Shown here one piece after another: positions 1-63,964 of a DNA stretch of 63,964 bases; within the stretch, counting starts at the first letter, position 1, and every line of letters starts with the position of its first letter. A model generated the notes under the pieces. The model saw only the letters and a list, made by a program, of their open reading frames with translations. It made no database searches and was not told where the DNA came from. This stretch comes from Desulfosarcina cetonica JCM 12296 (GTDB lineage: Bacteria; Desulfobacterota; Desulfobacteria; Desulfobacterales; Desulfosarcinaceae). The position numbers were made by a program, and so were the translations under genes. The stretch covers positions 1-63,964 of the forward strand of contig NZ_BBCC01000016.1 in the NCBI RefSeq assembly GCF_001311845.1, given 5' to 3'.

Positions 1-180
1 TGCGTTGCCTTCGATATGGGCTTGACAAAACCTGAAAAAGCAATAAATTGAAATTCCTTATGGGAGATATCTCGTAAAGAGCCAATACTCGCAAACCCGA
101 CGATAGCTTGCATCTATCCTGCAGACCCGGCAAGCTACTGTGTCCATTATACCGATAACCGGTTAGAGGAAAGGTTGAAA

Positions 181-1887
181 ATGGCCCAGAACATCATCAT
201 TGTTGGCGGCGTGGCCCTCGGTTCCAAGGCGGCCTGCCGATTCAAAAGGCTGGAACCAAAATCCCACGTTACGATCATTGACCAGGACCGATACATTTCC
301 TACGGCGGTTGCGGCATTCCCTTTTACGTCTCCGGGGATGTCAGCGACGTCAATGATCTGCGCAAGACAAGCTTCCACATGGTTCGTGATGAAGCTTTTT
401 TCCATAACTGCAAAGATATCGATGTGCTCACCCAAACCCGGGTGGAGAAAATCGACCGAGAAAATAAAACGGTTCAGATCCGCCGTATGGACGGCTCAAC
501 CGACACCCTGGCCTATGATCAGCTGGTCCTGGGAACCGGCAGCCGGCCCCGCCGTCTCCCCATCCCGGGCATCGATCTGCCGATGGTCTATACCGCGGCC
601 AATCTCAACGATGCCCAGGCGATCAAGGAGGTGGTCACCAAGGGTCAGGTCGAACGGGCCGTCATTATCGGGGGTGGATTCATCGGCCTTGAAATGGCCG
701 AAGCGCTTGCCGACATGTGGGAGGTGGAAACCACCGTTGTCGAATATTGCGACCAGATCATGCCCGGGTTTGTCAGTTCCATGTTCGCCCGCATGGCCCA
801 GCAACAAATGGAGCAGCACGGCGTTCATTTTTATATTTCCGAAGAGGTCAAGGCCATCGAGGGCACGGACACGGTGGAAGCCGTGGTGACCAACAAACGC
901 CGCATCGAAGCGGATCTTGTGATCATGTCCGTAGGTGCCATTCCCAATGTGGATCTGGCACGTGATGCCGGCCTGCAAATCGGCAAAACCGGAGCCATTG
1001 TGGTGGATGAATATCTGCGGACGACGGATCCGGTGATCTACGCCGGCGGCGACTGCGCGGAGATCCGTAATCTGGTCAGCGGCCAACCCGCCTATTTCCC
1101 CTTGGGCTCCATGGCAAACCGACAGGGCCGGGTAATCGGGACCAATCTTGCCGGCGGTAAGGCCGTATTCAAGGGTGCTGTTGGCTCCTTTGTGGTAAAA
1201 ACCTTCGAGGCGGCACTGGCCGGCGCCGGTTTGAGCCTGAGCAGTGCGTTGAAGGCCGGCTTCGATGCCGTCAGCGTCCAGGTTGCCCAATTGGACCGTG
1301 CTCATTTTTATCCGGGCAAGGCGATGATGCACCTGGAACTGGTCGTGGAAAAAGAGACCCGCCGTGTTCTGGGAATTCAGGGTTTTGGCGACCAGGGCGA
1401 CGCGGTGGTCGGACGGATCGACACCGTGGCGGCGATCCTTGAGGACCGTCCCACCATCGATCGGATCAGCAATATGGAAGTGGCTTACTCACCACCTTTT
1501 TCGTCGGCCATGGATATTCTCAACGCCTTGGGCAATACTGCCGAGAACATGCTCGACGGACGCTACCGTCCCATCAATGCCGAGGAATTCGCCGAGAAAT
1601 GGTCCTGTAACGGCGACGGCGATGAGTGCCTGATTCTCGATTGCCGGGCAAGGCAGGATGGCGAAGCGTTTGCCCAAAAATACCCAGACCGCTGGATCAA
1701 TATTCCCCAGGACGAACTGCGGCAGCGCGTCGGCGAAATCCCGCCAGGCAAAAAATTGATTCTGCTCTGCAACACCGGGGTGCGCTCTTATGAAGCCCAA
1801 CTCAACCTGAAAGAGATGGGCCGGGATGACCCCTTGAGCGTGCAGGGCGGCATCGTCACCCTGAACAAATGTGGCCTGGATCTATAA
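181..1887 (+). CDS. FAD/NAD(P)-dependent CoA-disulfide-reductase-like oxidoreductase with C-terminal rhodanese domain
   Basis: A flavin disulfide reductase of the CoADR/NADH-oxidase type fused to a rhodanese domain. The N-terminus carries the FAD-binding stretch IIVGGVALGSKAA. The active-site cysteine lies in GGCGIPFY (about C44), a second nucleotide-binding glycine motif is VIIGGGFIGLEMAE, and YAGGDCAE contacts FAD. The last ~100 residues form a rhodanese domain with loop LLCNTGVRS (Cys about 530). Such fusions reduce CoA or protein persulfides and polysulfides in sulfur-using anaerobes; the exact substrate is inferred. ATG 181 is preferred over TTG 175 because GAGGAAAGG sits 6-14 nt upstream. 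The 568-aa length fits the fused family. Confidence 0.9.
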   Translation: MAQNIIIVGGVALGSKAACRFKRLEPKSHVTIIDQDRYISYGGCGIPFYVSGDVSDVNDLRKTSFHMVRDEAFFHNCKDIDVLTQTRVEKIDRENKTVQIRRMDGSTDTLAYDQLVLGTGSRPRRLPIPGIDLPMVYTAANLNDAQAIKEVVTKGQVERAVIIGGGFIGLEMAEALADMWEVETTVVEYCDQIMPGFVSSMFARMAQQQMEQHGVHFYISEEVKAIEGTDTVEAVVTNKRRIEADLVIMSVGAIPNVDLARDAGLQIGKTGAIVVDEYLRTTDPVIYAGGDCAEIRNLVSGQPAYFPLGSMANRQGRVIGTNLAGGKAVFKGAVGSFVVKTFEAALAGAGLSLSSALKAGFDAVSVQVAQLDRAHFYPGKAMMHLELVVEKETRRVLGIQGFGDQGDAVVGRIDTVAAILEDRPTIDRISNMEVAYSPPFSSAMDILNALGNTAENMLDGRYRPINAEEFAEKWSCNGDGDECLILDCRARQDGEAFAQKYPDRWINIPQDELRQRVGEIPPGKKLILLCNTGVRSYEAQLNLKEMGRDDPLSVQGGIVTLNKCGLDL

Positions 1888-1919
1888 CGCGCCCCCTTAA
1901 CCGTCTTCAAGGATGCCCC

Positions 1920-2335
1920 ATGACAAACCAGGAAATACCGCAACTGGCGACTTTCATCGAAGAATGGCAGGATACGGAAGAAAAAACAAAGCTGCTTTTT
2001 TGCGTTTGAAAACCGCCCTTGAACAAAAAGAAGGTGTCTCGCTCGACTTCATTCCAAGGCCGGGAGTAACCTACTCCCTTCGCGCAACGCATGCCATGCA
2101 AAAGGAGAAACCCCTATTTGTCATGGTTGATGTGATTGAGGATGCACCGCGATGGCTGTCGGTCTGTTTTTATGGCGACATGATTTCCGATCCGGAAGAC
2201 ATGGGCGACTTCGTCCCGGAGGGGTTGCTGGGAGAAGATGCCATGTGCTTCGATATTGACCGTTGGGACGACCATTTGATCGCCTATGTGGAATCGCGGA
2301 TGGACGAAGCCTGGCAGTATGCCGGTACCCCCTAA
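1920..2335 (+). CDS. Conserved hypothetical protein, frameshifted in this sequence
   Basis: A small acidic cytosolic protein with no recognised function. The start at ATG 1920 reads MTNQEIPQLATFIEEWQDTE and then stops at 2007. The neighbouring frame continues smoothly from KAAFLRLKTALEQKEG to the stop at 2335. Adding one A to the A-run at 1981-1986 joins the two into a protein of about 138 aa. It follows the oxidoreductase by 32 nt on the same strand and may be co-transcribed. The later part holds the features GVTYSLRA and GLLGEDAMCFD. I cannot name the family. An alternative start at 1913 gives an unnatural N-terminus. Confidence 0.6.
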
Positions 2336-2356
2336 TTCACTCAGGCTATGATTTTA

Positions 2357-2397
2357 AGCCTATGATAAACGGCGCTTCGCGTCGCTTATCATAGGCT
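2357..2397. repeat. Perfect 12-bp inverted repeat between convergent genes
   Basis: AGCCTATGATAA pairs with TTATCATAGGCT around a 17-nt GC-rich centre that can itself form a small stem. It lies between convergent genes ending at 2335 and 2453. There is no T-run, so it is either a bidirectional terminator of an unusual kind or a palindromic repeat. Confidence 0.5.
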
Positions 2398-2452
2398 GCC
2401 GCCTCATTTGAATACACAAGCCCGCGAACAGCCGGTGCAGCCGGTGGGCCGG

Positions 2453-3039
2453 TTAAGCCCCACCCTCGAGCGTATAGTAGGCCTGCCCTTGGCAGGCACT
2501 GCAAATCGGGCCGCACTTGAGGTTGTAGGACTCTCCGCATTTCTCACAGATACCGGTTTTTTTCCTTGGAAAGACATTGTCCGGCGACACAATGCGAACC
2601 TCGCGAACCCCGATCAATTCACTGCGCGCTTCGAAAAACGCCTCCACCAAATCCTCAAAAAGAGGGGACTCACCGATGCGCTGGGCAGGGTTGAACCAGT
2701 CGTTGATCAGGGGCCACTTGGGCACCACATCGGCAATCACCCAGGTACGCACACCCTTCATGGTCTCGCGATTGTAGGCGGTCAGGGCAAATTTGCCCCA
2801 GTCGTAAACTTTCATCCGCCCGTTGCCGGTGGTGCACGAGGTGAGCACCTGAACGGCATCCGGCAAACAGGTAATGGTTTCAACGGCAACCACCAATTCC
2901 GGCGATTCCGGTACTTTCGCAATGGCCGTGTCCAGCATCAGCGATCCGACGATGATGCCCGGCGCCGTGCGCCGTGAAAATCCTCCATGTCATAAACAAA
3001 TTGATCGAAATCCATTCCGCAAATCATTTTTTTGCTCAT
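2453..3039 (-). CDS. FmdE-family protein with C-terminal zinc ribbon, frameshifted in this sequence
   Basis: Related to subunit E of formylmethanofuran dehydrogenase and its stand-alone relatives in sulfate reducers, where the role is unclear but a metal site is expected. The reading frame starts at ATG 3039 (MSKKMICGMDFDQFVYDMEDFHG), with AGGAGC upstream. It shifts at about 2971; adding one G restores the continuous family signature HGRTAPGIIVGSLMLDTA. The C-terminus has a four-cysteine ribbon (CEKCGESYNLKCGPICSAC). FmdE proteins bind a metal near the HG motif, which is exactly where the frameshift falls. About 195 aa once repaired. Confidence 0.75.
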
Positions 3040-3154
3040 CACGCGCTCCTGGTTTTGGGCTTATTCTCGGAACAGGTTAAAAAATCGGCGGTTAAAATGC
3101 AAGGTGCTTTCCATCTTTTTTATGCATTTTTCCACGCCGATGCCGATCAATACT

Positions 3155-3619
3155 TTAATTTCGATCACCATGCAGAACCTTCAGTTTGGCGTCGATCAAC
3201 TGCTGGTGCGAAAGGCGCAAAAGATGGGATAGCTTATTCATCAGGTAATGCTCATATTGGTCCATTTTACCGTCGACATAGACCACCCGCCAGAGCCTTT
3301 CGATCAGCTTTTCCTTTTCCGCATTGCTAAAGTGGTCATTGATCACCCGGGCAAACTGCCACAGATCCACGCTCTCTTTCAGCGCGCGATCGGCTTCGGC
3401 GATCAAGGCATCGATATCCTTGCGGGCAAGCCCGTATTTTTGGGTCAGAAGGCCAATCACCTGGGCGGTCTCCTTTTCGCTGAAGGTACCATCGATCCGT
3501 CCCATTTCCAGAAAAAGGGCGCCCACCGCCACGAGCAGTTCATGCTCTTGGTCTGCCGTTGCGCCATTGTTTCCGTCGGTTGACCCAACATGGAGCAAAT
3601 GATTTAATAATTTCATCAT
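3155..3619 (-). CDS. TerB-like tellurite-resistance/DnaJ-linker family protein
   Basis: A helical protein of about 154 aa with the acidic repeat layout of TerB domains: VGALFLEMGRIDGTFSEKE in the first half and WRVVYVDGKMDQYEHY in the second. These paired 'DG(x)' acidic motifs bind divalent metal in characterised TerB proteins. No other ter gene is nearby, so a tellurite role is not implied; many bacteria use single TerB proteins in stress or envelope functions. The start at ATG 3619 follows GAGGTGA; an upstream ATG at 3637 lacks a good ribosome site. Confidence 0.75.
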   Translation of the reverse strand: MMKLLNHLLHVGSTDGNNGATADQEHELLVAVGALFLEMGRIDGTFSEKETAQVIGLLTQKYGLARKDIDALIAEADRALKESVDLWQFARVINDHFSNAEKEKLIERLWRVVYVDGKMDQYEHYLMNKLSHLLRLSHQQLIDAKLKVLHGDRN

Positions 3620-3904
3620 TGTATTCACCTCAATCATCGTTTGGTCTATGTGGCATTATAAGCGTATCGGCCGGCTTGTCCAGCCGGAGCCGACTCCCGT
3701 GGCAAAATCCTCTCCAGCACCAGAAGGATGGGCGATACCCCGGCAACATTTTTTCAAGGGTGAACGGGTATCGATAATTCCGGATTGCAAAAAAGGCAAA
3801 AAACGGATCTAATCCAGAGCAGCTCCAGCGAGAGCACCCAGAAATCAGCCACACGGGATTCATTTTCGCGCCCACCACCCCAACTTCGTATGTAAGGAGG
3901 TACC

Positions 3905-4309
3905 ATGGACAGAAAATCGGTCATGGAAATGTTCAACAAGAAAACGCGTATCGGTGCATTGGCCACATCCAACAAAAATGGCGACGTCAACTCGGCGGTG
4001 TTCGGATCACCACGGATGATCGATGAAGACACGATCATCATGGCCATTGGTGACAATCGTTCCTTTCAGTACCTTCAGGAAAACCCCAAGGCAAGTTTCA
4101 TCGTCCTCGAACCTGGGGGATCGCCGGCGGAATGGAAAGGCGCACGGCTGTACCTCGAGGTCGAAACATTTGAACGATACGGCGAGGTGCTGGACTCGTT
4201 CCGGGAAGCCATTCGTAAAATGGCCGGCGACAAGTCAGCCAACGCCATCGTTGCCGCCATTCGGTTCAAAATCACCGATGTCAGACCGCTGATTGCCCCG
4301 TTGAGCTGA
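3905..4309 (+). CDS. Pyridoxamine 5'-phosphate oxidase-like (FMN split-barrel) protein
   Basis: A 134-aa flavin split-barrel protein. It begins MDRKSVMEMFNKKTRIGALAT, followed by the strand pattern GDVNSAVFGSPRM and DTIIMAIGDNRSFQYLQENPKAS, typical of small FMN-binding proteins of the PNPOx-like superfamily. These reduce or bind small molecules in anaerobes; the substrate cannot be told. A near-perfect AAGGAGG lies 5 nt before the ATG, so strong translation is likely. It is transcribed alone, divergently from the TerB gene. Confidence 0.8.
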   Translation: MDRKSVMEMFNKKTRIGALATSNKNGDVNSAVFGSPRMIDEDTIIMAIGDNRSFQYLQENPKASFIVLEPGGSPAEWKGARLYLEVETFERYGEVLDSFREAIRKMAGDKSANAIVAAIRFKITDVRPLIAPLS

Positions 4310-4529
4310 CGCGTCTTGGATTGCGGCATAGCGGACGCCGCGTGCATGAAATGGATCGCGATTGGCTTGCGGCCATGTTGTTTTCCACTTTTGCCCGCGA
4401 CCGAAAAAGCAGGCCGCATATTACCATTTGGTAATTTTCCCGTCAGCTCGTCGCAACCTGAACGGGATATGGTGCGAGGCATTGACAGGCCTAAGCCAGC
4501 CTGCCAATGCTGCCTTCTTCCTTGATGGA

Positions 4530-4556
4530 CCGGACCACCGATACTTCGGGGTCCGG
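4530..4556. repeat. 7-bp GC stem-loop in the 4310-4606 intergenic region
   Basis: CCGGACC pairs with GGTCCGG across a 13-nt loop. It lies 51 nt before the next start codon. It may be a leader or terminator structure; there is no T-run. I see no gene in the rest of this ~300-nt gap. Confidence 0.3.
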
Positions 4557-4606
4557 TACCTACCTTGGCGGCAGGTATCATTCACCCAGCGAAAGGGCGA
4601 AACACC

Positions 4607-4813
4607 ATGTCGGCAAAAAGCGATTACGTTGACCAGATGATTGAGGAAATTCTGACGGACATAACGCTCAAGAACCCCACCCCCAAGGCGAACGATTTGA
4701 ACGCCGCCCAAATGGATGGTATTTTCAATAGCCTTTTCGAGGATGAGGATGCCACCAGCAAGGCGGTCATGCATAAAATCTGGAGCGAGCTTCAGACGAT
4801 GCATCTTAAATGA
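4607..4813 (+). CDS. Small conserved-looking hypothetical protein
   Basis: A 68-aa acidic protein beginning MSAKSDYVDQMIEEILTDIT and ending in a helical stretch. No domain is recognised. The internal ATG at 4607 is chosen over 4565 because the upstream extension reads as untranslated-leader composition and a purine-rich GAAAGGG precedes 4607. It stands alone between the FMN protein and the convergent chemoreceptor gene. Predicted cytosolic, with no cysteine and no membrane segment. Confidence 0.5.
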   Translation: MSAKSDYVDQMIEEILTDITLKNPTPKANDLNAAQMDGIFNSLFEDEDATSKAVMHKIWSELQTMHLK

Positions 4814-4924
4814 TGCGTCAACGATAGCCTTTTCTCATGCGGCGTCCTGCCGCTGGCGCGTGGCGATAGCCATCGCTAACTAATGAGATGGCGCGCATGG
4901 AAAGGCGCCGGCAAGAAACTTTTC

Positions 4925-6614
4925 CTAGGCAAACGTAAAGCGGTTGACCAATTCTTTCAAGTATTCGGACTTTCGATTCATATTTCCGGAACGCGTGTTG
5001 ACTTGGCCATTTTGTCGCGACATGTGATCAGCCGCTTTATTTACCGTCGTAATCGTTTCAAGGATATTCTCACTGGCGGCGGCGCTATCTGAAACATGGG
5101 CCGATGCAGTTTGGATGCTCCTGGAGGCCTGACCAATATTATCCGTAATGCCATGGGTGGACTCGGATTGGGTCTTCATGATCGCTTCAATATTGGAAAC
5201 GATATCATTAACGCGCGTAATGGTTTGGGATACCTTCTCGATGGTATCCACGGTGCTGCCGGTCGATTGCAGAATATCCTGATTCTTTTGTTTTATCTTT
5301 TGGGTTGAATCAGCGGTTTGTTTGGCCAGCGCTTGATCTCATTGGCCACAACGGCAAATCCCTTCCCGGCTTCACCGGCTCGGGCGGACTCGATGGTGGC
5401 ATTTAACGCCAGCAGATTGGTTTGTTCCGAAATTTCAGCGATGCTTTCGGTGATGGCCTGGATATCGTGCGTCGCCTGGCTCAGCCGGTTCATCATCTCC
5501 GTGGCCGTACGGGTCTGCAAGACCGCGTCCTCACTGATTTGATGGGCTTCGGTGGTTCGTTTTACGATACTGGTAATGGCCGTATTCATTTCCTCCGTTG
5601 CCGAGGCGACCGTTGCAATGTTGGATGACGCGTCTTCATGGTGAGGGCCACGGAACGCATGCTTGAATTCATCACCGAAGCCGCCTCCGCGGCTGTCTTT
5701 GATCGTCTGGACATCTGGTCCGAATCCTCGGACATCTTTCCGGACATGTCGGATAGATCGGAGGAGGATTCACTCAGCATAACCGCATTTTCGGCGATGT
5801 TCTTGACCATCTCCTGAAGCTTTTCGACGAAGATGTTGAAGGAAATCGCCAGACTTCCGATTTCGTCCGCATGGGCCACTTGGATCCGTGCGGTCAAATC
5901 GCCCTCACCTTCGGCAATATCGTGCAATCTGAGATTAATTTTTCTCAGTGGCGCACCGACAAGTTTCTTGACTAAAAAATGCATGGCGACGGCAAGTACC
6001 AAAACGATGCCGCATAACGAAAAAGCAGCGCTTTTCAACGCGGTGCTCTTCATGGAGGAGAGGATTCCCGCCGCTTGGGTTTCCGCCGTGGTGATCGCCG
6101 CTTTGGAAAAACGAAAATGAACGATGCCCCCAATGTCATCCCGGTTCCAATCGGTATGGCAGCGGATACAGTCGTTGCTGACCCGAAGCGGCTTGTAGAT
6201 TTCGACATCATCCTGATTCCATTTCAAAAGCATTTCAGGCTTGTCGAAGAGCTGTGTCTTTACGTCTTCAGGGATAGCTGTAGCCAGGAGGCGCCGATCC
6301 GTTGAGTGCGTGACCACGCCCTTTCGGTCCTGCAACGAAAATTCCAGCAACCCTTCCAACTGGCGCTGATCTTCCAACAGCCGAGAGAACTTTTCCATCT
6401 CCCCTCTCTCGAGGGAACCGGCGACAGCATGGTTTACCGAATAAAAAATATTCTTTGCCGCCCGCTCCTCCCGGTCACGCATCACTTGGAGATTCGCGGC
6501 TGAAAAGGCAGAGACCGCATGGGTCATCTTTTTGTATTGAATGATCTGGGCGATGGCGATTACTAAAATGAGCAGTAAAACTTGAAAAAAGATGAGTTTT
6601 GTTTGCAGTTTCAT
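4925..6614 (-). CDS. Methyl-accepting chemotaxis protein with periplasmic c-type haem motif, two frameshifts in this sequence
   Basis: A transmembrane chemoreceptor of about 563 aa when repaired. TM1 is at residues 7-27. A periplasmic sensor contains CIRCH (149-153), the covalent c-type haem attachment motif. TM2 is at 195-214, followed by HAMP and a signalling domain with the hairpin tip [21 protein letters not shown]. The frame breaks at about 5635 (after VALTMK) and about 5331 (after ANEIK); adding one base at each restores the consensus signalling helix. Haem-containing chemoreceptors in sulfate reducers sense oxygen or redox state, so aerotaxis/redox taxis is the inferred role. Monocistronic. 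Confidence 0.85.
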
Positions 6615-6675
6615 TTAGCTATCTCTAGGGGGAAGGAATTTGGCACATTTGGGTTATCGATAAAAGGGAATGCTA

Positions 6676-7584
6676 TTACATTTTCTCATTCATACGATAA
6701 AAAGCGAACTTTGCTTCTCGAGCAAAATCCTTTGACGTACAACCAATACATGGGGCTCCGGCGTTAATGCAGCAATTGGTACCGGCATTCCATAGCCGTG
6801 TGGTACAATCCGCATGGGTCGTCGGTCCAACGCAACCCAACTTGAAAAGGCAGCCCTCGTCACCATAGTTACGCGCAAACTTCTCGCGTTCATAATCGGC
6901 GAATCGGGGGCATTGGTCATGAATCCGGCGGCCATAGAAAACCCGCGGACGATATTGGTCATCCAATTCGGGAATCCCGAATTCAAGCACATGAACCAAG
7001 GTGCCCACGATCCAATCCGGGTGTGCGGGGCATCCGGGAATCGATATGATGGGCTTGGCAATCTGATTCGATTCCAGAAATTCCGGGACACCGATGGCAC
7101 CGGTGGGATTGTTTTCAGCAGCGGGGATGCCACCGCTGGCCGCACAGGTGCCCACCGCGACAATGGCCGTCGCACCTTGAGCGGCCCGCAAGATTTGCGT
7201 CGTGACCGGTTCGCCGCCAACCACACAAGCCTCGGGCATTTTCAGGGGCACGCTTCCCTCGACCACCAGAATATACCCGCCCTGGGCAATACTCGTGTTG
7301 AGCACCTCCATGCTCACATGGCCCGTGGCTGTCGAGAGCGTGCTATGGAACACCAGCGAGATATACCCGGTCAAAAGATCCGCGGGGGTGGGATGATCTG
7401 AATTAAGAAGCGAGACGGAGCATCCGGAACAGCTCTGCGCTTGCAACCATAAAAGTGGCGCATTGCCCTGGGAAAGTTGGCTCAAGGCCTCGGCAACCTT
7501 GGGAGCAGCCGCGGGTGACAGGCAAAGCAAGGCAGCCAACCTTGCCCCGGCTTTCATAAATTCTCTACGGGTACAAACGGTCAT
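6676..7584 (-). CDS. [NiFe] hydrogenase small subunit, Tat-exported
   Basis: The electron-transfer subunit of a periplasmic [NiFe] hydrogenase, 302 aa. The Tat motif TRREFMK (residues 5-11) precedes a hydrophobic stretch. The proximal cluster cysteines begin at CSGC (52, 55), with later ligands in VGTCAASGG and IPGCPAHPDW. The distal and medial ligands follow in HDQC, CLFKLGC and APCIGC. In NCCINAGAPCIGC a cysteine occupies the place where standard enzymes have proline (NWP), which predicts a medial [4Fe-4S] rather than [3Fe-4S] cluster. There is no C-terminal membrane anchor. It lies 18 nt after the large-subunit gene, with AAAGGAG before the ATG. Gene order large-then-small is unusual. Confidence 0.93.
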   Translation of the reverse strand: MTVCTRREFMKAGARLAALLCLSPAAAPKVAEALSQLSQGNAPLLWLQAQSCSGCSVSLLNSDHPTPADLLTGYISLVFHSTLSTATGHVSMEVLNTSIAQGGYILVVEGSVPLKMPEACVVGGEPVTTQILRAAQGATAIVAVGTCAASGGIPAAENNPTGAIGVPEFLESNQIAKPIISIPGCPAHPDWIVGTLVHVLEFGIPELDDQYRPRVFYGRRIHDQCPRFADYEREKFARNYGDEGCLFKLGCVGPTTHADCTTRLWNAGTNCCINAGAPCIGCTSKDFAREAKFAFYRMNEKM

Positions 7585-7602
7585 GCCTTCTCCTTTTCGA
7601 TG

Positions 7603-9117
7603 CTAATGCACCGCACAGGCAATACATGGATCAAAAGAACGAACCACCCGCGTGGCCTCGATCGGGTTCTTCTCATCGGCAATCGGGGTCCCGACAAGGG
7701 CCTGCTCCACGGCGCCGGGTTGATCCCGGCGGTCCCGCGGTGAACAGTTCCAGGTGGTCGGCACCACACATTGATAACGGTCGACCTTGCCGTTATCGAT
7801 TTCCAGCCAGTGGCCCAAGGCCCCGCGAGGGGCTTCGGTGATTCCCACGCCCACGGCTTTTGCGGGGATGGTGAAGGCCGAGCAAGAAGGCTCCCCGGGA
7901 CGTAAGGCGTCAACCCATTCCGCGCAACGATCGGCCACGACCTTGCACTCCAGCGCGCGTGCAGCATGGCGCCCCATCGTGGACATCAAATCACCCGTCG
8001 TCAGATTCAATTCACCCAGCAACCGATCTATCAATGGGCGCACGGAAGCGGGCTGATCCCGATGATAGGCGACCAACATCCGCGCCAATGGCCCCACTTC
8101 GACAACCTGACCGCCGTACCGCGGAGCCTTCAACCAGGTATAGGCGCCCTCCTTTTTCGGCCAGGGCTTGGTTTCCCCCCGGGTTGGAGCGAGTTCATCC
8201 GCCCCTTGATAGAAAGCATGGGTTGGATCCTCGGTAATCAACATCGGATCGAAGTCGCCCAACTGGCCGTTGATGAGGACGCCCGAAGGGAATAGACGGC
8301 GATCATCTTGGTTGGATTCAGGGAAGACTCCGTATGCCATGAAATTGGCCGGTCCTCGGCCGATCCGGAAATAATCGGGGAACGCCTTGGCAACCGCGAC
8401 CACGTCGGGCAGATAATGATGATCGATGAACGCCCTTAACTTGTGTAGCATGGACCGGTAAGCGCCAATATTTTGGGCGGTTACTTTTTCGGTAACCCCT
8501 CCGGGAACAAGGCTGGCCACATGGGGCATTTTACCAGAAAAAAGGGCGCCCATTTTCTGGGCCAGCGCCCGCATTTCCAAGGCCTCCAGGTAGTGCCGGA
8601 TGGCGATCAGATTCAATTCCGTATCCTGGAGATAGGCGCCTTCGTACCGCGGCAGAAACGGGGCGGCCGGATAAAGGGCCTGGGTTTTCCCCTGGGCACG
8701 CAACCAGGACTTCAAATCTTGTAAGGCAGGATCTTGCCCCTGGTATTGAGCAATAGCGGCAATATCCACGAAATCGAGTGCGGCCAGATGATAGAAATGA
8801 ATAATATGAGATTGGATATAATTGGCACCCAAGATCAAATTGCGAAGCAACCGGCCATTTTCAGGCAAGTGGATGCCATAGGCCTGGTCTTGGGCCAGGA
8901 TTGATGCCATCCCATGGGACACAGGGCATACACCACAAATACGTTGGGTAATCTGTTGGGCATCCAGCGGATTCCGACCTTTAAGGATGACCTCAAACCC
9001 ACGAAACATCTCACCCTTGCTATGGGCTTGGACGATTTGATGGGACGCCACATCGATACTGATGGACAAATGACCCTCGATGCGGGTAATAGGGTCGATT
9101 ACGATACCTTTAGACAT
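7603..9117 (-). CDS. [NiFe] hydrogenase large (catalytic) subunit without C-terminal maturation extension
   Basis: Carries the Ni-Fe active site that splits or makes H2. The N-terminal ligands are in RICGVCPVSHG (C61, C64) and the C-terminal ligands in DPCIACAVH (C498, C501). The reading frame stops (TAG) directly after this histidine, the normal cleavage point. The usual ~15-residue peptide removed by the maturation endopeptidase is therefore absent, as in sensor hydrogenases. The first ligand is Cys, not selenocysteine. It is 504 aa and the first gene of a two-gene operon with the small subunit. No cytochrome or maturation gene is present in the window. Confidence 0.94.
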   Translation of the reverse strand: MSKGIVIDPITRIEGHLSISIDVASHQIVQAHSKGEMFRGFEVILKGRNPLDAQQITQRICGVCPVSHGMASILAQDQAYGIHLPENGRLLRNLILGANYIQSHIIHFYHLAALDFVDIAAIAQYQGQDPALQDLKSWLRAQGKTQALYPAAPFLPRYEGAYLQDTELNLIAIRHYLEALEMRALAQKMGALFSGKMPHVASLVPGGVTEKVTAQNIGAYRSMLHKLRAFIDHHYLPDVVAVAKAFPDYFRIGRGPANFMAYGVFPESNQDDRRLFPSGVLINGQLGDFDPMLITEDPTHAFYQGADELAPTRGETKPWPKKEGAYTWLKAPRYGGQVVEVGPLARMLVAYHRDQPASVRPLIDRLLGELNLTTGDLMSTMGRHAARALECKVVADRCAEWVDALRPGEPSCSAFTIPAKAVGVGITEAPRGALGHWLEIDNGKVDRYQCVVPTTWNCSPRDRRDQPGAVEQALVGTPIADEKNPIEATRVVRSFDPCIACAVH

Positions 9118-9327
9118 TGTGACTTCTTCTCGTTTAGCAATTGGGTTATATGCTCATTTGGTGGTTAGGCGAAAAAGTAACAATTGTTGGTAGCGTTATT
9201 CGGTCTTTTTCCTCCAAACTGAAGGATGGCACGTGCTTTTTCGTATATCTGCATCATTGCCGCGTTGGGGTGGAACGATCGTCTGGGCCATAGGGATCGT
9301 TTTTTTGACACTGGGCGGAAATATCTA

Positions 9328-9356
9328 TTGACAATCTGACCAATTTCGCTTATTTT
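9328..9356 (+). promoter_or_regulatory. Sigma-70-type promoter of the initiator tRNA gene
   Basis: TTGACA (9328-9333) and TATTTT (9351-9356) are separated by 17 nt and end 18 nt before the tRNA 5' end. This fits a strong housekeeping promoter for a stable RNA. A second TTGACA at 9305 has no convincing -10 partner. Confidence 0.65.
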
Positions 9357-9374
9357 CTGTTTTTCAAAAATTGA

Positions 9375-11082
<1,708 letters not shown>

Positions 11083-11099
<17 letters not shown>

Positions 11100-11292
11100 G
11101 AGCACTACCACCTTGATTTCGAATGATTGATTGTCGGTAATCCTCTTCGGCAGCCTGACGTGCCAGAAGTTTGACCAGTTGGATTACAGCTTCATTGGAT
11201 AATGTCCTAATATGACTCATATTTATGGAAATATCCAACGGTTTTTGAGCGTCATTCGAGATCAAGCCTATATTTGTTTTAGACTTGCTCAT
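11083..11292 (-). CDS. Small recombinase-associated protein
   Basis: A 69-aa protein (MSKSKTNIGLISNDAQKPLD at its start) whose gene overlaps the serine recombinase start by 17 nt. It is therefore probably translationally coupled and could be a directionality factor or regulator. The C-terminal half is a predicted amphipathic helix (EAVIQLVKLLARQAAEEDYRQSI). No known family is recognised. The upstream in-frame extension to 11418 crosses a large palindrome and is not considered coding. Confidence 0.55.
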
Positions 11293-11313
11293 AGCGCCAC
11301 AGTCTTTAAAAGA

Positions 11314-11346
11314 GACAGCGAGGGCAACTGTGTTGCTCTCGCTGTC
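11314..11346 (-). terminator. Rho-independent terminator of the transfer-gene operon
   Basis: GACAGCGAGGGCAAC pairs with GTTGCTCTCGCTGTC (15 bp, one G-U) around a 3-nt loop. It is followed on the minus strand by TCTTTT. It lies downstream of the gene ending at 11593 and just before the recombinase operon, so it separates the two units. Confidence 0.7.
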
Positions 11347-11360
11347 AGGTTTGGGCGCAT

Positions 11361-11428
11361 ATGAGTTTGTATAATGAGAGCATATGTACGCCATATGAAA
11401 AGGGGGCGGCGTACACATACAAACTCAT
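11361..11428. promoter_or_regulatory. Interrupted 68-bp palindrome, candidate operator or oriT
   Basis: ATGAGTTTGTAT pairs with ATACAAACTCAT (12 bp, perfect). Inside it GTACGCC pairs with GGCGTAC (7 bp). The palindrome lies in the gap between the recombinase and transfer operons, where an operator, recombination accessory site or transfer origin would be expected. A further stem (GAGCAT...ATGCTC enclosing GGGCA...TGCCC) follows at about 11446-11480. No further gene is seen in 11347-11592. Confidence 0.4.
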
Positions 11429-11592
11429 CGTCACAAGAAAAAAGAGCATTCGGGGCAGCTATGCCCAAAGATGCTCTCATACACTCTATAGTAGACTCAA
11501 AATGTTTAATAAAAAGTAAATTGCTGCGCTGTAAGCCGCAGAATATATTAGTTTTTGTTAAATTAGTACTTGTGATGTTCGGTTTTCTCATT

Positions 11593-11999
11593 TTACCTCA
11601 CCGCTCCAATCACAAGACGCAGCATGAACCAAATGCCCAGAATCGAACCAACCCACCGCGCAGCATCGACGCTGCAAAGCTGCTTTAAAATGGCCGCAAC
11701 GGCTATCAGGAACAGTCCAAAGCAGGCATGCTCAAGAATACTTGGGCGCAGCCTCGATCCTGATGGGAGGTGCGCTCCTCGGGCCAGGTCCGGTGCGGTA
11801 TTCTTTGCCGCCATCATGCGCCGCCAGGTCAGGCAGCGATGCCAGGCTTCATCGACCCATAAAGCAGGGCCCACGGGCAGGAATGATAGAGGTAATATTT
11901 CCAGATCGGGGCGTAAGGCACTTTCCCGGCCATTACGCCCCAGGCCCCGTAAGCAGCGGCACAAAGTAGCAGGATGTTTATCCAGGCGCGAAGAAACAT
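11593..11999 (-). CDS. Small membrane protein downstream of the coupling protein, frameshifted in this sequence
   Basis: It starts at ATG 11999, 4 nt after the coupling-protein stop, with GGAGG inside the end of that gene. The N-terminus MFLRAWINILLLCAAAYGAW is a membrane segment, and the continuation KYYLYHSCPWALLYGSMKPG follows. The frame then has to move once by a single missing base, between about 11960 and 11829, to reach a second membrane pair (FGLFLIAVAAILKQL; WVGSILGIWFMLRLVIGAV). About 135 aa with three TM helices. The coupling protein lacks its own N-terminal membrane anchor, so this protein may supply it; that is inference from gene order only. Confidence 0.55.
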
Positions 12000-12003
12000 C
12001 TTT

Positions 12004-13623
12004 CTAACCTCCCTCAAAAACCCGGTCCAAAACGCCGCCGATATCCAGGCCCTTTCTCATGAAATCCACGGGACGGGATAAAGGCCTGTCAGCATAATGA
12101 GGATGGATGTCAAAAACAGGCCGACCACCTTTCCCGCGATAGCGCCGATCCAGGAAATACGCAGTCTTGAAACAGGCAACCGGATGAGCATGCGCCAGGA
12201 TCAGAATTTGCGCCGCCGGATGCATGGTGGTGACTTCATCAGGCGTGATGAGCTTGCGCGTAATCAAGCTGTCCTCACGGCTCAAATATGAGGGGTCAGA
12301 AAACAGCTCTGCGCGTTTTTCGGCGCTGCGCTCGGACAGGGATTCAATTGTGGTCACGCCACAAAGCCGGGAGGTGTATTCGGCGGTCATCAGATCAGTG
12401 GTCCCGAAAATCTGAATCACGCCGCTATTGGCAATAAAGGTCTGCCAGCGCTTTTCGTAAAGGTCCGCAAGCTGGTTGAAGTCCTGGACGATCATATGGA
12501 GCTGCATGCCATATCCGGCCATCAGACCATAGGCCGTCTCGATTGAATCCAAACGGCCTAATGCTGCAGCTTCCTCGATTAAAAAATAAACAGGCGGGTT
12601 TGGCTTGGTCTTAAACCGGGTGACAGCGGTAATGGCGATACTGATCAGCATTCGCAGGAAACGGTTATAAGTGTAGAGCCGCCCTGCAGGCAGAACGATG
12701 AAGACATCAAGCTTGCCTTGCTCCAGCTCCTCAAAGGAGAAATCCGATTTTGCCAAAGCGCGCTGGATTTTTGGACTTTCAAGGAAGTGGGTATTTTGCT
12801 GCGCTGTCGATATAACGCCGGAGCGTTCTTTTTCTGCCTTGTTCAATATTCTGGCTGCTGCCGAGCGCACCGCCTCACTGCGGCTCTGAGCCATGCCCGG
12901 ATGGACAAGGCGCAATTTGTCATCTTCTCCCTTTTCGAATTTGCCGCTAACCATGGTTTCAAAATCGCGCCTGGAGAGATTGAGCAGCCGTCGCACCTGA
13001 GCCAGATCGCGGGATTTCTTATCAGTAGGCAGGAGCACCAAAGGCGTGGCCGCAACGTATTCAGTAAGTCCTGAAATGAACGATCTGGCTTCTTCATCCC
13101 AATGGGGTTCCCTGGTGTTGCGATCCCTGACAAGAGCGCTGGCAATGAGCATCGCATCTTCAACAAAATCGTCATTGTCAGGATCAAGCCAGTCCAGCAC
13201 ATTGATGCGAGCCGGGGTCATGCCCAGCCTTGAACAAACCATATCCCAGGGATCGATGATGACCACCTTATGCCCCAGAACATCACGCCGGTAGCGGGCA
13301 GCAATTAAGGACAGCTCACCATCCTTGACATCGATGGCCACCAGCGGCCCGCGATGCTCAAGGCAGCGCGGCATGCTTGCGGTGAGGAGTTTGCCGCTCC
13401 TGGTCGGGGCCACCGTCAAGAGATGGCGCTGCGTGCTTGACGTGATGGTAAAGCTTGCAGCCTGCCTGTGTTCAGGGAAACCATAGCCCAGAAATATCTT
13501 GCCGTTCTCGCCGTAGTGACGGCGTTTAAGATGCGCCTTATCCGCCCATCGCGCCGAGCCGTGAAGGCCCGGATCGCGGGCGTAAATCCGCGCCTGGAGG
13601 AGGCTGTTATTTTGTTTTTGCAT
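12004..13623 (-). CDS. VirD4/TraG-family type IV coupling protein
   Basis: A 539-aa ATPase that links relaxase-DNA complexes to a secretion channel. Walker A is VAPTRSGK (71-78). Walker B is in VYFLIEEAAALGRLDS, and the family feature NSGVIQIFGTTDLMTAEYTS follows. Unlike most VirD4 proteins there are no N-terminal transmembrane helices; the protein starts directly in the soluble domain. The start ATG overlaps the VWA-gene stop (TAATG). Its presence with relaxase and MobC but no VirB proteins suggests the element brings its own coupling protein and borrows a channel. Confidence 0.88.
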   Translation of the reverse strand: MQKQNNSLLQARIYARDPGLHGSARWADKAHLKRRHYGENGKIFLGYGFPEHRQAASFTITSSTQRHLLTVAPTRSGKLLTASMPRCLEHRGPLVAIDVKDGELSLIAARYRRDVLGHKVVIIDPWDMVCSRLGMTPARINVLDWLDPDNDDFVEDAMLIASALVRDRNTREPHWDEEARSFISGLTEYVAATPLVLLPTDKKSRDLAQVRRLLNLSRRDFETMVSGKFEKGEDDKLRLVHPGMAQSRSEAVRSAAARILNKAEKERSGVISTAQQNTHFLESPKIQRALAKSDFSFEELEQGKLDVFIVLPAGRLYTYNRFLRMLISIAITAVTRFKTKPNPPVYFLIEEAAALGRLDSIETAYGLMAGYGMQLHMIVQDFNQLADLYEKRWQTFIANSGVIQIFGTTDLMTAEYTSRLCGVTTIESLSERSAEKRAELFSDPSYLSREDSLITRKLITPDEVTTMHPAAQILILAHAHPVACFKTAYFLDRRYRGKGGRPVFDIHPHYADRPLSRPVDFMRKGLDIGGVLDRVFEGG

Positions 13624-14648
13624 TACGAACCTCCTTTACAGGGGCGCACCTCAAGGACTTTTTGCGTTCCATAGGCCGTGCTCAAAGAATGGAAATACTG
13701 GTTCAGGTTGGCTTTCAGGTCAGTGGTGGATTGCAGGAAGGCATCGGCCAGACCGATCAGGGGGTGTTCGTACTTTTCGCCCAGGAAATAAACAAAGGTC
13801 AGGACGTCCTTTTTGGCCGTGAGCAGCTTTTGTTTCATCTCCTCATCAGGCTCTATTTGCCCATCGGTGATGAGGATGACGGCTTTTTGATAATCCCTGA
13901 AATAATCCTGCGCGAGGTTCTCATAGGCCCCCAGAAGAGGGGCATATAAATCTGTCCCACCCTCGGCCTTCAAATCATCAAGCTTGAAATCTCCCTTGTT
14001 GCAGCTCTGGTAATATTTATTGTGCCAGGCATAGCCGCCATTGAAGCTGGCAAGGGCGCATTGCGCTGAAGGTGGCAAATCTTTTAAGAAAGTTTGAGCG
14101 CTATCCTGCACATCTGAAATCACCTCCGCCATAGAGCCGGAGCGATCCAATAACAGGACGAAAGCCATTTTCGGAGCGGCGATATGGACATCCTTATATT
14201 CAAAGCAGAGCTTTCGCCCGGATGTCGTGTAAACCGCCAGACTGCCCTTTGGCGGGGATATGAAATTCCCGTTCCCATCCCTGAAATTTGCGATGAGCGT
14301 TAACCCGGACGTGCCAGCAGAGGATTTGATGATTTCGGCAACGCCGCCGCTAAAGGCCAAAACAAGGTCGTTCTGGACATCGATGTCAAAGCCTGACGTG
14401 ATGCGGATACCCTTAGCATCGGTCATTCCCATCTCCGATACCGCCCGGATCAGGACATCTGATGGGATAAACCTTGGGTCAAGCCGCACCTTCAGTGAGA
14501 TATCTTTCTCAAAATCATAGGGACTGCGAATGATGATCTTTGGGCGTTGCCCGGCAACCTTGGATTTGATGGATATGGAAGCATCCTGGGCCAGGGCCGA
14601 AGTCAGGAGAAACAGGCTTAAGGCCGCTGCTATGGCTAATTTCTTCAT
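13623..14648 (-). CDS. Secreted von Willebrand factor A domain protein
   Basis: A 341-aa protein with a signal peptide (MKKLAIAAALSLFLLTSALA). An N-terminal beta-rich region is followed by a VWA domain whose metal-ion site begins at LLDRSGSMAEV and continues with GGTDLYAPL and ILITDGQI. VWA domains mediate protein contacts through a divalent metal. It sits in the transfer operon between a lipoprotein and the coupling protein, with overlapping stop/start, so a role in mating-pair contact or surface assembly is inferred. The DRSGS...T...D set appears intact. Confidence 0.8.
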   Translation of the reverse strand: MKKLAIAAALSLFLLTSALAQDASISIKSKVAGQRPKIIIRSPYDFEKDISLKVRLDPRFIPSDVLIRAVSEMGMTDAKGIRITSGFDIDVQNDLVLAFSGGVAEIIKSSAGTSGLTLIANFRDGNGNFISPPKGSLAVYTTSGRKLCFEYKDVHIAAPKMAFVLLLDRSGSMAEVISDVQDSAQTFLKDLPPSAQCALASFNGGYAWHNKYYQSCNKGDFKLDDLKAEGGTDLYAPLLGAYENLAQDYFRDYQKAVILITDGQIEPDEEMKQKLLTAKKDVLTFVYFLGEKYEHPLIGLADAFLQSTTDLKANLNQYFHSLSTAYGTQKVLEVRPCKGGS

Positions 14649-14660
14649 GGCATTCCTCCC

Positions 14661-15347
14661 TTAAAGCAGGTTTTTAAGCCTGGAACGGGTCTGCGCCACG
14701 CCCAGCAAGGCAAAATCCAGATCGCCGGAATATGAGCGCTTCAGGATTCCAATAGAGGAGAGATAGGCCTTCAGCGGTTCGTCCTGGTCGGGATGGACGC
14801 GCATGATTTTTAGGGTGCTCAGACGATCCGCAAAACTGCCAAGAGCAAGGTTTTTCGGGACTTCCTGCGGAACTTTGACCTCAATATGTTTGTCGTCACT
14901 TACCTGAAAGGGCACGTTAATACATGGCCCGATCCAGTAGAGCCGGACGCTATCCGGCTGCGTCAGATCGATTGTCGTTTTGATTTGCTCGAAAGCGACC
15001 ACCAGATCAGAAAACGACGATTCAAAAGTTATGAGGCTTTTGATATAGTCCGCCTGTTCCAAAAGCTGGCGGGAAGTTCCAGACCAGGCAATACGATTAG
15101 GCTGGGCACTGAGCAGGATGTGCACTTGTGTGTCTCGCGTGGCCTTTCGTTTTGCCAGTTTCGTGAGCTGCTGCAAGAGGTGCAGGCAGGTCTTGAAACT
15201 TTCGTCATGTTGCTCCTTGGTAACAGTGCCGCCGTTCTCGATCAGGAGGAATATGGCTTCATTGCTCTGGGGCGCGTTCACAGATACAGGGCGGTCATTA
15301 CAGGCAAAGAGGAACGTACACAGGATTAAAGCAATTATTCGTTTCAT
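14661..15347 (-). CDS. Lipoprotein of the transfer operon
   Basis: A 228-aa protein with a lipoprotein signal: MKRIIALILCTFLFAC ends in the lipobox LFAC with Cys16. The mature part has an alpha/beta pattern (QVHILLSAQPNRIAW; VRLYWIGPCINVPFQV), so it could itself be a degenerate VWA-like fold; this is uncertain. The start overlaps the upstream gene stop by 4 nt (ATGA), and the VWA gene follows 12 nt later. The envelope location and coupling suggest that the three proteins act together. Confidence 0.65.
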   Translation of the reverse strand: MKRIIALILCTFLFACNDRPVSVNAPQSNEAIFLLIENGGTVTKEQHDESFKTCLHLLQQLTKLAKRKATRDTQVHILLSAQPNRIAWSGTSRQLLEQADYIKSLITFESSFSDLVVAFEQIKTTIDLTQPDSVRLYWIGPCINVPFQVSDDKHIEVKVPQEVPKNLALGSFADRLSTLKIMRVHPDQDEPLKAYLSSIGILKRSYSGDLDFALLGVAQTRSRLKNLL

Positions 15348-15949
15348 GAGGGTACACCTCCTTCGGGGGATTTGAGGCGTTTAAAAGCCTGGGCGGTGAA
15401 CAGCCCTAAAATGATGTTTATGACGGCGATGACGATGCTTACGGCGATGCCCATACCCTTGTTCTCAGCCAGAAAAGCCATCAGGTCGTGGGCCTCGTTT
15501 TGAATAAAGATACCGCCGGGCGCGGCCTGTTTGGCGATAAGGCTGTAGAGACTTACGATTTCTACGCTTATCACCAGAGCCAAAACGAGCGCGGCCATGC
15601 TGGCGATGATCTGGTTTTGAGCTTCAGCAAGCCATTCACGAGGGTTTTCGAGGATGTTTTGGCGGAAGATTTCCGTCCAAATGAAAAAGGGCGTTCCAAC
15701 ACTAAACGTGGCTAAAATTGCCGATATCAGATGTGCAGCATTCGCATCTTGGTCGATATACCGGAATGCCGTGCCGATGATCGGCAGTTCTGAGAGGTAG
15801 GTTTCTTCCATCAGGCCTATACTTTCAGTATAGACACTGAAAAACATCAGCCACATGGCGGCTTTCAGGCAAACGCAAAGCACGGGTGCCAGGATGCGGG
15901 AAAAATTTGGTGTTTGGACGTTTTCAAATGGGGATGGTTTATCGAACAT
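15344..15949 (-). CDS. Four-TM integral membrane protein, first gene of the transfer operon
   Basis: A 201-aa protein with four hydrophobic segments (LAPVLCVCLKAAMWLMFFSVY; ISAILATFSVGTPFFIW; SMAALVLALVISVEIVSLYSL; GIAVSIVIAVINIILGLFTA). The start at ATG 15949 is supported by AGGAGG at 15957-15952; an upstream ATG at 15979 has none. It heads an overlapping cluster with the lipoprotein, VWA protein and coupling protein. No known family is recognised. The 250 nt upstream, shared with a divergent gene, should hold the operon promoter. Confidence 0.65.
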   Translation of the reverse strand: MFDKPSPFENVQTPNFSRILAPVLCVCLKAAMWLMFFSVYTESIGLMEETYLSELPIIGTAFRYIDQDANAAHLISAILATFSVGTPFFIWTEIFRQNILENPREWLAEAQNQIIASMAALVLALVISVEIVSLYSLIAKQAAPGGIFIQNEAHDLMAFLAENKGMGIAVSIVIAVINIILGLFTAQAFKRLKSPEGGVPS

Positions 15950-16198
15950 AAAGCCTCCTTTCCTGCGAGCGCAGGTCAACTAATCATTTGGTGATTGCTG
16001 GTTTAGAGGCTTTGCGCAAAGCTCGCTGTTTGAGAAATTTGTATTACAGCAGATCAATCTTGAAAAGAGCAGATGTTTTTTCTGGTTACGTTTAGTGTCC
16101 TAAAAAGTTAACTATCTGTAATTTAAAATTATAATTTTGTATTCTCAGAGCTGAAATTTGACAACCTATTGAAATAGAAGGTATTTATCGAGGTATCT

Positions 16199-16951
16199 AT
16201 GCCACGAAAAGAGAGGCCTCAAAAAAATCCATATTGCAAAAGGTCAAAACTAACCAAGAAGCAATTTGAAGATTTGGTTTATTACTATTTTGCAGAGGTG
16301 ATTGAAAAATTCCCAAGAGACAAAATCCGCTACCTATTCACGATGACTAGTTGGCTAAAGGAAGAAGAGAGAACACAAGATCCACCCACACGCCAAGCTA
16401 TCAGCAGAAATTTTGATAAGATAGGGCAATATATATGGGACAGTTTTATAGTTGATCTACACCCATCGTTTAAAGAAGAGGATGTATTTGATGATCTTTT
16501 AGATTTAATCTATGAGAAAATAACTGCAATCTCTTCATATATAGAGTTTTACAATTCCCTCAACGATTTTCCTTTATACGTAAATTCGGAAAACATAACC
16601 GGTTCAATGTTCTTCTACCTGTTATCCAGCAGGTCAAAGGCCATTAGGGGCTACAAAAAAGATAAATTTTATTTGGAGTTCAGCAGAGCATTCTTTATTT
16701 GCGCGGCTATTGATACAAATAAAACTAAACTTTCATCAATATATGATGTCCATGTGCTGGATTATCCTTACCCCAAAATTAGAAAAATAAAAAATTTCAA
16801 TCAGATTAAATCTAATTTCGGATGGTATAGAACTAATCTTGAGTTTCAGAAAATTGACGCCGAATGGCAAAAAAGTAATACCATACGCAGAAAAATTATG
16901 GGATTTTCAAAAGGACTTCTTTTGTCCTTTTTAAAGGAGAAGCCTATGTAA
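16199..16951 (+). CDS. Hypothetical accessory protein
   Basis: A 250-aa lysine-rich, AT-rich gene unlike its neighbours in base composition, typical of recently acquired cargo. No domain is recognised; the protein is mostly helical and predicted soluble, with several aromatic-rich segments (FEDLVYYYFAEVIEKF). It is divergent from the transfer operon and convergent with the triple-repeat gene. A start codon further inside cannot be excluded. Confidence 0.5.
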   Translation: MPRKERPQKNPYCKRSKLTKKQFEDLVYYYFAEVIEKFPRDKIRYLFTMTSWLKEEERTQDPPTRQAISRNFDKIGQYIWDSFIVDLHPSFKEEDVFDDLLDLIYEKITAISSYIEFYNSLNDFPLYVNSENITGSMFFYLLSSRSKAIRGYKKDKFYLEFSRAFFICAAIDTNKTKLSSIYDVHVLDYPYPKIRKIKNFNQIKSNFGWYRTNLEFQKIDAEWQKSNTIRRKIMGFSKGLLLSFLKEKPM

Positions 16952-16980
16952 ATTTATAACGTATACTGTTGCTATCGCCG

Positions 16981-17883
16981 CTATTTTCTATTTTCTGATT
17001 TCTTTTTATAAAACTCTGCGATTTCTTTACTATTTATTGGCTGCTCAACGAGTTCCACCCTCATTTTTTGTTTACGCATTAAAAATTCTTCTCCATTAAG
17101 ATATTCGTCTCTTAATTTCCAAGTAAAAATTTTCTCGGGGCATTGCATAAGAGAGAACTTAACATCATACCAGCCGATTATTTTATCTTTTACAATATCT
17201 TCGATCATAGCATATTCAACCGCTTGATCTTCAGAATAAATTAATACAATATCGTTTTTTTGTCTCTTTTTTCCCTCCGAAGATAAATAAGCATAATGGC
17301 TTTTTTTTCTAAATTTTTCTAACTCTTCACTGTTAATATTAATCTCAACTTGCTCTAATCTTGACATTTTACCGCTCGAATTTTTCCATTCATGACCATC
17401 AATGAATTTCCTCTTTAGTGTCAAAGTCTGTTTGGGAACCGGATTCATTAAAAATTTCAACGTCAAATTATAGTAGCCAAATTTATCGGCTTTTTTAATT
17501 TCATCAACTATGACAAAATGAGTTGGCTGATCGTCAATATATATTAATATTATTTCGTTTTTTTGAGGCAGGTTTTTTCGGGTATGTGAGCTATCAAACA
17601 TCGCTGTTATACTAACCAACTCAAACCTCATTTCTTTTCCACCTACCGAGAATTCATCGCCTTTCAGATAACAAATACCTCTCCGATCATTGCTCCTCAT
17701 TAGTGTCACATTCACATGGTATTCATCTGGCTTTAATGCCTTAATAACTTCTTCAATCCGAGCAAATGCAAATGGCTGATCATCATCATAAATCAATATG
17801 ATATCATTTCTTTTTAACATTTTATCCCCTGCTGTTGAGCTATTAGAATAAGCTTTTGTTTCAAATTCGATTCTGGGATACAT
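16981..17883 (-). CDS. Protein made of three tandem ~90-residue repeats
   Basis: About 300 aa. The same unit occurs three times. Each begins KNDIILIY-(D/S)-(D)DQP or a variant (RNDIILIYDDDQPFAFARIEEV; KNEIILIYIDDQPTHFVIVDEI; KNDIVLIYSEDQAVEYAMIEDI). It continues with a 'Y.V/L..L.FLM.P' strand and ends 'F..G....GK.MRLE.VE'. This looks like a small beta-barrel triplicated by internal duplication; the function is unknown. The start at ATG 17883 (MYPRIEFETKAYSNSS) has AAAAGGCGG upstream. The AT-rich composition suggests acquired cargo. Confidence 0.6.
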   Translation of the reverse strand: MYPRIEFETKAYSNSSTAGDKMLKRNDIILIYDDDQPFAFARIEEVIKALKPDEYHVNVTLMRSNDRRGICYLKGDEFSVGGKEMRFELVSITAMFDSSHTRKNLPQKNEIILIYIDDQPTHFVIVDEIKKADKFGYYNLTLKFLMNPVPKQTLTLKRKFIDGHEWKNSSGKMSRLEQVEININSEELEKFRKKSHYAYLSSEGKKRQKNDIVLIYSEDQAVEYAMIEDIVKDKIIGWYDVKFSLMQCPEKIFTWKLRDEYLNGEEFLMRKQKMRVELVEQPINSKEIAEFYKKKSENRK

Positions 17884-18183
17884 CCGTCCGCCTTTTCGAA
17901 GGCTTGTAATTGCCTCACCCATCGCCAAGGAAGCTGCAGCAAAAAACCGAGCGTATATTGAAAATCTGTTTTTGCGTTTCCTGGTTGAGAAACCTATTTG
18001 AAATTACACAATTTAAATGGTCATTTACCATAACGGTGAGCACAAAAACAATCTTCACAAACGGTAAAACCTCATACGAAAAACTATTTTTCATATAAAA
18101 CGCAAAATTTAATCAGTATTCATGGACAATAATCGTTTTTCATGCCATAATAAATTACGCAATTGAAATAGGAATTCATAAAT

Positions 18184-19721
18184 ATGGCGATATATAATCA
18201 AAATTCACAGGTTGCAACTGTTTTTCACGGCTTCCCGGCCTTGGAAGAGGGTGCCCGTTTGACTGGATATTCCGCGCTAATTCAGGCTCATGACCTGAAA
18301 GTTCCGCTGCCGGACTATCTCTGTGCTATTGGGACGAAACATAAAAAATACGATTATGAGCGCTGGCATATCTTTACACCGCGCCATAGGCCTGAAGACA
18401 CACTATATGGGCACTTAACCTTTGCGCTTAAGTATGAGGGCATTGATCTGGCGGTCCTCAATGCATTGTTTCAAGATGTTGAAGCCAGAGATATTGAGAA
18501 AATCATCCGCTCAGAGCCTACCGGAATGTATAGCCGCAAATTATGGTTTTTGTGGGAATGGCTACGCGGGCAACACCTTGACATTGAAGATGCACAGGCA
18601 GGAAATTTTGTTCCTCTCGTTAACAGCAAGCTACAATATGAAGGGAAATCATATCCGTCTAAACGCCATCGGGTTCGCAACAACTTGCCGGGAACGCACG
18701 ATTTTTGCCCTTTGATCCGAAAAACAAAAAAGCTTGAGCAATATATAGGCAAGAAACTATCCGAAGCAGCCATAAAAAATATTGGCCAGACCCATCCCGA
18801 TCTACTGAGCCGCGCTTCGGCTTTTTTGCTGCTTAAGGATTCCAAGGCATCTTACACGATTGAAGGAGAAACCCCGCCTCACAGCCGGATCGAACGATGG
18901 GGAAGAATAATTGGCGAAGCGGGCAGCGTAAGCTCAACATTCCTGAACTGGAATATCTGCAAGGAATTGTTATCGCAGATAATCGTTTTATTGAGCCGGG
19001 GATACGCATGGAAGGCGGTTTTGTTGGAGAACATGATCGCAGCTCAGGCATGCCAATGCCTGAGCATATTTCGGCCAGGCCGGATGATTTAAAAGCGCTC
19101 ATGACCGGGTTAATCGAAACATATGAGCTTCTTTGCAAGGATGATTTTGATGCGGTCCTCATAGCGACACTTATCGCTTTTGGTTTTGTATTTATCCATC
19201 CTTTTGAAGATGGGAATGGCCGGATTCACCGTTATTTATTTCACCATGTTCTGGCTGAAAATGACTTTGTTCCAAAAGGATTAATATTCCCTGTATCCGC
19301 TGTCATTTTGGAACGTATAGATGAATACCGTAAAATACTTGAGCATTTCTCAAAACCGCGCCTCGATCTGATTGAATGGCGACCAACAGAGAATAATAAT
19401 GTTGAGGTCCTAAACGAAACCATCGATCTATATCGATATTTTGATGCAACAAACCAGGCTGAGTTTTTCTTTGAATGCGTTGAGGAAACTGTAAATAAAA
19501 CGCTTCCTGATGAGGTGGAATATTTAAAAAAATATGACCTGCTCAATGAATTCATTAAAAACTACATTGATATGCCTGATAACCTTGTTGACTTGCTCAT
19601 TCGCTTCTTGTCTCAAAATAACGGTAAGCTTTCAAAACGTGGGCAAAAAAAGGAATTTGCAAAACTAACTGACCGTGAAATTCAAGCGATTGAACAAAAA
19701 TACGAAGAGATTTTCGGATAA
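18184..19721 (+). CDS. Fic-domain AMPylase family protein, frameshifted in this sequence
   Basis: A Fic protein of about 512 aa once repaired. Fic enzymes transfer AMP or related groups to target proteins. The core motif HPFEDGNGRIHR is intact, and the preceding segment SYTIEG matches the inhibitory (S/T)xxxE(G/N) motif that blocks ATP binding, so this is a self-inhibited class. The frame moves at about 18921; one more G in the G-run joins RIIGEAG to QRKLNIPELEYLQG. A winged C-terminal region follows. It stands alone in the element, so it may be a toxin-like or regulatory gene. Confidence 0.8.
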
Positions 19722-19752
19722 AGCCTTCTTGTTGTCGGCTTTGCCCCGGTGA

Positions 19753-19828
19753 CTGACAGTAATCTCAAAGAAACGCAAAGAACGTGCATCTCTCTAAAAT
19801 ACGTGCACATTTTAAAATTAACTGTCAG
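19753..19828. repeat. 8-bp inverted repeat enclosing 60 bp
   Basis: CTGACAGT (19753-19760) and ACTGTCAG (19821-19828) bound a 60-nt AT-rich core that contains two ACGTGCA direct repeats. It lies just after the Fic gene. It could be a miniature inverted-repeat element or a regulatory palindrome. Confidence 0.3.
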
Positions 19829-19952
19829 TAGCGCCACCGCCAGATTTGAACCCCAAACGGCAACGATGGATAGATCGGTTAACGCCGATCTTTTATAAAT
19901 GATAGGAAATAGTCATTCTAAAAATGCATGAAAATAGCAATTTTTTCTGTTT

Positions 19953-20140
19953 TTAAAACGGTATATCAAGCTCAGACTCGACATAACAAAACGGCCCGCC
20001 TTCTAATCCTACTTCTTTTTTCCAATCCTCATCTTCCATAAGTCTTCAACGGGTTTTGAAAAATTCCGACTATCGGCAGCCACGTCACCAAATTTTGTTT
20101 TAATAACAACAGCACCTTTTTCGTTACCTGGGTGAAACAT
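19953..20140 (-). CDS. Small acidic hypothetical protein, frameshifted in this sequence
   Basis: An ATG at 20140, preceded by AGGAG, opens MFHPGNEKGAVVIKTKFGDV. The frame breaks near 20040. Adding one base joins NFSKPVEDL to MEDEDWKKEVGLEGGPFC and gives a 62-aa product that stops at 19953. The continuity of acidic, protein-like sequence on both sides supports a real gene. Function unknown. It lies beside the IS21 insertion. Confidence 0.4.
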
Positions 20141-20348
20141 CGTGGGAACTCCTATTCGTTCCCTTTAATATTATCGAAACGTCAACCGAAAAATGACCCC
20201 TTGCGACAACCCAATTTTGACCCCCCTGTGATTTAGATGTAAATTTGCCAATAGCCATAAAATCATATGGTTTCTTGAGGAAGAGAGAAGCTGGAGGGAA
20301 CTTAGCGAACGCGGGATCCTCCCTTCCCGGCCTTCAGTTTAATGTGGT

Positions 20349-20600
20349 TTAATTTTGCCGGTGCAACAGCTCCAATGCTTTTTGTTGATTATTCCCAATA
20401 TCGGATCGGGAGACGTCACCAGTCAAAACCGGATAACTATACCCGGTTTTCTGGATCAAAAGTCCACCAAATGCATCCGCGATCCTATAAATATCGTAAC
20501 CCTCAATGTCGTCAAACCAGGTGGTATTTTCTTTTGTAAATTCAAAATCGACTGCTTCCAGTCTGTCCTTTAACGTATTGTATATAGGGATATTCTTCAC
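20349..20600 (-). CDS. IS21 passenger gene, unknown function
   Basis: An 83-aa protein starting at GTG 20600, which overlaps the istB stop (GTGA), so it is translationally coupled to the transposition genes. The middle is acidic (TTWFDDIEGYDIYRIADAFGG). It lies inside the terminal repeats of the insertion, so it moves with it. No known family is recognised. It could be a transposition regulator or a cargo protein. Confidence 0.55.
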   Translation of the reverse strand: MKNIPIYNTLKDRLEAVDFEFTKENTTWFDDIEGYDIYRIADAFGGLLIQKTGYSYPVLTGDVSRSDIGNNQQKALELLHRQN

Positions 20601-21351
20601 TTGGAGTGCCTCTTCAATGTTTCCTTTAGCCGGTAGCTTTCCCAGCTACAGTTGATTACATGAGCCTTGTGCGTTACACGATCGAGTAGTGCAGCGGTCA
20701 TGCTTGGATCACCAAATATTTGGGTCCAATCTCCAAATCCCATATTGGTGGTTATCATGACCGGTTTTCTTTCGTGGCGTTCAGCAATATTTGGAAGATC
20801 AGCTGAGCGCCTTCCTTGGAGAAAGGGACATACCCCAGTTCATCAATAATGAGCAGCCCGTAACCGGCATACCGTTTGACCACACGGCCTAAGAGTTTTT
20901 CATCCCTGGCTTCAATGAGTTCATTGGCAAGGCCGCAGCCGGTGACAAAGCGGGCCCTGATTCCCTGCTTGCAGGCTTCCATGCCCAGTGCGGTGGCCAG
21001 GTGGGTTTTGCCGGTGCCGCTTTTACCCACAAAAATAATATTGCGGCTTTTTTTAACGTAATCACAATTTGAAAGCTCCTTCACGAGTCGAACGTCCAGT
21101 TCCGGCGCTGCATCGAACTTGAAGGTCTCCATCGGCTTTAAAATAGGAAATTTGGCTTCCCGTAGACGTCTTTTACGGCCATTCTCCTGGCGGGTCTGAA
21201 CTTCAGCCTCGCTCAGGTTTAAAAGAAATTCCTCATAACTCAGCTGCTCCTGCTTGGCCTGGCGGATCAGGCTTTCCAGGTTGCGGATCATCGTGGACAG
21301 TCGCAATTTTTTGAGATTCTCAATTAAAAGTGCGTTCATCCCTGCATTCAT
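20597..21351 (-). CDS. istB: IstB transposition ATPase, frameshifted in this sequence
   Basis: An AAA+ helper of IS21 transposition, related to DnaC. Walker A is IFVGKSGTGKTHLA and Walker B is LLIIDELGYVPFSKEG. The frame breaks at about 20786 in QLIFQIL. One extra base restores the family continuation ERHERKPVMITTNMGFGDW and TAALLDRVTHKAHV, ending at 20597. About 251 aa repaired, normal for IstB. It overlaps istA by 4 nt (ATGA). Confidence 0.88.
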
Positions 21352-22844
21352 AGAGCACCTCCGATCTGTCCGTAAACGGATATATCCGGAGGCGGCAGGG
21401 TTTGCCAGTTATCCAGGGCTGAAAATGATTGATCGCCCTCTTTATGGATTAAAATATGTTTGACGGACTGACTGGAGCCCGCACCCGATGATAGCGCTGT
21501 CTCGACCGCCGACTCGATATCGTCGGCAGCATGGTCTTTGTAAAGCATTAAAACTGAAACAAAGTCCTTGATGCCTTTGGTATGGCCCTGCTTTTGGCAG
21601 AATTTTTCCAAAAGCCGTTCAAGGCAAAAAGGCCAATTCGGACGCCATTGTCTAATCACGCGGGCCGATTCAAATGCCTGTGGCCGCTGGGCAATGAGCT
21701 CAAGATAATGCTCCGGCAAAAGACTCCATTTGTTGTTACCGAAAAGTCGCCGATGGGAGGCAATCTTCTTACCCCCGTAAAATATCTCAACACGATCGAC
21801 ACGCAACACAACATTGACCTTAAAATAACCATAGGATGACGGCACCGAATACCGATTCTTGTCCACCACCACTGTAGCGTATTTATCCACTTTGCCACCG
21901 GCGGTCTCTACATTGGTGAACGGAATGTCTGGAATGGATAGAAGGTGCTTCTTTTCTTCTTCATACAGCTCATTGACCGTGTGTTCCCTGCCGGCGATCC
22001 GATGGTCGCCATATGCAAGACATTCCTGCAAAAGCTTTTTGTTCAGATCTTCCAGTGAATCGGCGACCGGAACAGGAACCATGTAATTGCGTCGGGCATA
22101 ACCGACCAGGCCCTCGACGCCGCCTTTTTCATGACCTTGACCCCGGTTGCAAAAGCGCGGGACAAAATTGTAGTAACCGCGAAACTTGTCATACGATTCC
22201 TGAAGTATCCGATTTTTGCCACACAATATCTTTTGGACCGCTGTGGTTAAATTGTCATAGATCAGGACCGGAAAAACACCGCCGAAAAATGTGAACCCGC
22301 GTATATGACCGTCAAATAATGCCTGCTGCCGCTCGCAGGGATAACAGCGAACAAAATGCTTGCCGGAGAATTTGGATCGCATGCAAAAGAGCTTGAGCAA
22401 AGTCTCGACGCCTCCTAAAATCGCAAAGCATCGTCCCCAATCAACTTCGCCTTCAACTCCGGCCTGCGGATCTGAGGGAATAAATACCTGCGGTGCACCG
22501 ACTCCCAACCTCAGTTTTGCTTCACGAACATATCGTCTGACGGTCGTCTCCGCACCTTGAAAATCATGCTCCTGCTTGAGACGGCTAAAAACCCGGGCCG
22601 CTGTATGACGCTGCTTTTTTGGCCGTTGTTTATCCTCCTTCAGCCATTGATCGATGATGTTCAGATAGGGACCCAGAACCGGATACGGTTGTTCGACCCT
22701 GGGTTTGTAACCCCGATATTCTCCCCGCAGCACCTTTTTGATTGTATTTTTTGAATGTCCTGTCTCCCTGGCAATTTGTTTTATCTTTTTGCCATAGACT
22801 CGATGCGCTGTCCGAATGTAGCTGTATTGATCCACCTTGAGCAT
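21348..22844 (-). CDS. istA: IstA transposase
   Basis: A 498-aa DDE transposase of the IS21 family. The N-terminal helix-turn-helix is in IKQIARETGHSKNTIKKVL. The first catalytic Asp lies in GEVDWGRCFAIL, the second in PVLIYDNLTTAV, and the Glu in GHEKGGVEGLVGYARRN. Full length and uninterrupted. First gene of the IS operon. Confidence 0.93.
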   Translation of the reverse strand: MLKVDQYSYIRTAHRVYGKKIKQIARETGHSKNTIKKVLRGEYRGYKPRVEQPYPVLGPYLNIIDQWLKEDKQRPKKQRHTAARVFSRLKQEHDFQGAETTVRRYVREAKLRLGVGAPQVFIPSDPQAGVEGEVDWGRCFAILGGVETLLKLFCMRSKFSGKHFVRCYPCERQQALFDGHIRGFTFFGGVFPVLIYDNLTTAVQKILCGKNRILQESYDKFRGYYNFVPRFCNRGQGHEKGGVEGLVGYARRNYMVPVPVADSLEDLNKKLLQECLAYGDHRIAGREHTVNELYEEEKKHLLSIPDIPFTNVETAGGKVDKYATVVVDKNRYSVPSSYGYFKVNVVLRVDRVEIFYGGKKIASHRRLFGNNKWSLLPEHYLELIAQRPQAFESARVIRQWRPNWPFCLERLLEKFCQKQGHTKGIKDFVSVLMLYKDHAADDIESAVETALSSGAGSSQSVKHILIHKEGDQSFSALDNWQTLPPPDISVYGQIGGAL

Positions 22845-23146
22845 TCTCCTTTCTACCTCCAGTCATAGGATTGATGTCTATCAATCCCCTATACCAGAGG
22901 TCCGCTCACGGGGGTCAATTTTGGGTTGTCGTTTTACCGTTCAGGGGGTCAGTTTTAGATTAGCGAAACCAATATTACGACCCAAAGGTTAATTTCTTGA
23001 AAAGAGATGGCCATAAAAATGGTCATTTTTTATAAAAAAAAATTGTATAATTTTTGTCTGACTCTGCTCGGAAACCCGCAGAAAATAGACCGTGAACAAA
23101 CCGTGAAAAGTCAGACAAGCCCTTTGATTTAGTTGTTTTTTCTGGT

Positions 23147-23185
23147 GATTTGCAATCCGCTGCATAGCCACTCTGCCACCGCGCC
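23147..23185 (-). tRNA. Partial tRNA-Cys (5' half only), candidate attachment site
   Basis: On the minus strand, 39 nt match the 5' half of a tRNA-Cys: acceptor strand GGCGCGG, D arm, and anticodon loop TTGCAAA (GCA). It then diverges two nucleotides into the 3' anticodon strand, and no 3' half follows. It lies 39 nt past the end of the tyrosine integrase gene, the usual place for attP/attL. It is best read as an attachment-site mimic carried by the element rather than a working tRNA. Confidence 0.6.
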
Positions 23186-23223
23186 TTAAGGCTTGTATAC
23201 TCTGGCTTTCCGCGTATATTGAA

Positions 23224-24372
23224 TCATTTTGTCTGACTCGTTTGTCTGACTTTTTGTCTGACTCTGTCTATTTTCGCAACACCACGGTTAGCCAATTCTT
23301 CGTTGCGGATTTCTAAATAATGACGATCCAGCATAGAGTCAACTGTTTTCATGCTGTGGCCAGTCATTGCGCTTATTATGTTCTTATTTAATTCATTCTC
23401 ATAAAGATAGTAAACCTGAGAGTGACGCAGGTGCGCATAGACATATCCTTCCAATCCGATGCAATCGCAAATCTCGCGGATTTTTTGAGCAAGCGAACGA
23501 TATTGCCATGGTCGTTTGGTGTTTTCGTTGATGAATAAAAACATCTGGCTTAGCGAATGAAATTCTTTATATCTGGAAGTTAGTTTCTTTGTTGCATTAA
23601 ACTTGACCTTCTTTCCGGTCTTTTGTTGGATGTAAATCAGCTTTCCATCCATGTAATCAACACTATGACGCATCTTAATGACATCGGCTTGTCTTTGCGC
23701 TGTCTCTATACCCGTTAGAACTATAGAACCGACAGAGTGTAAGCCTCTCTTATCAGCTTCCTCAACGAAAGCATCTATGTCCTTCTGGCTCCAGATGTGG
23801 ATTTTTTTCTTCTCTGCCCGTTTCACCGCTTTGAGCTTTATGTTTTCCGCAAGATTTGTTTCGACATATCCCTCACGAATTGCCATCTGATACAGGATAA
23901 CGAGTACAGTTCGTGCATATTTTTGTCGCCTATAAGCATCCCGCCAATTCTCTATTATCCATGCATATAGCGACTTTGTTGTCAGTTTTGATATATGAGG
24001 ATGTCCAGCCCTGAAAGACCACTCATTAATTTTATTCAGAAATATGTTATAGTCTGATTTTGTCCTGTCAGTTAGCGATGTCCAGAATACGCTATCTTTG
24101 TATTTCTTTATGATATCAGGGAAACTGCCTTCCTTAATCCGTATATCTATACCTGTTTCGTGTCTAAACCGGAAAGCCTCATAATCGCCATATGTTTCAT
24201 TGGCTCTTTTTATAATTTCTTCTGCAGGGGTTTTTCCTGTGCGGCCAAGGTGTATTGTAGCAGGCCATTTATCCGGCCTGTCCTTAGGATGAGGCATAAA
24301 ATAGACATCGCAATAATTCTTGCGCTTCTTAACCTGACAATGAGGCGGTAATTTTGTTTTCAAATTAGCCAT
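23224..24372 (-). CDS. Tyrosine recombinase (phage/island-type integrase)
   Basis: About 382 aa. The catalytic domain shows TAQRQADVIKMR (first Arg), the beta-hairpin Lys in IQQKTGKKVKF, HLRHS (HxxR), MTGHSMKTVD and the nucleophile region DRHYLEIRNEE. An N-terminal SAM-like core-binding domain precedes. ATG 24372 (MANLKTKLPP) is chosen over 24396. It overlaps the upstream helix-turn-helix gene by 8 nt. It is a second integration module inside the element, next to a tRNA-Cys 5' half, and not the enzyme adjacent to the element ends. Confidence 0.88.
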   Translation of the reverse strand: MANLKTKLPPHCQVKKRKNYCDVYFMPHPKDRPDKWPATIHLGRTGKTPAEEIIKRANETYGDYEAFRFRHETGIDIRIKEGSFPDIIKKYKDSVFWTSLTDRTKSDYNIFLNKINEWSFRAGHPHISKLTTKSLYAWIIENWRDAYRRQKYARTVLVILYQMAIREGYVETNLAENIKLKAVKRAEKKKIHIWSQKDIDAFVEEADKRGLHSVGSIVLTGIETAQRQADVIKMRHSVDYMDGKLIYIQQKTGKKVKFNATKKLTSRYKEFHSLSQMFLFINENTKRPWQYRSLAQKIREICDCIGLEGYVYAHLRHSQVYYLYENELNKNIISAMTGHSMKTVDSMLDRHYLEIRNEELANRGVAKIDRVRQKVRQTSQTK

Positions 24373-24604
24373 GTATTGCATCATAAAATGGATCATCGCT
24401 GTTGTCTAGAAAACCAAGAGCTTCATATACTGCTTTCCCCTGGTAAATATTTCCGTATTTACGTGTGTAGAATAGGGGTTTTGGAAATCGTTTTTTCGAT
24501 TTCCAAGAACTTAATGTGCTTTTTGACAGGCCAGATAGATCGAGAACTTCCTGCTCGGTCAGGCGTGGTGGCGGTGTTTGTGATCTACATGATTCCGGTA
24601 ACAT
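24365..24604 (-). CDS. AlpA/excisionase-like helix-turn-helix protein
   Basis: A 79-aa MerR-like/AlpA-type DNA-binding protein: LTEQEVLDLSGLSKSTLSSW followed by KKRFPKPLFYTRK. Such proteins act as excisionases or regulators beside tyrosine integrases. It overlaps the integrase start by 8 nt and the next AlpA-like gene by 1 nt, forming a three-gene recombination operon. Confidence 0.65.
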   Translation of the reverse strand: MLPESCRSQTPPPRLTEQEVLDLSGLSKSTLSSWKSKKRFPKPLFYTRKYGNIYQGKAVYEALGFLDNSDDPFYDAIHG

Positions 24605-24837
24605 TACGCACCTCCATTTTCAGGCTTAAAGCTTTCCTGCAGATAGGTATGCGGACTTTTGATCCATTCATGCAGGTCTTTCAGATAAAAAGCCTTACGG
24701 ATCGCATTGTTCCTGTTAGACAGTTTGTATGGTTTTGGGAATGTACCGCGAGCTATACGGCGGTTGATCTCCTGGCGAGAGATACCGCATAAGCGAACAG
24801 CCAGCTTAATAGGAATTAAAGCATTGCTCTGGATCAT
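24604..24837 (-). CDS. AlpA-family regulator
   Basis: A 77-aa DNA-binding protein with the AlpA signature: IPIKLAVRLCGISRQEINRR (helix-turn-helix), then GTFPKPYKLSNRNNAIRKAF and YLKDLHEWI. It is the first gene of the operon with the second AlpA-like protein and the tyrosine integrase, so likely an excisionase/activator. Confidence 0.75.
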   Translation of the reverse strand: MIQSNALIPIKLAVRLCGISRQEINRRIARGTFPKPYKLSNRNNAIRKAFYLKDLHEWIKSPHTYLQESFKPENGGA

Positions 24838-25390
24838 GAGGCAGCAGTTACCTCAGCCTCAAAATCCTTTTTAATGCTTATTCCGTTCAAAAACCTATTC
24901 ATGGGGCAAATCCTTTCATAAGATATCGTTGCGGCCATCTGCCGCATTCTCATATTTGCGCCCATGATTAGAATAGAGGCGTAATCGCGTAACCAGCTTC
25001 GTGGTTCCTGCAATCTTAAAGAAACCGCGCCTCTACCCTTAAGGGTACGCCCAGTTTCCTAATAAACCGTTAATTGCCGCCTTAAATCTGTTGCTCAGAG
25101 CTGGTTCCCGAGCGCTTTGTTTGCTGCACCTGCGAGTATGACATGACATCGCCTTTTGTCATCAAGAACGTATAAGAGGTCATTTCGGACCTTTTGACGT
25201 GAACGCTACCCGACAGGTGCTCCGCATCAAATAATTTTTCCCGTAAGCGCGACCAGGGCGCAAACGCACCGGGTCTTGCTAACGGTCCCCCACAAAATAT
25301 TTTGACGCGGAGCCGATCTCCTGACGGGTGATCGCTGTTCACAAGGCCGAAATCCCTCGGTTCTTGAAACAAGCAAAAGGAGATTTAATC
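24838..25390. other. Gene-free stretch between the integrase operon and small gene at 25391
   Basis: About 550 nt. It should contain the promoter of the leftward integrase operon and of the rightward small gene. An open minus-strand frame at 25082-25372 has no protein-like composition and no ribosome site, so it is not called. No RNA gene is recognised. Confidence 0.3.
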
Positions 25391-25621
25391 ATGTCAACTC
25401 AGGATAAAACGCAAAACGAAAACGCCAAAACGAAACCCACTCATAACCTTCGCAAAATGGTAGGTTACGGCAAGCAGGCTCATTTCGAAACCATCGGGGT
25501 TGCCTGGTCACGCGAAGACGGCGGATTCTACGTAAAGCTGCACGGCACTCAAATCATTGATAGCGGATTTTACGCCGTTCCTGTCAATAACAGCTTTACT
25601 GAAGATGAAAGAGGCGAATAG
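25391..25621 (+). CDS. Small mobile-element-associated protein
   Basis: A 76-aa protein: an N-terminal polar tail (MSTQDKTQNENAKTKPTHNL), then a compact beta-rich part (HFETIGVAWSREDGGFYVKL). AAAGGAG lies 9 nt before ATG 25391. Similar short proteins with an IG.AW...DG.G..L core are common on proteobacterial plasmids and islands. Function unknown. Confidence 0.6.
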   Translation: MSTQDKTQNENAKTKPTHNLRKMVGYGKQAHFETIGVAWSREDGGFYVKLHGTQIIDSGFYAVPVNNSFTEDERGE

Positions 25622-25709
25622 GCTGGCCTAATACCAAAGCTAATCAATTCCTGCACCGTCACCATGGTGCAGGTTTATTGTCAAAATCAGATGAAGCGCT
25701 TGTTTGTTT

Positions 25710-27553
25710 TTAGTCTTTCTTTTGAGGGGTTAGGAGAACACAAGGGTTCACTCTTGGAGTGAGAATGGTCGTGCGCTGCTTTGCACGGGTAATGCTGACA
25801 CGAAAATTCTGCCGCGTTTGATCATCGATGTTCTCACGGATGTTGCCCCGCACAATCCGATTAGGATTTGCGGCGATCTTACGCCCGGAAAACACAGGCC
25901 AGCCCTCAAATATGATCACCTCATCGAATTGTTTACCTTTCGCTTTGTGCATGTTCATAACGACCACACCTGATTCTGGTTTGGAATTGGTTGAAAAATG
26001 CTCATGGACGAAGGCTTGTCGGACAATATCTAAACCGTCTTCGTATCGTCCTTTATCGCGCCAGTTCTGCGACAAAGCTTCGCGAAGCTGTGTCCCTCGG
26101 TCCAACAGACGGATATTTCGAGCTTCAGCAGCAATTTCGTTTAGTCGTTTACAGTCAGCATTTTCCAGGTGCTTTCGTACAGTGATCCAGTCTTTGTCAG
26201 GATTGCCAATCATGACAAGATCGTGGGACGCTTTATAGGCTGCTTCAATTGGTAAATGAATACATCTCTTAGGAACACTTTTGCTGGCTTCATAACATTC
26301 GACAACTTTTTGGTAAGCCGCAGATATGCGCGCCGCTTCTTGAAGACTGGTCTTGGTAGGGGTATCACCACCTTTGCCTCTGTAATAGCTGCAGATCAGT
26401 CTAACAAACTCGGCGACATCGCCCCCACCACCGTGACTTTGCAGTATGTAAGCGATGATTTCGGCAGCAAGGATAGCGGCTTCCATATCGACGGCTGCAT
26501 GATGCCCGATCTTTGGTAGTTTACCCTGCGGTTCGCGAAAAGCGTCTGATACAGTGCGAGTCATGCGCTTTGTAGGAACGAGGATCGCCAATGACCAGTC
26601 TTTCGGGCCATTATCGATCAGTCGCTTCCTTGCCTGCAAGGTTGCGGTAACCACTTTGGTAATCGCCTGATTCTGATTCGCCTCGAACAGGTCAAAATGT
26701 ACACCGTTATAGTTTTGCTTTGTAAACCTTCCTTTTAGAATGTCGTTCCCAAAATGAGCAATGTCTGTTCCTTTGCTGCGGTGATTTTCATTGCTAAGAT
26801 CAAATTCAGAAGGTGCGAACTCATCCTTGAAATGTTGGAGCGTTTGGGATCTGCGCCGATAAAGTCGAAAATTCGTTGTTCAGGATCTGCCAACGCTACT
26901 AGTTGGCTGTCACGCCCTAGCGCCTGGATGACACGCCATTGATCAGGCGCTGTGTCTTGGAACTCGTCGAGTATGATAACTGGATAAGCGTTTGAGATCA
27001 GTCGCCTGATTTTGTTACTTCCGTGGAGCAATACACCGGCAAACTCTGCAAACAGGTCAAAACAAACCATTCCTTCTTCGGCAGCGAGGCGTCGCCGCTC
27101 ATCATACTCACGTTGATTTTTCTCTTCCCCCTCTTTTTTCGTTAGTTTGTCGTCCGTTTTGTATTCATTCCTTATGTCGCACAGGGCCACGGCTTCATTG
27201 GGTGGTGTCAGGATGGCCAAACGACGTGGCAGACCGAGTAAATATCCGTGGGCCTTTATAAGCCGCCAGAAAAAGGCGTGATAGGTATCGACGTCGATAT
27301 GACGCTTAATCTCAGGGGTAATCTCATCTTCTTCAGCGATGGCTTCGAGCACCCTTGACACTGTCGCCCGCGCGAAGCTTAAAAATAAAACGAGTTGACC
27401 ACCCCTCAAGCCCTCTTTGACGATCTTTCCTGCCTTCAGGATGGATATGGTTGTTTTGCCGGAACCGGGACCGCCCTTTACGAGCATGTGCCCATTAGCA
27501 CCCAGGACTTCCTTTTGTTTGTCCGTTAGATCAAACGCCACTTTGAGTCCCAT
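25710..27553 (-). CDS. gajB: GajB-like UvrD-family helicase (Gabija defence), frameshifted in this sequence
   Basis: A superfamily 1 helicase of about 614 aa once repaired. Walker A is KGGPGSGKTTIS, Walker B is VIILDEFQDTAPDQW, motif III is LVALADPEQRIFDF, motif V is VVVMNMHKAKGKQFDEV and motif VI is VSITRAKQRTTIL. The frame breaks at about 26837; one C added to the CC joins GADPKRS to QHFKDEFAPSEFDLSNENHR. It overlaps the end of the upstream OLD nuclease gene by 23 nt, the arrangement of Gabija pairs, in which GajB senses DNA ends or nucleotide state and works with GajA. Confidence 0.82.
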
Positions 27554-29506
27554 TATCTGAAGGTTGAGGTGGGTTCGCGTCAGTTTCTGTCATTGTGTCA
27601 TCAGACTCCTGTTGATCCTCTGCAGCGGCCTCTTCGGGAGACGGCTGCAACAATTCTCGGATGCGAATGCACGTTTCTCGCATCCATTCTGGAATCTCAT
27701 CCTCAGTACATTGCGCTAAAAAATCTGCGAGGCCCCAATTACCCTTTGCCCAGCAGAAATAATCGCAAACTGCGTTCACAACATCCGCTTTCGGATCAGG
27801 ATATTTTTGAAGAATATGCTGTGGCCATGTCAGCAAGTCTGCAAACGTTCGAGAGCATCAGCCGTTGTGTTCCTTAATACGAGGTCTTCAATACCATTCT
27901 CGACATGCATAAAAAGCTCATCGACCTGGGCTTTTATTGCGGATTCATTAGCCGTGGTTTGCTTATCGCATACGGCGTAAACTGTTTTTCCTAATCCGCG
28001 ATATAGCCCACCCAAGTCAGCGATCTGCGATTCTGTTCCGGCATTGATTGTGCAGATACCGAGCGCTTCCAAGGAACTGTATTTAGTTGGAGCTAAAATT
28101 GCGAGACGGCGGGCTACCACCGGGAAAGCGCTAGCTTCGGTGGCCCCTTCAGCAAGCAATATGCGGCGAGACAGCAAACCTTCACAAAATCGTGTTCGGA
28201 ATTCCTGTCTATATCGTTTGTGCTTTACGCTTTCCGGCAGATTGACAGATGCTTGCGTAAGTAGTCCCTCGTCAGACCGTGATAAAACAAGTGTCTGATC
28301 GACATCGAATTCTTCCAAAACATATGGTGAGTGCGATGTAAACATGGATTGAGCGGATAAGTTTCTTATCTCATGGACAATGCGCTTCTGCGCATAGGGC
28401 GGGATTGCGGTTTCTGGTTCCTCCATGGCGAAAATGACGTTTTGCTTATCTTCAGCAATCTGAGACAGCATTGCCAGCACCAGCATATTGATCGTGCCGG
28501 TCCCTTGCCGGAAGTAGGGTGCAGCATGAGGGCCCTCTCCTGTTGCCACAAAGGCGGTAATGACTTTTCTGAGATGTTCGCGAGTCAAAGCCGAAACGCG
28601 CAAATGTGGTTCGACACCCCATTCCTTTGGTACGTACTTTTTGAGCGCTGTATTGATACTTTGCAGGACGCCGGTAATCCCCAGCTCCGGTGCGCTTGCG
28701 ACATCAAATGAAGCCAGGCCATTGATGGTGGATTCCCACATCTGTGGTCTGATTTCTTTCAGCCTCAGAATGATATCCAGCAGGCTACCATGTTCCAGAC
28801 TGAGGGCGCGACTTCCGGTGCGCAAGCTCCTCAGATACAAAAAGCCGCAAAATTGCTTATCACGACGTCCAAAAAATTGAGGGTTTCCGCCTTCTTCAAG
28901 ACTGCGTGCGAAATAGGTATTGCCGTCGAAGTCATCTTCATCGAATACATAGTTTCCGATAAAAGTTACACGCAAAGCTTCAACAATAGCCTCTTGATCA
29001 ACGCCTTCAACATCTGGGTCTGTATAGAATGTCCCGTTACCTGTATTCCACCACTCAATGTAATCACGAAAATGCGCCTTCTGTTCATCGGACAAGCCCG
29101 TGATGGTCGCTTCGATCTTTATCTTGACTGTCTCAGGTTCCGCATCTTCCTGAACTTCAGTGGCAGGCGCATCTTCAGTATCTGTGGTTTCGTCCACTGG
29201 AACTTCATCAGTAGCTTCCTCAGTTCCGATAGTCACAGCCTCTGCGGCCGCTACTGGTGCCGTTTGGGATTCATCCGATCCAGGGATATAGAAATATTGA
29301 CCGACGTAAAAATCATGTTCATCAATTGGGGGGCGACGTCGCAGCCGATCTGGTCCAAGGACAAGGTCAATCGCTTCAAAAATAGTTGATTTACCGGTAT
29401 TATTATCGCCAATGAGCACCAAGTGATCAGGGAATTTTATTTCTGCTGATTTAATCCCTCTGAAATTCTCTATTGTTAAATAGCTTATTTTCAATGTTCC
29501 CTCCAA
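27531..29506 (-). CDS. gajA: GajA-like OLD-family ATPase/TOPRIM nuclease (Gabija defence), frameshifted in this sequence
   Basis: About 658 aa. The N-terminal ABC-type ATPase has Walker A LIGDNNTGKST, signature region FRQGTGTINMLVLAML, Walker B VIFAMEEPETAI and the His switch TSHSPYVLEEF. The C-terminal TOPRIM nuclease starts ILLAEGATEASAFPVVARRL. An acidic insertion at about residues 78-130 is unusual. Near the end the frame breaks at about 27836; one T restores ERLQTLLTWPQHILQKYPDP. Paired with the helicase, it matches class 2 OLD/Gabija systems, which nick phage DNA when nucleotides drop. The ATPase could also be a non-Gabija OLD; pairing favours Gabija. Confidence 0.82.
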
Positions 29507-29635
29507 TGCTTGAGATAGATTTGTCCCATCTATTGGGAGGCTTCCTTTAAATTTTAGAATATAGATTACGGTTACATATCGTAGCAGTATACTATTTCCC
29601 CATCAACCTATGATCGTTCGCTAACAAAAAACAAG

Positions 29636-30475
29636 AACGGCCTTTTCCCCCGGACGGTTTTCATCCTTTGTTCCGGTGTCACGCCGGAAAACCGGTCCGG
29701 CCACTAGAACCCACCCCATGACCTGCGCGGCTTCCCGCTGCGGCCATACCGTCTGCTTTTGAGATACAAAAGCGCAGCTTTTCCGTCAGGAGGCTCAAGC
29801 AGACGGTTTTGCAGGCAGCGGCTGGTCAAAGTGCCCGAAAATGGTCAGATCGGCATTATGCGTTTAAATTTGACAGGTGGCAGGCTTTATATCTAAAGTC
29901 CCGATATCCAGCGCAGGGCATATGTCGGTGGGTTCCGTCATCGCACAAAATGCACCGGTTCTGACGCTCAATTAGCAGGCGCAGCAATAGTTCCGCTATT
30001 GGTAAGAGGTGCGGCTGTGATGACCGCAAGATGTGTGCGTGTAGTACAAAATCGGAGATTTTTCCCCACAAGCACCATCTTGGCAAGGGAGATTGCTGTC
30101 GCTCTCCCGTTGCATCCCTCTTGACCGCTCTAAGCCTCAGAGCCAATTAAAATGTGTCTCTGAAGGCAAGAGCGTTTGGCACATCGAGGCAAGATCATCC
30201 TCAATGCACCACAAACGTCTGGCCGTTTGATCACCACTTAAGGGAGCCTCCGAGCTGCCCCTAAGAACTCCATGGCCAAGGGCGATATTTCGATTATCCC
30301 CTTGTATCCCCTTCGACCAACCGTGCGCCGATTGGATGCCGTGAACATGTCGCTGTTCAATCACGACCAACCCTGCGCGGATTGGATGGGCGTGAGCGTT
30401 TCACCGCTCAATCACGACCACTGTTTCGCCAGTGGATGACGACCAGGGAAGCCCCTGGAGGCGTACTATACCACC
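29636..30475. ncRNA. Candidate large structured RNA (~840 nt)
   Basis: A gene-free region packed with nested inverted repeats. CCGGACGGTT (29650-29659) pairs with AACC-G-GTCCGG (29690-29700) around a second stem, TTCCGG/CCGGAA. CCGCTGC (29735-29741) pairs with GCAGCGG (29815-29821), enclosing a perfect 11-bp stem ACCGTCTGCTT/AAGCAGACGGT (29748-29758, 29797-29807). A string of small hairpins at 30311-30460 closes it. Frames are short and not protein-like. The size resembles large ornate RNAs of mobile elements (GOLLD, ROOL), but I cannot assign a family or strand. Confidence 0.45.
30316..30460. repeat. Tandem ~50-bp units, each a pair of hairpins
   Basis: The unit GACCAACC-(N)-GATTGGATG followed by GTGA(A/G)C(A/G)-(N)-(T/C)G(T/C)TCAATCAC occurs twice. 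Two shorter hairpins, each opening with GACCA, follow (CCACTG/CAGTGG and CCAGGG/CCCTGG). The loops differ while the stems are kept, which points to RNA or cruciform structure. It forms the 3' (plus-strand) part of the candidate structured RNA. Confidence 0.55.
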
Positions 30476-30664
30476 ATGTAGCACTATTCTCATGATCCAG
30501 ATTTATGGTTGTTGAATATCTAAAAATTTAGTAATAACTGGTATTTATCATTTAATGGGAAAATGCCCGTAAAATAACCAATAATTACGATTGATAACAG
30601 CATCTAAAAAGTGGGTTATTGAACGTTGAACCAAAACTAAAAAATGTGGAATTAGGGACAATTA

Positions 30665-33055
30665 ATGGATCACTCTGTACACAACAAACTTGTTTCATTT
30701 ATCTGGAATATTGCTGATGATTGTTTGCGTGATGTCTATGTACGGGGCAAATACCGTGATGTAATCCTGCCCATGGTGGTCCTCCGTCGTTTAGATACCT
30801 TGTTGGAACCCACGAAAGATGCCGTTCTTGAAGAGGTTCAGTTTCAGAAAACAGAAATGAAGGTAACATTGCTGGATGAAGAGCCATTAAAAGAGGCATC
30901 TGGTTATGTGTTTTTTAATACCTCCAAATGGACACTTAAAAGACTTCAGGAAACAGCGACAAATAATCAGCAAATATTGCTGGCTAATTTTGAAGAATAC
31001 CTCAACGGATTTAGCGATAATGTAAAAGAGATCATAAAACGCTTTAACCTCAAAGCTCAAATCCGGCATTTAGCCGGTAAAGACGTTCTCTTGGATGTCC
31101 TGGAAAAGTTCGTTTCCCCTTATATCAATCTAACACCAAATCAAGTTGAAGACCCTGATGGCAATAAGCTGCCCGCCCTAAGCAATCTGGGTATGGGGTA
31201 CGTTTTTGAAGAGCTGATCCGCAAATTTAACGAAGAGAACAACGAGGAAGCCGGGGAACACTTTACGCCGCGTGAGGTTATCGAGTTGATGACCCATCTG
31301 GTATTCGATCCGATAAAGGATAAGCTGCCGCTAACGATAACTGTTTATGACCCTGCTTGCGGTAGCGGTGGCATGTTGACTGAATCCCAAAAATTCATAG
31401 AGGAAAAATACCCTAGCCTTGGGAAAAATCGCGATATTTATCTGTACGGGAAGGAAATCAACGATGAGACTTACGCTATTTGTAAGTCTGACATGATGAT
31501 TAAGGGCAACAACCCTGAAAACATCAAGGTAGGCTCTACACTCTCAACAGATGAATTTGCCTCAGACCGTTTTGATTTTATGCTCTCCAATCCGCCATAC
31601 GGCAAAAGTTGGGCTTCTGAGCAAAAAAATATCAAAGACAATGGTGATGTGATTGACCCGCGATTTAAGGTCGAGCTTACCGATTATTGGGGCAATAACG
31701 AAACGGTGCCAGCAACGCCACGATCCAGTGACGGACAGCTTTTATTTCTTATGGAGATGGTGAGTAAGATGAAATCACCATCGGTTAGCCCGCAAGGTAG
31801 CCGCATTGCATCCGTTCACAACGGCTCAAGCTTATTCACTGGTGATGCAGGAGGCGGAGAAAGCAACATACGCCGCTATATTATCGAGAACGATATGCTC
31901 GATGCTATTGTGCAACTTCCCAACAACCTGTTTTACAACACAGGGATCACCACTTATATCTGGCTGCTCAATAATAACAAACCTGAACACCGAAAAGGCA
32001 AAGTGCAGCTCATTGATGCCAATTTGCTTTATCGCAAATTGAGAAAGAATCTTGGAAATAAAAACTGCGAATTTGCGCCTGAACACATTGTAGATATTAC
32101 CCGGACCTATCTTGATTGCTCTGAAATAGAGCGCGATCTGGATGCAAATGGCGACTCCGTCGGTATAGCCAGCAAAGTCTTCAAAAATCAGGATTTTGGG
32201 TATTACAAGGTCAATATTGAACGACCGGACCGCCGTAAGGCAAGATTTACTAAAGATGCTATCGGACCATTGCGTTTTGATAAATCGCTGCGTGATATCA
32301 TGGAATATTTGTTCATCGAACACGGTGATAAGGTTTATGAGAAAGGTTTTTTAAAATCCATCAAAAAAGAAATCCTGGCCTGGTGTGAGGATAATGAGAT
32401 CAATATAAACGGCAAGGCAAAAACCAGGATTGTTGATGGAAAATACTGGCGGAAACTTCGTAGCATATTGGATGCGGCTCAAACACTTATGACCGAAATT
32501 GGTGAGATAGAGTTTGATGATTTCAATATTTTCAAAGATAAAGTTGATGAGGTGTTAAAGGCGCAAAAAATCAAACTCTCTGCGCCCGAAAAAAAGGCAA
32601 TACTCGATGCTGTAAGCTGGTATGACGAAACAGCGGTCAAAGTCATTAAAAAGATCATAAAATTGTCCGACGACAAATTATCAAATCTTTTGGAGCACCT
32701 TGGATGCAGTGAAGACCAACTCCCCGATTTTGGCTTTTATCCTGCTGAAAAGTCCGGGCACTATATTACTTATGAATCAAACAGTGATTTGAGAGATGCT
32801 GAATCCATACCTTTGGGGGATGAAATTCACAGCTATTTCCTTGCTGAGGTCAAACCTCATGTTGAAGAGGCATGGATTAACCTTGATAGCACCAAGATTG
32901 GTTATGAGATCAGTTTTAATAAACATTTTTACCGTCATAAGCCATTGCGCACTTTGGAGGAAGTCGCTGATGACATCATCGCCTTAGAACAAAAATCCGA
33001 AGGCTTGATTGCGCAGATATTGGGCGTTGAAGTCGCAGAAGTGCAGGGGGAATAG
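30665..33055 (+). CDS. hsdM: Type I restriction-modification methyltransferase subunit
   Basis: The N6-adenine methyltransferase subunit of a type I system. The N-terminal HsdM helical domain begins LVSFIWNIADDCLRDVY. The AdoMet motif is DPACGSGGMLTE and the catalytic motif SNPPYGKSW. At 796 aa it is about 250-300 aa longer than many HsdM proteins, with a helical C-terminal extension after the methylase core. Translation starts at ATG 30665. The specificity gene begins one base after its stop. Confidence 0.95.
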   Translation: MDHSVHNKLVSFIWNIADDCLRDVYVRGKYRDVILPMVVLRRLDTLLEPTKDAVLEEVQFQKTEMKVTLLDEEPLKEASGYVFFNTSKWTLKRLQETATNNQQILLANFEEYLNGFSDNVKEIIKRFNLKAQIRHLAGKDVLLDVLEKFVSPYINLTPNQVEDPDGNKLPALSNLGMGYVFEELIRKFNEENNEEAGEHFTPREVIELMTHLVFDPIKDKLPLTITVYDPACGSGGMLTESQKFIEEKYPSLGKNRDIYLYGKEINDETYAICKSDMMIKGNNPENIKVGSTLSTDEFASDRFDFMLSNPPYGKSWASEQKNIKDNGDVIDPRFKVELTDYWGNNETVPATPRSSDGQLLFLMEMVSKMKSPSVSPQGSRIASVHNGSSLFTGDAGGGESNIRRYIIENDMLDAIVQLPNNLFYNTGITTYIWLLNNNKPEHRKGKVQLIDANLLYRKLRKNLGNKNCEFAPEHIVDITRTYLDCSEIERDLDANGDSVGIASKVFKNQDFGYYKVNIERPDRRKARFTKDAIGPLRFDKSLRDIMEYLFIEHGDKVYEKGFLKSIKKEILAWCEDNEININGKAKTRIVDGKYWRKLRSILDAAQTLMTEIGEIEFDDFNIFKDKVDEVLKAQKIKLSAPEKKAILDAVSWYDETAVKVIKKIIKLSDDKLSNLLEHLGCSEDQLPDFGFYPAEKSGHYITYESNSDLRDAESIPLGDEIHSYFLAEVKPHVEEAWINLDSTKIGYEISFNKHFYRHKPLRTLEEVADDIIALEQKSEGLIAQILGVEVAEVQGE

Positions 33056-33056
33056 C

Positions 33057-34370
33057 ATGGTGACCTTACCGGAAATGCCAAGATATGGTGAATTCAAAGA
33101 AACAGGTCACGAATGGCTGGACAATATCCCCACAAACTGGGAACACACCAGACTTAAATTTTTCTCCTCATTAAAGGCAAGAATTGGTTTTCACGGTCTA
33201 AATAGCTCTGACTTTATAGATGAGGGAGCTTTTTGCATTACTGGAACTGATTTTAAAGATGGCTGTATTGACTATTCAAACTGTTATTATGTTTCAGATA
33301 AATGGTACGAGCTAGATAAAAATATCCAAGTAAGAAATGGAGATGTCTTAATAACTAAGGATGGAACAATAGGTAAAACAGCCGTAGTAAAAGGGCTAAA
33401 AGGCAAGGCTACGCTAAATAGTGGCGTGTTTCTTCTTCGTCCTAAAATTTATTCCCAATACTTATATTGGATACTAAATTCCAGAGTTTTTGGTGAGCAG
33501 GTTGATTATATTTCAAGAGGATCAACAATAAATCACTTGTATGAGAGAGATTTTAAAAATTTTTACTTTCCCATTCCAAATAATATTGAACAGATAGCTA
33601 TCGCTAATTTTCTTGATAAGAGAGTTGCGTTGATTCACGATGCAATTTCAATCAAAGAGCGGCAAATTTCTTTATTACAAGAACGTAGGCAAATAATCAT
33701 TCAAAATGCCGTCACTAAAGGTCTCAATCCAGATGTACAAATGAAAGACTCTGGTGTTGATTGGATCGGGCAAATACCTAAGCATTGGGAGCTGTTTGCA
33801 AACAGGGCATTATTTTCTGAGCGGGTTGAATCAGGTAAAGAAGGGTTGCCACTTCTGTCTGTATCTATCCATTCCGGTGTCTCTTCGGAAGAGTTGACTG
33901 AGGAGGAAAACACTCATGGCAGAGTGAAAATTGAAGATAAGACTAAGTATATTCTCGTAAAAAAGGGTGATATTGCGTTTAATATGATGCGAGCCTGGCA
34001 AGGGGGAATTGGGGCTGTAAGCACTGATGGCATGGTAAGCCCTGCTTACATCGTGGCGAAGCCAAAATCGACTATCAGCGCAGAATATTTTGAGCATCAG
34101 TACCGGTGCCCTGAATTCATTCAACAAATGGATAGATTTTCTAAAGGGATTACTGATTTTCGCAAGCGCCTTTACTGGGACGGATTTAAACAATTAAATA
34201 CGGTAGTTCCGCCGATAAATGAGCAGTTAGAAATAGTGCTTTTTATAAAAACACATTCTGAAAAGGTAGATTCAGGCATTGATCTTCTTAATAATCAGAT
34301 CGAGAAACTAAAGGAATACAAAACCACCCTGATCAACAGTGCTGTAACGGGCAAGATTAAAGTGGCTTAG
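33057..34370 (+). CDS. hsdS: Type I restriction-modification specificity subunit
   Basis: A 437-aa DNA-recognition subunit with two target-recognition domains. The first (EWLDNIPTNWEHTRLKFFSS...) ends in the conserved helix FLDKRVALIHDAISIKERQI. The second (DWIGQIPKHWELFANRALFS...) ends in LLNNQIEKLKEYKTTLINSA. The repeat layout predicts a bipartite target. The start at ATG 33057 is chosen over 33009, which would lie inside hsdM. It is followed 12 nt later by hsdR. Confidence 0.93.
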   Translation: MVTLPEMPRYGEFKETGHEWLDNIPTNWEHTRLKFFSSLKARIGFHGLNSSDFIDEGAFCITGTDFKDGCIDYSNCYYVSDKWYELDKNIQVRNGDVLITKDGTIGKTAVVKGLKGKATLNSGVFLLRPKIYSQYLYWILNSRVFGEQVDYISRGSTINHLYERDFKNFYFPIPNNIEQIAIANFLDKRVALIHDAISIKERQISLLQERRQIIIQNAVTKGLNPDVQMKDSGVDWIGQIPKHWELFANRALFSERVESGKEGLPLLSVSIHSGVSSEELTEEENTHGRVKIEDKTKYILVKKGDIAFNMMRAWQGGIGAVSTDGMVSPAYIVAKPKSTISAEYFEHQYRCPEFIQQMDRFSKGITDFRKRLYWDGFKQLNTVVPPINEQLEIVLFIKTHSEKVDSGIDLLNNQIEKLKEYKTTLINSAVTGKIKVA

Positions 34371-34382
34371 CAAGGAGTTAGC

Positions 34383-37300
34383 ATGGTTAGTCAGACAAAT
34401 GAGCAGGCACTGGAGGCAGCGATTGAGAAATCCCTCACAGGGGTAAGCTCTGAAGAGCTGAAAGCCGGTAAGCAGGCGGCTAACCAAGGATCAGGGTATA
34501 AAGTCGGGTTCCCAACCGATTTTAATATGCAATACGCCATAGATGATCGGTTTTTCTGGGAATTTTTGAAAAATACCCAGGCAGATGATCTTGAAAAAAT
34601 CAAAAAAAACAGCCCAAATGACTGGCAACGTAAGCTTCTTGATCGATTTGACCGCCTGATTAAAAAGCATGGAATCCTGCATTTGCTCAAAAAGGGGCTA
34701 AGCGTTGATGATGCGCATTTCAATCTGATGTACCCCGCACCTCTTGCCAGTAGCAGCAAAAAGGTAAAAAAGAATTTCGAAGCAAACATCTTTAGCTGTA
34801 CGCGCCAGGTTCGATACTCTCAGGCCAATCCCTTGCAAGAAATCGATATGGTGCTGTTTGTCAATGGTATTCCGTTGGTAACGCTTGAGCTAAAAAATCC
34901 CTGGACTGGTCAGACAGCACGCTATCACGGTCAAAAGCAGTACCGCGAAGACAGAGACATAAATCAGCCCTTATTGACCTTTGGCAGGTGCCTGGTGCAC
35001 ATGGCGGTGGATACTGATGAAGTATACATGACCACCAAGCTCGCAGGAAAAAGCACCTTCTTTCTACCCTTCAATCAAGGATATAATCACGGCCAAGGCA
35101 ATCCTCCCAATTCTAATGGTCATAAAACCGCATATCTATGGGAAGAGGTGTTTACCAGGGAAAGCCTGGCCAACATCATCCAGCATTTCGTCAGACTGGA
35201 CGGAACAAGTAAGAACCAGCTTAATAAACGCACCCTATTTTTCCCACGCTATCATCAGATGGATGTTGTTCGTAAGCTTGTTGCGCATGCTTCTGAAAAT
35301 GGGGTCGGGCAGACCTATTTAATTCAGCATTCTGCTGGTTCCGGCAAATCCAATTCTATTACCTGGGCCGCGTATCAGTTTATTGAAATATATCCACTGT
35401 CAGAAAAGGTTCCCGGAAGCAAAGGCCTGGACCAGCCCTTATTTGACTCGGTGGTTGTCGTTACGGACAGAAGGCTTTTGGACAAGCAACTTCGGGATAA
35501 TATCAAGGAATTCTCTGAAGTTAAGAATATCATTGCTCCAGCTTATAGATCCTCTGAACTCAAATCTGCACTGGAACGCGGCAAGAAAATTATAATTACC
35601 ACCATTCAAAAATTTCCATTTATCATTGATGGTATTGCAGACCTGAGTGACAAGCGCTTTGCGGTTATCATTGATGAGGCGCACAGTTCTCAGTCTGGAT
35701 CGGCACATGACAATATGAACCGGGCGATGGGGCATGATGACGAGGATGCAGAGGATGCACAAGATAAAATCCTTAAGGCCATGCGCTCACGTAAAATGCG
35801 CGGCAATGCCTCTTACCTTGCTTTTACGGCCACGCCCAAGAACACAACGCTTGAAAAATTTGGCCAGCAACAAAAAGACGGTTCCTTCGAACCTTTTCAT
35901 CTTTATTCCATGAAGCAGGCTATTGAGGAGGGTTTTATCCTTGATGTGCTGGCCAACTACACAACCTACAAAAGCTATTATGAGATCAAAAAGTCAATCA
36001 TTGAGAACCCTGAATTTGACACGAAAAAAGCACAGAAAAAACTCAGGGCGTATGTTGAACGCAGCCAGCAGACAATAGACACCAAAGCGGAAATCATGCT
36101 GGAGCATTTCATACCACAGGTCGTCAATGCTAAAAAGCTTAGAGGTAAATCGAGAGGGATGGTTGTTACCCAAAATATTGAAACAGCCATACGATATTAT
36201 AAAGCCATTAACCGCATTCTTGATGACTATGGCAATCCTTTTAAGGCGCTGGTTGCCTTTTCCGGGACCAAAGAGGTTGATGGCATTGAGTACACAGAAG
36301 CCGATATCAATGGATTTTCTGATAATGATACCAAGGACATGTTTGATAGAAATTACATTGGTGAAAAAAAGCCAAAGGGCGTAAATGAGGACAAATACCG
36401 CCTTCTTGTTGTTGCCAACAAGTATCTGACAGGCTTCGATCAGCCAAAACTTTGTGCTATGTACGTCGATAAAAAGTTGGCACATGTTCAATGTGTGCAG
36501 GCATTATCACGGCTTAATCGTTCAGCCCCTAAATTAGGCAAAAAGACCGAAGATCTGTTTATTTTAGATTTCTTTAACAGCATTGATGATATCAAAGGGG
36601 CCTTTGATCCATTCTATACAGCTACATCCCTGTCTGAGGCCACGGATATAAACGTCCTTCATGAGCTAAAGGATGCGATGGATGATGTTGGCGTATATGA
36701 ATGGTACGAGGTGGAGGATTTTGTAAAGCGTTACTTCGATAACGAAGATGCCCAAACACTCAGCCCAATAATTGATGTTGCCGCTGCCAGGTTTAATCAT
36801 GATCTTGAGCTTGAAAATAGTGAGAAAGCAGATTTTAAGATCAAGGCTAAGCAGTTCGTTAAAATATACGGCCAGATGGCTGCTATTATGCCCTATGAAA
36901 TGGTTGCCTGGGAAAAGCTCTTTTGGTTTCTCAAGTTTCTTATACCAAAGTTGAAAGTGGTTGAACCGGGCGGCGATCAACTTGATGAATTGCTGGAATC
37001 TGTGGATTTGAGTTCTTATGGGCTTCAGCGTGTTAAGCTCAACCATTCAATCGTCTTAGATGAGGCAGAATCTGAGCTTGATCCTCAAAATCCAAATCCA
37101 CGCGGTGCTCATGGTGGTGAGGAAGAATTAAACCCGCTGGACGAAATAGTCCGGGCCTTTAATGAACGTTGGTTCCAGGGATGGAGCGCCACGCCCGAAG
37201 AACAGCGGGTGCGATTGTTAAGTATGGCAAATTCAATCAAATCCCACCCGGACTTTGAAGACAAATATAAAAATAATCCTGATCCGCATAACCAGCATCT

Positions 37301-37448
37301 GGCTTTCGAAAAGCTTTTTAAAGAGATTATGCTGCAAAGACGTAAAGATGACCTGGAATTTTATAAGCTATTTGCAAGCGATGAAGCTTTCAAAGCATCG
37401 CTCATGCAAAGCATGCAGCGGATTGTGAATATGCCAGAAGGCGTTTAA
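34383..37448 (+). CDS. hsdR: Type I restriction endonuclease subunit
   Basis: A 1021-aa motor-nuclease. The N-terminal PD-(D/E)xK nuclease has the ExK in GIPLVTLELKNPW. The helicase domains have Walker A IQHSAGSGKSNSI, DEAD-like box IIDEAHSSQSG, motif III AFTATPKNTT and motif VI QALSRLNRS. A C-terminal coupling region follows. AAGGAG precedes the ATG. Together with hsdM and hsdS it forms an intact, uninterrupted operon. Confidence 0.95.
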   Translation: MVSQTNEQALEAAIEKSLTGVSSEELKAGKQAANQGSGYKVGFPTDFNMQYAIDDRFFWEFLKNTQADDLEKIKKNSPNDWQRKLLDRFDRLIKKHGILHLLKKGLSVDDAHFNLMYPAPLASSSKKVKKNFEANIFSCTRQVRYSQANPLQEIDMVLFVNGIPLVTLELKNPWTGQTARYHGQKQYREDRDINQPLLTFGRCLVHMAVDTDEVYMTTKLAGKSTFFLPFNQGYNHGQGNPPNSNGHKTAYLWEEVFTRESLANIIQHFVRLDGTSKNQLNKRTLFFPRYHQMDVVRKLVAHASENGVGQTYLIQHSAGSGKSNSITWAAYQFIEIYPLSEKVPGSKGLDQPLFDSVVVVTDRRLLDKQLRDNIKEFSEVKNIIAPAYRSSELKSALERGKKIIITTIQKFPFIIDGIADLSDKRFAVIIDEAHSSQSGSAHDNMNRAMGHDDEDAEDAQDKILKAMRSRKMRGNASYLAFTATPKNTTLEKFGQQQKDGSFEPFHLYSMKQAIEEGFILDVLANYTTYKSYYEIKKSIIENPEFDTKKAQKKLRAYVERSQQTIDTKAEIMLEHFIPQVVNAKKLRGKSRGMVVTQNIETAIRYYKAINRILDDYGNPFKALVAFSGTKEVDGIEYTEADINGFSDNDTKDMFDRNYIGEKKPKGVNEDKYRLLVVANKYLTGFDQPKLCAMYVDKKLAHVQCVQALSRLNRSAPKLGKKTEDLFILDFFNSIDDIKGAFDPFYTATSLSEATDINVLHELKDAMDDVGVYEWYEVEDFVKRYFDNEDAQTLSPIIDVAAARFNHDLELENSEKADFKIKAKQFVKIYGQMAAIMPYEMVAWEKLFWFLKFLIPKLKVVEPGGDQLDELLESVDLSSYGLQRVKLNHSIVLDEAESELDPQNPNPRGAHGGEEELNPLDEIVRAFNERWFQGWSATPEEQRVRLLSMANSIKSHPDFEDKYKNNPDPHNQHLAFEKLFKEIMLQRRKDDLEFYKLFASDEAFKASLMQSMQRIVNMPEGV

Positions 37449-37493
37449 TAGAGTTTCAAAAATATTGGATTGATAGATACCGGAACAGACTAA

Positions 37494-38570
37494 ATGCAAG
37501 AAGTCATCAAAAAATTATTGAAGATTTCTCCTGGTTTAAAGGGTAAAGAAATTGCAAAAAAATTGGGCTACGAAAAGAAACAGGTAAACTCATTCCTTTA
37601 CAGTAATCCGGATATTTTTTTACGGGATGATAATTTTCGCTGGTCGCTTGTTCCGCAGCCTGAAATCAGAATTGAGTTTGAAGAAAATACATGGATGGAT
37701 TGTAATTCATTTGAAAATTCATTGCTTAAAGCAGAGACACTACTTCATGAAAATAACAATGCCATTTATTTTGTAGTTCCAGAAAATTGCAAAATTCTAT
37801 TGGACGCTGCCGCTAGGTTCCTAGCCCTTTGCAATCAATTTTCAAATGGGGGAAATACTGTCACTATTGACTTCAGCGATTGTCAAACGACGCTAAGTTA
37901 TTTTAACCGTATTGGCTTTGTTGACCATCTGGATAAGAATGTGGTCATTCTTCCTCATAGGCCCTCTGAATCCGGTGCTGAAAAATATAGAGGGAATAGC
38001 GATACAGTAGTAGAATTTGGTTCGCTAAATCCTGATGAAGCAGACAAAGAGTTAATCAATCAGCTTACGGATCGGTTTGTGCAACAGTCTGATCGTAAAT
38101 TTGAAGCAGCAGCTTTTACAGTCTTTAGTGAACTTATTGATAATGTTTCAGAGCATAGTGAGACACCGATTCCAGGGTTTGCCGCACTACAAAAATATGG
38201 GGGTAAAAGAGACCATATTCAAACAGTAGTTTCAGACAGTGGGTTAGGGATTGCTGCAACACTTGTCCCTTCTTTACAAACACACTATCCAGACATTTAC
38301 AAAATTCATAACTCTAAAGACTTTAACGTCCAATTAGTCATTGATCTCTTAACTAAAGGAGGGATAAGTCGGTTTGGATCAGGTCGTGGTTTAGGCTTTA
38401 AAAGCAGTCGAGAACAGACTATAAAATTTGATGCAAGGCTATCAGTCAGGCAGGAAAATTTTTCTGTTTGCATTGAATATATCAATGGAGAAATTGAGGA
38501 AATTACTAAGAAAACCAATCTCCAGACCATCTACGGAACGCATTTGTGCTTTGACTTCTTTGTTGACTAA
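37494..38570 (+). CDS. GHKL ATPase (histidine-kinase-like) with N-terminal helix-turn-helix
   Basis: A 358-aa protein. The first ~65 residues form a winged-helix-like unit (LKGKEIAKKLGYEKKQVNSFLYSN). An alpha/beta region follows, then a GHKL ATP-binding domain with N-box FSELIDNVSEHS, G1 box VVSDSGLGIAA and G2-like GSGRGLGFKSS. No phospho-acceptor His domain is evident. It is paired with a STAS-like/winged-helix protein 27 nt downstream, like anti-sigma kinase and anti-anti-sigma pairs. It sits 45 nt after hsdR and just ahead of the CBASS genes; a role in defence or its control is inferred. Confidence 0.7.
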   Translation: MQEVIKKLLKISPGLKGKEIAKKLGYEKKQVNSFLYSNPDIFLRDDNFRWSLVPQPEIRIEFEENTWMDCNSFENSLLKAETLLHENNNAIYFVVPENCKILLDAAARFLALCNQFSNGGNTVTIDFSDCQTTLSYFNRIGFVDHLDKNVVILPHRPSESGAEKYRGNSDTVVEFGSLNPDEADKELINQLTDRFVQQSDRKFEAAAFTVFSELIDNVSEHSETPIPGFAALQKYGGKRDHIQTVVSDSGLGIAATLVPSLQTHYPDIYKIHNSKDFNVQLVIDLLTKGGISRFGSGRGLGFKSSREQTIKFDARLSVRQENFSVCIEYINGEIEEITKKTNLQTIYGTHLCFDFFVD

Positions 38571-38597
38571 TTAAAATAAACTGGTTAAATTAATCAG

Positions 38598-39149
38598 ATG
38601 AATGAGAATATTATAATAAAACTGTCTGATTTTGTAGGGGATTCTGCATTTGGCAACAAGGAAGGCAGAGAGGTCTATCAAAAGCTTCTGGACAGGCTTG
38701 ATGCTCACCCAGATAAAAAAATAATTGGAATCTCGTTGGCTGGAATAACGAGAACAGACGCATCCTTTCCCAGAGAGAGCGTGATTTCATTGGTAAAGTC
38801 AAGAAATGGAGAGAAAGGATTCTATTTACAAGATTTTGCATCAAGGGATCTAATGGATAATTGGGATTATGCAGCCAAAGCAAAAGGTCTGACAATGATT
38901 GTTATTGTTGATGACGGTTACGAGCTTATAGGCGTAGATATAACCCCAAGCGCAAAGGAACTACTTGATTTTGCAATGAAACATAGAACAGTGACGACCT
39001 CTATGATTTCGAGTGAATTTGATATTTCCGCACAAAATGCAAGCGCTAAACTTAAAAAGCTTTCATCCGTAGGCCTTGTCTTAGCAACAAAGCAGACTGC
39101 CGAAACAGGGGGTATGGAATTCGTGTATACCGCGATTCAAAAAATCTGA
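38598..39149 (+). CDS. STAS-like (DUF4325) protein with C-terminal winged helix
   Basis: A 183-aa protein. The first half has the STAS-like DUF4325 pattern (KLSDFVGDSAFGNKEGREVY; IIGISLAGITRTDASFPRES). The second half is a helix-turn-helix (TSMISSEFDISAQNASAKLK). It is partnered with the upstream GHKL ATPase, suggesting an ATPase/STAS switch that controls DNA binding. Part of the RM-to-CBASS stretch, possibly co-transcribed. Target unknown. Confidence 0.65.
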   Translation: MNENIIIKLSDFVGDSAFGNKEGREVYQKLLDRLDAHPDKKIIGISLAGITRTDASFPRESVISLVKSRNGEKGFYLQDFASRDLMDNWDYAAKAKGLTMIVIVDDGYELIGVDITPSAKELLDFAMKHRTVTTSMISSEFDISAQNASAKLKKLSSVGLVLATKQTAETGGMEFVYTAIQKI

Positions 39150-39261
39150 TAAAACCGCTTGCGTTAATCAGAATTAAGTGCTATCTAACAATAAATCGCA
39201 TTTTGCGGTTTTTTTAAACGCCCCTGGTGAAACAGGTTAACTTAAGCAGAAAGGATGCATT

Positions 39262-39435
39262 ATGGCTACCAACCCACCCAAAGGCGATGGACACAGGAAA
39301 GGGGCCGTTCGAGGCCGATCACAAACCAAGACCCCTTCGGGGCATTACGTGAAACGAGACACCGAAACAGGGCAATTTATGGATGTTAAGACATCAGATA
39401 AAAAGCCCTTCAAAGGCGTGAGAAAGGAAAAATAG
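39262..39435 (+). CDS. Small basic protein preceding the CBASS genes
   Basis: A 57-aa lysine/arginine-rich protein (MATNPPKGDGHRKGAVRGRS at the start), AAGGA upstream. Its stop is two bases before the next start codon, so it is clearly part of the operon. It is disordered-looking. The GHRKGAVRGRSQ...SGHYVKRD pattern resembles short element-borne proteins of unknown role. Confidence 0.55.
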   Translation: MATNPPKGDGHRKGAVRGRSQTKTPSGHYVKRDTETGQFMDVKTSDKKPFKGVRKEK

Positions 39436-39437
39436 CG

Positions 39438-39809
39438 ATGCCAAACGGCTTAATTCATACGGTTGCCGGTGGATTATCCGGTTTAGCGGTAGCAGTCCTG
39501 GACAAGGATGAAAACGGAGACAGCTATCACAATCCATTACCAGCAATCGGAATGGGGGCTGTAGTTGGTAAACTGCCCGATCTGTTGGAACCTTCACTGA
39601 AAAATCCGCACCATCGACAATTTTTTCATAGTTTAGCGGTGCTGGTTTTCGTCGGGTATGGGACGAAGAAGGTTTATGACTGGCAACCGCAAGATACGCT
39701 GGAATCAATAGTCAGATTTTTAACGCTGTGTGCCGGGGCCGCGTATATGAGCCATCTGATACTCGACGCTATGACCTTCAGATCATTGCCGCTGATAGGA
39801 AAGCTATAG
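39438..39809 (+). CDS. YdjM/DUF457-like membrane-bound metal-dependent hydrolase
   Basis: A 123-aa protein with the family's metal-site layout: PNGLIHTVAGG near the N-terminus, LPDLLEPSLKNPHHRQFFHS in the middle and a late MSHLILDAMT. Hydrophobic helices (LAVLVFVGYGTK; FLTLCAGAAYMSH) suggest membrane association. The substrate is unknown. It lies between a small basic protein (2-nt gap) and the CBASS effector (13-nt gap). Confidence 0.65.
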   Translation: MPNGLIHTVAGGLSGLAVAVLDKDENGDSYHNPLPAIGMGAVVGKLPDLLEPSLKNPHHRQFFHSLAVLVFVGYGTKKVYDWQPQDTLESIVRFLTLCAGAAYMSHLILDAMTFRSLPLIGKL

Positions 39810-39822
39810 GTAGGGGGCGATA

Positions 39823-40977
39823 ATGGTTAAAGAGGTCACACGCTACATACCAAGTCCAGTAGAGCGCGAGCTGTGGGCGCGGGCAGCAGGCAGGTGCCAG
39901 TTTAACGGCTGCAATAAGCTGCTCTATAAATCTGCCGTTACCCAGGAATCTGTCAATTTGGCCCAGAAAGCCCATATTTATTCGTTTTCTGAGAAAGGCC
40001 CGCGTGGTTGGGGGCCGTTTAAGCGAAACACCAAGCGTCTTAACGATATCAGCAATTTGATGTTGATGTGCCACGGTTGCCACAAAAAGATCGATCAGGA
40101 TGTGGGCGGTGAAAGATACTCGGCGGAATTGCTTATTCAGTGGAAAAACGACCATGAGCGCCGGGTTGAAATCGTAACCGGCATAGAGCCGGACAAGAAA
40201 AGCCACGTTGTCTTATATGGCGCGAACATTGGCTCTGAAAAATCTCCGATTGAATATCTCGCCTGCGTGGAATCCATGTTTCCGAGTTGGTATCCGGCGA
40301 ATGAAAGACCGGTAATACTTTCGATGAATTCGGAGCTAAAAGATAGCAGTGCAGATTATTGGAGCGCTGAATATGCCCATCTCTACAGGGCATACGAGAG
40401 AAACATTGCGCCTCTCATCGACCAGGATTCTTGTAAGCATTTTTCTGTATTCGCATTCGCACCACAGCCGCTTCTGATACAGCTTGGCGCACTTCTTACG
40501 GATAAAATATCAGTGGAAACCTACCAGTTGCACCGGGAACCTAAAGGCTGGCGCTGGCAGGAATTGCCTGAAGAATTCGAATTTGTTGTGCGTAAGCCCG
40601 AAAATTTCGATGGAGTTCCGGCACTATTGTTTTCACTTAGCGACCATGTTGCACATGATCGCATAACCCGCGTTTTAGAAGGTGCAAATATCTGGGAAGT
40701 GACTATTGAAAACCCTCATAACGATTTTATGCTGTCAAAACAGCAGCTTTCGGTTTTTCGTAGGTGTGTAAGACAGATGATGGTCGATATTAAAAACAAA
40801 CACGGGAATGATGCGCCTTTGCACATCTTTCCCGTTATGCCTGTTTCATGTTGCGTCGAACTGGGACGGGCAAGAATGCCAAAAGCCGACATGCCATGGA
40901 TCATTTACGATCATGATGTTGGAACGCAGGAGTTTATTAAATCCATAGAATTACGAGGTGATATCCATGTTAGATAA
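39823..40977 (+). CDS. cap5: Cap5-like CBASS effector: HNH nuclease fused to SAVED domain
   Basis: 384 aa. The N-terminal HNH nuclease has the zinc/catalytic pattern CQFNGCNKLLY, AHIYSF and NLMLMCHGCHKKID. The C-terminal SAVED domain (SHVVLYGANIGSEKSP... to MPVSCCVELGRARMPKADMPW) senses cyclic nucleotides. In CBASS, the SAVED domain binds the product of the adjacent CD-NTase and switches on DNA degradation, killing the infected cell. The gene overlaps the CD-NTase start by 11 nt. Confidence 0.9.
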   Translation: MVKEVTRYIPSPVERELWARAAGRCQFNGCNKLLYKSAVTQESVNLAQKAHIYSFSEKGPRGWGPFKRNTKRLNDISNLMLMCHGCHKKIDQDVGGERYSAELLIQWKNDHERRVEIVTGIEPDKKSHVVLYGANIGSEKSPIEYLACVESMFPSWYPANERPVILSMNSELKDSSADYWSAEYAHLYRAYERNIAPLIDQDSCKHFSVFAFAPQPLLIQLGALLTDKISVETYQLHREPKGWRWQELPEEFEFVVRKPENFDGVPALLFSLSDHVAHDRITRVLEGANIWEVTIENPHNDFMLSKQQLSVFRRCVRQMMVDIKNKHGNDAPLHIFPVMPVSCCVELGRARMPKADMPWIIYDHDVGTQEFIKSIELRGDIHVR

Positions 40978-42157
40978 GAGAAGCAACGCAATATTAGCCA
41001 AATTATTAGAAAGTATTGAACTGCCCGAAGGAGCCTACGAAAAAGCTGAAAAACGATATACGGACATCGGTGAATGGCTTCACAGGGAGGATTCGAAATG
41101 TGTGGATTTTGATCCGCATGTATCCTCGCAAGGCTCTTTCAGATTGGGAACGGCAAACAAGCCCTATAGAGGTGATGAGTATGATCTTGATATGGGCTGC
41201 AAGCTCCGTCAGGGCTTGTCGAAAGATACAATTACACAAGAGCAGCTAAAAATCCTGGTAGGCGACGAACTGGAACAGTACAGAAAAGCACGAAATATTA
41301 AGGAAGATTTGGCTGAGAAAAAGCGTTGCTGGACTCTGAAATATGCGGATGGCCTGAGCTTTCATATGGATATAGTGCCATGTATCCCGGAAAGTGACCC
41401 AACAAGAGCCGTACTGAAGGAAAGGATGATCAAATTCGCTCAGTTGGACGAATCTCTTGCTTCCGATGTATCAAAATTGGCCGTTTCGATAACTGATAAT
41501 ACCGACCCTGGCTATAAGGCTATAACCGACAATTGGAGGATTAGTAACCCGGAAGGATATGCCCGCTGGTTTGAAAGCCGCATGCGCACTGCATCTGCTT
41601 ATTTGTCTGAGCGTGAAATGGTCTTTAAAGCCAGTATCGATACACTCCCTTACTATAAATGGAAAACACCTCTTCAAAGCGCAGTCCAGCTCTTGAAACG
41701 ACATCGGGATACGATGTTTGAGGGCAATGAAGATTCTAAACCTATTTCGGTTATCATCACGACTTTAGCGGCCCGCGCATATAGAGGAGAGAGTGATTTG
41801 GTATCCGCCCTGTCTAATATCCTGGGCTCTATGGATAAATACATTCAACCGAAAGTGCCTTTCGTTCCAAATCCTGTCAATCCGGCAGAAGACTTTGCAG
41901 ATAAATGGTATTCCGAAAAGCACGCGCGACTGAAACTAAAGGAAAATTTCCACAGATGGCTATTTCAGGCAAAGGCCGATTTTGCTGCATTGTGCTCAAA
42001 AGATAACAGCCAAGTCATTGTAGAGGCGGCAGACCGTGGATTTTCTGTCAATTTCGACAAGGTTTCCATTGAGCAGGTATTAGGCCTGAGTGCCGCAGTC
42101 ATTACTCCGCCCCGGCGCGTTGAAGCGGCTGGTCCAAGGCCATGGTTTAAAGTGTAA
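40967..42157 (+). CDS. CD-NTase (cGAS/DncV-like cyclic nucleotide synthase) of CBASS
   Basis: A 396-aa nucleotidyltransferase. The active-site motif is SSQGSFRLGT...EYDLDMG, with a third acidic residue in SFHMDIVPC. It is predicted to make a cyclic di- or trinucleotide on phage infection. The start ATG 40967 has ACGAGGTGAT upstream, inside the effector gene; the earlier ATG 40958 lacks this spacing. The adjacent E2 gene (stop/start TAAATG) implies activation by conjugation of its C-terminus, as in type II CBASS. Confidence 0.9.
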   Translation: MLDKRSNAILAKLLESIELPEGAYEKAEKRYTDIGEWLHREDSKCVDFDPHVSSQGSFRLGTANKPYRGDEYDLDMGCKLRQGLSKDTITQEQLKILVGDELEQYRKARNIKEDLAEKKRCWTLKYADGLSFHMDIVPCIPESDPTRAVLKERMIKFAQLDESLASDVSKLAVSITDNTDPGYKAITDNWRISNPEGYARWFESRMRTASAYLSEREMVFKASIDTLPYYKWKTPLQSAVQLLKRHRDTMFEGNEDSKPISVIITTLAARAYRGESDLVSALSNILGSMDKYIQPKVPFVPNPVNPAEDFADKWYSEKHARLKLKENFHRWLFQAKADFAALCSKDNSQVIVEAADRGFSVNFDKVSIEQVLGLSAAVITPPRRVEAAGPRPWFKV

Positions 42158-42919
42158 ATGTCAAAGTGGTATGAGTTAAAGCTTCAGAATTTTTTATCGT
42201 TGCATCCCAGGATGCGGCTTACAGAATTAGGAGAAGAGAGAGTTGTCGTTGAAGGTGAATATTACCTCAACGCTCAGATGGACGGTTATGAGGCCATCCA
42301 GGAGACCTACAAGCTTCGAATAATTTTTCCGCCCCACTATCCCAGAGCACTTCCCCAAGTCATTGAACTTGGAAATCGTATTCCGAAAAATTCCGATTAT
42401 CATACAAATAAAGATAGAACTTTTTGTCTTGGGTCAGAGATAAGACTTAAATCTATTCTTCTTGAGCATCCATCAATACTTGATTTTATAAAGAAAATAC
42501 TTGATCCGTTTCTATACGCTGTCAGTTATAAACTGCGGTACGATTTCTATCCATTTGGCGATTTGGCCCACGGGGAGAAAGGCCTAATAGATGATTACCA
42601 GCGTATCTTTAAGGTTGCTGATAAGGCGTCAGTCCTTCAGGTTTTGAGGGCATTGGGGAAGAGAAAACGTGTGGCAAACAAACTACCATGCCCATGTGGG
42701 TGCGGGCAGCGTATAGGTAAATGTGATTATCGGTTTAACCTGCAAGGCTGGAGACGTCTTGAGAGGCGACGTTGGTTTAGAGAGCATCTTTCAGAATTTA
42801 CCCCGGTGAAAAAGGAAAAAAAGAAAAAACCGAAAAAACAAACTGATAGTAAGAAAAAAATCTCGCCTAATTCACGAATGGCTCAAGGGCAAGGTGCCCT
42901 TGAAGCCAGTTCATTTTGA
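42158..42919 (+). CDS. E2-like conjugating protein of type II-short CBASS
   Basis: 253 aa. A ubiquitin-E2 fold has the strand pattern YKLRIIFPPHYPRALPQVIEL and the probable catalytic Cys in DRTFCLGSEI. A C-terminal cysteine cluster CPCGCGQRIGKC resembles a SEC-C-type zinc site, followed by a lysine-rich tail. There is no E1 or JAB partner, so this is the short form of type II CBASS. It starts immediately after the CD-NTase stop. Its 3' end overlaps a convergent small gene by 37 nt. Confidence 0.8.
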   Translation: MSKWYELKLQNFLSLHPRMRLTELGEERVVVEGEYYLNAQMDGYEAIQETYKLRIIFPPHYPRALPQVIELGNRIPKNSDYHTNKDRTFCLGSEIRLKSILLEHPSILDFIKKILDPFLYAVSYKLRYDFYPFGDLAHGEKGLIDDYQRIFKVADKASVLQVLRALGKRKRVANKLPCPCGCGQRIGKCDYRFNLQGWRRLERRRWFREHLSEFTPVKKEKKKKPKKQTDSKKKISPNSRMAQGQGALEASSF

Positions 42920-43062
42920 ATGTTTTCGATGGATGCCAGGGCGTTTTTCGCGCAATGGCTTTCAGGTTCACTTCTGGCAAGTTCATTAAATGCATATCTG
43001 AGTAATGCACGCAGCTCGTTTTCATCCTTCGCTACCAATTCAAATCGGGTAACCAATAACAT
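42883..43062 (-). CDS. Small element-associated protein
   Basis: A 59-aa protein (MLLVTRFELVAKDENELRALL at the start) with a textbook AAGGAGG before ATG 43062, so the start is firm and the longer frame from 43119 is rejected. Helical, acidic/basic mixed. No family is recognised. Convergent with and overlapping the E2 gene, an odd arrangement that suggests a recombination junction here. Confidence 0.6.
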   Translation of the reverse strand: MLLVTRFELVAKDENELRALLRYAFNELARSEPESHCAKNALASIENIQNELASRAPCP

Positions 43063-43509
43063 TTTTACCTCCTTGATGTTGGAGGCCGCGCCTATCCGCG
43101 ACCTTTCATGAGGCCGCATCGGCGCTAGTAGGGCATTACCTGCACCTTTGGTCGTAATTGGTATGGAGAAGCGTGCGCCACGCTTGCCGGGATTGAATGT
43201 CCGCTTGCGCTATGGATCGGTTTTATAAAAGGGCAAGAAGCAAGGCCCTTATCAAATCAGGTGAGAAAAAATGATGGTGGTCTGCGATTTTTAAGAAATA
43301 AGCAGCCAATGAAAGCCGGGGCTGCATAATGGATAAGATCAAATGCGGTGAACGCACTAACCCAAGTGAGCCTGAAGAACGGCGCCAGTTTTTGCGCAGG
43401 AGCGCTTTTTAACGGTGCAGACAAAATATCACAGGGGTCACGGTCTGAATTAAGCTTAACGGCGTGCTCTCTGCAATATTTTCCTGCGTCTGTTATCGAA
43501 CGGAACCAG

Positions 43510-43638
43510 TCAGGCAAGTATGAAAAAGCACCACACTTCCCCGCGCTGAACCCGTTCGTTCACCTCACACTCATGGAGTTTGCGCTTTATGGTATGCGCA
43601 CGCATATCGCGGATGCGGAAATAAGGGAGGCGTTTCAT
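43510..43638 (-). CDS. Possible 42-aa protein coupled to the DUF6429 gene
   Basis: The ATG at 43638 overlaps the DUF6429 stop (ATGA). It encodes a basic peptide (MKRLPYFRIRDMRAHTIKRK) ending at 43510. The overlap is the only support. Low confidence. The 43063-43509 stretch holds no convincing gene. Confidence 0.25.
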   Translation of the reverse strand: MKRLPYFRIRDMRAHTIKRKLHECEVNERVQRGEVWCFFILA

Positions 43639-43877
43639 TCTGCGACAAAGAACTTTTCAAAAAGCTCTTTCGCCTTTTTGAAACCCTCTTCATCCATAGT
43701 AACGGACTTTGCTTTACCAACAGGATTTGAAATAAACCCTTTTTCATGCAGTCTGTTCAGAGTGTCCCAATCAAAGCCTTTCCATGCCCTGGCACCTATG
43801 CCATCTTGTATTTCATGTGTTACCAGATAAAGCAATGCCAGTGTGTATTCATCAACTTTATCTTTGTTGTATTCCAT
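43635..43877 (-). CDS. DUF6429-like small protein
   Basis: An 80-aa protein, MEYNKDKVDEYTLALLYLVT at its start, then RAWKGFDWDTLNRLHEKGFI and a C-terminal helix. The family is common next to mobile genes and is of unknown function. AGGAAAGA lies 6 nt before the ATG. Confidence 0.65.
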   Translation of the reverse strand: MEYNKDKVDEYTLALLYLVTHEIQDGIGARAWKGFDWDTLNRLHEKGFISNPVGKAKSVTMDEEGFKKAKELFEKFFVAE

Positions 43878-44321
43878 TTATCTTTCCTGTTTCATCTTTA
43901 AAAGCCGAACAAGTAATTCCACAGCCTTTATATCGTTTGAATCATGAACGATATGCGGAAAGACTGTTGTGAAAAAATATAAGAAAATAATCAAAAGATC
44001 AAAATCTATGCGAGTGCAATGGTGTAAATTTTTTACTCAAAATCTATACGATCCCCCAAATCAGGGCCATAAAACCAAGTTCACAGACAAATCCAACGAA
44101 TAAGCCTGAAAACAAAAAGCAAATCAAAGGGCACTGCGTCCCCTCAAAATCAAGTAAAATGACGGTTTCTCTCTTTTAACCGCTTCGCTGAAGCCAGACA
44201 CTCCGCAATTTTCCTGGATTTTTTCACCCCCGCCTTAGTCGGCCTAGTCGCCAGAGGTTCATAAGCAGCGCGCATCAACGCTGCGCTTTTAAGAACCTCA
44301 ATTCAAAGCAAGGAGAGAAAA
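43878..44321. other. AT-rich gap upstream of ardA
   Basis: About 440 nt with no credible gene on either strand. It should hold the ardA promoter. No long palindrome like the single-stranded ardA promoters of plasmids was recognised by eye. Confidence 0.3.
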
Positions 44322-44837
44322 ATGAGTGAAGAAATCAGAATTTATGTGGCGGACCTGGCGGCTTATAACAATGGAATCCTGCACGGTGCCTGGATCAATG
44401 CCTGTGATGACCTGGAGGACATCAAAACCCAAATCGATGAAATGCTGGCTGGTAGCCCCGAAGAGCTGGCCGAGGAATACGCCATTCACGACCATGAAGG
44501 CTTTGAAGGTTATTCCGTTAGCGAGTATAGCGGCATTGATGAACTGCACGAAATCGCCTGTTTTATCGATGAGAATCCGGGCATTGGTGGTGAACTGTTA
44601 AATCAGTTCGGTGATAATCTTGAAGATGCCCGCCGGGCAATAGATGAGGCCTATTATGGCTGTTATGAATCCGTTGCGGATTATGCCGAGGAACTGACTT
44701 CAGGCTCCTGCCAGATTCCCGAGCATTTATCCTGGTACATTGATTATGAGCGCATGGGTCGCGACATGGAAATGAGCGGCGATATTTTCGCAATAAAAAC
44801 CGCTTATAACGAGGTTCACATCTTCGGAAATTTCTAA
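44322..44837 (+). CDS. ardA: ArdA antirestriction protein
   Basis: A 171-aa, strongly acidic DNA mimic. The start EIRIYVADLAAYNNGILHGAWIN is the family signature, and acidic domains follow (DNLEDARRAIDEAYYGCYES; SWYIDYERMGRDMEMSGDIF). It inhibits type I restriction enzymes during transfer into a new host, by binding in place of DNA. AAGGAGAG lies 6 nt before the ATG. It is notable that the same element carries a complete type I system. Confidence 0.93.
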   Translation: MSEEIRIYVADLAAYNNGILHGAWINACDDLEDIKTQIDEMLAGSPEELAEEYAIHDHEGFEGYSVSEYSGIDELHEIACFIDENPGIGGELLNQFGDNLEDARRAIDEAYYGCYESVADYAEELTSGSCQIPEHLSWYIDYERMGRDMEMSGDIFAIKTAYNEVHIFGNF

Positions 44838-44987
44838 AAAAAATTCGGCCTGGATGGCCTCAGTCCATCCAGGCCAGAAAACCTTCAACCTGTGAGTAAA
44901 TCTTTAAAAAACCATATTTTTAGTTTTCAACATGACAGCAATCCCTAATATGGAATCATCCATCAGAATTGAAGCAGGAGACTCAAA

Positions 44988-45308
44988 ATGAGATACGCAA
45001 AAATATCGGTATTTATACTTTTCACTGTCAGTCTCATTTTTGGTCTTGATAGCATGCGGCAAATATATGCAAAGGACGAACTCCCAGCAAATAATTCCCC
45101 CGAAAAACGCGTTGAGCTTGTTACAGATCAGGAGCGCGGCATTCTTTCCATTCAGATAGACGGAGAACTGGTGGCGTTTCTTACAAAAGACGGGCTGCAC
45201 GTCATTAAAAACATCGAATATGGCGGAACCATTGCTGACTATGGACAAGAACGTGTAAAGGCGGCTTTTGGCGCAACGGGACAAAAGGAGGCAGCGGATG
45301 AAAAGTAA
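44988..45308 (+). CDS. Small secreted protein ahead of the DGR target gene
   Basis: A 106-aa protein with an N-terminal signal/anchor (ISVFILFTVSLIFGLD) and a beta-rich mature part (QERGILSIQIDGELVAFLTK). The gene overlaps the DGR target gene by 11 nt, so the two are co-translated. It may be a partner or chaperone of the variable protein; this is inferred from the overlap only. Confidence 0.6.
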   Translation: MRYAKISVFILFTVSLIFGLDSMRQIYAKDELPANNSPEKRVELVTDQERGILSIQIDGELVAFLTKDGLHVIKNIEYGGTIADYGQERVKAAFGATGQKEAADEK

Positions 45309-46557
45309 GTTTTTCCTGATTGCTTTTTCATTTGTCTTAATGGCCTTGTGTCCTGTGACCACTGCCCTTGCACAAGAGGCCGCGCCAGGAGATGCGTGCT
45401 CTACCGAGGATGTGACGCTTATGGCCGGAGGTGTGGAGGCATCCGGCGTTGGATATTATATGGTGTGCCAGGGTGGTGTATGGGTGCGCATCTTTGAGAC
45501 CGATACAAACGGATACCTGGGCGTTGGCCAGGCCAACCCCGCCGCGCCGCTTCATGTTGGTGGTGAGGCGATTATAGGCACAACAACGGGGTTGGGCTGT
45601 TCTGCTACAACCGAAGGTGCGATCAGGTATAATGCGACAGATAATAATATAGAGGTTTGCGACGGGAACGCATGGGCACAAATTCGGGCGAGTGCCTGCG
45701 ACAATGCTCCTGCATTTCTGGCTTTTCCGACGCTCTCGGCTCAAAGCACATCAACGCTTGTGACGTCGGATATTTTGCAGGTTTCAGGGATGGATTCAGG
45801 ATGCACCACGAACGTGAGCGTTAGCGGTGATGGTTCGCCGGAATACCGCACATGTTCAGACGCGAGTTGTTCAAGCGTACTGCAAAGCTGGACAGATGAA
45901 AACAATACGCTTGATATTCAGGGTAATTATATCCAGCTCCGTACAACGACCAGCGCCAGCACGGATACGGTCTATACTGTTACGTTGGTAACGGGACCGA
46001 CCTCACAGGACTGGACAGTTTCCACCGGACTTTCGGAATGCGGTGCCATTGGTAGTTTGTGTGCTGATGGTACCGTTTATGCGGGCTTGACGGGTTCCGA
46101 TCCCTTTTATGTTACCAGATGCGATGCCGGGCAGACATGGGGCGGGTCGTCTTGTGACGGAGCCAGATCAACATATACATGGAATGATGGAGCAACAAAT
46201 TATACGACAACAAGCGTCATTGACCAGCAGGACGGGCAGACAAATACGGCCTCTTTGGTAACGATTGATTCGAATTCAAGTGTGGCCGGAACGCAGCCCC
46301 ACGCAGCGGCGCAGTATTGTAATGACCTGATTTTGCATGGCCATAGTGACTGGTATCTGCCAGCCAAAAATGAGCTGAATACGATGTATGGAAATAGCGC
46401 TACGATTGATAATTTTGATGAAGGGGGAACGTATTATTACTGGTCGTCCTCGGAGTACTCTACTAATTACGCATGGAGACAGCGTTTCAGTGACGGCGCT
46501 CAGAGCTACTACGGCAGCAAGAACACCAGTTACGCCGTCCGCTGCGCCCGGAGATAG
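45298..46557 (+). CDS. DGR target: secreted DUF1566/C-type-lectin-like variable protein
   Basis: A 419-aa protein with a signal peptide (MKSKFFLIAFSFVLMALCPV... cleaved near ALA-QE). Beta-rich, Thr/Ser-rich stalk-like middle domains follow. The C-terminus is a DUF1566/CLec domain (GHSDWYLPAKNELNTMYGNS...) ending in the variable region YYWSSSEYSTNYAWRQRFSD... to CARR. Residues from template AAC/AAT codons are changed to Tyr, Ser, Thr, Gly and Ala on the binding face. AAAAGGAGG precedes ATG 45298. It is the surface-display end product of the retroelement. Confidence 0.92.
   Translation: MKSKFFLIAFSFVLMALCPVTTALAQEAAPGDACSTEDVTLMAGGVEASGVGYYMVCQGGVWVRIFETDTNGYLGVGQANPAAPLHVGGEAIIGTTTGLGCSATTEGAIRYNATDNNIEVCDGNAWAQIRASACDNAPAFLAFPTLSAQSTSTLVTSDILQVSGMDSGCTTNVSVSGDGSPEYRTCSDASCSSVLQSWTDENNTLDIQGNYIQLRTTTSASTDTVYTVTLVTGPTSQDWTVSTGLSECGAIGSLCADGTVYAGLTGSDPFYVTRCDAGQTWGGSSCDGARSTYTWNDGATNYTTTSVIDQQDGQTNTASLVTIDSNSSVAGTQPHAAAQYCNDLILHGHSDWYLPAKNELNTMYGNSATIDNFDEGGTYYYWSSSEYSTNYAWRQRFSDGAQSYYGSKNTSYAVRCARR
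46439..46553 (+). repeat. DGR variable repeat (VR)
   Basis: 115 nt at the 3' end of the target gene, matching the template repeat at 47312-47423. Apart from one extra codon, all 15 differences lie where the template has A (changed to T, C or G). The 3' end GCGCCCGGAG is invariant and serves as the initiation end. Confidence 0.95.
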
Positions 46558-46590
46558 TTAATCATTCAATCATTTAAACATTAAAAAAAT

Positions 46591-46607
46591 GCCGTGCGGA
46601 GCACGGC
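46591..46607 (+). promoter_or_regulatory. Hairpin 38 nt downstream of VR (candidate retrohoming cruciform)
   Basis: GCCGTGC-GGA-GCACGGC, a perfect 7-bp GC stem. In characterised DGRs a GC-rich hairpin shortly after VR aids target recognition. The position and stem length fit. It could instead help terminate the target-gene transcript. Confidence 0.55.
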
Positions 46608-46637
46608 CCGTAAAAATTTTGAGAGATCAGGTTCCTA

Positions 46638-47006
46638 ATGGCCCAGTATCAGCATTTGCCGATTTACAAGCTGACTTATGATCTTCTTATCAGGGTTATG
46701 CAGGTGACAAGAAATTTTCCCCGAGAATACAAATATACGTTGGGTCAGAAGCTGAAAGACGAAATTATAGAGCTGGTGGTTTTGATATACAAAGCCAACA
46801 GCACAAAGGAAAAAGCACCATACATAGAAAGGGCGTTAGAACATATACAGGTGGTTCAGCTTATGATTCGCCTGTCCCATGATATGAGAATTCTGCCCAG
46901 AAAGCATTACGTCGATTTGGCGGAAAAAACGGACAGTCTGGCCCGGCAGGCGCAGGGCTGGCTTAAAAATTCGGGGAAGAGTGAGCCGGAACGGATTGCT
47001 GGCTAA
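46638..47006 (+). CDS. avd: Accessory variability determinant (Avd)
   Basis: A 122-aa four-helix-bundle protein: YQHLPIYKLTYDLLIRVMQV, NFPREYKYTLGQKLKDEIIE, then two more helices. The basic barrel-forming Avd binds the DGR reverse transcriptase and template RNA and is essential for mutagenic cDNA synthesis. It is located between VR and TR as in the standard cassette order. AGGTTCCT upstream gives only a weak ribosome site. Confidence 0.9.
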   Translation: MAQYQHLPIYKLTYDLLIRVMQVTRNFPREYKYTLGQKLKDEIIELVVLIYKANSTKEKAPYIERALEHIQVVQLMIRLSHDMRILPRKHYVDLAEKTDSLARQAQGWLKNSGKSEPERIAG

Positions 47007-47060
47007 GGCCAGCGCCGGAGAGCGTGTTCATCTCGGATGATGGCGGTTAGAACACTCGTT

Positions 47061-47197
47061 TGTCATCCCGTTGGTGAGTACCGCGCAAGCGGTGCGAGCT
47101 TAAACAAACGGGAACCAGAAAAAGACGTCAGCAAAGCTGCCGACATAATGGTTCCCCGCCGTTTGAATTTGCTTTACAGCAAATCGCGGGGATGACA
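47061..47197 (+). repeat. Nested inverted repeats upstream of the template repeat
   Basis: TGTCATCCC (47061-47069) pairs with GGGATGACA (47189-47197). Inside are CCGC-GCAA-GCGG, and CCCCGC/GCGGGG enclosing ATTTGCT/AGCAAAT. It may be a structured leader of the template RNA, or a genomic palindromic repeat of the TGTCATCCC type that landed here. Confidence 0.5.
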
Positions 47198-47311
47198 TTG
47201 AGACGAGCTAACCAAAGTAGAAACCGTAAGGTGAAAGGCAATATGGCTGAGCATTCGGCCTTGTTGACCAAGAGATCGTCATCGAAACGTGCGCCGGTTG
47301 GTGCTTTGGGG

Positions 47312-47423
47312 ACTGGTCGTCCTCGGAGAACAATAATAATAACGCATGGAGACAGCGTTTCAGTGACGGCGATCAGAACAACAACAACAAGAACAACAAT
47401 AACGCCGTCCGATGCGCCCGGAG
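47312..47423 (+). repeat. DGR template repeat (TR)
   Basis: 112 nt between avd and the reverse transcriptase. It is rich in AAC/AAT codons exactly where VR differs. It is one AAC unit (3 nt) shorter than VR in the run near 47378-47390. The reading frame of the reverse transcriptase happens to stay open through it. Confidence 0.95.
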
Positions 47424-47452
47424 GTGGAAGCTCTTCCCCGGAGCTTGCCATT

Positions 47453-48562
47453 TTGACTTTGGAGGCGTTATTTGATGCCTATTTTGATTGCCGCAAGCAT
47501 AAGCGTAACAGTCAGAACCAGCTTGCCTATGAAATGGAGCTGGAAAGAAATACCGTTCAGTTATGGCGCGATCTGGAAGAAGGCCGTTATGAGATTGGGC
47601 GCAGTATTGCCTTTGTTGTAACCCATCCGAAAATCCGGGAAATCTGGGCGGCTGATTTTCGGGATCGGGTGGTTCACCACCTTGTTTATAACGCTATCAG
47701 ACCCAGATTTGAAAAAAGCTTTATCCGTGACGCTTACGCCTGCATACCGGGGCGCGGTATCCATGACGGAATGCGCAGGGTTTCCCATTTTGCGCGTTCG
47801 GTGACACAAAGCTGGAGCAGGCCTGCCTATGCTATGAAAGCCGATATCGCCAATTTCTTTAACAGCATTGACAATGAGCAGCTTATCCATATCCTGAAAA
47901 AACGCATTCACGAAAAATGGGTGATGGATCTGATAGAGCAGATCATTCACCATAACCCGCGCCCCGATGTTATCCGGCAGTCAACACCGGAGATGTTTGC
48001 TCTTGTCCCAAAGCACAAGAGCTTTATGCACGCCCCACCGGGGAAAGGCTTGCCGATTGGTAATCTGACCAGCCAGTTCTTTGCCAATGTGTATTTGAAC
48101 GAGCTGGATCAGTTTGTGAAACATAAGCTCAAAGCCCGGTATTACGGGCGTTATGTGGACGATATTATCTTGTTTCATGAAGATGCCGGAGCGCTTAACG
48201 GCTGGTATGATGAAATCGAAAATTTTCTATACGAGAAACTTAAAATGCGGCTGCACCCTCATAAAAAATGGCTGAACCGCGCGGATGCCGGGATTGATTT
48301 TGTTGGTTTCGTTATAAAACCGGGGCGCACCTATTTGCGGCAAGCGTCCCTTTCCCGTTGCCAGCAAAAAATAAGGGCATGGGAAAAGAAAGGAGCCGTG
48401 CTTGATGAACATGTCCTTGACGGCCTTTCGGCCAGTTTAAACAGCTATCTCGGGATGCTCAGGCAGGTTGATGGATACAATGCCAGAAAATCTATATGCA
48501 ATGGCCTTGAAAGCCTCTTTATCCGGGCGGATGAGGGGTATACTAAAATATTCCAGTGCTAA
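47453..48562 (+). CDS. DGR reverse transcriptase
   Basis: About 369 aa. DGR-type motifs: the palm Asp in AYAMKADIANFFNSID, GLPIGNLTSQFFANVYLNEL (the DGR-diagnostic motif 4), catalytic YGRYVDDIILFHED and the downstream GIDFVGFVI. It copies TR RNA with random insertion opposite adenine. The start is placed at TTG 47453 (LTLEALFDAYF), with CCGGAG upstream; the open frame back to 47192 runs through TR and is not family-like. Confidence 0.93.
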   Translation: MTLEALFDAYFDCRKHKRNSQNQLAYEMELERNTVQLWRDLEEGRYEIGRSIAFVVTHPKIREIWAADFRDRVVHHLVYNAIRPRFEKSFIRDAYACIPGRGIHDGMRRVSHFARSVTQSWSRPAYAMKADIANFFNSIDNEQLIHILKKRIHEKWVMDLIEQIIHHNPRPDVIRQSTPEMFALVPKHKSFMHAPPGKGLPIGNLTSQFFANVYLNELDQFVKHKLKARYYGRYVDDIILFHEDAGALNGWYDEIENFLYEKLKMRLHPHKKWLNRADAGIDFVGFVIKPGRTYLRQASLSRCQQKIRAWEKKGAVLDEHVLDGLSASLNSYLGMLRQVDGYNARKSICNGLESLFIRADEGYTKIFQC

Positions 48563-48610
48563 AATCAGATTTCCGGCTCCATATTAGCAGTTATCGATGG
48601 ACCAGGACTT

Positions 48611-49243
48611 TTAAAATCGTTTGACCATATCGCTGAGCGACACTGTGAAATACCATCGATCCTTAATTGTTTTGCTTATAGCCAATGTTTTTATGATGTC
48701 TGGATCACATAGTGTAAAATTCGGATTTACGACCGTTCCAATACAATCATCGACACTATGGACTTCAAATCCGTCAGTGGAATAAGAAAAATTCGGGAAA
48801 TGCCAGGGCTGATGGTCGCATTTATTTGACAGGGACCAGGCAAAATATTTTGTATCACCTTTCCGGGTCACTCGGTCGGTTGAAACGAAGAAAGTCGGGC
48901 AATGCCAGGGCTCATGGGCGCATGGATTGACCATGCTGTAGACAAAAAATCTTGAATCGGCGCTCCATTCAGCTTTGACAACAAATAAACCATCTTCGTC
49001 ATCATCGGAAAAATAACCTCTTTGAAACAGTATTTTATCGTTTTTAGATTTTATGATTATTTCGCTTTCATCCATTCCGCTTTGCGGGCTTCGTACCGGT
49101 GTAACATAAGCTTTGTATTTTCCATTCGGTGACAAATACTCTCTTGGCAAACCATGATGCGCCGCTCCTGGGCAAAGTGCGGAAGACGGGAAGGATATAT
49201 TGTTTAGGATTTTAATCATTTTGTTTGTCTGAAAATTAAACAT
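48611..49243 (-). CDS. Hypothetical protein with internal duplication
   Basis: A 210-aa beta-rich protein. The motif N-x-C-x-H-x-PWH-x-P-x-F-x-x-STD occurs twice (NPCAHEPWHCPTFFVSTD and NKCDHQPWHFPNFSYSTD), about 37 residues apart, each after a 'YSM/WSL' strand. This indicates an internal tandem duplication. The N-terminal half (EYLSPNGKYKAYVTPVRSPQ) resembles one blade of a beta-propeller. It is cargo between the DGR and relaxase operon. Function unknown. Confidence 0.55.
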   Translation of the reverse strand: MFNFQTNKMIKILNNISFPSSALCPGAAHHGLPREYLSPNGKYKAYVTPVRSPQSGMDESEIIIKSKNDKILFQRGYFSDDDEDGLFVVKAEWSADSRFFVYSMVNPCAHEPWHCPTFFVSTDRVTRKGDTKYFAWSLSNKCDHQPWHFPNFSYSTDGFEVHSVDDCIGTVVNPNFTLCDPDIIKTLAISKTIKDRWYFTVSLSDMVKRF

Positions 49244-49261
49244 GAGTTTTACTCCTTCTTA

Positions 49262-49345
49262 AATTTCCGGCTCCAGGTCGCTATCGATGTCCAGATCAAG
49301 GCCATCGAATTCAAGCTCGCTCCTGGGCATCTTTTTGGATCTTTT
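49262..49345 (-). pseudogene. Stray copy of the relaxase gene 3' end
   Basis: Encodes KKMPRSELEFDGLDLDIDSD-LEPEI then stop, nearly the same as the last 25 residues of the relaxase at 49701. The DNA has diverged at several positions. It has no start or upstream coding part, so it is a recombination remnant. A fainter match (ATTTCCGGCTCCA) lies at 48569. Confidence 0.65.
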
Positions 49346-49367
49346 TTCAAATATTGTTTGTTGGCTG

Positions 49368-49610
49368 CTAATCTAAAGATAGAGCTTGCTCGCTATACTC
49401 TGATTGACGGTGTTCTTCCCTTAAATTCATAATTCTGGACACATCGTCATCAATGGCAACGTCGCAAGCGTCGGCAACATCGAATAGCCCTTTTAACGCG
49501 GCAAGCAGCCATTTACGCTGAATTAGATAATCTTCGCCGCGTCGGTGGCTTTCAAATATCTCTTCACTTGCTCGATTAAATTTTTCACATGCATCTAAAA
49601 AATCCGTCAT
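49368..49610 (-). CDS. Small helical hypothetical protein
   Basis: An 80-aa protein starting MTDFLDACEKFNRASEEIFE, with CGGAGGTGA before ATG 49610. The in-frame extension to 49670 is not supported. It is acidic and helical. It lies between the relaxase tail and its stray copy, so it probably arrived with that rearrangement. Confidence 0.55.
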   Translation of the reverse strand: MTDFLDACEKFNRASEEIFESHRRGEDYLIQRKWLLAALKGLFDVADACDVAIDDDVSRIMNLREEHRQSEYSEQALSLD

Positions 49611-49700
49611 TGTTTCACCTCCGTATAACCGCGATTGCTCCTTTACCTCCTCATTTTGGCAGATTAGCAACCTATTGATATATCATCATATTTTTTAATC

Positions 49701-51040
49701 CTAAATTTCCGGTTCCAAGTCGTTATCGATGTCCAGATCAAGTCCCTCAAATTCAAGCTCGCTTTTCGGCATCTTCTTAGGCCTGGATGCAGCTTGCCTT
49801 GATTTTTCCCGGTTTTGCCTGTCTTTGCCCGCTTCCATTCCCTGCGCATGCGACAGGTCACGGAGGAGGGCTTTTCGTTCCTCTTCCTGCTTTTCGCGGA
49901 GCAACCTGATTTGAGCCTGCAGGTTCCGGCGCTCCCGGAGCTGCGCACTTATCAAATCTTCCTGCTCTTTCTGGTCGCGCTGGTAGGCAAGCCAGGCCTC
50001 ACGCTCGTTTCGTTTCCGGTTTTTCCAGTAGCGGCCATTGATTTTGTCCCACAACCCCTTAAACCCTGAGCGAATACGTGCCGAACGTTTCAGCTCCTCA
50101 GATTGCCAGCGCTTTTGCTGGACTTCATCCAGGCGGCTTCGATCCGACCGGTGGCGCTCCACCATGTCTTCCTTATCCTTTTTCAAAGGCTTTGATTTCA
50201 GTTCATGCTGCAACTGAAGCTCATCGGCAAAGCCTTTGAACAACTTGCTTAATCTTCCCTTCATGGTGGTTTGAACGTCCGAAACGCTCGGCAAGTCATC
50301 AGGGCTACCAAGCCGGTCCGCCAGTTCCTTCTTTTTTGACCGAGCTGGCGGGTCAGGGAATAGACCTCGCCATGCACATCGACCGCTACAAAGCCGCGCC
50401 GGTCTCCCTGCGCGAGGGTATACCCTATTTCCTGCAGGGCGCTTTCAAAACCGGCACGGCTGTCTGAAACAACCCAACATTCCTGCAGCTCGCGCTTGAT
50501 ATCATCAGGCTTGCGCCCGATGCGCAGCGCTTGCTGCCACTCAGCACGGCTATAGTTCAGTGGGTTCTTTTTGGATTTGTCCCTGAAGCCTTCAGGCATT
50601 TTCCAGCCATGCTCCTTATATAAAGATATGGCAATGTCCTTGAGTTTTAATTTGGGATGGGAAATATTGATCGCCTTCATGTTTTCGGTATCGATCCGGC
50701 TCCAGACACAATGGGCATGACGGCGTCCTTCCTTTTCATGGAAGACCACCACACGCGGCTGGCCTTCCAGCCCCAGTTTCTTTTCTATTCGCTCCAGCGC
50801 GTTTTCAAAGACGGCAACCGGCACTTTTTCATTTTGTGGGGGACTGAGGCTCAGCGCATACATGAACTGTTTGCACTTCGTGCCTTTGGAGAGGGCATAG
50901 GCCTCATTCAAAGCCCCCAGGACATCTGAGGCAATGAAGCCGCTGACCTCATGAACCTTTACATGCTCATTCTGATCCGATTTAAGCAGATGCTTTGCCA
51001 TTTGCGCACCCCCGGCGCGTTGGTTCCCTTTAAGGATCAT
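49701..51040 (-). CDS. MobA/VirD2-like relaxase, frameshifted in this sequence
   Basis: About 446 aa. It starts MILKGNQRAGGAQMAKHLLK. The histidine triad region is VVFHEKEGRRHAHCVWSRID (HxH), the metal site of mobilization relaxases that nick oriT. A long coiled-coil tail carries KKMPKSELEFEGLDLDIDND at the end. The frame breaks in the A-run complementary to 50332-50337; one more A joins TRQLGQKKKELADRLGSPDDL to VSDVQTTMKGRL. It overlaps the MobC-like gene by 11 nt. Confidence 0.82.
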
Positions 51041-51469
51041 GGCGCTCCTCCCTTTGGGTCATTTCAGGGTCACTGAGAGGCTTCAAGCCCATGGCCTTGA
51101 TCAGGGTTTGACGCATCCACCTTATGGCATCGCAGGCGTTATTGAGTTCCTGGGCGACCTCATGGTTCACAGGCAGCGAACCGGAATTAGCGGCCTTGGC
51201 AAGCTGATTGATGTTCTGGGAGATGCGTGATTTGCCTAGTGTGCCCAGGAGTTTGGAAAGCTCTTTCCGCTGAGGATCGGCCATTTGTTCGCGTGTGCGC
51301 CTTTTAGGCAGTTCGGGCATGTCCTCTTTAAAGATCAGCACCTGATATAAGCGGCCAGGGGGCGACCGTCAGCGGCCACTTCCAGGACGCGGCGCTCATC
51401 CTCGGTAAAACGCATGGAAAAAGGAGGCGGGTACTTTGGTTTTTTGCGATCATCAGGAGGCTTATTCAT
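51030..51469 (-). CDS. MobC-like relaxosome accessory protein, frameshifted in this sequence
   Basis: About 146 aa repaired. Starting at ATG 51469 with GGAGG upstream, the first frame reads FSMRFTEDERRVLEVAADGR-PLAAYIR and stops. Adding one G near 51341 continues with LIFKEDMPELPKRRTREQ and the MobC core LLGTLGKSRISQNINQLAKA-ANSGSLPV. MobC binds oriT and assists the relaxase. First gene of the mobilization operon, 84 nt from the attachment core. Confidence 0.78.
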
Positions 51470-51552
51470 GATAAACCTCCTTGTCCGGGCAGGGGTGATT
51501 TTTTAAAGATGTGATATTACGGGCAGTTATGAGAGGTAGATACCGTTGGTTG

Positions 51553-51568
51553 CCAGCCCCCGCTACCA
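51553..51568 (+). repeat. attR core direct repeat
   Basis: Identical to the 16 nt at 9436-9451. The element side reads CCGTTGGTTG before it; the host side begins CTTAAAGAG. It marks the right end of the element. Confidence 0.9.
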
Positions 51569-51577
51569 CTTAAAGAG

Positions 51578-51613
51578 AAAAGGCACTTACAATCGATTGT
51601 GAGTGCCTTTTTT
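51578..51613 (+). terminator. Displaced terminator of the initiator tRNA gene
   Basis: AGGCACT-T-ACAAT pairs with ATTGT-G-AGTGCCT and is followed by TTTTTTCTT. It begins 9 nt past the attachment core; before insertion it would have stood 9 nt after the tRNA CCA end. It now terminates nothing upstream except element transcripts. Confidence 0.75.
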
Positions 51614-51937
51614 CTTGCCATACCATAAAAATCCGTACCCACTATTATACCCACCATCGGATAAGACTTGCCGCAATCTGCACAAGTCCATGTTTGTGGT
51701 TCCGGATTATGTGACGGCTTTGGTTTTGGTTTATTTGGCCTATTGGGCCTTTTAATGCCTTCATGATCACGAACGCTTGCATGTAACGCCTGATCACTTT
51801 CCCTATCACCAGGCGCCGCGCACTTGAGTTTCCCGCACACCTACCGATATCACCAATGCTGAGGAACATCGCCCCACATGGGCATGATCAAGTTTAACCG
51901 ACTTCCTTGACGACTATTCTTAACGGATTGTAATAAA

Positions 51938-52102
51938 ATGGGAAAATACATAGCCTACACGCTATTAATTGCTGTAACTTTATTTGCCCTCGAGTGGTTT
52001 CAGATTGTTGATATTCCGTATTTTGAAATTCCAGACTATACATCGGGGAAAAAAGTTATGGTTAATTCTGGGCACAATTATTTAAACCAGTCAGACGAAT
52101 AG
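51938..52102 (+). CDS. Small single-TM membrane protein
   Basis: A 54-aa protein, MGKYIAYTLLIAVTLFALEW at its start: one membrane helix, then a short polar tail (IPYFEIPDYTSGKKVMVNSG). The ribosome site is weak. It is host gene-like in composition. Function unknown. Confidence 0.45.
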   Translation: MGKYIAYTLLIAVTLFALEWFQIVDIPYFEIPDYTSGKKVMVNSGHNYLNQSDE

Positions 52103-52215
52103 ATTCCACACCTTCTCCCAAAAAAACAGGTGATTCCGCTTTTATGCGGTTTCGCCCATTTTTTTTGAATTGCACAACACGATCCATAAAGTATAATTCC
52201 CTTCAGCCAAAAAAA

Positions 52216-52243
52216 GGCCGGACCATCATCAGATGATCCGGCC
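52216..52243 (-). terminator. Rho-independent terminator for the 52354-52566 gene
   Basis: GGCCGGA-C-CATC pairs with GATG-A-TCCGGCC. On the minus strand it is followed by a run of seven T. It lies 110 nt past the stop of the small membrane protein gene. Confidence 0.65.
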
Positions 52244-52353
52244 GGTTGCGATAGGTGGAACGAGGGGGTAGCACGGGAAGCTGATGGTGATCCTACGGAT
52301 AGTTTGTTCGGATTTTATTAAACCGGAAAAAATGATCCGTTGCCAGGGCAATT

Positions 52354-52566
52354 TCACGACCGGACATGGCGGCCCAGATATTGGAGAAACGATCTGCCGA
52401 CCAACATGCTGGCCAGCATCAATACGCACAAATAGAACCATATCTTAACGCCATCAAAACCGAGATCGTAGTGGGGCATAAAAAACGCCGCGATACAGCA
52501 GACCGCTACCCACAACACCAGGATCGACCGAATGCTGATGGTGGAGATCCTCTTAAATTGATCCAT
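52354..52566 (-). CDS. Small two-TM membrane protein
   Basis: A 70-aa protein with two hydrophobic helices (ILVLWVAVCCIAAFFM and IWFYLCVLMLASMLVG). AGGGGAGGG lies upstream of ATG 52566, and a good terminator follows. No family is recognised. Host gene. Confidence 0.6.
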   Translation of the reverse strand: MDQFKRISTISIRSILVLWVAVCCIAAFFMPHYDLGFDGVKIWFYLCVLMLASMLVGRSFLQYLGRHVRS

Positions 52567-52907
52567 TGCAGACCCTCCCCTTATTTTCTGTTGGCTGAGG
52601 CGTTTTAGGTTATACGAGGCGTGTTAGGAATCGATGAAATGTTCAGCAGCCACCGTAACCCGTTTCGTGGCCAGGAATCCAAAAGGAAACCGGGCCAGCA
52701 AAAGCCAACTCGGCAGGGAGAAAGAGAAGTTCTCTGGTGGCCTTTTTCCGCATCGATCCGAAAAGATCCAAAAAGGCCTTTCTCGAACTGATCGCCGACT
52801 GGAAAGGTCTGGGCATGATTCCTTCGGGTTCACACCCAGACCTTGCAGGTGATCCGCGGGCCGTTAGCGGTCACACTACAAATAATCATTCAAAGGAGCA
52901 CCTGGAA

Positions 52908-53312
52908 ATGTTATTGGTCAAAGTATTGAACGCTGGAAACATGGAAGACATGGGCCTCTACAATATCGTTGGGTTAATTCGCAAGGATTATAATGTGCTT
53001 GGTGAAAGTAATCAGGGTTATAAACTATACAGTCTACTAAAAGACTTGGCAGATGACAGAGCTGAAATGAAAGGGACAAAAATCAAAACCGATAATCGTG
53101 GCCCACAACCCTTTACTTACAACAGTCACAACGTAATGCACTACAGTACTGGAGAGAAGAGAAAGAATCCAAAGAAATACTCAGCTACTATATTTTTCTA
53201 CAAAAGTGGCAGTACAATTTACATTATAGCCGCAGGGCACCACACAAAAGCAAGTACGCCTACGTATAAAATAACATGGGGATACATGGCCGGCCATACC
53301 GCTTGCGTATGA
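52908..53312 (+). CDS. Hypothetical protein upstream of a HigA-like antitoxin
   Basis: A 134-aa protein. A helical N-terminal half (GLYNIVGLIRKDYNVLGESN) is followed by a beta-rich half (YSATIFFYKSGSTIYIIAAG). AAAGGAG precedes ATG 52908. The frame is open a further 170 nt upstream (from 52737) with some protein-like sequence, so a longer or frameshifted gene is possible. It could be a toxin partner of the next gene, but no toxin family is recognised. Confidence 0.5.
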   Translation: MLLVKVLNAGNMEDMGLYNIVGLIRKDYNVLGESNQGYKLYSLLKDLADDRAEMKGTKIKTDNRGPQPFTYNSHNVMHYSTGEKRKNPKKYSATIFFYKSGSTIYIIAAGHHTKASTPTYKITWGYMAGHTACV

Positions 53313-53481
53313 AAACCGCCCTTACAATGCTGATAGTTCGCTGCAACTAACATCTTGACAATCGTAACCCCTCGGGTTACATTTTATAGTCCATGATAAT
53401 ATCCTTTAAACATAAAGGCTTGGAAAACTTTTTTTGCACAGGGAGCAAGAATATGATGATTATCATTAGGAAGTCATAACA

Positions 53482-53823
53482 ATGAGCAGAATAATCAAAC
53501 GCCCAACACATCCGGGAAGAATACTAAAAGCGGACTATCTTTTACCTCTATCCATTACCATTAAGGATTTGGCTGCAACCCTCGGTGTTTCAAGAAAAAC
53601 GTTATCTAAAATCATAAATGAAAGAGGCGCTGTCACACCCGATATGGCTTTGCGATTGTCACGTGCGTTTGATACCACTCCAGATTTTTGGCTGAATTTG
53701 CAGAAAAATGTTGATCTTTGGGACGCTGAAAATGAATCGCAGGAATGGAAAAAGGTAAAGCCATTTCCACAAGACAGGCTCCATGATCATCATTCATCGC
53801 TTAACAACGAACAAAGCACGTGA
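53482..53823 (+). CDS. higA: HigA-family helix-turn-helix antitoxin
   Basis: A 113-aa XRE protein of the HigA type: RPTHPGRILKADYLLPLSIT, then the HTH IKDLAATLGVSRKTLSKIIN and ALRLSRAFDTTPDFWLNLQ. HigA proteins neutralise a HigB mRNase and repress their operon. No HigB is seen next to it. A palindrome-like ATGATGATTATCATTA just upstream (53453-53468) may be its operator. Confidence 0.8.
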   Translation: MSRIIKRPTHPGRILKADYLLPLSITIKDLAATLGVSRKTLSKIINERGAVTPDMALRLSRAFDTTPDFWLNLQKNVDLWDAENESQEWKKVKPFPQDRLHDHHSSLNNEQST

Positions 53824-53867
53824 GGGGGCCGGGAGTATCCGTGCCATTTTACAAATAAGGTGAGAAT

Positions 53868-56801
53868 ATGCTGCAGGATACGATTCAGTCTTCGTTCGTC
53901 TCACTTATACCCTACACCGGCATTCAGTTTTTAGACTTTGGTCTAAAGGCAAATCAGATAAAATTTGCGAAAACGTATTGTGCTCGTAACGAGGGGCCCG
54001 CTCCTTATTTTAGTCATGCGCATGAACACGCGGAGTCGGGAAGGATCACGGATGACAATGGGCAGGACGTGCGTGAGGACGAGCAGATTTCTATCTCGCT
54101 CGCCCAGATATTTCGTGTTTATACAAATTCCTGGCTACCGCTGCCGTTATTGAGAATCAAGGAAGAAACCAAGACTGGAGCCATCCTGTTTGATAGGGGG
54201 CCTTTAAACTGGGCCAGGATCAGAATCACGGAGCTTGAGCCGTCGGATAAAGACGGCCATACGCACCGTATCACGGTTATTGTTGATACCAATTTTCTGG
54301 AAACGCATCCGAACCGACCCTATGCAGCGCCTTCTGAAACCGATGTAACGACAGCGGCGCAATTCAAGCTGGCATCGGCACTGGAGGACTACTGCTATTT
54401 ACAGCAAACGGACTGGGCGGTTTCCATTATTGAAGACGCCTATGATGCCTATCTCGTGCAGCGTTATGGGGCAAACCGGTTTGAGCAGGCGAAAGCCAGT
54501 GTGCCGTTTATGCATCCCTGGGCGGTTTACGTTAGCCTGATCGATATGCTGAATGAGGCCGAAATACTGCCGCGGATTCAATTTGTCGATACCGTCAGCA
54601 GGCCGCTACAATATACGCCGATCGATGTCGACTTTGTCCTTGATATTGGAAATTCGAGGACCTGTGGCATTTTGATCGAGTCGGGTGATCATGACACGAT
54701 TGATCTGAATAACAGCTATTCGCTGGAATTGCGTGATCTGAGTCAGGCAGAGCACATCTACAAAGAGCCCTTTCCCAGTGTTATTGAGTTTCACCGGGAA
54801 TCCTTTGGGAACAATCGGCTGACAGCCCGCAGCCGCCAAGACGCCTTTCAATGGCCAACCCCGGCGCGCATCGGTTGGGAAGCCAATCGGCTGTTTAATA
54901 CCTCCAGAAGTACCGATGGCCGCACCGGAATGTCGTCGCCCAAGCGTTACCTGTGGGATACCCGTGAGCAAAACCACGACTGGTATTTTAACAGTTACGG
55001 TTCCTTGCGGAAAAACACGGGACGTGTCCCCGCGATTAAAGGCACCTTCTTCCAGTATCTCACCAACAGTGGCGATGAATGGAACAGGGAGGACCCGGAC
55101 TCTTCATGCGTGACCCGGGCAACCTATACCCGTAGCGCGATGATGATGTTTTTCCTGGCCGAAGTTTTCACCCAGGCGTTCATGCAGATCAATTCCTTCG
55201 GTCAGCGGCGAAAAAAGGCCTACAAAGATCTGCCACGGCGATTAAACCGAATTGTCCTGACCATGCCGACGGCAATGAGCTTGTCTGAGCGGAAACTGTT
55301 TGAAAAGCGTGCCAGACTTGCCTTGAAAACGGTGGCGGCCGTTATGAAGATTCCCGCAGCGCATGTTCCCGGCCTGGTGATGCAGTGGGATGAGGCAACA
55401 GGGACACAGGCTGTTTTTCTTTACAACGAAGTTAAGGAAAATTTCCGAGGGGATGCAGCGCAATTTTTCGAATCGAGCGCCCGCCCGTTGATTGCAAACA
55501 AGCATAAACAGATGCGTATCGCCAGCATCGATATCGGTGGCGGGACAACCGATCTGATCATCACGTCCTACACCCTTGAAGACGGGGCATTGATCCGGCC
55601 AGAGGAAAATTTCCGCGAAGGATTCAATATCGCCGGGGATGACATTCTGCAAGCCATTATCGAACGGCATATTCTGCCGGTATTCAAGCGTTATATTGAA
55701 CAGGCGGGAGTTGAAGAATCCGAAACGGTGTTGACCGCACTGTTTGGTGCCAGCCGCGCCAACGAAGATGAACGTGAACACCTTAAGCGGCGGCTGTTTT
55801 GCAATCAGGTCTTTATCCCCATCGGCCTGCGTATTATCGGCCTGTATGAATATTATGATACGACGCATGGTAACCGCGCTTACACCTTAACATTCAGCGA
55901 TGTCTTTTCTGACGATGACAGACCCAAGGATTCTGTCATTGCCTATCTGCAACAAGGGCTCAGTGATTTTGGCGTGCCGCCATTCGATCTTCAGGCGATG
56001 GCGTTCAATATCGATCTGGGATTGGTGGATAATACGGTTAAACGCACGATCGGTGGAACACTTGCCGATTTGTGTGAACTGATCAATCATTATCAGTGTG
56101 ATTATCTTCTTCTTTCCGGTCGCCCGAGCATGATGCCCGGAGTCAGAGATTCCGTGATTGCCAAGCTTCCGATTCCGATCGACAGAATCATCTCCATGCA
56201 TGATTACAAGGTCGGTGCCTGGTATCCGTATCGCGATCTCAAAGGCCGCCTGTCGGACCCGAAAACGACCGCAGCCGTCGGCGCCATGGTTTGCGCGTTG
56301 TCCAACGGCTATCTGGTTGGATTCAGTCTCAAGAGCAACACGTTTAAACCGTCATCAACGGCGAAATACATCGGGAAAATGGATGATACCGGACAGATTA
56401 AAAACAAACATCTCTACTTCCGGGACATTAATCTGGAAACCGCCCGGGACGCTGGTGGAAGCAGTGCGCCTTCTGCCGATGTCCGAACACAGCTCCTCTT
56501 CAGCGGCCCGATGTTTATCGGTTTCAGGCAAATGGATATTGAGCGCTGGCCGGGAACCCTGATCTACCGGGTCGATTTTAATGATCGCAACCATGCCGAT
56601 CAGCTGCAGCTACCGTTGAAGATCACGCTGGCGTTAATTCCGGAGGAGGACGACAAGGAATGCAAACTGTTCGATATCGATTCCATCGAAGATGCCGAAG
56701 GCATGCCGAAACCCGCTTCACTGGTAAAGTTTCAATTGCAGACGCTTCGCAACGACAGTGGGTATTGGATGGATACCGGCGTTTTTGTCATTGAGCCGTA
56801 A
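53868..56801 (+). CDS. srfB: SrfB-family protein
   Basis: A 977-aa protein of the Salmonella SrfB family. Two actin/Hsp70-like phosphate motifs are visible, FVLDIGNSRTCGIL (about 255-268) and IASIDIGGGTTDLII (about 550-564), predicting an ATPase fold of the actin-like superfamily. No signal peptide. It is the first gene of an operon with srfC (22 nt later), a TM protein, a TAXI protein and an SrfA-like protein. SrfABC was named as a virulence-regulated set; its molecular job is not established. Confidence 0.85.
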   Translation: MLQDTIQSSFVSLIPYTGIQFLDFGLKANQIKFAKTYCARNEGPAPYFSHAHEHAESGRITDDNGQDVREDEQISISLAQIFRVYTNSWLPLPLLRIKEETKTGAILFDRGPLNWARIRITELEPSDKDGHTHRITVIVDTNFLETHPNRPYAAPSETDVTTAAQFKLASALEDYCYLQQTDWAVSIIEDAYDAYLVQRYGANRFEQAKASVPFMHPWAVYVSLIDMLNEAEILPRIQFVDTVSRPLQYTPIDVDFVLDIGNSRTCGILIESGDHDTIDLNNSYSLELRDLSQAEHIYKEPFPSVIEFHRESFGNNRLTARSRQDAFQWPTPARIGWEANRLFNTSRSTDGRTGMSSPKRYLWDTREQNHDWYFNSYGSLRKNTGRVPAIKGTFFQYLTNSGDEWNREDPDSSCVTRATYTRSAMMMFFLAEVFTQAFMQINSFGQRRKKAYKDLPRRLNRIVLTMPTAMSLSERKLFEKRARLALKTVAAVMKIPAAHVPGLVMQWDEATGTQAVFLYNEVKENFRGDAAQFFESSARPLIANKHKQMRIASIDIGGGTTDLIITSYTLEDGALIRPEENFREGFNIAGDDILQAIIERHILPVFKRYIEQAGVEESETVLTALFGASRANEDEREHLKRRLFCNQVFIPIGLRIIGLYEYYDTTHGNRAYTLTFSDVFSDDDRPKDSVIAYLQQGLSDFGVPPFDLQAMAFNIDLGLVDNTVKRTIGGTLADLCELINHYQCDYLLLSGRPSMMPGVRDSVIAKLPIPIDRIISMHDYKVGAWYPYRDLKGRLSDPKTTAAVGAMVCALSNGYLVGFSLKSNTFKPSSTAKYIGKMDDTGQIKNKHLYFRDINLETARDAGGSSAPSADVRTQLLFSGPMFIGFRQMDIERWPGTLIYRVDFNDRNHADQLQLPLKITLALIPEEDDKECKLFDIDSIEDAEGMPKPASLVKFQLQTLRNDSGYWMDTGVFVIEP

Positions 56802-56823
56802 GGATCGGAATTGAGGAGAGTGT

Positions 56824-59455
56824 ATGCGCGATAAGGATAGAGAATTATCAGCCCGATGTCGATCCGCGGCGAACGTTGCATCCGACTTTATCCATTGGAG
56901 TTCAGAACACCGGGACATTGTTGAACCGAATGTTCAAACCATCAGGCGTAATTTCAATAAGTTTGAGACACAACTCAACCGTCTGGCCGTGGCTGCCGAA
57001 AGACCCATGGCGGTTGCGGTGTTTGGTCCGAGCCAGGCCGGAAAATCGTATCTGATTTCAGCATTGGCGCGGGATGGAGAAAAAGCATTACAGGCTAAAA
57101 TCGGCACCGAGACCGTCGATTTTCTTAAACGCATCAACCCGGAAGGAGGGAAAGAATCTACCGGGATCGTCACGCGCTTTACCATCCGGGAAAATCAGCT
57201 TCCTTTTCCCGACATGCCAGTTAAAACCAGACTGATGGACCAAATTGATATTATCAAAATTATCGGGAATACCTTTTTGTCCGATGTCGATCCGGCCTGC
57301 ATCGCCATTTTGGAAGCCGAGGATATTGATGCCATTCTGGCTGACGCGGCATCAAGGCTCAGCAGAGCCCGGTTGACAGTCTGACCGCCAATGATGTTTT
57401 TGACGTGCGCGATTACTTCATGCGTTACTTTCGAGGGGTTGCCCGAATACGGATGTTAACGGAGGATTTCTGGGAAGCTGCCGCAGACGTGTTACCGCGC
57501 CTTGAAATCCATGATCGTGCCCGGTTTCTGGCAGTCCTGTGGGGTGAAACGGACGCCTTTTCCAATCTCTACGTTCAGCTTTACACGGCTCTCAAACGGT
57601 TGGACTTCAGTCATGAAGCCTATTCTGCGCTGGGCTCCGAAAGCAGTGAAGGAGCGCTTTTACCACGCAGCAAGAGTATTATCGATGTCTCTACCTTAAG
57701 CCGTTTGGGCCAGGAGAGCGCCGACACATTGACGGTTGTCGTTCCTTCCGGCACCCGGGTTGAGCTTAAGCGTTGCGAGTATGCGGCACTCATCTCCGAG
57801 TTGGTGATTCAGATTGCCGATATCCCCTACGATTATTTCCGCTTTACCGATCTGCTCGATTTTCCCGGTTATCGTTCCCGTGAACAGATCCGCCAGCTGG
57901 ACAGCTTTCTTCAGCAGGACAACGCGATCGAGTCGCTTTTCATTCGCGGTAAGGTCGCTTACCTGTTTCAACGGTATCGCGAAGAACGCGAGCTTACCAG
58001 TATGCTGCTCTGTGTTGCCGATAGCAACCAGGAAGTCAAATCGCTTCCGGATGTGATTGATGAATGGATCCGGAATACCCACGGTGAAACGGCCGAGGAA
58101 CGCAGCGGCAAAGCGGTGTCCTTGTTTTTGGTGCTGACAAAATTTGACAAAGAGTTCGATCGTAAAGGCGGGGGCGGCGACACCCCGGCGGAATATGCGT
58201 CAAAGTGGAAAACCAGGCTTCATTCCTCGCTGTGGGACTTTTTGGGCAAACAGCACGCCTGGCCGCTCGAATGGAGTAAGGCAGGCCCGTTCAATAACAG
58301 TTTCTGGATTCGAAATCCCAAATATGAGGCCCCGCATCTGTATCAGTATGATGATGCCGGCCACGAAGTCGGGTTGTTGACCGGCGCCCGTGACCTTGAA
58401 CGGATCAATGGGTTGAAGCAGGCCTTCTTGACAACGCCTGAGGTTGCGGTCCATTTCAAGAACCCCGAAGTCGCGTGGGACTCCGCATTGATGCCCAACG
58501 ATGGCGGGATCTCTTATCTGGCCACGGAACTGGGAAACGTGTGTGACCCGGATCTGAAATATAACCAGCTGGTTCATCAGTTCAATGCGGTGAAGCTCGA
58601 GATGTTGTCCCGCATGCGTGAGTATTATGTCGGTGATGACAATACCGAACGGATCAACACGCGCATTCAAAAAAGTCGCGATGTTGCCAAGGCGTTGACA
58701 AAAACAGCCAAAGCGGAACGTTTTGGAAGCCTCATGAGTCAACTCTACGTCTCTGAATCCGCGTTGAGGGACCTTTATCTGCGTATCGATAAGGAAAGCG
58801 CCCAAAATGTCATTCTGATCAGCGAACCTCAGGCGGAAGATAATGACTTTTTTGAAGCGCTGGGACTGGACGATGAAGCCCCCCAAGAGGATTCTCAGGA
58901 GGGGGCAACGGCAGCGATGCAAAGTTTTGCGGAACTTTATGCGGCAGAAGTGGCCACGTTGTGGGTGTCAAAAATTCATGATTTTGTTGATGACCATGTC
59001 GCGCGAAACTATCATTTCCTTTCAGAGGCGATTGCCCAGGACTTGATTCGGGAGCTGAAGTCGGGCTTTTCGACCATCCAGATTCAGAAGAAAATAGCGG
59101 GTACCGTTGCGGATACAACCCGCCTGCGTATTACTGTTCATAAAGCCATCGCTTTCCCGACGCGGTTGACCGCGAACCTGGTCAACGATTATGTGAATTA
59201 TCTCGGTTATCAGGATGTTCCGGAGTCTAAACGTCCGAATATCAAAGGAGAGCCCATTTTTAAATCTCAGCCTTTCGATTGTGACCCACCATCGCTTTCT
59301 GAAACGCCGGGCAATTATCATGATCGATTCGTCATGGATTGGCTCAAAGGGTTCTTAACCTTGGCAGAAGACACGCCCGGGTGGAAAGTGGCATGCGTGT
59401 TGATCCTGCTGCAAATGAAAGATTGGCGATGCTGATTTCAGCGTTGGAAGGATAG
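56824..59455 (+). CDS. srfC: SrfC-family P-loop protein, two frameshifts in this sequence
   Basis: About 877 aa repaired. The P-loop is AVFGPSQAGKSYLIS (about 65-79). A GTPase/dynamin-like pattern continues with RFTDLLDFPGYRS and LVLTKFDKEF. The frame breaks at about 57354 (one A restores ADAASKAQQSPVDSLTANDV) and about 59372 (one base restores NARVESGMRVDPAANERLAM to the TAG at 59453). A longer wrong-frame end at 59435 is rejected. Lies between srfB and a TM protein. Confidence 0.82.
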
Positions 59456-59459
59456 ATTC

Positions 59460-60608
59460 ATGCAACAACCGAGAATCTTTGTAGGGGAAGATCTCAATCG
59501 TGAACCGGGCTATACGATTTTCACCCTGGAAGGGATCAGCGGTGTCGTCGATCGTATTTCCTATTCAGTGGTTCGTCACGGGTATGACTTCAATTATCTT
59601 GGTGAGAAAGAGTGGCAAGCGGCCTTTTCCTGGTTGGAACCGGAGGATGCCTGGTATGAAAACGGGACCTTGAAATTCATTGTCCCGCCGGATGTCACCT
59701 GGCAGCTTGAACCCCAGGGCTATGTTCTGCGCCTGAACCTGACCCCGACCATCGGCGATGTCTCCTTTGATTTCTTCTGGCCGGACGTTTTACCGGCGGA
59801 ATCAACGGGGCAGCCGTCCAATGCTCAACGCCTGTCGGGTACGCGTGTCAAACCGGTGACTGCAGATACCTCCGGTCAGCCGTCGGCCATTAAAACGGTT
59901 GTTCCGGCCGCTACAAACGAAGACTTTGAGCTCAAAGATGATTTGCTGCCTGATGAGGTCATGTCTGTTTTTGATGATGAGGCCAGTATTCCAGCGATGG
60001 ATGATCTTCCTTCGTTTGAAAATCTCGCGCCGCTTACCGATGAAGAGACGCCGGTTGCGCAGGATCCGTCGAGTACCCAAGAGGCGTTGATTGTTGAAGC
60101 GACTCCGGCGGATAGGCAAGAGGAATCCGCGCCTGCGGAAAAAGAAGACATCGCCCCTTCACGAAAAGCAGCCGCATGGCTGGACCAACATACCCCCGAT
60201 GAGCCGTCAAAAGGGCCGAAGTCTGTCCTTATCCTTTTAGCGATAATAGCCACGTTTGCATTGCTTGCCGGATTGTGCCTGTTTTTTCTAAATTCAGGGT
60301 CGTCAGATCAAAAACAGGAACCTCTATCGGATAGGCCATCAACTTCTGAAGCATCCGGCAACATGACTGATCCAGGCACAGATAAAGCGTCTCAATCAAG
60401 CGCCGAAGGTGAGCACTCCCGTACGGAAATCACAGAAGTGTCAAAGCCCGTGGTTATTCCCGAGACGAAGGTTGCTGAAGAGCCAAGTCCCAATGCGCAC
60501 CAGCAGAATTTTCAAACGGAGAGCATTCTGCAGAATGCGATGCAACAGGAAAAAGAGAGGGAGACACCGAAAAAAACGGATAATCCAAGTCCATCGAGCC
60601 CGCGTTAA
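59460..60608 (+). CDS. Single-TM protein of the srf operon
   Basis: 382 aa. The first ~120 residues are a globular cytosolic domain (IFVGEDLNREPGYTIFTLEG...SFDFFWPDVL). An acidic, disordered linker follows, then one TM helix (SVLILLAIIATFALLAGLCL) at about 258-277 and a polar periplasmic tail. No known family is recognised. It starts 4 nt after the srfC stop, so it is co-translated and may anchor the Srf proteins to the membrane. Confidence 0.65.
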   Translation: MQQPRIFVGEDLNREPGYTIFTLEGISGVVDRISYSVVRHGYDFNYLGEKEWQAAFSWLEPEDAWYENGTLKFIVPPDVTWQLEPQGYVLRLNLTPTIGDVSFDFFWPDVLPAESTGQPSNAQRLSGTRVKPVTADTSGQPSAIKTVVPAATNEDFELKDDLLPDEVMSVFDDEASIPAMDDLPSFENLAPLTDEETPVAQDPSSTQEALIVEATPADRQEESAPAEKEDIAPSRKAAAWLDQHTPDEPSKGPKSVLILLAIIATFALLAGLCLFFLNSGSSDQKQEPLSDRPSTSEASGNMTDPGTDKASQSSAEGEHSRTEITEVSKPVVIPETKVAEEPSPNAHQQNFQTESILQNAMQQEKERETPKKTDNPSPSSPR

Positions 60609-60668
60609 GGCGACAGGTTGGGGAATAAAAAACTCTTTTGACTATTTATAGGAACAGGGGAACGAACG

Positions 60669-61688
60669 ATGAAAAAACATGCTCAGCTTATTTTGCTAGT
60701 GCTGTCCTTCTTTCTCTTTGCCATGATCCGTTCGGGTGTTGCAGCGGATAGTTGGATCGGAATGGTCACCGGCAGCAAAACCGGCACCTACATTAAAATT
60801 GGGCAGGATATTGCCGATGCTGCGCGCATGAATGGTGTCGATATTCGGGTCCAGGAATCTGAAGGTTCCCTTGATAATATCAAACGCATGAACAGCCGGG
60901 AAAACGCCGGCTTCGGAATCGTTCAATCAGACGTGTTGGGTTACATGAGGCGTTCAGACAGTCCTCAGTTACGAAAGGTTGCTGAACGATTACGGATGGT
61001 TTTTCCGTTGTACAATGAAGAGGTGCATGTTTTTGCGGCAACCGATATCCGTCGCTTAAGTGATTTAAACGGCCGCACGGTGTCTGTCGGCAGCAATGGC
61101 GGCGGCAGTTGGATGACAGCAATGAACCTGTTCAAAATGCTCAATATCCAGCCGGCGAGAGTTAACAATTGGGACAACACCAAGGCTGCCGCAGCGGTTA
61201 TTGACGGGAATCTGGATGCCATGATCTATGTCGCCGGCAAGCCGGTTACGTTTTTTGAAAAAGTCGGTATGTTGAAAAATGACCCGGCATATAAAGATCG
61301 CTTTAACCGTGTGCATTTTGTGGCGATCGATGAGTCGGAGGTGCTGAACGAGTATGTACCGAGCAGTATCGGCCCGAACGATTATTCCTGGATTGATGAG
61401 AAAGTACCGACAGTGGCGGTTAAAGCAGTGATGGTCAGCTACGATTTCTCCTCTCGCCGAAATTCCTACTATAATCTGCGTTGTGATCAGCTTGGTAAAA
61501 TCAGTCAGGCCCTCTACCGCAATATTGAAGACCTGAAATCCAACGGGTTGACCCCTAAGTGGCGTGAGGTCGATCTTTCGGCAACAATCGGTAACTGGCC
61601 GAAAGATAAATGTTCTCTGCAACCGTCAGCAGGGAAACAGGCGGGGGAAATGTCAACCGAAGAGAAATTGGAAAAATTTTTCAATTAA
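60669..61688 (+). CDS. TAXI-family TRAP-type solute-binding protein
   Basis: A 339-aa periplasmic binding protein. A signal peptide (LILLVLSFFLFAMIRSGVAA) is followed by the TAXI pattern WIGMVTGSKTGTYIKIGQDI and GFGIVQSDVLGYM. No TRAP membrane components are nearby, so it is probably used as a sensor or assembly part within the srf operon rather than for uptake. GGAACAGGGG lies upstream of ATG 60669. Confidence 0.8.
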   Translation: MKKHAQLILLVLSFFLFAMIRSGVAADSWIGMVTGSKTGTYIKIGQDIADAARMNGVDIRVQESEGSLDNIKRMNSRENAGFGIVQSDVLGYMRRSDSPQLRKVAERLRMVFPLYNEEVHVFAATDIRRLSDLNGRTVSVGSNGGGSWMTAMNLFKMLNIQPARVNNWDNTKAAAAVIDGNLDAMIYVAGKPVTFFEKVGMLKNDPAYKDRFNRVHFVAIDESEVLNEYVPSSIGPNDYSWIDEKVPTVAVKAVMVSYDFSSRRNSYYNLRCDQLGKISQALYRNIEDLKSNGLTPKWREVDLSATIGNWPKDKCSLQPSAGKQAGEMSTEEKLEKFFN

Positions 61689-63063
61689 TTGCCGGCAGAG
61701 TTGCCTGTGTACATTACCTCGATTGACATAGCCGATTTTCTTCCGTTGGGCTCGGCCGATTATCCGGCGTATTCGCTTTACGACGCCCTTAAAACGGTGA
61801 TCAGCCATCGTGTTTCTCAAGAAACGGCAATGTTGCTGTGCGAGCCTGTCTTTGACGCGGGAGGACTTGAGATTGACTACGCGTCGCCATTAGAGGGTCC
61901 ACTGCAATCACTCGATTCACTTGGTGATGACCAAAAAAATGCCGTGCTGGACAAGCTGTCGCAACGTGCTGCTGAAATAGCAGCACTTGCCGAAACGTTT
62001 TCCAAAAGTACGGATTCTGAAAAGATTCGGTTTGGTAAAAATTTACGGGACGCACTCGTCGTCCCGTCTTCCGACTATATTTATGTCATCGATGACCAAC
62101 CGTGCTTGTTGCCTGGGGCTTTAAAACAAGAGGGGCCGTGGCGACGTTCGATGCTGTCGATGCCTGGCGGTTGAAAGCAACGCGGCCAGCCCCGGATCCT
62201 GAGCCTCAAGCGCAACATCAGTCAGAAGCTCAGGCTTATAGAGAGTCTTTATCTGAAAATCCTGCGGATGACCTTCGTGTTGATGCCACCTTGTTCCAGA
62301 GCAAGAAAAAATTCCCTTGGCTATTTTTGCTGCTCCTGTTAGTCGGCCTTCTCTTGCTACTGTTTTTATTGCCACGGGTTTTCGGTTTGTTAGGATCAGA
62401 TCGCAATCACAACGCGTCTCCTTCAAATCCACTCTCACCACCGGCAACTGCGCCAAATGGTCAAAACGGAAGGACTTCACAGGCACAAGGCCATGGAGCA
62501 AACGGGATGTCTGAGGGTCACGATCCTTCTGCAGTACAATCGTCCTCATCTCCGAACCCTACGGGGGTGCAGGAGGACGGAGGGAATTCTCTTCCACAAA
62601 CCGGTTTACCGAATAATCCTTCAGTCTCTGCTGGGGCAAACCAAGGCCGTGAGGAGCGAATGCAGGAATTTCTCGGCCAGGACAATCCCAACGACTTTAA
62701 GGTCCCTCAAGATGCCATAATGCATGACGATCTTTCATTTCTGCAGGGGGAATGGATATCCATCACCAACTTGGTCAGTTCTGTTTCAAAAGAAAACGTC
62801 GTCATTCATTACCGCTTCGATGCACAGGGAAACGGAACAACAACAATTATCCAGGATCGGACAAAACGCTGTACAGCCCCGGTAAAAGCTTGGTTTAAAG
62901 GGGCAGATCGTCTTTACATTGAAGATCAGGCCGATGTTATCTGCTCATCAACAGCATATTTCCCCAAATCAACGGTATCTGCGATATTGACCGGGGAGGA
63001 AATGCCGTGTGTCATGGTCAGCAAGGTCAAAATATGTACGATGTTTCTTTTAGGCGTCGCTGA
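61689..63063 (+). CDS. srfA: SrfA-like membrane protein, two frameshifts in this sequence
   Basis: About 458 aa repaired. N-terminal domain (ADYPAYSLYDALKTVISHRV), then a TM helix in FPWLFLLLLLVGLLLLLFLL, a Ser/Pro-rich linker and a C-terminal beta domain (LSFLQGEWISITNLVSS...). The frame breaks at about 62100 (one C restores YVIDDQPVLVAWGFKTRG) and about 62993 (one G restores GNAVCHGQQGQNMYDVSFRR to the TGA at 63061). This N-domain/TM/C-domain layout matches SrfA. The start codon is uncertain; TTG 61689 directly follows the previous stop. Confidence 0.7.
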
Positions 63064-63558
63064 AATGACAAAGACGGTGCTCGTAAGCGTATACAGGGCA
63101 CTGTAGATGCAAGGCGCCGGGCATGCTAACGCACCTTTTCGTACTTTGAACGTGGACTCGATAGCTGATGGAAACGTGGCCACTTAAAATGATGCAATAC
63201 CGACCATAAAAATCTTATTGGCCCGGATAACGCTGGTGATACGCTCAAATATCACAACATTTTGAATTGTTAATATTTTACAAATACCCTGTACTTATCT
63301 TTCAAATCCGATCTTTAAAAGATAAGACAGCTTTTGTTTGATAATCTGAACTTCAGTGTAAAATCGCCGACCACAAAATATGGGATTGGTGATGTTGGCA
63401 TTGAGATTAAGACACTATCAAGTACCTACAGGTTTGCAGATAGGGAACATAAGCTTCAGCCGTGCCGTGTAAGCGTCGGCTGGAAGCAATCGATAGGCAA
63501 GCTTATCAAGTGTAAAGCAAAACCTCGCATTCACATGTAGCGATGACTTTATGGAAGA
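63064..63558. other. Gene-free stretch after the srf operon
   Basis: About 495 nt between convergent genes. Short open frames here lack ribosome sites and protein-like composition. No clear terminator with T-run was found. Confidence 0.3.
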
Positions 63559-63964
63559 TTATTTTCTTATTCTCCGAATCGCTATATTTCGTGCGGAACC
63601 TCCAAAGAGAGCTGGCTTTGATGTTGACTTACATTCTTCCAATGATGAACATCTCCAACCAGTGTTTGTATAAATTGCTCCATATTGACACACTATCCCA
63701 GGAGGTGATTCGATATATTCATATACGCCATCCTGTACTCTTTGGTAATATTTTACATTAGGTACTGAATCATATTTTTTGCAGCAATCATCACAGTGCA
63801 ACTTATGAGTCGAATTACATATCCTTGACTCATCATTATATTTCTTTTCCTTCTGTTTTCTTTCAATGGCAAGCGCTTTATGAATTTTTCTTGACTGAGA
63901 AACAAAATTTCCACTTGGATACTCTTCTAGATACTTATTAAAGCTTTCGAGAGTATTTATATTC
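63559..63964 (-). CDS. Partial protein, C-terminal part; runs off the window end
   Basis: The minus-strand frame is open to the window edge: NTLESFNKYLEEYPSGNFVS resembles a tetratricopeptide-type repeat end. It is followed by a cysteine-rich domain (CNSTHKLHCDDCCKKYDS; GWRCSSLEECKS) and a basic tail. The gene starts beyond 63964. The TTG at 63801 is not a plausible start. Function unknown. Confidence 0.5.
   Translation of the reverse strand, partial: NINTLESFNKYLEEYPSGNFVSQSRKIHKALAIERKQKEKKYNDESRICNSTHKLHCDDCCKKYDSVPNVKYYQRVQDGVYEYIESPPGIVCQYGAIYTNTGWRCSSLEECKSTSKPALFGGSARNIAIRRIRK

Follow-up and report, generated by a model that had tools for sequence, protein, structure and literature searches.

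The diversity-generating retroelement (DGR) of Bordetella phage BPP-1 is arranged in the order mtd-avd-TR-brt, and the DGR of the Legionella pneumophila surface lipoprotein sits on a mobile element. In the 63,964-nucleotide stretch of Desulfosarcina cetonica JCM 12296 analysed here (contig NZ_BBCC01000016.1), referred to as the window, we found a cassette which belongs to this already known type. Adenine-specific change, avd together with a reverse transcriptase (RT) and a hairpin 3' of the variable repeat (VR) are described for BPP-1 (PMC3240598) and recur in the window. The BPP-1 DGR is phage-borne with a tropism-switching target, whereas in the window an integrative element carries the cassette and the target is an apparently secreted Lcl_C protein. 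The L. pneumophila DGR is described as cellular with a displayed target (PMC8867640), as is probably the case in the window; its target is a lipoprotein, whereas no lipobox was visible by eye in the window target. The Legionella collagen-like adhesin Lcl is extracellular and carries a C-terminal Lcl_C/DUF1566 domain of C-type-lectin-like fold, as the window target appears to do (PMC11162425, in whose main text the word "retroelement" is absent). DGRs have been reported on phage, plasmid, transposon and conjugative element, among them Shewanella pSbal02, a Vibrio Tn7-like element and Bacteroides (PMC3521204, PMC8867640). In PLSDB, a Moritella plasmid (H3) with an annotated avd is typed non-mobilizable, and a conjugative Aeromonas plasmid (H8), whose RT adjoins a four-helix-bundle gene, is a candidate.

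The window locus is very probably a standard Avd-type DGR which diversifies a secreted Lcl_C adhesin and which was horizontally acquired as an accessory load on an integrative element that occupies tRNA-Met and encodes mobilization functions. As an example of a DGR carried by an integrative mobilizable-type element, the case is a clean one.

Anatomy of the cassette

Target with 3' VR, avd, template repeat (TR) and RT were all present in the order given by the original prediction:

44988–45308, + strand: small secreted-looking protein gene (106 aa; signal-like N-terminus by eye)
45298–46557, + strand: DGR target gene (signal-like N-terminus; C-terminal Lcl_C (DUF1566) domain containing the VR)
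46439–46553, + strand: VR (115 nt), 3' end of the target gene
46591–46607, + strand: GC-rich hairpin 3' of the VR (7-bp stem, 3-nt loop)
46638–47006, + strand: avd (accessory variability determinant)
47048–47210, + strand: avd-TR spacer segment (~140 nt of inverted-repeat-rich DNA)
47312–47423, + strand: TR (112 nt)
47453–48562, + strand: DGR RT (369 aa from TTG)

Gapped alignment of VR and TR revealed 14 substitutions, every one of them at a TR adenine; adenines account for 40 of the 112 TR bases (hypergeometric P 9.7e-8 for A-only substitutions). The substitution spectrum is nearly even (C5 G4 T5), the VR is longer by 3 nt (one codon) with ambiguous placement of the indel, and the 3' end common to both repeats differs at one A only. 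The restriction to adenines predicted earlier therefore stands, but the 15 differences counted then become 14 substitutions plus the 3-nt indel, which had been missed. Since all VR changes are at A and nearly even in spectrum, few other mutations have accumulated since the last homing.

The RT (PF00078, 1.7e-17) matches the PHROG "Reverse transcriptase" (3.3e-111) and the profile of PDB 8ub7 (2.6e-39). YxDD serves as the second RT motif criterion for DGRs and occurs in the window RT as YVDD. The frame is open and likewise holds an intact IGNLTSQ, an instance of the (I/V/L)GxxxSQ motif of DGR RTs (PMC3521204). The frame is already open from an ATG at 47192, which gives an ORF spanning the TR; judged by eye, the TTG at 47453 with GGAG upstream is the likelier start. 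The avd product matches bAvd (PF22296, 1.7e-16, above the cut-off) and the PHROG Avd (4e-26), and reached 61.1 bits with NCBIfam DivGenRetAVD, under its cut-off of 80. Comparison with L003, the closest relative, shows strong purifying selection on both genes, dN/dS being 0.056 over 366 codons of the RT and 0.063 over 82 codons of avd, i.e. ~0.06 as an average over the entire divergence from L003.

Residues 306–418 of the target correspond to Lcl_C (PF07603, 7.4e-13), the commonest Pfam domain among DGR targets (PMC6642488), and a profile match to PDB 8q4e was obtained (5.8e-8). Both matches would place the VR within a C-lectin-type domain. The match to NCBIfam adhesin_Lcl lies far under the cut-off (26 of 500 bits). 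AlphaFold models were unusably poor, with a mean pLDDT of 42.7 for the target (4 sequences) and 59.8 for the small protein (3 sequences), so the target fold rests on sequence matches. The program's ORF list starts the target at a TTG at 45268; the alternative ATG at 45298 is preceded by a GGAG-like stretch, and counted from this ATG the target and the small gene share an 11-nt overlap. The overlap of two secreted products had been claimed before: the overlap holds, whereas secretion of both is suggested by signal-like N-termini seen by eye. The small protein gave no Pfam or NCBIfam match at 0.01; L004 and L013 have homologs of its gene, also placed upstream of the target.

The hairpin starts 37 nt after the VR and has a 7-bp stem with a 3-nt loop, whereas in BPP-1 the stem is 8 bp and up to 35 bp past the VR are required (PMC3240598). 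Short GC-rich hairpins occur at a comparable site in all seven loci examined, the window counted; a 7-bp stem also arises in 3.3% of shuffles, and an IMH/hairpin role is a candidate assignment. We infer that RT and Avd would copy the TR-bearing RNA with errors falling at template adenines, and that the cDNA would replace the VR at the target 3' end, beside the conserved hairpin. The outcome would be surface variants of the C-lectin-like Lcl_C domain, which would form the tip of an adhesin that is secreted, probably exposed on the cell surface and made together with its small secreted partner.

The island, its host and the state of the cassette

A 16-bp repeat of the tRNA-Met 3' end borders a 42-kb island within which the DGR is located:

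9436–9451, + strand: att copy, left end of the island (16-bp repeat; in the tRNA-Met gene 9375–9451, ARAGORN)
9408–11111, − strand: large serine recombinase (integrase; PF00239 5.4e-25, PF07508 2.7e-23)
12004–13623, − strand: TraG/VirD4-like coupling protein (PF02534 2e-70)
44322–44837, + strand: ArdA antirestriction protein, cargo (PF07275 1.2e-42)
50261–51040, − strand: MobP relaxase, complete nuclease domain (PF03432 5.1e-15)
51030–51341, − strand: MobC-like protein (PF05713 5e-05, 24.1 bits against a cut-off of 23.2)
51553–51568, + strand: att copy 2, right end of the island (16-bp repeat)

Integrase and att sites, by which integrative and mobilizable elements are recognized, are thus both present, the integrase being a serine recombinase at tRNA-Met. 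A relative of this integrase in genome G063 is 60% identical, and the coupling-protein module is common to the island and contig C107 of that genome; an integrase relative overlapping tRNA-Met was also found in L111. An empty integration site of the island was not found, and no convincing end repeats were found for the islands of L004 and L005. The C-terminal part of the window relaxase lies in another frame (49701–50294), and both ORFs are matched by an unsplit homolog of 432 aa in L005; comparison with further homologs likewise shows the gene to be divided between two frames. This split makes present-day mobility of the island doubtful. A VirB4-type gene (PF03135) gave no match in the assembly itself, which is 86.8% complete; the control was positive in 1 of 14 genomes.

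The tetranucleotide signature of the island correlates better with the Micavibrio locus L004 (0.55) than with ten stretches of the host genome (0.33–0.48). For the left flank the fit to the same number of host stretches is r 0.47–0.65, and full-length matches to its hydrogenase in the relatives do not exceed 47% identity. The right flank fits the host weakly (0.24–0.49) and reaches 0.49 with L004, equal to the best host stretch, which renders the contig's place in the host assembly uncertain; its SrfB protein had no match in 30 relatives. We infer that the direction of horizontal transfer was into this host, the donor pool including genomes of the Micavibrio order and of other Alphaproteobacteria.

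The spacer between avd and TR holds ~140 nt of DNA that the alignment shows to be missing from L003. Folding of 47007–47460 gave a z of -5.8; a second copy of the insert was found neither in the incomplete genome itself nor elsewhere in the 4 genomes searched. Such an insertion could disturb the DGR RNA. Together with a VR exceeding the TR by one codon, the split relaxase and the missing PF03135 match, it would fit a decayed DGR, intact in sequence yet inactive, on an immobilised island. However, RT, avd, target and TR are all open and conserved, dN/dS is low when averaged over the whole divergence from L003, and the VR changes are adenine-only with a near-even spectrum. We therefore regard decay as unlikely, albeit deserving some weight, and retain the reading as a standard Avd-type DGR. 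The anatomy, the A-only divergence, the RT motifs, the dN/dS values and the att sites, integrase and coupling protein bear out the predicted complete and active-looking DGR on a mobilizable element, whereas the split relaxase and the PF03135 result set limits to that description.

Relatives of the cassette and their vehicles

A search for the same cassette in related elements, proposed with the original prediction, was successful: the closest RTs (62–88% identical) belong to alphaproteobacterial and Micavibrio MAGs (L003, L004, L005 and L013). All four also carry avd; the target is present in L004, L005 and L013, with homologs in L005, L007 and L013, and in the same three MAGs that hold the target a relaxase adjoins the DGR. 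Integrases and relaxase types differ from those of the window. In the RT tree the window and L003 are joined at 100/100, and both fall into a clade of eight whose support of 89/92 is below the program's starred level. The RT lies within ~4 kb of a relaxase in four of the eight members (window, L004, L005, L013). Two relaxase types are involved, as a MobA/MobL relaxase unrelated to MobP adjoins the DGR elsewhere in the clade. L075 has an integrase without a relaxase, and L076 and L077 lie beside phage-like genes (judged by eye). Close cassettes of this clade thus switch vehicles between hosts, from MobP and MobA/MobL islands to an integrase-only element and phage-like loci, so that one can test how DGRs spread by way of named vehicles.

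The TR of L003 has the same length as the window TR (112 nt) and matches a target on a separate contig of its own MAG with 11 A-only changes and 0 others. The TR/VR scan gave no pair in L003, where the target end is missing, or in L004, which has unread bases in the target ORF. Neither the TR/VR core pattern nor the relaxase had a match in IMG/VR, and the target had none in phage records. Of the 14 plasmid records matched by the relaxase, 9 bear the name of an alphaproteobacterial genus. Plasmid RTs in PLSDB were 28–39% identical among the 20 matches listed, and none at least 60% identical to the window RT occurred among the 5000 records retained.

Does the variable protein serve transfer?

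The original prediction held that the variable protein could tune cell-cell contact or recipient choice during transfer. A tunable adhesin of this kind, serving the element's own transfer via donor-recipient contact or recipient choice, would represent a new kind of mate choice, and would fit a relaxase within ~4 kb of the RT in half of the clade, with two relaxase types, as well as a target which appears secreted and adhesin-like. The evidence obtained here counts against it. A search of 385 genomes of the class for relaxases of this MobP type yielded 28 places, spread over 24 genomes, and flanks were fetched for all of these places except L005 and L082, i.e. for 26. Adding L082 and the plasmid stretches L087 and L088 gave 29 comparison loci, or 31 including the window and L005. 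A MobC-like neighbour was present in 26 of the 31, whereas DGR genes (phmmer, 1e-5) were detected in the window and L005 only and in none of the 29 others. Five of these (L126, L130, L142, L143, L148) have less than 5 kb of flank in the direction in which the window and L005 carry their DGR and are too short there, which leaves 24 informative loci, all without a DGR. L082, the second relaxase locus of the genome of L005 itself, belongs to the DGR-free loci.

Furthermore, the same RT clade occurs with an integrase only or by phage-like genes, the target matched by the L003 TR sits on a contig separate from the DGR, and the window relaxase frame is split. No finding ties the cassette to DNA transfer; the claimed tuning is unsupported, and we consider a role in transfer improbable. 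We would give as little credence to the broader proposal that alphaproteobacterial integrative elements made a DGR-diversified adhesin part of their own lifestyle, such that the element evolves the contacts and hence the spread of its carrier, with the cassette also acquired by elements with unrelated relaxases and crossing to a distant host.

That the repeats arose by chance, or that the retroelement is of a non-DGR type such as a group II intron or a defence RT, can practically be dismissed: NCBIfam group II and DRT families match the RT with 8 of 8 under the curated cut-offs and PADLOC's generic RT and DRT models match it as well, but the A-only divergence, the DGR-type IGNLTSQ motif and the adjoining Avd argue otherwise, and Rfam yielded no intron RNA family at gathering score within the window.

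As a minor observation, the VR/TR indel is not a product of simple retrohoming. TR and VR are equal in length in L005 and L013, whereas the window VR is one codon longer; with the TR constant, this hints that homing can also alter VR length in AAC runs.

DGR cassette and repeat divergence

All parts of the diversity-generating retroelement (DGR) named in the original prediction, namely a small gene, a target gene with the variable repeat (VR), the accessory gene avd, the template repeat (TR) and the reverse transcriptase (RT), were recovered in the claimed order from ORFs and Pfam matches (RVT_1, bAvd and Lcl_C):

44988-45308, + strand: small secreted-looking gene (ORF)
45298 (ATG) to 46557, + strand: DGR target gene (ORF; Pfam Lcl_C)
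46439-46553, + strand: VR (115 nt)
46638-47006, + strand: avd (Pfam bAvd)
47312-47423, + strand: TR (112 nt)
ending at 48562, + strand: RT ORF (Pfam RVT_1; motifs YVDD and IGNLTSQ)

The predicted overlap between the target and the small secreted-looking gene was likewise found and amounts to 11 nt. The solved structure closest to the RT is 8ub7, listed merely as "Reverse transcriptase", which we take to be the Bordetella phage DGR enzyme.

Alignment of TR and VR revealed 14 substitutions, 14/14 at TR adenines (40 of the 112 TR bases; P 9.7e-8), which were changed to C (5), G (4) or T (5) and in 13 cases affect the first or second base of a codon. The earlier description of 15 differences, every one at an A, was thus slightly miscounted. 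The VR also has one extra codon, within 46503-46520. Since the TR of the closest relative DGR locus (L003) is also 112 nt long, the extra codon is an insertion in the VR, plausibly produced by slippage in the AAC run, possibly while homing. When the own genome (86.8% complete) was searched at the DNA level with TR and RT together, the matches were the query stretch itself and this one VR.

For comparison, the TR of L003 was aligned with the 3' end of a target located on a different contig of its MAG (L114:3589-4686), yielding 11 adenine changes, no others and no gap, which indicates adenine mutation by the RT clade of the window and L003; this gene probably acts as a distant target of the L003 DGR in trans. 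Four other target-like genes, three in this MAG and one in genome G148, did not match the L003 TR. A TR/VR pair was detected by scanning in 22/27 sequences, the five without being L003, L004, L006, L008 and L014. Most pairs differed only at A, and one or two non-A changes occurred in L005, L012, L013 and one VR of L045.

Between the window and L003, dN/dS was 0.056 for the RT (366 codons) and 0.063 for avd (82 codons). Furthermore, a GC-rich hairpin with a 7-bp stem lies 3' of the window VR. As shuffled sequence yields a window-like stem in 3.3% of shuffles, the hairpin argument rests on conservation: a short GC-rich hairpin (stems 5-7 bp) followed the VR in 7/7 loci inspected, i.e. the window, L005, L007, L009, L012 and L013 (6/22 with a TR/VR pair) plus L075, preceded by ATTCAAT in four; in L009 and L075 this motif differs by one base. 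The avd-TR spacer is ~140 nt longer than in L003 through an inverted-repeat-rich insert (47048-47210), an excess that counts against DGR integrity. Folding of the region (47007-47460) gave z -5.8, and no second copy of the insert was found in the incomplete own genome or those of three relatives.

Related loci and hosts

The genome scan provided 12 loci, the nearest RTs being those of L003 (88%), L013 (66%), L005 (64%) and L004 (62%). By record title L003, L005 and L013 are Alphaproteobacteria and L004 is Micavibrio, placed by the NCBI lineage in Bdellovibrionota. L003 and L013 belong to the order of L004's genome, in which 8/142 genomes gave an RT match at 1e-25 (three partial); the window's genome and its 59 relatives lie outside it. 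Some RT match at 1e-3 was obtained in 18/59 of these relatives, none of them close. The best, in genomes G029 and G054, have their own avd and A-only TR/VR and are only 39% and 36% identical, so hosts of the window's kind carry DGRs, but distant ones. In the RT tree (21 rows) the window and L003 were joined at 100/100 within a group of eight (89/92, not starred), whose internal forks remain open.

Phages, plasmids, transposons and conjugative elements are described as DGR carriers in the accessible text of PMC3521204 and PMC8867640. The cassette is thus of known type and its hitchhiking on mobile elements is already in print; for the window's family no published account was found in the accessible open-licence literature, nor any paper on DGRs in Micavibrio in open-licence sources.

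L004:4304-13205 packs together a MobA/MobL relaxase, an AAA protein, a small secreted gene, a target whose ORF contains unread bases, avd, the RT, an S26 peptidase and a tyrosine integrase. This compact block may be a small integrative element of which the DGR forms much; no end repeats of it were found.

The island and its relaxase

Sixteen base pairs from the 3' end of tRNA-Met (9436-9451) are repeated at 51553-51568. The DNA thus enclosed holds genes for a serine recombinase, located at the tRNA, and a TraG/VirD4-like coupling protein, together with a MobP relaxase and a MobC-like gene. A 44% identical integrase overlaps tRNA-Met in L111, a comparison locus, and on a single contig of genome G063 the integrase (60% identical) and the coupling protein with its three adjoining genes recur together. 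The relaxase ORF stops prematurely, with the C-terminal portion encoded in a different frame, whereas homologs are mostly continuous; a search of the own assembly (86.8% complete) yielded no gene of the VirB4 family. The island is therefore an integrative element of mobilizable type, as proposed, but its split relaxase means that mobility is perhaps now lost. An 80-nt direct repeat (86%) lies at the end of the split gene (49257-49336 and 49699-49778).

Relaxases near the RT were sought with home-made HMMs, which may miss other families, and Pfam. Within the RT group they were found in 4/8 loci, MobP in the window and L005 and MobA_MobL in L004 and L013, the latter itself spread over several overlapping ORFs. 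L075 has an integrase and no relaxase, the genes around the RT in L076 and L077 look phage-like by eye, and the L003 contig starts within avd. In the remaining DGR loci scanned, the home-made HMMs, with the same limit on families, gave no relaxase hit. Plasmid matches of the window relaxase were at most 54% identical and alphaproteobacterial by genus name in 9/14 records.

The MobP set (n=31) comprised 26 fetched loci, L082 (second relaxase locus in L005's genome), L087, L088, L005 and the window. Because a DGR was present at 2/31 loci with a MobP relaxase of the window's type and at 0/24 others, after five with short flanks were dropped, the DGR is optional cargo.

Target product and island cargo

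The Lcl_C/DUF1566 domain forms the target C-terminus. In the accessible text of the sources, it is the commonest Pfam domain among DGR targets (PMC6642488) and in Legionella Lcl part of a C-type-lectin-like trimer binding glycosaminoglycans (PMC11162425), and a survey describes annotated VR regions as systematically C-lectin folds and cellular DGR targets as mostly exported or membrane-anchored binders (PMC8144416). From this domain and these patterns the product is read here as a putative secreted adhesin that undergoes diversification. The suggestion that it tunes recipient choice during transfer found no support; such a role is possible, but the absence of DGRs from the 24 other MobP loci weighs against it.

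To the right of the island, 53868-56801 encodes an SrfB-family protein (4.2e-276) without a match in 30 host relatives. The island itself carries ArdA, CBASS, Gabija-like and type I restriction-modification genes, the last at 30665-37448. The ArdA region (44130-44826) shows 71% DNA identity to a Pseudanabaena plasmid. In the Gabija-like pair (25710-29506; GajA-like ORF 27830-29506) the GajB-like match within 26735-27553 spans just the first 216/574 profile positions in a scan that left out ORF 25710-26654, and this helicase gene may hence be split. The CBASS-like operon (39823-42919) encodes an HNH-SAVED effector, a cyclase and an E2-like protein.
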